The position numbers were made by a program, and so were the translations under genes. Shown piece by piece: positions 1 to 22,914 of a DNA stretch of 22,914 bases; position 1 is the first letter of the stretch, and each line of letters begins with the position of its first letter. The DNA comes from a virus, in the IMG/VR virus record IMGVR_UViG_3300035212_000611, positions 1 through 22,914 of that record; one strand, 5' to 3'. The notes under the pieces were generated by a model. That model worked only from the letters and a program-made list of their open reading frames with translations, was not told the origin of the DNA and made no database searches.

Positions 1-1
1 A

Positions 2-817
2 ACAAAGCATTCAGGAATAGAGTCGTTAGGAGCAAGAGAATTCCAAGTAGAACGAGGAATTTCAATGCCAATAAACTCTGAGAAAAAAAGCGGGGATAAG
101 ATTAGTGCCATCCAGTTATGGATAAAGTATAACGATGACACCTTTACTCAATCACCAACGACGTTGTTCTCATTAGACTCAGCAAGTCTAGACTTAGGCT
201 TCAATGTGATATCGGATCAGAGTGCAACGAGAGGAAGATTGTTCTCAACGAACCTAACCACTGGTCAAGAATATGTAGATCTAACATTCTATCAAGATGG
301 AATAGAAGTTATAACGCCTTACCTAGAAAAGGATAGATGGACTGTTATTGGAATTAATTTTGGAACCCCTATCGGATTCTCTAATTACACGGGGGCGTTG
401 AATCTATTCCAATCAGCAACGTTTAATGACATTGCCTACTATAAGGCAACATCTTTACAAGAAGCACAGTCAGTTATCTATAGGAGATGGGATAATGTTA
501 ATGGAACTCCACTTACCCCACTTGATTGGCAGTATTGGGTAGGTAGCACAGATCCCTATGGTAAATGGGATAATGTTCTCAAACTTGCAGAAAAGAATAT
601 TTATGGAGTAAGCCCAGAAACATTGTATAAGTCATATACTGGAACAAACAGACAAATTGTAGATGACGGAGAATTATTAATAATTTCAGATAGTGGGCTA
701 ACAGTCTTTGCAAGCAGCATGAAGGATGAAACCTATAGTTCAATCTACCCAACAAAAACTAGAATGGTTGTTAACAATAGTCCAGAATGGTCCTCCTATA
801 ACAAAAAACCAGTATAA
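2..817 (+). CDS. Structural protein with LamG/concanavalin-like C-terminal region, 5' end outside window
   Basis: The frame is open from the left window edge, so this is probably the 3' part of a larger gene; the first ATG inside the window (65) has no ribosome site before it and I do not take it as the real start. The visible 271 codons are rich in beta-type sequence with spaced Trp, Gly and Asn (ISAIQLWIKYNDD near the beginning, then DRWTVIGINFGTP, ATFNDIAYYK). This pattern is typical of LamG/concanavalin-like carbohydrate- or surface-binding folds in phage structural proteins. It lies just upstream of the portal module, so it may be a minor virion or decoration/appendage protein. The TAA stop is embedded in a TATAAT element that may drive the next gene. 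The fold is inferred from pattern only; the function is unknown. Confidence 0.6.
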   Translation, partial: TKHSGIESLGAREFQVERGISMPINSEKKSGDKISAIQLWIKYNDDTFTQSPTTLFSLDSASLDLGFNVISDQSATRGRLFSTNLTTGQEYVDLTFYQDGIEVITPYLEKDRWTVIGINFGTPIGFSNYTGALNLFQSATFNDIAYYKATSLQEAQSVIYRRWDNVNGTPLTPLDWQYWVGSTDPYGKWDNVLKLAEKNIYGVSPETLYKSYTGTNRQIVDDGELLIISDSGLTVFASSMKDETYSSIYPTKTRMVVNNSPEWSSYNKKPV

Positions 818-818
818 T
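813..818 (+). promoter_or_regulatory. Putative -10 element (TATAAT) before the 827 gene
   Basis: TATAAT overlaps the TAA stop of the preceding gene and ends 8 nt before the ATG at 827. No Shine-Dalgarno is visible in the gap, so transcription starting about 7 nt downstream would give an essentially leaderless mRNA. No matching -35 is seen and the preceding triplet is not TGn, making this the weakest member of the set. Confidence 0.4.
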
Positions 819-826
819 CTGGTACA

Positions 827-1228
827 ATGATGGTTATGAGTAATACAAGAAAACCAAAAATTGGTAAAACTAAGATAACGCATATTGACAAGGGTACTGG
901 TCAAAGAAACATGTTTGGCTATGAGTGGGGACTTTACTTTTGGAGGTTACCCAATGGTCATCTTTTTAAAGATGGAGAGGGCAGAATGCTCAATATACCT
1001 TCCGTAAAAGGTGATATCAGTCAAATGTCAAAAATACGTCAAGCCGCAGCATCATATGGTCAACCAGATGGTGAGGCATGGTTCTATGCTGGTGCAAATA
1101 GGGCTACAGATGAAGAATATGACGAGCAACTTGATCGCTTGGATCAAGGTTTGATTCCATCAATGAATGATCTTGGTGCTGTTGCTGCCGCACAGAAAAC
1201 TCTCGCGGTATACGGAGATGCTGAATAA
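827..1228 (+). CDS. Hypothetical protein upstream of portal
   Basis: A 133-residue soluble protein that I do not recognise as a named family. It has a basic N-terminus (TRKPKIGKTKITH), a central aromatic stretch (YEWGLYFWRLPNGHLFKDGEG, residues about 32-52) and an acidic helical C-terminal half (DEEYDEQLDRLDQG). There are no membrane segments and no signal peptide. Its stop overlaps the portal start by one base (TAATG), so it is translationally coupled to the portal and probably works in head assembly or the portal vertex. ATG codons occur at 827, 830 and 836. I chose 827 because it fits a leaderless start 8 nt after a TATAAT. The role is unknown. Confidence 0.75.
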   Translation: MMVMSNTRKPKIGKTKITHIDKGTGQRNMFGYEWGLYFWRLPNGHLFKDGEGRMLNIPSVKGDISQMSKIRQAAASYGQPDGEAWFYAGANRATDEEYDEQLDRLDQGLIPSMNDLGAVAAAQKTLAVYGDAE

Positions 1229-2856
1229 TGTCAGAACTCCTTATTGATGCAAAGTTGGCAGATGCCATCATTGATAGTGAATTCTTGAATGCAGATCCTT
1301 TTAATAAGAGTTGGGAAGATCTGATTGCTCTAGATGGATTAAATAAGAATCTAAAGCGCAGAGTATCCCGTATGGAAAAAGCGAATACAACAATCAATAA
1401 CGTTCCTCGTCAAGCAGATGGTCAGATTTCTGAAAGATATTTATCTGAGGCAAATGCAATCGGGCAATCTGTTAGTGGCGATGCAAATTCAAAGAGGATT
1501 AATCCTGGTCAGGTATATAGAAACGGTTATGGAATATTCGATCTTATTACTCCACCATATAACCTATATGAACTTTCAGCGTATTATGATACGTCATTTG
1601 CCAACCATGCAGCAATAGATGCAAAAGTATCAAATACTGTTGGTCTTGGTTACAAGTTCGACATGACCACAGAGACACTGCTCAGACTAGAAGCAACATC
1701 AAGCGATTCTGCAAAGAATAAAGCCAAAAAGCGTATTGAGCAGTTGAAGATTCAAATGGCTGATTGGATAGAAAGTTGCAATGATGACGATAGTCTAACA
1801 AAGACTCTTGAAAAGGTCGTTACGGATATGCAAGCCACAGGAAATGGTTATATTGAAATTGGCATGGCAGTCACAGGAGAAATTGGATATATTGGTCATA
1901 TACCGTCAACCACAATGAGAGTACGTCGTTTGCATGACGGCTATATTCAGATTATTGCAGGAACTATTACATACTTTAGAAATTTTGGTGCAACAAACTC
2001 CAACCCAGTAACAACTGATAATAGACCCAACGAGGTCATTCATCTTAAAGAATATTCTCCACTCAACACATTTTATGGTGTTCCAGATATCATTGCAGCA
2101 ATGACTTCACTCCGTGGAGATCAGATGGCTGCACAGTACAATATCGACTACTTTGAGAACAAAGCAGTGCCACGATATATTATTACCGTAAAAGGTGCTA
2201 AGTTAACCCCAGAAGCAGAAGATAAGTTGTTTAGATTTTTTCAGACTGGACTCAAGGGTCAAAGCCATAGAACGCTGTATATCCCACTTCCTGGCGATAG
2301 CGAGGGGAGCAAGATTGAGTTTGAAATGCATCCTGTAGAGAATGGTGTGCAAGAAGCATCATTTAATGAATATAGAGTAAGAAATCGTGATGACATCCTT
2401 ATGGCTCACCAAGTACCCTTATCTAAGTTAGGTGGATCAGATACTGGACTTGCTGCTGCTATGAGTCAAGATAGAACATTTAGAGATCAAGTTGCAAAAC
2501 CCTTACAAGAATATATCCAAAAAGCGGTAAATAAGATTATCAAAGAAAAAACAGATGTTATCAAGTTATGCTTTAATCAAGTTAGTCTTACTGATGAAAT
2601 TGCAGAATCTCAGATCCTTGAAAGACTTGTAAAGAATAAAATTATTGTTCCAAACGAGGCAAGAGAAAGAATAGGATATCCACAAATGGATGGTGGAGAT
2701 GAACCTCTTGAACTTAATCCCCGTATGGCAGCAGATGCTAAGGCAAATGGTTCTAAGACAAGAGCAAGGGATACCGAAAGGTCAAATAATCAGTCTGATG
2801 GTGCTGGAGCAGTAACAGGTAGAAATCCTAAAGGTGAAGGAGCAAAAACATCATAA
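1228..2856 (+). CDS. Phage portal protein (PBSX/HK97-type)
   Basis: Portal proteins form the dodecameric ring at the capsid vertex through which DNA is packaged and ejected. At 542 residues the length is normal. Residues about 100-330 hold the typical core: TPPYNLYELSAYYD, then MQATGNGYIEIG (201-212), HIPSTTMRVRR, and NEVIHLKEYSPLNTFYGVP (268-286), followed by the stem/crown helices around 290-315. VPLSKLGGSDTGLAAAMSQD (397-416) is a hallmark segment of PBSX-style portals. The C-terminus (about 457-542) has ESQILERLVKNKIIVPNEAR followed by a polar, disordered tail. It overlaps the upstream stop by one base, and a GGAG at 1214-1217 may serve as ribosome site. Assigned by sequence pattern and by its place before protease and capsid; gene identity is secure. 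Confidence 0.93.
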   Translation: MSELLIDAKLADAIIDSEFLNADPFNKSWEDLIALDGLNKNLKRRVSRMEKANTTINNVPRQADGQISERYLSEANAIGQSVSGDANSKRINPGQVYRNGYGIFDLITPPYNLYELSAYYDTSFANHAAIDAKVSNTVGLGYKFDMTTETLLRLEATSSDSAKNKAKKRIEQLKIQMADWIESCNDDDSLTKTLEKVVTDMQATGNGYIEIGMAVTGEIGYIGHIPSTTMRVRRLHDGYIQIIAGTITYFRNFGATNSNPVTTDNRPNEVIHLKEYSPLNTFYGVPDIIAAMTSLRGDQMAAQYNIDYFENKAVPRYIITVKGAKLTPEAEDKLFRFFQTGLKGQSHRTLYIPLPGDSEGSKIEFEMHPVENGVQEASFNEYRVRNRDDILMAHQVPLSKLGGSDTGLAAAMSQDRTFRDQVAKPLQEYIQKAVNKIIKEKTDVIKLCFNQVSLTDEIAESQILERLVKNKIIVPNEARERIGYPQMDGGDEPLELNPRMAADAKANGSKTRARDTERSNNQSDGAGAVTGRNPKGEGAKTS

Positions 2857-2868
2857 CGATTTCGTTAT
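2853..2868 (+). other. Small inverted repeat at the portal 3' end
   Basis: ATAACGA and TCGTTAT form perfect 7-base arms around two bases, covering the portal stop. There is no T-tract, so it is a weak candidate for a terminator. It could be an RNA hairpin or simply chance. Confidence 0.3.
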
Positions 2869-2874
2869 AAATGA

Positions 2875-2883
2875 TGTTATAAT
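2875..2883 (+). promoter_or_regulatory. Putative extended -10 promoter (TGtTATAAT) before the protease gene
   Basis: TGTTATAATTA ends about 10 nt before ATG 2894. No Shine-Dalgarno lies between, so a leaderless or near-leaderless transcript is likely. The element lies inside the 60-bp N-terminal extension that a GTG start at 2834 would give, which argues for the later start. Confidence 0.55.
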
Positions 2884-2893
2884 TACAATAGTC

Positions 2894-4450
2894 ATGATTA
2901 AATTTCAGGAAACTAAAACAGCAATTAATGGCAATCATTTAAACTTTTCTACCCCAATCTCTAAGATTGATGTTGAAAAGAGAATGGTGCATGGCTTTGC
3001 AACCCTAGATAACCTTGATAAGCAGGGAGATATTGTTCCATTAGAAGCATCTATCAAGGCTTTTGAATCTTTTAGGGGCAATATTAGAGAGATGCATCAA
3101 CCGATATCTGTGGGCAAGGTAGTTTCTTTTAAGGAAGAAAAATACTTTGATGAGGATACAAATAAATTCTATAACGGAATCTATGTATCCGCTTATGTGA
3201 GCAAGGGTGCTCAAGATACATGGGAAAAAGTCATTGACGGAACTCTTACAGGATTCTCAATTGGTGGGGAAATTCATGAAACAGAAGATGTATACGACGA
3301 GCAGTTGGGGAAAAAGTGCCAAGTAATCAAGGCATATTCCTTGAGCGAACTTTCTTTAGTCGATAATCCAGCAAATCAATTTGCCAATGTTATTAGCATT
3401 GAAAAGGGAGAGGGTACAGGATACCTTATGAAAGCAACAATTGAAAACGTGTTCTGGTGCAAGATGGACGACGTTATTCAAATGTCATATGCAAATAATA
3501 AGGCGTGTCCTCAATGCGATAAGGCTATGGCAAATATTGGTTTTGTAGAAAGTAACGATGCAGAAAAGGCATCGGTCATAAAGGCAATAATTATTAATAC
3601 AAAGAAAACCATGATTCAAAAAAACATTGATATCGATTCATATGTTAAATTTGAAGGTAATTATGGAAGAGTAATTGATTTGGTATTTAAGGGTGGAGCA
3701 AGACTTTCGTCTGAAGAAGTTGCTGTTATGGCAAAAGCAGACGATCCTGTTGTGATAATAAAATTATACTCACAAAAGGACGGTATAATAATACCTACCA
3801 ATCGTCGCGTTATTAAAAATATTTCATTAGTAGAAAAGGTTAATGCGATTAGTAAATCAGAGGTGAAGGAGGTAAGCAAGATGGATTCAGATATTATCGT
3901 TGTAGATGAAATTGAAAAGGGCATGAGCGAAGATCAAGTCAATCCACCAATGGAGGACGCAATTCCTGTCACCATGGATGACACGCAGAAGGCTATTGAA
4001 ATTGAAGTTACAGAAGAAGATGAAACAGAAGAAGACTCAGAAGATGAAATGACAGAGAAAGCCTATTCAGAGGCCGAAGAAAAAGGCGAAATGAATGACG
4101 AGGCAAAGAAAGCCGTTTCACCATCAGCAGTCAGTGAAGAGGATGTTAATGCAACAACCAAAATGATTGATAGCATTAATGATCATCTTACATCTGCACT
4201 TTCCACTCTTGCTGAAACAGTAAAGGCTCTTGATGCCAAGATTGAAGGCATTAACAAGTCCATTGCTGGAGTTAGCAATGAGGTAAGTGAAGTAAAGGAT
4301 AGTTTTGGTAAGCGGGTAGATGCCGTAGAAAAGGACACCGCTTTCCGTAAATCTGCTGATCTTGGCGAGATCTTGCAGGAACAACCAGTAGTGGTTAGAA
4401 AATCACTATGGGGCGGCAGTTTCCTCAAAAATGCCGATCTATTTAACTAA
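2894..4450 (+). CDS. Capsid maturation protease (XkdF/S78-like) fused to a scaffold-like C-terminus
   Basis: 518 residues from ATG 2894. A GTG at 2834 is possible but has no ribosome site and would overlap the portal. Residues about 16-170 look like a prohead protease of the XkdF/HK97 type: FATLDNLDKQGDIV (35-48), HQP with candidate catalytic His68, GTLTGFSIGGE with candidate Ser122, and SELSLVDNPAN with candidate Glu152. Spacing is close to the known His-Ser-Glu triad of HK97 protease. Residues about 185-210 carry Cys189 and a CPQC pair (205-208), a possible zinc knuckle lacking an obvious fourth ligand. Next is an SH3-like stretch (SYVKFEGNYGRVIDL). An acidic Glu/Asp-rich linker and a heptad-rich coiled coil follow (IDSINDHLTSALSTLAETVK, KALDAKIEGINKSIAGV), resembling a scaffolding domain. 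It precedes the capsid gene, as expected. Protease identity is strong; the scaffold role is inferred. Confidence 0.88.
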   Translation: MIKFQETKTAINGNHLNFSTPISKIDVEKRMVHGFATLDNLDKQGDIVPLEASIKAFESFRGNIREMHQPISVGKVVSFKEEKYFDEDTNKFYNGIYVSAYVSKGAQDTWEKVIDGTLTGFSIGGEIHETEDVYDEQLGKKCQVIKAYSLSELSLVDNPANQFANVISIEKGEGTGYLMKATIENVFWCKMDDVIQMSYANNKACPQCDKAMANIGFVESNDAEKASVIKAIIINTKKTMIQKNIDIDSYVKFEGNYGRVIDLVFKGGARLSSEEVAVMAKADDPVVIIKLYSQKDGIIIPTNRRVIKNISLVEKVNAISKSEVKEVSKMDSDIIVVDEIEKGMSEDQVNPPMEDAIPVTMDDTQKAIEIEVTEEDETEEDSEDEMTEKAYSEAEEKGEMNDEAKKAVSPSAVSEEDVNATTKMIDSINDHLTSALSTLAETVKALDAKIEGINKSIAGVSNEVSEVKDSFGKRVDAVEKDTAFRKSADLGEILQEQPVVVRKSLWGGSFLKNADLFN

Positions 4451-4480
4451 AACAGAAAGAAATTCAGGAGGTGAAAGAAA

Positions 4481-5620
4481 ATGGCACAAGAAATTATTAA
4501 GAATCAACCAAGTGACACTGGAGAGTATGGCGATCCAAATCCAGGATTGTATCAGGGTCAAGGAGCAGTTGCCAACCTAGGAATCGGTGGAACCGATCCA
4601 GTTATGGGTGGTGATGCATGGGGAACAGCAGGAAATATTCCAGTTGCAAACTATGGTGATACAACAGGACCAAACGCAGTTAATCCAACTGGTGCTCCAG
4701 GTGGTATTCTAAACCCAGAACAGGCACGTCGTTTCATCGATTATGTCTGGGATGCAACAGTTCTCGCCCAAGATGGCCGTAGAGTTACAATGCGTGCAAA
4801 CACGATTGAACTTGAAAAGGTGAACGTTGGTGAGCGTGTTATTCGTTCAGCAGCACAGGCACTTGGTGAATACCAAAATGCTGGTGCAACATTCACAAAG
4901 GTAGAACTTACTACAAAGAAGATTCGTCTTGACTGGGAGGTTTCAACTGAGGCACTTGAAGATAACATCGAAGGTTCCGCACTTGAAGATCACCTAGTTC
5001 GTTTGATGACAAACGCTTTCGGTAATGATATTGAAGACCTTGCTATCAACGGAAATGCAGGAATGGACCCATTCCTTGGTATCATGAATGGTTTTGTGAA
5101 TCAGGTCACAACAAGTGGCGATGCACATGAAGCCGTAGTTGATACAACAGGTGGATGGACACCAGAGGTAATGCAGGAACTTATTTATGCAATGCCACGC
5201 AAGTACCGTGCAATCAAGTCAGGACTTAAGTTCTATGCAGGTACAGATATTTTTGCAAACATCGTAAAGAACAACGGTACACTTGCAGATGCTATCTCTG
5301 AGGCACTTATGCCAAGAGTTAGTGGAACACCAGGTCGTCGTGAGGATTACCTTTCAGGTAATGGTCAGACATTCGGTGGCGCTCGTACCACTCGCGTTCT
5401 TGGTATCGATGTTCAGGAAGTTCCTTACTACCCTGCGGATTATGTCGATTTGACATTCCCACAGAACCGTGTATGGGGATTCCAACGCGATATTACTGTT
5501 AACCGTGAATACAAGCCAAAGAAGGACACAATCGAATATACAATCTTTATTCGATTTGGTCTTACTTGGGAAGAACTTGACGCAGTTGCATTCGCAGAAG
5601 CATCACCAGTTGTTTCCTAA
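4481..5620 (+). CDS. Major capsid protein (HK97-fold type)
   Basis: 379 residues, preceded by the best ribosome site in the window, AGGAGGTGA at 4466-4474, which fits a very abundant product. Residues 1-75 are rich in Gly, Pro and Asn and look flexible. The fold proper begins near NPEQARRFIDYVWD and continues with VNVGERVIRSAAQALGEYQN and the beta-rich TFTKVELTTKKIRLDWEVS, then a helix (STEALEDNIEGSALEDHLVR) typical of the spine-helix/P-domain area. The C-terminal part has NRVWGFQRDITVNREYKPK and IFIRFGLTWEELDAVAFAEA, resembling the final strands of XkdG-like capsid proteins. It follows the protease/scaffold and is closed by a strong hairpin. Codons are visibly more biased than in flanking genes (frequent CGT, CTT, GCA, AAC, AAG), as expected for high expression. 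Confidence 0.93.
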   Translation: MAQEIIKNQPSDTGEYGDPNPGLYQGQGAVANLGIGGTDPVMGGDAWGTAGNIPVANYGDTTGPNAVNPTGAPGGILNPEQARRFIDYVWDATVLAQDGRRVTMRANTIELEKVNVGERVIRSAAQALGEYQNAGATFTKVELTTKKIRLDWEVSTEALEDNIEGSALEDHLVRLMTNAFGNDIEDLAINGNAGMDPFLGIMNGFVNQVTTSGDAHEAVVDTTGGWTPEVMQELIYAMPRKYRAIKSGLKFYAGTDIFANIVKNNGTLADAISEALMPRVSGTPGRREDYLSGNGQTFGGARTTRVLGIDVQEVPYYPADYVDLTFPQNRVWGFQRDITVNREYKPKKDTIEYTIFIRFGLTWEELDAVAFAEASPVVS

Positions 5621-5640
5621 TCAAAACAATGCTATGCTTT

Positions 5641-5664
5641 GGGGAGGGGCTTTTGCCCCTCCCC
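5641..5664 (+). terminator. Strong hairpin after the major capsid gene
   Basis: A perfect 10-bp G+C-rich stem (GGGGAGGGGC / GCCCCTCCCC) with a TTTT loop begins 20 nt after the capsid stop. The 3' T-run is short (TT), so it may act as a partial terminator or as a 3'-end stabiliser for the capsid mRNA. A promoter element follows directly. Confidence 0.8.
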
Positions 5665-5676
5665 TTAAGCATATAA

Positions 5677-5685
5677 TGATATAAT
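5677..5685 (+). promoter_or_regulatory. Putative extended -10 promoter (TGaTATAAT) after the capsid terminator
   Basis: TGATATAATTAC lies just behind the capsid hairpin; another TATAAT is at 5672-5677. No -35 is possible at normal distance because that position is inside the hairpin. Transcription from about 5692 would place AAGGAGG (5694-5700) at the very 5' end of the mRNA, 8 nt before ATG 5709. Confidence 0.6.
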
Positions 5686-5708
5686 TACTATAAAAGGAGG
5701 TACTTGTC

Positions 5709-6179
5709 ATGACAGAATTATCAGTAGAGCAGGTAGAAGAAGATTTAGAAGTTGAAACTGTTATTGAAACAAAAGAAGAACCAGTAGTCAAGGAAAAGGT
5801 AACAGAGTCTGTTGCTAAAGAAAACCTAGTTATAGAAAAGGTAAAAATTCAAGAAGCAACGGTAGCAGAAAATAACAAGGTTATTACTGGTCCAAAAAAA
5901 GTTAAGCCACCAAGGTCTTCAAATATGCAAGCAAAGTCTGACAATACCCTTGGATCAAAAGCGGCAGACAATTCATTCAAGAAGATCATTGTTGAAGAAA
6001 AGCCTAAGGACGATAATAAGGTTGCACTTTGGTCAAATAAGAATATTAGATGGACAGGTATTGGTTCATTATCAAAGGGTTACAATATTGTAACAAAGGA
6101 GGCATCCGAAAAATGGCTTAATAAGGAAGGTATCCGTAGTGCTACCCCTGAAGAAGTTGCAACATATTTCGGTAAATAG
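5709..6179 (+). CDS. Hypothetical acidic protein with a compact C-terminal domain
   Basis: 156 residues with a strong AAGGAGG ribosome site at 5694-5700. Residues 1-60 are low-complexity, dominated by Glu, Val, Lys and Thr. Residues about 60-100 form a basic, Ser/Lys-rich linker. Residues about 104-156 look folded (VALWSNKNIRWTGIGSLSKG, then TKEASEKWLNKEGIRSATPEE). Similar C-terminal segments occur, from memory, in proteins between capsid and connector genes of actinobacterial phages, but I know no assigned function. Head decoration, fibre anchoring or connector roles would all fit the position between major capsid and adaptor. Its own promoter and ribosome site suggest moderate to high expression. 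Confidence 0.75.
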   Translation: MTELSVEQVEEDLEVETVIETKEEPVVKEKVTESVAKENLVIEKVKIQEATVAENNKVITGPKKVKPPRSSNMQAKSDNTLGSKAADNSFKKIIVEEKPKDDNKVALWSNKNIRWTGIGSLSKGYNIVTKEASEKWLNKEGIRSATPEEVATYFGK

Positions 6180-6182
6180 CAT

Positions 6183-7199
6183 ATGGAGATTTCAAGAGTA
6201 CAGCCATTCCCATTAACATTTACTCAATCTGACTTTAATGCAAATACGGAATATGTTCTCTGCATTCTTGATGATCATGGTGGAGATCTTGTAGAAATTA
6301 GAACTCCTAGTGATGCAAGCGGTGTTATTTCAATATCATTGCCTAATTATTTTTCTAGGTATGATGATGAATATCGTGGAGAGATTTATTATAATCTTTC
6401 AATGACACCAGAAACAACAATTTTACGAGGAGATCTTGTATGGGTAGACACTATTACTATTATGCGACCATACCTAGATCCAGAAACAATTGCAGACACT
6501 CCAGAGGATATTGAAGATGCAAGAGTATATGAAGAAATATCCAGAGCAATAATTAATTCAATAACTGGTGGATTTATGTATAAGAGAGAGACTGTAGAAA
6601 CCGTTGGTTTAGGTAATGACTACCTATCAGTTCCTTTTAGATTAAACAAAATTATTAGAGTATATGAAAATGATATTATTGTTTATGACACAGAACCAGC
6701 AGATCCAGAAACTTGGACAAATGTAAGAGATTATTATATTACTCCAGATAAAGCATCAATAAGTATGTCTGTCCCAAATTCAAACGGATTAAATAGAAAT
6801 CAGTCTAAGCCAGTAAACACTAGAAGAGGCGCTTCTGATTCATTTACCTTATACAATACTAATGATTCACCAAACTTTGCATACGATGTATATGATAACA
6901 AGACCTTTTCAGATTTTGGGGCAAATGCAGCAATGTTTCCATCAGGATGGGACTATGTAGTTATTGTTGAAGCAGGTTGGCCTATTATTCCACAAGATAT
7001 TAAAAGAGCAACAGGACTTATTATTAATGATATTAAATGTAATAATCTTCCATATGTAAATCAATATATATCAGAATATAAAAGCGATCAATTTAATATA
7101 AAGTTTAATGATTTAGCATTCAGTGATACTGGTAATAGGATTGCTGATAGAATTCTTTCTGCTTATGTCAGACCGATCTATCGTCTTGGTGTGCTGTAA
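6183..7199 (+). CDS. Head-tail connector/adaptor protein
   Basis: 338 residues, starting 3 nt after the previous stop with no clear Shine-Dalgarno, so probably coupled. The N-terminal 90 residues are beta-rich (FTQSDFNANTEYVLCILDD, ISISLPNYFSRYDDEYRGE) and read as an added Ig-like or beta-sandwich domain. From about residue 96 (MRPYLDPETIADT) a helical adaptor-type domain begins, with EDARVYEEISRAIINSITGG. The C-terminal part WDYVVIVEAGWPIIPQDIKR and ATGLIINDIKCNNLPYVNQY is typical of head-completion (gp6/adaptor-like) proteins that bind under the portal. Place and helical pattern support the adaptor role; the exact family name is uncertain. Confidence 0.72.
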   Translation: MEISRVQPFPLTFTQSDFNANTEYVLCILDDHGGDLVEIRTPSDASGVISISLPNYFSRYDDEYRGEIYYNLSMTPETTILRGDLVWVDTITIMRPYLDPETIADTPEDIEDARVYEEISRAIINSITGGFMYKRETVETVGLGNDYLSVPFRLNKIIRVYENDIIVYDTEPADPETWTNVRDYYITPDKASISMSVPNSNGLNRNQSKPVNTRRGASDSFTLYNTNDSPNFAYDVYDNKTFSDFGANAAMFPSGWDYVVIVEAGWPIIPQDIKRATGLIINDIKCNNLPYVNQYISEYKSDQFNIKFNDLAFSDTGNRIADRILSAYVRPIYRLGVL

Positions 7200-7675
7200 T
7201 GAAGTTATTTCCTTGCTATAGTCTATTCTTTCCAATGCATGTGGATGTTTATTATTCAGTAGAAAGTCAAGATGATTATGGAAAAATGGTAAAAACTTGG
7301 TTTTTTGATAGAACAGAGCACTGTTCAATTTTTTCAATTAGTGATAAGTCAAATGATGAAAATTTTACATTTAATTCTGCAAATAAGGATATATTTTTTA
7401 AATTAGAAACTATGCTTTATGGAAGAACTCAAACTGATTTAAGAAAGTCTTTATCTGGAGAGTATTATCCATTATCCAGTGTTTTAGTGAAAAACATTCG
7501 CGGTACAGAACCAGAAGATTCATTCTTTATTGAAACTGTTGGAGGTTATAGTGGGCAGCCAACAATATATGAAATAAAAGCCAATCAGCCATATATAGGT
7601 CCATTTAATAAAGTGGACTATTTTAAGATACAGTTAGAACGTTCAGATATTCAAGGAGAATTAGTAATATGCTAA
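7199..7675 (+). CDS. Probable head-tail stopper / connector protein
   Basis: 158 residues. The start overlaps the previous stop by one base (TAATG), giving coupled translation. The protein is beta-rich with HVDVYYSVESQDDYGKMVKT near the start, a form common in small stopper proteins (gp16/XkdH-like) that begin with a strand pair and a 'DDYG' turn. The later part has LSSVLVKNIRGTEPEDSFFI and ETVGGYSGQPTIYEI. It sits in the stopper position between adaptor and neck protein. Cys6, Cys42 and Cys158 are the only cysteines and show no metal motif. Assigned mostly from synteny. Confidence 0.6.
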   Translation: MKLFPCYSLFFPMHVDVYYSVESQDDYGKMVKTWFFDRTEHCSIFSISDKSNDENFTFNSANKDIFFKLETMLYGRTQTDLRKSLSGEYYPLSSVLVKNIRGTEPEDSFFIETVGGYSGQPTIYEIKANQPYIGPFNKVDYFKIQLERSDIQGELVIC

Positions 7676-8340
7676 CAACTAGAGTAGATAATTCTAAATT
7701 ACAAAGAGTATTTAAGAATACCGTTGAGTATTCTGAAGGATTTATTCAGGGAATAGATATTAATAAACTTAATTTTAATAATGAATTAGCAAATTTTACT
7801 TCAATTACATTAAAAAAGTATATAGATTCACAAGCAAGAATGAACCCCTTAAAACTTCATCATGTATATGAGTGGGGAAAGGCTGGAAATGAAGCCTCAA
7901 GGCTGTTTGAATTCGATACAGCGGTAACTGGAAGAACAATCTCAATCACAGGAAGGTTTCTTCCATCAAAGTCTATTAGCGATACATCTTCAGAACCATT
8001 TACAAATAAAGCAACAATTATGGAAAATGCAATTGCCGTAGTTATTGAACCAAAGAATAGCGACGTTCTTGCATTTGAAAATAATGGGGAAACAGTATTT
8101 ACTACAAATGCTATATACATAGATCATCCTGGTGGGGATGAAGTGGCTAATGGGTTTGGATCAACCGTTAATAATTTTTTTGATAATTATTTTACTAACG
8201 GCTTATTGAAACCACTTATTAATAAACTATCAACAGCAAATGAATTTACCGAATCTTTTTCTGCTGGAGTTATGAATGGGAAAAATATAGGAATTCAAGC
8301 GGGTAAAAGATATTTTGATATTAAGGGAATAGTCGAATGA
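7669..8340 (+). CDS. Neck / tail-completion protein (HK97 gp10-like position)
   Basis: 223 residues. The ATG overlaps the preceding gene by 7 bases (ATGCTAA) and has AAGGAG at 7653-7658. Early residues form helices (ANFTSITLKKYIDSQARMNP), followed by LHHVYEWGKAG (63-73), a motif that I associate with phage minor-tail/neck proteins of the HK97 gp10 class. A beta-rich core follows (GRTISITGRFLPSK, AIAVVIEPK), then a C-terminal helical section. With the stopper before and terminator after, it should act at the head-tail joint or tail completion. The motif gives moderate support; otherwise assignment is by order. Confidence 0.62.
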   Translation: MLTTRVDNSKLQRVFKNTVEYSEGFIQGIDINKLNFNNELANFTSITLKKYIDSQARMNPLKLHHVYEWGKAGNEASRLFEFDTAVTGRTISITGRFLPSKSISDTSSEPFTNKATIMENAIAVVIEPKNSDVLAFENNGETVFTTNAIYIDHPGGDEVANGFGSTVNNFFDNYFTNGLLKPLINKLSTANEFTESFSAGVMNGKNIGIQAGKRYFDIKGIVE

Positions 8341-8840
8341 GTCTAACAGATTTAACATTGCCAGTACTAGCCGTAAACGGTTATTTATGGGATACAATGA
8401 AAGATATTGAGCCAAGTTTTGCAAGTAGATATGGCTCTACCTTGCCATTCTTCCCCCTTAGCGATTCAGCAACGGGAGCCAGTTGGGAAAATAAACCTTA
8501 TATCATCTACGATAGAATGATGAGAACAACTGGAAGCCCGTTCTACCCAATAAAAAAAGATCATATACTTTATGCAGTAAAGGCAACAGACATAGAATCA
8601 TTGCAATGGGGTCTTGCAATCGAATACATTCTTGACAGAATGGATGATGCTGCTCAGGACATTAATGAATGGAATAGATTAAAGGGAAATAAATATAAGG
8701 TATATTTTCATAATTTAAGAGTATTCCAGTCTGAGTCTTCAACTAATAGAAACTTCAGTACAAGACCATATTATATTACGGAATTTATTGTTCAGTCTGA
8801 ATATCATTTTACTGAACCGATTGAGTCTTTTTTGACATAA
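8337..8840 (+). CDS. Tail terminator protein
   Basis: 167 residues, ATGA overlap with the previous gene and AAGGGA at 8323-8328. The protein has the alpha/beta order of tail terminators: an N-terminal helix, a strand (ENKPYIIYDRMMRT), a strand/helix (DHILYAVKATDIESLQWGLA), and C-terminal strands (YKVYFHNLRVFQSES, RPYYITEFIVQSEYHFTE). Terminators form a hexamer that ends tail tube growth and joins the tail to the head. Position directly before the tail tube gene agrees. Sequence alone would give only modest support. Confidence 0.65.
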   Translation: MSLTDLTLPVLAVNGYLWDTMKDIEPSFASRYGSTLPFFPLSDSATGASWENKPYIIYDRMMRTTGSPFYPIKKDHILYAVKATDIESLQWGLAIEYILDRMDDAAQDINEWNRLKGNKYKVYFHNLRVFQSESSTNRNFSTRPYYITEFIVQSEYHFTEPIESFLT

Positions 8841-8848
8841 ATACCTAG

Positions 8849-8854
8849 TATAAT
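8849..8854 (+). promoter_or_regulatory. Putative -10 element (TATAATTA) before the tail tube gene
   Basis: TATAAT lies 8 nt after the terminator gene stop and 55 nt before the tube ATG. The preceding triplet is TAG, not TGn. A TTGACA at 8832-8837 is present but only 11 nt away, too close for a normal -35. The leader carries GAGGTGAA at 8897-8904 as ribosome site. Confidence 0.5.
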
Positions 8855-8909
8855 TAGTATTGAGGAAACGCCAGCAAAAAAATTCAAAGGAAAATAGAGG
8901 TGAAGTAAA

Positions 8910-9581
8910 ATGGCTTATAGTCGTGGTGATTCAAAGCAGATTATCGTTGGTGCAGCAGCACTTTTCGTATCAAGCACTGCTGAATTCGATCCAGCAAACG
9001 TCAGTCCAGCACTACCAGATTTCGTGGCAGGTACAGCCTACCGCGAAACACTTTCAAACTCAAGCGTCGTCCGTAACGTCGGATATACATCAAATGGTTT
9101 GGAGATTCAGTTCCAACCTGACTTTGGTGAAGTTCAAGTAGATCAACTTCTTGACGTTGCAAAGTTGTACAAGCAAGGTATGCAGGTTAATCTTAATACA
9201 GCATTTGCAGAAGCAACACTTGAGAACCTTCTCGTTGCAGTTGCTGCAAGCAGTGAAGATCTTGCAAAGGATGTAAAGATGGACAACCCAATTGAATTGG
9301 GAACTGTTAACTATGCAGACGTAATGGAAATCAAGGCAGGCGAACTTGGCGAATGCCCAGTAGAGCGTGGACTTGTTGCAATCGGACCTGGCACAGGAGA
9401 TTGTGCAGCAGGTAGTTCAATCGAAAGAATCTATGTTGCTTACCGTGCGCTCTCAATTGAGAACGTTACAGTATCTGCAAAGAGAGATGCGGCTTCAATG
9501 TTTGAAGTTTCATTCCGTTTGCTCCCAGCAAACAACGGTTCTTACGGAAAGATTGTTGACCGTCTCGTCCCATCTTCATGA
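8910..9581 (+). CDS. Major tail (tube) protein
   Basis: 223 residues, forming the stacked hexamer rings of the tail tube. The N-terminus (SRGDSKQIIVGAAALFVSS) enters a tube-like beta fold with VVRNVGYTSNGLEIQF and QPDFGEVQVDQLLDVAKLYK, the typical strand-helix arrangement of this family, and ends with SAKRDAASMFEVSFRLLP. The protein lies between terminator and tail chaperone, exactly where the tube gene is expected. Ribosome site GAGGTG at 8897-8902. Codon choice is biased in the same way as in the major capsid gene (many CGT, CTT, GTT, GCA, AAC), fitting a highly produced virion protein, and a strong terminator follows. Cys154 and Cys178 (roughly) are the only cysteines. Confidence 0.88.
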   Translation: MAYSRGDSKQIIVGAAALFVSSTAEFDPANVSPALPDFVAGTAYRETLSNSSVVRNVGYTSNGLEIQFQPDFGEVQVDQLLDVAKLYKQGMQVNLNTAFAEATLENLLVAVAASSEDLAKDVKMDNPIELGTVNYADVMEIKAGELGECPVERGLVAIGPGTGDCAAGSSIERIYVAYRALSIENVTVSAKRDAASMFEVSFRLLPANNGSYGKIVDRLVPSS

Positions 9582-9605
9582 TAGGATCATAACTTAATAG
9601 GCATC

Positions 9606-9628
9606 AGCCCCGCTTCGGCGGGGCTTTT
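9606..9628 (+). terminator. Rho-independent terminator after the tail tube gene
   Basis: An 8-bp stem AGCCCCGC / GCGGGGCT with the very stable TTCG tetraloop is followed by TTTT. This is a textbook intrinsic terminator 24 nt after the tube stop. The next promoter element starts 9 nt later. Confidence 0.92.
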
Positions 9629-9636
9629 GTCATGCA

Positions 9637-9645
9637 TGATATAAT
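9637..9645 (+). promoter_or_regulatory. Putative extended -10 promoter (TGaTATAAT) for the chaperone and tape measure genes
   Basis: TGATATAATTTG follows the tube terminator. The place of a -35 would be inside the hairpin, so recognition must rely on the extended -10 or on a phage factor. It lies 32 nt before ATG 9678; the ribosome site is GAAAGGG, 9662-9668. Confidence 0.6.
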
Positions 9646-9677
9646 TTGTTTACTAACCTTAGAAAGGGTAAAATAAA

Positions 9678-10019
9678 ATGGCTACTACAGTTTTTGAAAA
9701 AACAGACCTAGTTCTCATGGACGGAACAAAGATTTCTATGCGTCCATTAAAGATTTCACTTCTTCGTAAGTTCATGAAGAAGTTCGACACTGTTGTTGAT
9801 GTTGCTTCAAGCAATGTTGACTCAATGGATGTCCTTATTGATTGTGCCCTCATTGCAATGGAACAATATGCTCCAGATCTTTCAGGAGATCGTGAAAAGT
9901 TTGAAGATGTTGCTGATATTAAAATGGTTTACAAGATTATTGAAGTTGCCTCTGGTATTAAGTTGGACGCAGAGGGAAACGATCAGGCGACAGCGGCGGC
10001 ACTACTTGGTCAGAATTAG
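9678..10019 (+). CDS. Tail assembly chaperone, short form (G-like)
   Basis: 113 residues. The chaperone binds the tape measure protein and recruits tube subunits during tail growth; it is not expected in the virion. Sequence TDLVLMDGTKISMRPLKIS at the N-terminus and KKFDTVVDVASSNVDSMDVL in the helical middle are typical of G-type proteins of actinobacterial siphoviruses. The position between tube and tape measure genes is diagnostic. Most ribosomes should read to the TAG at 10017-10019 and make this form. A slippery site near codon 100 lets a fraction shift to the longer GT form. Confidence 0.85.
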   Translation: MATTVFEKTDLVLMDGTKISMRPLKISLLRKFMKKFDTVVDVASSNVDSMDVLIDCALIAMEQYAPDLSGDREKFEDVADIKMVYKIIEVASGIKLDAEGNDQATAAALLGQN

Positions 10020-10381
10020 ACCTCGCTGTCCTTGAATCAGAAATATTTCTCTTAGGAAATTGGAAAGATTATGAAGAATTAGAAGATAATCTTTCTATGC
10101 CAGAATTAACCGCAACGTTAACAGCAATAAGAGAAAAAGAAAATAATCATAATAAGTTTCTTGCAGCAATTCAAGGAATTGATCTTGATGAAAATTCTAC
10201 TGAAAGCAAGGGACAAAAAGAATGGGAAGATCTCAAGGCAAGAGTATTTAGCGGGGGAACTGCAAAAGACTCAAATGATATAACATCTCTTCAAGGAATA
10301 AATGCTTCACAGGCTGGATTTGGCATTGGCGCTGGTCTTTCTTATGACAATGTAGGAGATGGATCAGGCAGTTGGGCATAA
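9678..10381 (+). CDS. Tail assembly chaperone, frameshifted long form (GT-like)
   Basis: Join of 9678-9980 and 9980-10381 by a -1 ribosomal frameshift, giving 234 residues (101 from the first frame, then 133). The downstream frame is open well upstream of its first ATG (10097), which lacks a ribosome site, so it should be reached by frameshifting. After Gly100-Asn101 the product continues RSGDSGGTTWSELDLAVL, ESEIFLLGNWKDYEELEDN and ends with a Gly/Ser-rich tail (GFGIGAGLSYDNVGDGSGSW). The G/GT arrangement is conserved in long-tailed phages, with the T part contacting the tape measure protein. The tape measure gene follows directly. Confidence 0.88.
9974..10030 (+). promoter_or_regulatory. Programmed -1 frameshift signal: GGGAAAC plus downstream stem
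   Basis: The heptamer GGGAAAC (9974-9980) is in the correct phase, G GGA AAC, for canonical tandem slippage. Eight bases later a 7-bp stem is possible between GACAGCG (9989-9995) and CGCTGTC (10024-10030), with a loop of about 28 nt. Spacing is that expected for a stimulatory structure; a pseudoknot is possible but not shown. Confidence 0.85.
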
Positions 10382-10388
10382 CAAGAAA

Positions 10389-10397
10389 TGGTATAAT
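10389..10397 (+). promoter_or_regulatory. Putative extended -10 promoter (TGgTATAAT) before the tape measure gene
   Basis: TGGTATAATTTA lies in the 35-nt gap between GT and the tape measure gene, 19 nt before ATG 10417. Ribosome site AAGGTG is at 10403-10408. Transcription from here would let the tape measure gene be expressed apart from the chaperones. Confidence 0.5.
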
Positions 10398-10416
10398 TTA
10401 TTAAGGTGAAAACATA

Positions 10417-13400
10417 ATGGCAGATGTAAATGCAATCATTAATATAGACATAAATTCGTCTTCTGCATTGGCAAACCTTAAAAGGCTTGAAAGTCAAATT
10501 GATCAATTTAATCGATCTGTTGCAACAAGCAATGCCACCGCCGCAGCATCACAGCAAAGTTTAAACAAAGCATTAATTGATGGCATAAATAATACTGGTT
10601 TATTCACTTCAAGAATCGTTCCAGTTGAATCATCAATGACAAGATTTTCAAGATCTTTAGATGAGGGTCGCCTATCTCTTGGAGAATACTCAAGACATGC
10701 TGCATCTCAAATGCCGGGACTAAGCAGATTATTTAGAAGAGAATTTGACACTATTGAGCAAGTTGCTACGTCTAGAGTTAAATCAATGCAAACTCAATAC
10801 CTTGCCCTTGGAAAAACGGTAGATGGAGTTACAAGAACAATTGCCTCAACTCCAACAGGATTAACAAAAGGAATTGCTACAGATCTTGCGATTACTCAGC
10901 AACGTCAGCAAATGTTTAATAAACTTCTTGATGATGGTTCAACTAAATTATTGAACTGGGGAAAGAATACTCAGTGGGCTGGGCGTCAGTTGATGGTTGG
11001 ATTTACGCTCCCACTTGCTGCATTTGGTGCAGCAGCATCTAAAACATTTATGGAAATAGACAAGGCAACTATATCACTTAAAAGAGTTTATGGTGATCTT
11101 AGTACGACTAAGGCAGAATTAGACTCAAACGTTGAAGCAGTAAAGGGTCTTGGCAAGGAATATACCAAATACGGAATTACGCTATCAGAAACAATTGCCT
11201 TGAGTGCTCGCGCAGCCGCTACAGGAGCAACAAATGAAGCATTAATGGCCGCAACAGAGCAGACTTTAAGATTTGCAACCCTAGGTCAAATGGATTATAA
11301 TCAAGCACTTGATACAACCATTTCACTTCAAACTGCATTTGCAATATCAAATGAAGATCTTGGAAAAACTGTTGATTACCTAAACGCGGTAGAAAACCAA
11401 ACAATCTTAACCATGGAAGACATGTCACTTGCTATTCCAAGAGTTGCAACAGTAGTTAAGGGTCTTGGAGGTAGTGTTGAAGACCTTGCAATCATGATGA
11501 CGGCCATGCGCGAGGGTGGAGTAAGTGCAGAAAATGCTGCAAATGGCTTGAAGTCTGGTCTTGCCTCATTAATTAATCCAACAAGTAGGGCATCTGAAGG
11601 TTTGGCTAAAATGGGGGTAAATCTAAATTCAATAATCTCTCAGAATAAGGGCGACCTTATGGGTATCATTACTGAGTTTGGAACGGCAATTAATAAACTA
11701 GATGAATTTAGTCGTCAGCAAGTTCTTGAACAAGTTTTTGGTAAATATCAGTACGCAAGAATGAGTGCTTTATTTACTAATATTACAAAAGATGCAGGAC
11801 AGGCTGCAAGAGCAATGGATATTGCAGGAATGTCAGCAGCCGATTTAGCCAAGATTTCAGAAAAAGAACTTGGTCAAATATCTGAATCAACATCTGTAAA
11901 ATTTCAGGCAGCAATGGAACAACTTAAAATTTCAATTGCTCCTATTGGAGAAGCATTCTTAAAGGGTATTACTCCAATAGTAAACATGGTTTCAAAAATT
12001 GCAGATGCATTTAATAATCTTCCTGACGGTGTAAAGAATGCGATGGCCGTAATAACTGCGGTAGTTGCAGGACTGGGACCAGTAATACTTATGACAATTG
12101 GTCTGCTTGGCAATGGTTTTGCAAATATAATTAAAACTGTTCAATTTTTTAGAAAAAGCATTGCAGGAATTAAAGGAGATGCTTCAGCATTTACTTGGTT
12201 GGCTCAAGGAGAACTTGAAGCGGTAACTGCAACTAAAGCACTTGAAGGTAGTGCTGTAACTCTTACTGATAAATTACTTCTTCAACGAGGAGCGGTTGCT
12301 GGCCTTACCGCAGAATATGAAAGATTTACACGCGCCGCAGGTATTGCTAGAGCAGAGATGGGATCAATGGGTGGAGCACCTGTTCCTAGCGGTGGGGGCA
12401 GACCACCAGTACCAACACCAAGATTACGCAGAAACACAGGTGGAACAATTCCAGGTGTTGGAAGTACCGATACAGTTCCAGCAATGTTAACACCTGGAGA
12501 ATTTGTAATCAACAAAAAGTCAACTGCTCAAAATCTTCCATTGCTTCATGCAATCAATGATGGAAAAACAATGGGGGCATTTAATGGAGGTGGACAAACT
12601 GATGAAAAGGGTAATGCAGTAAAGTCAACTTTTACTCATCTGGTTAAAGGAGAAGATATTGAAGGAAGAGGCCACCCAAGGAGAGCAATTGCTTTACCAA
12701 AAGATTTAAAAGAACTAGCAGATGCTCTTGGCATTAAAGCCAGACCCATTACTGGAATTGGAATAGATTTAAAGAATGGAGGCGATATAAACGATAGATT
12801 AGAAAAAAGAAACAGAAATAAAAATTTTGAAAATCCTGTAACCGCAGAAGAATTTTTAAAAGCAATAAAATCAAGTGGAAGCAATACGTTTGATTATATG
12901 AAATCAATAGATCCTGATCTAGGATTGGCAGTAGAAAAAGGATTAAAAGAGTGGTTAGGAAAAAGTCGTCCAAATATGGTGCTAGATGATTCTATTATCA
13001 GTAAAAGAGTTATGAAGATAATAGACGAAAGTGGTTTAAGTTCTAGAAGAAAAAATAATTTTTTGGCAACAGAAGGATGGAGACTTTCTGGTCAAATAGG
13101 TGAGAGTGCAATTGCTAAAGCATTAGAAGAAAAAAGAATTAAACGATCTTGGCAAGAAAAAGATGGAGCAGGTAAAACTAGATATGTTGCAGTTGAACTT
13201 GATAGTGGAAAAATTATAGCCTATAGAACAGGAAATATCAGTACTGGTGGTGGAGTTAATCAACAAGGTGGAGATAATTATAAAGTATATGATTCATTTG
13301 AAGAGTATGATGCTTTTACTCAGGCATCGGTTGGTAAAGGGGGAAGAAAGAAAACGTCAAGAATTCCAATGAGTGCGGGAGCATTTAGAGGAAGGCTTTT

Positions 13401-16400
13401 AAGATCTTTGCCAATTGTCCATAGAAATTCCGGTGGACCGATTTTTGAATCACAAAGCAAGATAGTTCCAGGAATGGGTAACACAGACACTGTTCCTGCA
13501 ATGTTAACTCCTGGAGAGTTTGTGGTAAACAAACAATCTACCAGAGAAAACTTAGGTCTACTTCATGCAATCAATGATGGACAAGTAATTAATAGAAATA
13601 AAGGTGGACAAATTCCAAGGTTTAATCGTGGTGGAAGATTCCTTGGAATGCCACAAAAGTTTAATACTAAATTAGAAAAAGAATTACGGGAATCAACACG
13701 ACTAGCACAAAGTGGTCCGGGTAGTCAATTACCAATATCAGAATTTGGAGCATTGGAGCAGGGCATTGGTGGATATAGTGCTGCGTTCCCTGGATTAAAT
13801 GGAATATATGTAGATGCAGCGGGAAGAAAAGTAGTATACAAATCTCATCCTAATTTTGAATCAGCAGAAGCAGAAATGCTTAGCGGAAGATTAATGAGTT
13901 CCTTATTTGGACTAGAGTCTCCAAGTCAAGTAGTAGTAAAGAGAACACACCCAATTACGGGCGATGTCGTATTTGGTGTTGAATCAGAATTTGATAAGAA
14001 ATTTGCAATAAGTGAAACAGTAGAGGCAGGTAGTGGAAGACAGTTTACTCCTTCAGAAGCCGCTCGTCAATTTATTGCAAGTGGAATAAGAAGGGACAGA
14101 GATCTACAACCCGCAAATATTCGCGGCAATATTGTAGTGGATCAAGGTGTTGCGGTTACTGGAGTAAATGATAAAGGCGAACCACGGGCAATGGCTCAGG
14201 GTAGAGTCACAACAACTGATCCAAGATCAGTTACCGAACAGTTACAAGTCAATGCCATAATGGGGAAGGGTGGGGCCAAAAAGTTTCTTGCAGAAAATCT
14301 TGCAGATATTGCAAGATCAGTAGGCCCAGAAGAATTTGAAAGATTAATGGTTTCCGCTGTTTCAGAAGCAAGGACTAAATTAAACACATCTATTGATAAC
14401 CTTCCAACATCAGAGTCAACAAAAAACATGTACAGGTCCATTCTTACAAAAGACTTTGATGAGTTACAAGCAACATCATGGAGATCATACTATGATCACT
14501 TAGAGTCTTTTACAGTACCAGTTGCAAAACAACCAACTGAGGCTGCATTAAAGAAATTAGAATTAGCAAGACAAGAGTCTAAAAGGTCAAAAGCATCAAT
14601 AGACATGGCTGAACACAATATCGTTTCAGGAAGGCTGGGTCTTCCTACTGCGTGGGCAAGAGGGGTATTCAGGAACACTGGAGGTCCAATATTTGAATCA
14701 CAGACTAAGATAGTTCCTGGAGTTGGAAGTACTGATACTGTCCCTGCAATGTTGACTCCTGGAGAGTTTGTAATCAATAAGCAAGCGACCAGAGAAAATC
14801 TTCCACTACTTCATGCTATCAATAATGGTCAAGCAATTAATAGAAACAAGGGTGGACAAATTCCCGGTATGCAATATTTTGCAACACCTAGACCACAAAG
14901 AGTAGTACAAAAGCCAGAAATGCCATCAGCAAAGATTGAGCCATTCATAACAGACCCAGCATTATTTGCTCCGGGAGGCGCGTACTATGGATTTGAAGAA
15001 AGAACACTATCTAGTGGATTGAGAATATTAAGAAACCTTAAGGGCGATGGATCAACTGTTATGCTACAGATGGGCAAGTATCAGCCATTTCATGTAGGAC
15101 ATGAAAAATTGTTAAATCAAAGTATTGCATCCGCACGCAAAGACGGAGCAGATTTTGTTTTTGGTGCAAGCGGATCATATGGAGTTCAATCAAACAACCC
15201 ATTAAGCCCTAAGTTGAAGAAAAGACTTATTGAAGAAGCAACTGGGATAAGTCCAAATATGGTAGGAGTTACTTCATCTGGTAAAAAGTTAGACGACCTT
15301 CTTGCTGATTTGCTTAACGAGGGCGGGTATTCAAGATTTATGCCAGCCATTGGTTCGGATAAGGTTACTGGACGTGATGACTCAGGCAAGCCTAAAAATT
15401 CATATAGTGGTGCAGCAAGTCGAATCCGGTCAAGCGACGGCGAACGAAGTTTTGAAATAATTGAAGGATTTACATTGCCAAGAGATGCATCAACTGAGGT
15501 GTCTAACTCTTCTGGAACACTTCTTAGGGAATTGGCAATGGCTGGAAAATTTGAAGAATTTACTAAATTGATGCCTGCCTCAGTATCAGACGACACAATG
15601 AAAAAAGTATATCGTGAAATAATAAAGTATAAACCCTTCCTAAAAAGCAGGCAACCAATTCCAGAAGAACATAATGTAAAGGGGTACTCTCGTGGTGGCG
15701 GGGTAGGCAGATTTAAAAATTGGTCACCACAATCTTTAAAAACAAGTAATGCAAAAAGAGAGCAATTACTAGAAACTTTCGCTCAAGAACAATTTGGAGT
15801 TTCGTTTTCAGAACTATCAAGTCCAATAAGAAAACGCTTGATAGAAAATAGTTACGATTTAATTGGCACAAGTGTTCCAGTTTCTCGTCAAACAGATAGG
15901 GGTGCAAGAATATTTGGGGCTTCTAGAATTGATGCTACAGAGTCAAGAGCACTAACGCTTGAACAGATGATAAGAAGAGATGCAACTGAGAGAGCATATA
16001 AGAGATACCAGCAAGCGGTAGTTAATGGGGAACCAAATCCAAGAAGACATTTGCCAAGAGATATTCAAGACAAGTATGACAATCTGGAAATGGGATTTAA
16101 TAAGGGTGGGCAAATTCCTAATGTTCAGCATTTAATGGCTGGAGGAAGGGTAAAGAATCCTTGGGAGATGTCACCACAAGAGTTTATATCAGCCCCTGGA
16201 ACATTATGGCATGGAAACTTTGCTAACACTAGAAGAAATACTTATGGGAATCCAGTAAATAACACAAGCCAAGAAATTGTAAATTCAGTTGGGGCACATG
16301 CTGGAAGTAGAGACTCAGCAATGCTAAGGCTATCACATTTATTGGAAGATCCAGAACTTGGATATTCAAGGTCAGATGCCAGATTACATCCAATGAGACT

Positions 16401-19400
16401 TTTAGATGAAAACGTCTACGACCAAATGTCACCAGATCTTGGACCAAACTGGCTTTCTCAAATGGCAGAAGCAAGTGGAATAGACTTGTCAAGATCTAAG
16501 GGTAAAACAATAAAGCAAGAAAAATTTAAAAAAGCCATTAAGTATTCAAATAGCACTCAAGATATCTCTTCCACTTCCTATGGAATACCAGATTCAGTGC
16601 CAGCAACATACGATGAATGGATACGTTGGGCTTCAAATAATGGTAAGGATGGAATCAATCCTGAAGGATTAAGGATGCTGGAATCTGGTTCTACTTTATT
16701 TGAAAATGTTCCAACATCTGGAAGACTAATAAGTTCTAGTTTATCAAGAAGACAATCAACACTAAGTCTTGGATCTCAGTACAATGCAGAGGCAGGATCT
16801 ATTTCAGAAGCATTGATTGCTTATTTTGGCAATATTGAAAAGGGTACTTTGCCTGAAAGATTTATTCCTCAAGCATTGTCATTCTTCACTAAACCTGCAA
16901 TGCTTAGAAGGAAAAACTCTACAACAGATCTACTTGAGATTGCAAGACATGCACAAACTCCAGATGAAGTACTTCAAAAGATTTTTGACAATCCCAGAAT
17001 ACCAAAGAGTGTTAAGTCTATTGCTGCATCAAGGCTAGGAATTGAAATGAACAAGGGTGGACAGATTCCACAAACTCAATATTTTGCAACACCAAATCCT
17101 CAAAGAGTTGTTCAGTCAGCCGAACAATTGGCATTGTTTGGTCCACATACACCATTGCCAACTGCTGACACAGATGTAATAAAATCAAAATTCAAAAGCA
17201 TATTAAAGTATGTAAGACCAGCATCCAAAGATACAAGTGGTTTAGAGGTTATTGATTATATTATTGAAACACTTACTGGTGGAGAAGCGTTTGTAAGAAC
17301 AATGCAAAAACCAAGAAGCCCTCAGATTACACTTAGACCGGGCCAAGATACACCAGATTTTACATTTGATAAAGAAACTGGTCAAGGTGCTCTGTTTAAT
17401 GCTGGAGCATCATTCGTAAATAATCTAGATTCTATCTTTACAACAGAGCCAGGACTTGTTACCGAATTTATAAAGATGCTTGTTGCACGAAATGGTAAGC
17501 CACTTAAAATGAATACTGTTGAGTTAAGTCCTCAAGGATTTAAATGGAGAGAAAAAGCAAGAAAATTAGGTCTTGTTGAAGTTAACGATAAAAATGAAAT
17601 GATATATGGTATTCCAGGATCTGCACCTATAGAACCAACTACGGGTCCAATAGAAGGCAGTCTAGTAGATAGTGCTAGATTCCTTCATTCAAAAGAAATG
17701 CTTAATACAACCCCAAGACTATTTAGAAACACTGGTGGACCAATATTTGAGTCACAAAGTAAAATAGTTCCAGGTGTTGGAAGTACTGATACTGTACCAG
17801 CGATGCTCACACCAGGGGAGTTTGTAATAAATAAACAAGCAACCTCTGCAAACCTTTCATTATTACATGCAATTAATAATGGTGAAATGCTCAATAGAAA
17901 CAAAGGTGGACAAATTCCTAGTGTGCAATATTTTGCAACTCCAAATCCTCAAAGAGTTGTTCAATCATCAGAAGATTTAATTAAAAAACAACAAGCGTTA
18001 CAGTTTAAGAATGAATCTGAAATTGGTAATTGGTTGGATGGAGTTGTGCAGCCAAACATAAGAAGGTTGTCAGCATCTGGTTTAACAAAAAATACAGGGT
18101 TTACTGAATTATATCGTGGATTTAAAATGCATTCTGGAAATAGAGAATCTTGGAAAAAACAAGGATTTCCTGAAGATATTCAAGACGCACTGTTAATGTT
18201 CTCTCAAACTGGAGACGTATCACATCTTGAATCAGTCAAGGGAAGAGCGTTTGCAATGCCTATGAGATCTTGGACCGAAGATAAAAGTATTGCAGAAATG
18301 TATGCACACGATATCCGTAGCACCAGAAAGCGCACTGGAAGTCCTATCCTATTAACTCTTAGGGATAAGGAGGGAATTTATGGAATTAATCCCTATGATA
18401 TTTCTGGTGGTGAACAGCCACAAAGTATACACTATAGAGTAGCAAGAGATGGTAGTGATCTTATCCAAGGGCAAGGACCGCAAGATGGTGGGTATGGAGG
18501 TGAAAAAGAAATAATTCCAACAGGAGATCCTAGAAAAGGACAAAGCCCAGATTCTTTAATTGTTAGACTAGGTGTTGAAAATGATCAAGTAGTGCTTGAC
18601 GTTGCATCTGATTTAAGTAAAAGAGAGATTTCTAGATTAAATTCAGAACTAAGAGAATATGAAAAAGTTAGAAGAATTCAAAGTCAAAGAGATTCACCAA
18701 AGGGAGATGTTAAAATTTCAAAATCTTGGCAGAAACTTGCTAGGGATGAATCTGAAAGAGTTGAAAAAGAACTTCAGAGAATTAGGTCTACTCCAGAAGA
18801 TGAATGGGATGGTGACGAGTTAGAGGGATTATCTGAAAGCATCTATGGAATAATGTATTCAAAAGATACTGCTAAATTAAGAAAAGAAGGTGCTTTCCCA
18901 GAAAATGTAAATGTTTCAAAATTAATGAGAAGATTAAATATTCTTGGCAAAGAAGCAGATCTTATGGCTGAAATGACTGGAAAGGTTTATTATAATAGGG
19001 GTGGACAAATTCCACAGACTTTAAAAGCAAATGCAGGAAAATTAATTCCAGGAGTCGGAAGCACTGATACTGTACCCGCGATGCTCACACCGGGGGAATT
19101 TGTAATTAACAAGCAATCTACAAGAGAAAATCTTCCATTATTACATGCTATTAATAATGGTAATGTAAATGGATATGCTAATGGTGGACAAATTTCCGGT
19201 ATGCAATATTTTGGAACACCAATGCCACAAAGAGTGGTACAACCTTTAAATGCAGTAGATAAATCTATAGAAAGACAGATCAGAAGGCAATCAAAAATTC
19301 TTGGTTCAAAAAGAAGACAAGATCAGGCCTTAAAAGAACTTAGTGCTTCAGGTGGATACATGCCAAAGGCTAGAGAAGTTGCAAGAATAATGGACGTTGA

Positions 19401-22400
19401 TGTTAACATGCCAGGTTATGGTGTAGATACTGCTTCTGAATATAATCCTGGAACTATACAAGGTGGGCAGGCTCTAGCAGCAAAAGAAATTCAAGCAATG
19501 TTTTCAACAGGAACTACAAGAAGGCAATCAGACAGAAAACGCTTAAGTAGGTTTGGAATGTCTCCTAAAAAAGATGAAATGGCTATTTATCATACTGGAC
19601 CTGAAATTCCAAACCATACATTGCTTGATACTCCACCTAATACAGAAGGAAATCTAAACAACCTTAAAGGAGTTGGCACTTATTTTACACAAAGACGAGC
19701 AGTATCCTCAACATATGCTGCTACAGGTTCTAATGCTGGAATATCTGGTGCTGAACAATCTCAATTAACACAGTATGCAACAATTATAAAGAAAAGAGAT
19801 TTTTTAGATCTTGATGCTAAAATTAGTGGTAAAAAACAACTTTCTCTTGCAAGAAGAATTCATGAGCAAGCAGAGGAATACTATGCTTCAGTTTATGGAA
19901 CTAGAGCGAACATTCCATTTTCAAAAATAATGCAAGATGTAAGTACAATGGATGATTTAAGATTATCTATTTTTAATTCGTACAAATCACCAAAATTTAA
20001 TTCAACTGAAAACTCCTATCCGGTAAATAGAAGCACTGAAGCGCAGGATTCTGAGTATCATTCGCAAATGGCTTGGGTGCAAGGAGTAAAAGCAATTGAC
20101 AAAAAGGGTGTTTTGCATGTAGGTGGAACTATTATGGGTGATGGTAAAAAACATCAAGTGGCAATCACATATGATTCTGTGCCAATAAGGGAGGTGTTAA
20201 GCAAGGAAGAAAAGGGTAAGGTAGCGGAATTAATTACTCCAAATACACAACTAACGTATGAGAGTTCACAATCAAGAAATCAAGAAATTAGAAATCTTGA
20301 GTATCGTTTAGCATCATTAAAGAATGATTATGGTGTAAGAAGAAAAAGTGATAAGTATGAATCAGAATCACACTTTCAGCCCACAAGTTCTTTACTCAAT
20401 GCTGGTGGAACAATTCCAGGAGTTGGAAACACAGATAAAGTTCCTGCCATGCTTACGCCGGGGGAATTTGTAATAAATAAGCAAGCAACCCAATCAAATC
20501 TTCCTTTATTACATGCAATTAATGATGGTAATACTCCTCAATCAATGCAAGGGTTTAACAAGGGTGGGCAGATTCCAGGTATGCAGTATTTTGCAGATGG
20601 TGGACTTCCACAAACTGGAAGGGGGCCAAAGCCAACATTAAAACAAAATTTTGCAGAACTTGAGAAGAATAATCCTGGTCTTCTTCAAGAAATGGAACGT
20701 CTTGCAGCAAGAGAGTACGCAGCCGCTCAAGCCGACGCCAGACCTGAATTTGGTGGCAAATATAGACCACAAGTAGATTTAGGTCACTATGATCCAAAAT
20801 TAAAAGTAAAAGGAGATAGAACTTCTTGGTTAATGTCAAGAGGAATGGGTGAACCTCAAGCACAGCCAACAAATCAATTAAGTAACGTTGTAGAGTCATC
20901 ACCAAACAATCAAAAAATATTTAAAAAAATGCTTGAAAGTATGAACGATACTGGACTTTCAGCAGAAAGGCAAACCAAGTTATTAACAAAAATATATACA
21001 GGTGCTTTATTGAACGATGAAGAACTAAAAATTGCTGACCGAGTAAACAAAGAAATTATCAAGAACATGTCTGGAAGAATGGTGACAGTTGGAGGTGAAA
21101 GCATTCAAGGTTCTGCTGCATTAGAGGTAAGCCTTAAAAGAAGTATTGCTGCTCAAGAAGAAAGGATGAAATTTGATCAAAGATACAATGCAGCAGATGA
21201 AGAAGGAAAAGCAAAACTGAGGGCTGAAGGAAGGCAACTAGTAACAAGTCAACAAAATAATACTCCAATATTAAAAACAGAAGTAAAAGAAAAACCAACA
21301 AAGCCAACAAATATTTCAAAAGATAAAGCAAAAGAAATAAATGAAAAAGCAGCAGCACAAACCAGAAGAAATCTTAATTTGCCCACAAAACCAATAATCA
21401 TTCCTGGAATAGCAGGAGAAAAAGATACTAGCGGGAAAATTGTAACAAATAGGGTTATTGAAGAGGAAACAAAAAAAGTTGCTAATGAGTTATTTGAAAA
21501 AGAAAGAAATAAAAGAGAAGGTCGCGCACGAGCACAACAAATTGCTAAAGAAAAAACTGCTCAATCAGGAGTACCTATGCAAGAAGAAACAACAACTGTT
21601 CCTCAGTCAGCAGAAGAACCAACACCTGAAAGAACACCTAAAAAAGCAGGATTATTCAGAAGTGGAGTAGATGCTCAAGGTAATAAGATTCCTGCAAGAA
21701 TGGCATCTGGAGTTCATCAAGCAAGCATGGGCCTTGGTGGTGGATTGATGATGGCGTCTATGGCTCCAATGATGATGGCTGATCCAGAAACTGGCAAGTT
21801 CATGGGAATGGACCCCAATATGGCAATGATGGGTGCTATGGGTGCAGGAACTGCGGTATCAATGCTTCCAATGCTTGGTCCAGCAGCACCTGCTGTTGCA
21901 GGTATTATGGCTGTCATGGCAGCAGTAACTATTAGCCTTAAGGTTTGGAGAGGCAATGTCGATGAGGCTGCAAAGAAAACAGCAGCACTTGGTGCAAATA
22001 TGGGTGGAACTGCAAATGCATTGAATAACGTGTCAAAAATGTTGGGTGTTTCTACCCCCGCGCAAAGAAGAGCAGCAATAAAACTTGGAGTTGGAAAAGA
22101 AGAATCAGCACAAATAAATGAAAAAATTGCTCCAATACTTCAGAGTGAACAAGGTCAGAAGTTTATGAAAGAGTTAAAAGATTCAACCTCTGCTGATAGA
22201 TTTTCAAAATTATCAGATTACTTAAGAAATGGAATTGCCGCTGGAATACTAGATTCACAAACAGCATCCTTATTTGCAAAAGCCGTTGGATCAGAATTAA
22301 ATGATGCTGTTCTTGGTATGACTGTTATTCAGTCTTTACGAGGACAAACTAAAGGGTCAAAGGGATTGTTGGAAATTGCACAACGTAGAGAATCAGCAAC

Positions 22401-22914
22401 AAATGTGTTAATTTCTGGAACTGGTAGAGTAGATCAGCAAAGTCTTTCAAAAGAACAGTTGGCTGGTATTACTGGTGGTGGCGGTGTAAAAACTGGCGCA
22501 AGAATCCCATCAATGACTCCACAATTAGAAGGTAAAAACACAGTTCAAACAGATTCAGACTATAAAAAACTTATAGGCGCTTCCATTCAAGTTATTCAAG
22601 ATTTTTCAAATGTAACGGCTTTAGCGTCAGAAGAATATCAAAACGGAACAATTAAATTTAAAGAGTATATTGATATAGTTAATACTTCTAGAGAGGCACA
22701 AGTAAAATATACTCAATCCTTAACTGACGCAATGGAAAAGGGATCTGATTTTGGTTCAAGTATGCAGGCTTGGAGCGATCAACTTACTCTTGCTGGAATT
22801 GGTACTGAAGAGCAGGATATTTTAAGAAGAGCAGCAACTAATACTGATACAAGGTTTGGTTCTTCAATTATAGAGTCCACGTTAAAAAATCCTATTGCCA
22901 TGCCTGGACCAAGT
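10417..22914 (+). CDS. Tape measure protein with repeated linkers and enzyme-like inserts, 3' end outside window
   Basis: One unbroken frame of 4166 codons, still open at the window end. Tape measure proteins set tail length, sit inside the tube and leave at infection. Residues about 246-455 are a TP901/PhageMin_Tail-type domain (TLSETIALSARAAATGATNE, LAIMMTAMREGGVSAENAAN). A hydrophobic segment at about 539-575 (AMAVITAVVAGLGPVILMTI) follows. From residue about 673 to 3400 six copies of a DTVPAMLTPGEFVI unit alternate with inserts resembling enzymes, each listed separately. A Lys/Glu-rich part, a Met/Gly/Ala-rich hydrophobic segment (about 3765-3847) and helical sequence resume the usual tape measure style. 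At about 0.15 nm per helical residue the visible part alone would span about 600 nm, unrealistic if all of it were ruler, so the inserts are probably extra domains. Ribosome site AAGGTG at 10403-10408. Confidence 0.93.
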   Translation, partial: MADVNAIINIDINSSSALANLKRLESQIDQFNRSVATSNATAAASQQSLNKALIDGINNTGLFTSRIVPVESSMTRFSRSLDEGRLSLGEYSRHAASQMPGLSRLFRREFDTIEQVATSRVKSMQTQYLALGKTVDGVTRTIASTPTGLTKGIATDLAITQQRQQMFNKLLDDGSTKLLNWGKNTQWAGRQLMVGFTLPLAAFGAAASKTFMEIDKATISLKRVYGDLSTTKAELDSNVEAVKGLGKEYTKYGITLSETIALSARAAATGATNEALMAATEQTLRFATLGQMDYNQALDTTISLQTAFAISNEDLGKTVDYLNAVENQTILTMEDMSLAIPRVATVVKGLGGSVEDLAIMMTAMREGGVSAENAANGLKSGLASLINPTSRASEGLAKMGVNLNSIISQNKGDLMGIITEFGTAINKLDEFSRQQVLEQVFGKYQYARMSALFTNITKDAGQAARAMDIAGMSAADLAKISEKELGQISESTSVKFQAAMEQLKISIAPIGEAFLKGITPIVNMVSKIADAFNNLPDGVKNAMAVITAVVAGLGPVILMTIGLLGNGFANIIKTVQFFRKSIAGIKGDASAFTWLAQGELEAVTATKALEGSAVTLTDKLLLQRGAVAGLTAEYERFTRAAGIARAEMGSMGGAPVPSGGGRPPVPTPRLRRNTGGTIPGVGSTDTVPAMLTPGEFVINKKSTAQNLPLLHAINDGKTMGAFNGGGQTDEKGNAVKSTFTHLVKGEDIEGRGHPRRAIALPKDLKELADALGIKARPITGIGIDLKNGGDINDRLEKRNRNKNFENPVTAEEFLKAIKSSGSNTFDYMKSIDPDLGLAVEKGLKEWLGKSRPNMVLDDSIISKRVMKIIDESGLSSRRKNNFLATEGWRLSGQIGESAIAKALEEKRIKRSWQEKDGAGKTRYVAVELDSGKIIAYRTGNISTGGGVNQQGGDNYKVYDSFEEYDAFTQASVGKGGRKKTSRIPMSAGAFRGRLLRSLPIVHRNSGGPIFESQSKIVPGMGNTDTVPAMLTPGEFVVNKQSTRENLGLLHAINDGQVINRNKGGQIPRFNRGGRFLGMPQKFNTKLEKELRESTRLAQSGPGSQLPISEFGALEQGIGGYSAAFPGLNGIYVDAAGRKVVYKSHPNFESAEAEMLSGRLMSSLFGLESPSQVVVKRTHPITGDVVFGVESEFDKKFAISETVEAGSGRQFTPSEAARQFIASGIRRDRDLQPANIRGNIVVDQGVAVTGVNDKGEPRAMAQGRVTTTDPRSVTEQLQVNAIMGKGGAKKFLAENLADIARSVGPEEFERLMVSAVSEARTKLNTSIDNLPTSESTKNMYRSILTKDFDELQATSWRSYYDHLESFTVPVAKQPTEAALKKLELARQESKRSKASIDMAEHNIVSGRLGLPTAWARGVFRNTGGPIFESQTKIVPGVGSTDTVPAMLTPGEFVINKQATRENLPLLHAINNGQAINRNKGGQIPGMQYFATPRPQRVVQKPEMPSAKIEPFITDPALFAPGGAYYGFEERTLSSGLRILRNLKGDGSTVMLQMGKYQPFHVGHEKLLNQSIASARKDGADFVFGASGSYGVQSNNPLSPKLKKRLIEEATGISPNMVGVTSSGKKLDDLLADLLNEGGYSRFMPAIGSDKVTGRDDSGKPKNSYSGAASRIRSSDGERSFEIIEGFTLPRDASTEVSNSSGTLLRELAMAGKFEEFTKLMPASVSDDTMKKVYREIIKYKPFLKSRQPIPEEHNVKGYSRGGGVGRFKNWSPQSLKTSNAKREQLLETFAQEQFGVSFSELSSPIRKRLIENSYDLIGTSVPVSRQTDRGARIFGASRIDATESRALTLEQMIRRDATERAYKRYQQAVVNGEPNPRRHLPRDIQDKYDNLEMGFNKGGQIPNVQHLMAGGRVKNPWEMSPQEFISAPGTLWHGNFANTRRNTYGNPVNNTSQEIVNSVGAHAGSRDSAMLRLSHLLEDPELGYSRSDARLHPMRLLDENVYDQMSPDLGPNWLSQMAEASGIDLSRSKGKTIKQEKFKKAIKYSNSTQDISSTSYGIPDSVPATYDEWIRWASNNGKDGINPEGLRMLESGSTLFENVPTSGRLISSSLSRRQSTLSLGSQYNAEAGSISEALIAYFGNIEKGTLPERFIPQALSFFTKPAMLRRKNSTTDLLEIARHAQTPDEVLQKIFDNPRIPKSVKSIAASRLGIEMNKGGQIPQTQYFATPNPQRVVQSAEQLALFGPHTPLPTADTDVIKSKFKSILKYVRPASKDTSGLEVIDYIIETLTGGEAFVRTMQKPRSPQITLRPGQDTPDFTFDKETGQGALFNAGASFVNNLDSIFTTEPGLVTEFIKMLVARNGKPLKMNTVELSPQGFKWREKARKLGLVEVNDKNEMIYGIPGSAPIEPTTGPIEGSLVDSARFLHSKEMLNTTPRLFRNTGGPIFESQSKIVPGVGSTDTVPAMLTPGEFVINKQATSANLSLLHAINNGEMLNRNKGGQIPSVQYFATPNPQRVVQSSEDLIKKQQALQFKNESEIGNWLDGVVQPNIRRLSASGLTKNTGFTELYRGFKMHSGNRESWKKQGFPEDIQDALLMFSQTGDVSHLESVKGRAFAMPMRSWTEDKSIAEMYAHDIRSTRKRTGSPILLTLRDKEGIYGINPYDISGGEQPQSIHYRVARDGSDLIQGQGPQDGGYGGEKEIIPTGDPRKGQSPDSLIVRLGVENDQVVLDVASDLSKREISRLNSELREYEKVRRIQSQRDSPKGDVKISKSWQKLARDESERVEKELQRIRSTPEDEWDGDELEGLSESIYGIMYSKDTAKLRKEGAFPENVNVSKLMRRLNILGKEADLMAEMTGKVYYNRGGQIPQTLKANAGKLIPGVGSTDTVPAMLTPGEFVINKQSTRENLPLLHAINNGNVNGYANGGQISGMQYFGTPMPQRVVQPLNAVDKSIERQIRRQSKILGSKRRQDQALKELSASGGYMPKAREVARIMDVDVNMPGYGVDTASEYNPGTIQGGQALAAKEIQAMFSTGTTRRQSDRKRLSRFGMSPKKDEMAIYHTGPEIPNHTLLDTPPNTEGNLNNLKGVGTYFTQRRAVSSTYAATGSNAGISGAEQSQLTQYATIIKKRDFLDLDAKISGKKQLSLARRIHEQAEEYYASVYGTRANIPFSKIMQDVSTMDDLRLSIFNSYKSPKFNSTENSYPVNRSTEAQDSEYHSQMAWVQGVKAIDKKGVLHVGGTIMGDGKKHQVAITYDSVPIREVLSKEEKGKVAELITPNTQLTYESSQSRNQEIRNLEYRLASLKNDYGVRRKSDKYESESHFQPTSSLLNAGGTIPGVGNTDKVPAMLTPGEFVINKQATQSNLPLLHAINDGNTPQSMQGFNKGGQIPGMQYFADGGLPQTGRGPKPTLKQNFAELEKNNPGLLQEMERLAAREYAAAQADARPEFGGKYRPQVDLGHYDPKLKVKGDRTSWLMSRGMGEPQAQPTNQLSNVVESSPNNQKIFKKMLESMNDTGLSAERQTKLLTKIYTGALLNDEELKIADRVNKEIIKNMSGRMVTVGGESIQGSAALEVSLKRSIAAQEERMKFDQRYNAADEEGKAKLRAEGRQLVTSQQNNTPILKTEVKEKPTKPTNISKDKAKEINEKAAAQTRRNLNLPTKPIIIPGIAGEKDTSGKIVTNRVIEEETKKVANELFEKERNKREGRARAQQIAKEKTAQSGVPMQEETTTVPQSAEEPTPERTPKKAGLFRSGVDAQGNKIPARMASGVHQASMGLGGGLMMASMAPMMMADPETGKFMGMDPNMAMMGAMGAGTAVSMLPMLGPAAPAVAGIMAVMAAVTISLKVWRGNVDEAAKKTAALGANMGGTANALNNVSKMLGVSTPAQRRAAIKLGVGKEESAQINEKIAPILQSEQGQKFMKELKDSTSADRFSKLSDYLRNGIAAGILDSQTASLFAKAVGSELNDAVLGMTVIQSLRGQTKGSKGLLEIAQRRESATNVLISGTGRVDQQSLSKEQLAGITGGGGVKTGARIPSMTPQLEGKNTVQTDSDYKKLIGASIQVIQDFSNVTALASEEYQNGTIKFKEYIDIVNTSREAQVKYTQSLTDAMEKGSDFGSSMQAWSDQLTLAGIGTEEQDILRRAATNTDTRFGSSIIESTLKNPIAMPGPS
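12433..12600 (+). repeat. Tape measure repeat unit, copy 1
   Basis: Encodes TGGTIPGVGSTDTVPAML, then TPGEFVINK, NLPLLHAINDG and GGGQ. It is the first unit after the hydrophobic segment and lacks the FESQSKIV insertion of copies 2-4. Copies differ at many synonymous sites, so they are kept by protein-level selection. Confidence 0.92.
12601..13410 (+). other. Tape measure insert A: unrecognised mixed alpha/beta domain
   Basis: About 270 residues between repeat copies 1 and 2. Visible stretches are FTHLVKGEDIEGRGHPRRAI, an acidic/basic helical middle (DRLEKRNRNKNFENPVTAEE), FLATEGWRLSGQIGESAIAK, and a strand pair TRYVAVELDSGKIIAYRTG. I do not recognise a family or catalytic motif. Confidence 0.5.
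13426..13620 (+). repeat. Tape measure repeat unit, copy 2
   Basis: Encodes SGGPIFESQSKIVPGMGNTD, TVPAMLTPGEFVVNKQSTRE, LLHAINDG and NRNKGGQIP. It carries the FESQSKIV insertion shared with copies 3 and 4. Confidence 0.92.
13690..14520 (+). other. Tape measure insert B: kinase-like domain
   Basis: About 275 residues between copies 2 and 3. A glycine-rich GIGGYSAAF (from residue 1116), a strand with candidate Lys1142 (VVYKSH), a helix with Glu1151/Glu1153 (SAEAEMLSGRLMSSLFG) and a loop RRDRDLQPANIRGN (D1227, D1229, N1234) follow the order of kinase folds, close to RDLxPxN or the DR..N loop of HipA/PI-kinase-like proteins. The expected Asp of a DFG-type motif is not evident after VVDQGVAVTGV, so it may be inactive or use another ligand. 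Substrate unknown. Confidence 0.5.
14674..14925 (+). repeat. Tape measure repeat unit, copy 3, with QYFATPxPQRVVQ tag
   Basis: Encodes TGGPIFESQTKIVPGVGSTD, TVPAMLTPGEFVINKQATRE, LLHAINNGQAINRNKGGQIP and then GMQYFATPRPQRVVQ. The last tag also follows partial copy 17050 and copies 4 and 5, marking the beginning of a new insert. Confidence 0.92.
15001..15660 (+). other. Tape measure insert C: nucleotidyltransferase (cytidylyltransferase/NMNAT-like) domain
   Basis: Strand VMLQMGKYQPFHVGHEKLL contains the HxGH signature (His1559, His1562) of the nucleotidyltransferase superfamily, in the GRxQPFHxGH form seen in NMNAT- and CTP-transferase-type enzymes. It continues with a strand (DFVFGASGS), a Lys/Arg helix (SPKLKKRLIEEATG), PAIGSDKVTGRDD, and near its end NSSGTLLRELAMAGKFEEF, matching the ISGTxxR motif (1698-1704) plus the usual following helix. 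Both active-site motifs are present with plausible spacing (about 140 residues). The enzyme should transfer a nucleotide to a phosphate-bearing substrate; which one cannot be told. NMN, giving NAD, is one possibility. Confidence 0.78.
15661..16095 (+). other. Tape measure insert D: helical region after the nucleotidyltransferase
   Basis: Starts after YSRGGGVGRF, a degenerate glycine linker, and holds a Gln/Arg-rich helical stretch (NAKREQLLETFAQEQFGVSF, LEQMIRRDATERAYKRYQQA). No family recognised. It may be a separate small domain or a spacer. Confidence 0.45.
16096..16161 (+). repeat. Partial tape measure repeat (NKGGQIP tail only)
   Basis: Encodes FNKGGQIPNVQHLMAGGRVK, the last part of the unit without the DTVPAMLTPGEF core. 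It separates inserts D and E. Confidence 0.8.
16162..17040 (+). other. Tape measure insert E: LWHG domain (possible ART-like) ending in an LRV-like helix pair
   Basis: The stretch APGTLWHGN (His1932) and NSVGAHAGSRDSAMLRLSH recalls the H-motif and following helix of ART-like phage and toxin domains. A later GRLISSSLSRR could be a strand of the same domain, but I cannot place a catalytic Glu. At the end LLEIARHAQTPDEVLQKIFD (from residue 2173) resembles a leucine-rich-variant (LRV) repeat of the LxxIAxHxxTPxxVL kind. ART call is low-confidence; the LRV-like call is somewhat better. Confidence 0.35.
17047..17118 (+). repeat. Partial tape measure repeat with QYFATP tag
   Basis: Encodes MNKGGQIPQTQYFATPNPQR and VVQS. 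The 42 bases from 17077 match those from 17926 with only two differences, the highest DNA identity seen among the repeats and a hint of recent duplication or gene conversion. Confidence 0.85.
17125..17700 (+). other. Tape measure insert F: unrecognised, possibly GNAT-like
   Basis: About 190 residues. The second half, GALFNAGASFVNNLDSIFTT then PGLVTEFIKMLVARNGKPLK and VELSPQGFKWREKARKLGLV, has the strand - helix - strand - helix - KLGL/F order of GNAT acetyltransferases. The acetyl-CoA loop (Q/RxxGxG/A) is not evident. Treated as a guess. Confidence 0.3.
17728..17970 (+). repeat. Tape measure repeat unit, copy 4, with QYFATP tag
   Basis: Encodes TGGPIFESQSKIVPGVGSTD, TVPAMLTPGEFVINKQATSA, LLHAINNGEMLNRNKGGQIP and SVQYFATPNPQRVVQS. 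Confidence 0.92.
17980..18700 (+). other. Tape measure insert G: ADP-ribosyltransferase-like domain (R-S-ExE type)
   Basis: Motifs of arginine-type ADP-ribosyltransferases occur in the right order. They are TELYRGF with Arg2567, MRSWTEDKSIAEMYA with Ser2618 (the S-T-S strand followed by the usual helix), and GGEKEIIPTG with the Glu2696-x-Glu2698 pair. Spacing from R to ExE is about 130 residues, normal for this fold. Such enzymes transfer ADP-ribose from NAD to a protein or other target. All three catalytic elements being present suggests activity. A charged coiled region (18600-18960) follows before copy 5. The target is unknown. Confidence 0.68.
18994..19245 (+). repeat. Tape measure repeat unit, copy 5, with two NGGQI parts
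   Basis: Encodes NRGGQIPQT, then KLIPGVGSTDTVPAML, TPGEFVINKQSTRENLPLLH, AINNGNVNGYANGGQISG and MQYFGTPMPQRVVQ. It starts with the linker half normally seen at the end, suggesting tandem growth of the unit. Confidence 0.92.
19561..20215 (+). other. Tape measure insert H: second ADP-ribosyltransferase-like domain (H-Y type)
   Basis: EMAIYHTG (His3059) followed 30 residues later by GVGTYFTQRRAVSSTYA (Tyr3089) is the H and Y pair of PARP/diphtheria-toxin-like folds, in the usual form YHTG...GxGxYFT....A..YA. The final acidic residue cannot be fixed; Glu3259 in VPIREVL is one candidate but somewhat distant. Before it lies a Gln/Arg-rich region (19246-19560) with GGYMPKAREVARIMDVD. The fold call is moderate, the activity uncertain. 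Confidence 0.52.
20398..20616 (+). repeat. Tape measure repeat unit, copy 6
   Basis: Encodes AGGTIPGVGNTDKVPAML (K replaces T in the DTVP core), TPGEFVINKQATQSNLPLLH, AINDG, FNKGGQIPGMQYFADGGLPQ. It is the last copy; normal tape measure sequence follows. Confidence 0.92.
21706..21960 (+). other. Met/Gly/Ala-rich hydrophobic segment of the tape measure protein
   Basis: Residues about 3764-3848 contain ASMGLGGGLMMASMAPMMMA and, after a short polar break, SMLPMLGPAAPAVAGIMAVM. Tape measure proteins often carry such a segment, thought to enter the host membrane and help form the DNA channel. Two candidate membrane-spanning stretches are visible. Confidence 0.7.

Follow-up and report, generated by a model that had tools for sequence, protein, structure and literature searches.

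Does the short TATAAT-type box that recurs between the virion genes of an uncultured phage mark a promoter and, if so, which polymerase would read it? The window analyzed here is the whole stretch of 22,914 nt, a 22.9 kb virus contig of 38% G+C. It holds a virion-gene module in which all genes from 836 to 22914 run in one direction, encoding a small protein, portal (PF04860), prohead protease (phrog_9427), major capsid and connectors, followed by an Ig-domain major tail protein, a two-frame tail chaperone and a tape measure protein (PF10145 match; >4100 residues). No Rfam family was found in the window. The module is collinear with Streptomyces phages Muntaha, Yaboi, Sham, Jay2Jay and Coruscant (Stanwilliamsviridae; portal 45-47% and capsid 41-44% identical to the window) and, somewhat more distantly, with Rhodococcus phages Francesca and Weasels2, which stand outside that family's filing. 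By gene order and identity, the window phage is an uncultured actinophage related to Stanwilliamsviridae. The cultured relatives, the presence of WhiB in several metagenomic relatives, and one relative's contig that was binned in an Actinomycetota MAG, the sole direct clue to the host, together point to an actinobacterial host. Our set of relatives consists of 80 metagenomic loci from IMG/VR, all partial genomes, in which genes were called with a hexamer model whose calls agree with the window ORFs.

Across the window as a whole, TATAAT occurs at chance level (26 found, 23.4 expected), so that any signal is positional. The gaps contain seven forward copies and none in reverse, against 0.72 +/- 0.82 expected from dinucleotide shuffles, and 0/300 shuffles reached a gap count of seven; TGnTATAAT occurs in these gaps four times against 0.05 expected. 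The original prediction, made from the letters of this DNA, had listed these same seven matches with an expectation of less than one, and both statements agree with our counts. In the 519 codirectional gaps (31.4 kb) of the relatives, TATAAT is present 293 times forward and 16 times in reverse, an 18-fold strand bias. Forward TGnTATAAT numbers 191 in the whole 0.9 Mb, and 178 of these sit in gaps, which make up 3.5% of the sequence. Isolates likewise show enrichment of TATAAT-type boxes in gaps on the forward strand only. AT-rich gaps could in principle yield TATAAT by chance or within ribosome-site and terminator sequence, and both the base composition of the window and its chance-level total are compatible with such an origin; however, the shuffles and the strand control rule it out, and the elements are conserved in isolates of 42-53% G+C, leaving this explanation with virtually no probability.

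Table 1. Promoter-like boxes and associated features of the window, with a conserved stretch found in Streptomyces phage records
Feature	Position	Strand	Context	Orthologous sites
TATAAT overlapping the preceding gene's stop codon	813..818	+	Upstream of P1; no TGn, wrong distance	
P1, extended -10 TGGTACAAT	820..828	+	For gene starting ATG 836; predicted leaderless	TGnTATACT/TACAAT/TATAAT upstream in 38/39 relatives, most often 7 nt before ATG
P2, extended -10 TGTTATAAT	2875..2883	+	For prohead protease (ATG 2894) and capsid; predicted near-leaderless	TATAAT in 54/59 relatives, mostly 9-10 nt before ATG
Terminator-like hairpin	5634..5672	+	Behind major capsid gene; 3' arm in -35 place of P3	Hairpin after capsid gene detected in 63/74 relatives
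Second TATAAT, no TGn	5672..5677	+	Upstream of P3, in tandem	
P3, extended -10 TGATATAAT	5677..5685	+	For gene 5709 and head-tail connectors	TGnTATAAT in 72/74 relatives; also in several isolates
P4, -10 TATAAT without TGn	8849..8854	+	For major tail (Ig-domain) protein at 8910	TATAAT or TGnTA[TC]A[AC]T in 40/40 distinct relatives
GAGGAAAC	8862..8869	+	Predicted 5' end of tail protein mRNA	
Terminator-like hairpin	9600..9631	+	Behind major tail gene (fold; terminator scan); 3' arm in -35 place of P5	
P5, extended -10 TGATATAAT	9637..9645	+	For tail assembly chaperones (9678)	TGn promoter in 37/37 distinct relatives
P6, extended -10 TGGTATAAT	10389..10397	+	For tape measure gene (10417)	14/34 distinct relatives (less conserved)
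Endolysin-adjacent stretch	L083:9944-10085			
Endolysin-adjacent stretch	L084:13696-13832			
Endolysin-adjacent stretch	L087:9115-9253			
Endolysin-adjacent stretch	L088:10344-10480			
Endolysin-adjacent stretch	L089:10401-10527			

Conservation of the element (TATAAT or TGnTA[TC]A[AC]T, scored in orthologous gaps of distinct relatives) depends on which gene follows. The element precedes gene 836 in 37/38, the protease in 46/51, gene 5709 behind the capsid gene in 57/59 distinct gaps, the major tail gene in 40/40, the chaperone in 37/37 and the tape measure gene in 14/34. It is absent before the portal (0/25) and before two connector genes (g7669, 0/31; term8337, 0/38), and nearly absent before the capsid (1/59) and adaptor (2/50) genes, so that these gaps serve as built-in negative controls. 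The same gaps of cultured Streptomyces and Rhodococcus phages hold TGnTATAAT or the looser TATACT, TATTAT, TAAAAT and TACAAT, often directly behind a terminator. This comparative evidence marks the repeated boxes as genuine and deeply conserved, and as putative start signals ahead of virion genes in a large family of actinobacterial phages. The prediction had taken the TATAAT at 813 as the element of the first gap, which was probably a misassignment: orthologues indicate that the working element there is probably TGGTACAAT, 7 nt before the conserved ATG, with the box at 813 probably secondary or unused.

The logo of 223 distinct sites from relatives reads TGnTATAATt, with T at 0.73 and G at 0.65 in the TGn, a weak upstream A/T preference and no -35 motif, bearing out the earlier description of the boxes as lacking a -35. 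TGn directly precedes four of the six window boxes (at 2875, 5677, 9637 and 10389) and five of the six continue as TATAATT, as described earlier; the TATAAT-like hexamer of TGGTACAAT is preceded by TGn as well. At P3 and P5, the -35 place had been predicted to fall inside a hairpin, and it does lie in the 3' arms of stable folds (-31.3 kcal/mol, z -5.3, and -23.4 kcal/mol, z -5.8, respectively). Over 212 distinct sites, TGn is present in 64/66 with a hairpin versus 62/146 without one (p 4e-16, a value that overstates independence because sites within one gap family share descent; most of the weight of the association comes from two or three such families). A -35 with at least 5/6 matches occurs at 0/64 hairpin TG sites and 3/62 other TG sites, and an excess of -35 elements over shuffles is seen only at TG-less sites (9 versus 2.1 expected). 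In mix-and-match promoters, TGn is known to replace the -35 in just such a trade-off (PMC2613000). Taken at the level of sequence, these counts show a design rule: with a terminator hairpin in the -35 place, TGn is nearly obligatory.

The box-to-ATG distances form two groups. A Shine-Dalgarno lies between box and start at 4/65 sites no more than 12 nt from the ATG, compared with 68/75 sites at 13-25 nt, so that the close sites look leaderless; P1 and P2 are predicted to give leaderless or near-leaderless mRNAs. Leaderless starts are normal in Actinobacteria, accounting for 20% of genes in C. diphtheriae (PMC5784534) and for 24% in M. smegmatis (PMC6448022). Ahead of the major tail gene, GAGGAAAC is present in 41/41 distinct relatives and follows the -10 by 6-7 nt in 39 of them, suggesting that the tail protein RNA should start at this conserved sequence. 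GAGGAAAC lies ~40 nt before the ordinary Shine-Dalgarno of the gene, and no other gap of the virion module has it right behind the -10; it could be a 5'-end stabilizing or regulatory site. In Streptomyces phages (L083, L084, L087-L089), the predicted 5' end of the tail-gene transcript has GAGGAAGT and, behind it, a possible small hairpin.

The sequences establish the location, strand bias, conservation, consensus and spacing of the boxes and their absent -35; transcription from them, termination at the hairpins and the identity of the sigma factor we infer. In the reading we favor, to which we give a probability of about 0.86, the boxes are extended -10 promoters for host RNA polymerase carrying the housekeeping sigma. 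Sigma region 2 would read TATAAT and region 2.4/3.0 would read TGn, making the -35 dispensable; since no -35 is needed, the promoter could abut the stem of the terminator before it. The virion module would be split by these promoters into short transcription units: gene 836 to portal; protease to capsid, with a terminator at the end; connectors; major tail gene, again ending in a terminator; chaperones; and tape measure. Two units would begin leaderless or nearly so and the rest with short leaders, mostly having a Shine-Dalgarno. TGnTATAATnG is a functional strong sigma-A extended -10 core in Corynebacterium (PMC3917453), and sigma region 2 was found in none of seven complete cultured or 15 partial relatives by a search that detected its positive controls. 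Because the box equals the published sigma-A consensus and the phages have no detected region 2, the host housekeeping sigma is the economical reader. We also looked for the box in host promoters: in the MAG containing a relative's contig (G016), a possibly contaminated bin and so no guide to the host consensus, 111 gaps had no TATAAT and no -10 enrichment, and exact TGnTATAAT is rare in the chromosomes of 40 genomes of that MAG's class. In another genome of the class (G033), TGnTATAAT (15 matches in all) is clustered on a few contigs, notably C139 and C140, which may be phage or prophage sequence that was binned with it.

The original prediction offered an alternative, in which a sigma factor or late activator of the phage would read the box as a short promoter of its own, and the fixed consensus and location would fit. 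Small region-4-like HTH proteins are encoded by 2/7 complete and 2/15 partial relatives, albeit below family cut-offs, and another freshwater actinophage family, the Planktophila phages, encodes a sigma-70 factor (PMC10202952); moreover, with partial metagenomic relatives and an incomplete window genome, a sigma gene could lie elsewhere. However, region 2, which reads the -10, is the part found in 0/7 complete and 0/15 partial relatives, the box is the housekeeping consensus, and Streptomyces and Rhodococcus isolates use TATACT, TACAAT and TAAAAT variants, as host sigma would tolerate. We consider a phage-encoded reader very improbable. N4-type hairpin promoters were rejected, as the hairpins resemble terminators and the large ORF, rather than encoding a virion RNA polymerase, is the tape measure (PF10145).

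The boxes had further been described as a dedicated class. A promoter class of extended -10 type is supported by TGn, the consensus -10 and gap-by-gap conservation, but its dedication to virion genes is not. In the seven complete isolates, where the virion module was taken as -12 to +28 kb from the capsid gene, TGnTATA[AC]T is found in 25/145 virion-module gaps versus 22/616 further right (p 5.5e-8; odds ratio 5.6), an enrichment short of exclusivity, and metagenomic relatives have their extended -10 boxes scattered along whole contigs. Both observations argue for a general strong promoter type without an exclusive late class; by its sequence distribution, the extended -10 is such a general type, which in isolates is densest around the virion genes. 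In the right arm of Sham (L144), many gaps combine a perfect TTGACA with a weak -10, and AAGCTT frequently lies within a terminator stem or close to one. The virion promoters of Sham, unlike this right-arm style, are mostly extended -10 without -35. Sham alone suggested two exclusive promoter classes, right arm versus virion, an idea that fails over the seven genomes.

Conceivably, host sigma reads the boxes while a phage WhiB-like protein on region 4 shifts polymerase away from -35-dependent promoters and toward these -35-free ones, in the manner of AsiA in T4. WhiB (PF02467) is encoded by 7/7 complete relatives and, above cut-off, by three partial ones; SigA region 4 is bound by a number of Wbl proteins (PMC6282962), and T4 AsiA, itself a region-4 binder, leaves the TGn/-10 promoter PrIIB2 uninhibited (PMC2988021), which together make a WhiB-based switch a testable idea by analogy. 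The two promoter styles of Sham and the excess of extended -10 boxes in the virion gaps of the isolates would accord with it. Yet TTGACA has a similar per-gap frequency in the virion module (16/145) and to its right (79/616) of the seven isolates, so that -35-dependent promoters are not confined to an early class there; this even spread argues against a clean division of promoter classes. The contig-wide occurrence of extended -10 boxes in metagenomic relatives also speaks against the switch, and WhiB is common across actinophages generally (PMC8612146). We regard the switch as unlikely; if true, it would give actinophage WhiB a transcription-switch role.

Familiar extended -10 promoters of the sigma-70/sigma-A type include galP1 and lambda PRE. 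Like these and the C. glutamicum TGnTATAATnG promoters, the phage boxes lack a usable -35, have TGn a single base ahead of a consensus -10, and leave ~6-7 nt from the -10 to the predicted start; unlike them, they stand in series before orthologous virion genes across a family, mostly match the consensus exactly and are often fused to the terminator before them. As with T4 middle promoters and AsiA, the phage promoters would need no contact of sigma region 4 with a -35, and the phages encode a protein family, WhiB, known to bind region 4. Unlike T4 middle promoters, no MotA-like box appears in the phage logo, and WhiB is a family different from AsiA. Actinobacterial leaderless promoters share with the phage set a -10 ~6-10 nt before the ATG and no Shine-Dalgarno; we found no sequence difference between them, and the phage set is their counterpart.

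The kind of signal is already well known, in our reading ordinary extended -10 promoters for host polymerase. What is new, as a description drawn from sequence, is the conserved map, the packing of promoter against terminator and the predicted leaderless starts; our literature searches turned up no promoter map of this family. The map offers base-level promoter and terminator positions, portable by homology, for the virion genes of widespread uncultured actinophages, and extends to cultured Streptomyces and Rhodococcus relatives. With it come predicted leaderless virion mRNAs and a compact design rule, by which the extended -10 is used when the -35 place belongs to a terminator, and the role of phage WhiB becomes testable in Streptomyces phages.

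One seeming gap, 10020-10096, is coding by way of a predicted -1 frameshift. GGGAAAC at 9974-9980 is an in-phase -1 slippery heptamer joining the tail chaperone frames (9678-10019, on to 10381), the -1 frame stays open to 10381, and the annotations of several relatives give this joined chaperone product too; we predict that 9974-9980 is a -1 ribosomal frameshift site. The tape measure gene that follows (10417-22914) is open at the window end with >4165 codons, ~2x the length in cultured relatives, and a segment around GSTDTVPAMLTPGEFVINK is repeated in it many times, separated by unlike stretches.

Elsewhere in the family's neighborhood, 120 Streptomyces phage records share a conserved, apparently unannotated stretch between the endolysin and the next gene (five examples in Table 1). 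One copy tested had no Rfam match. The stretch carries its own extended -10 in some records, plus a terminator, and its predicted branched fold shows both-sided changes at 10/37 pairs over five sequences, making it a candidate small RNA.
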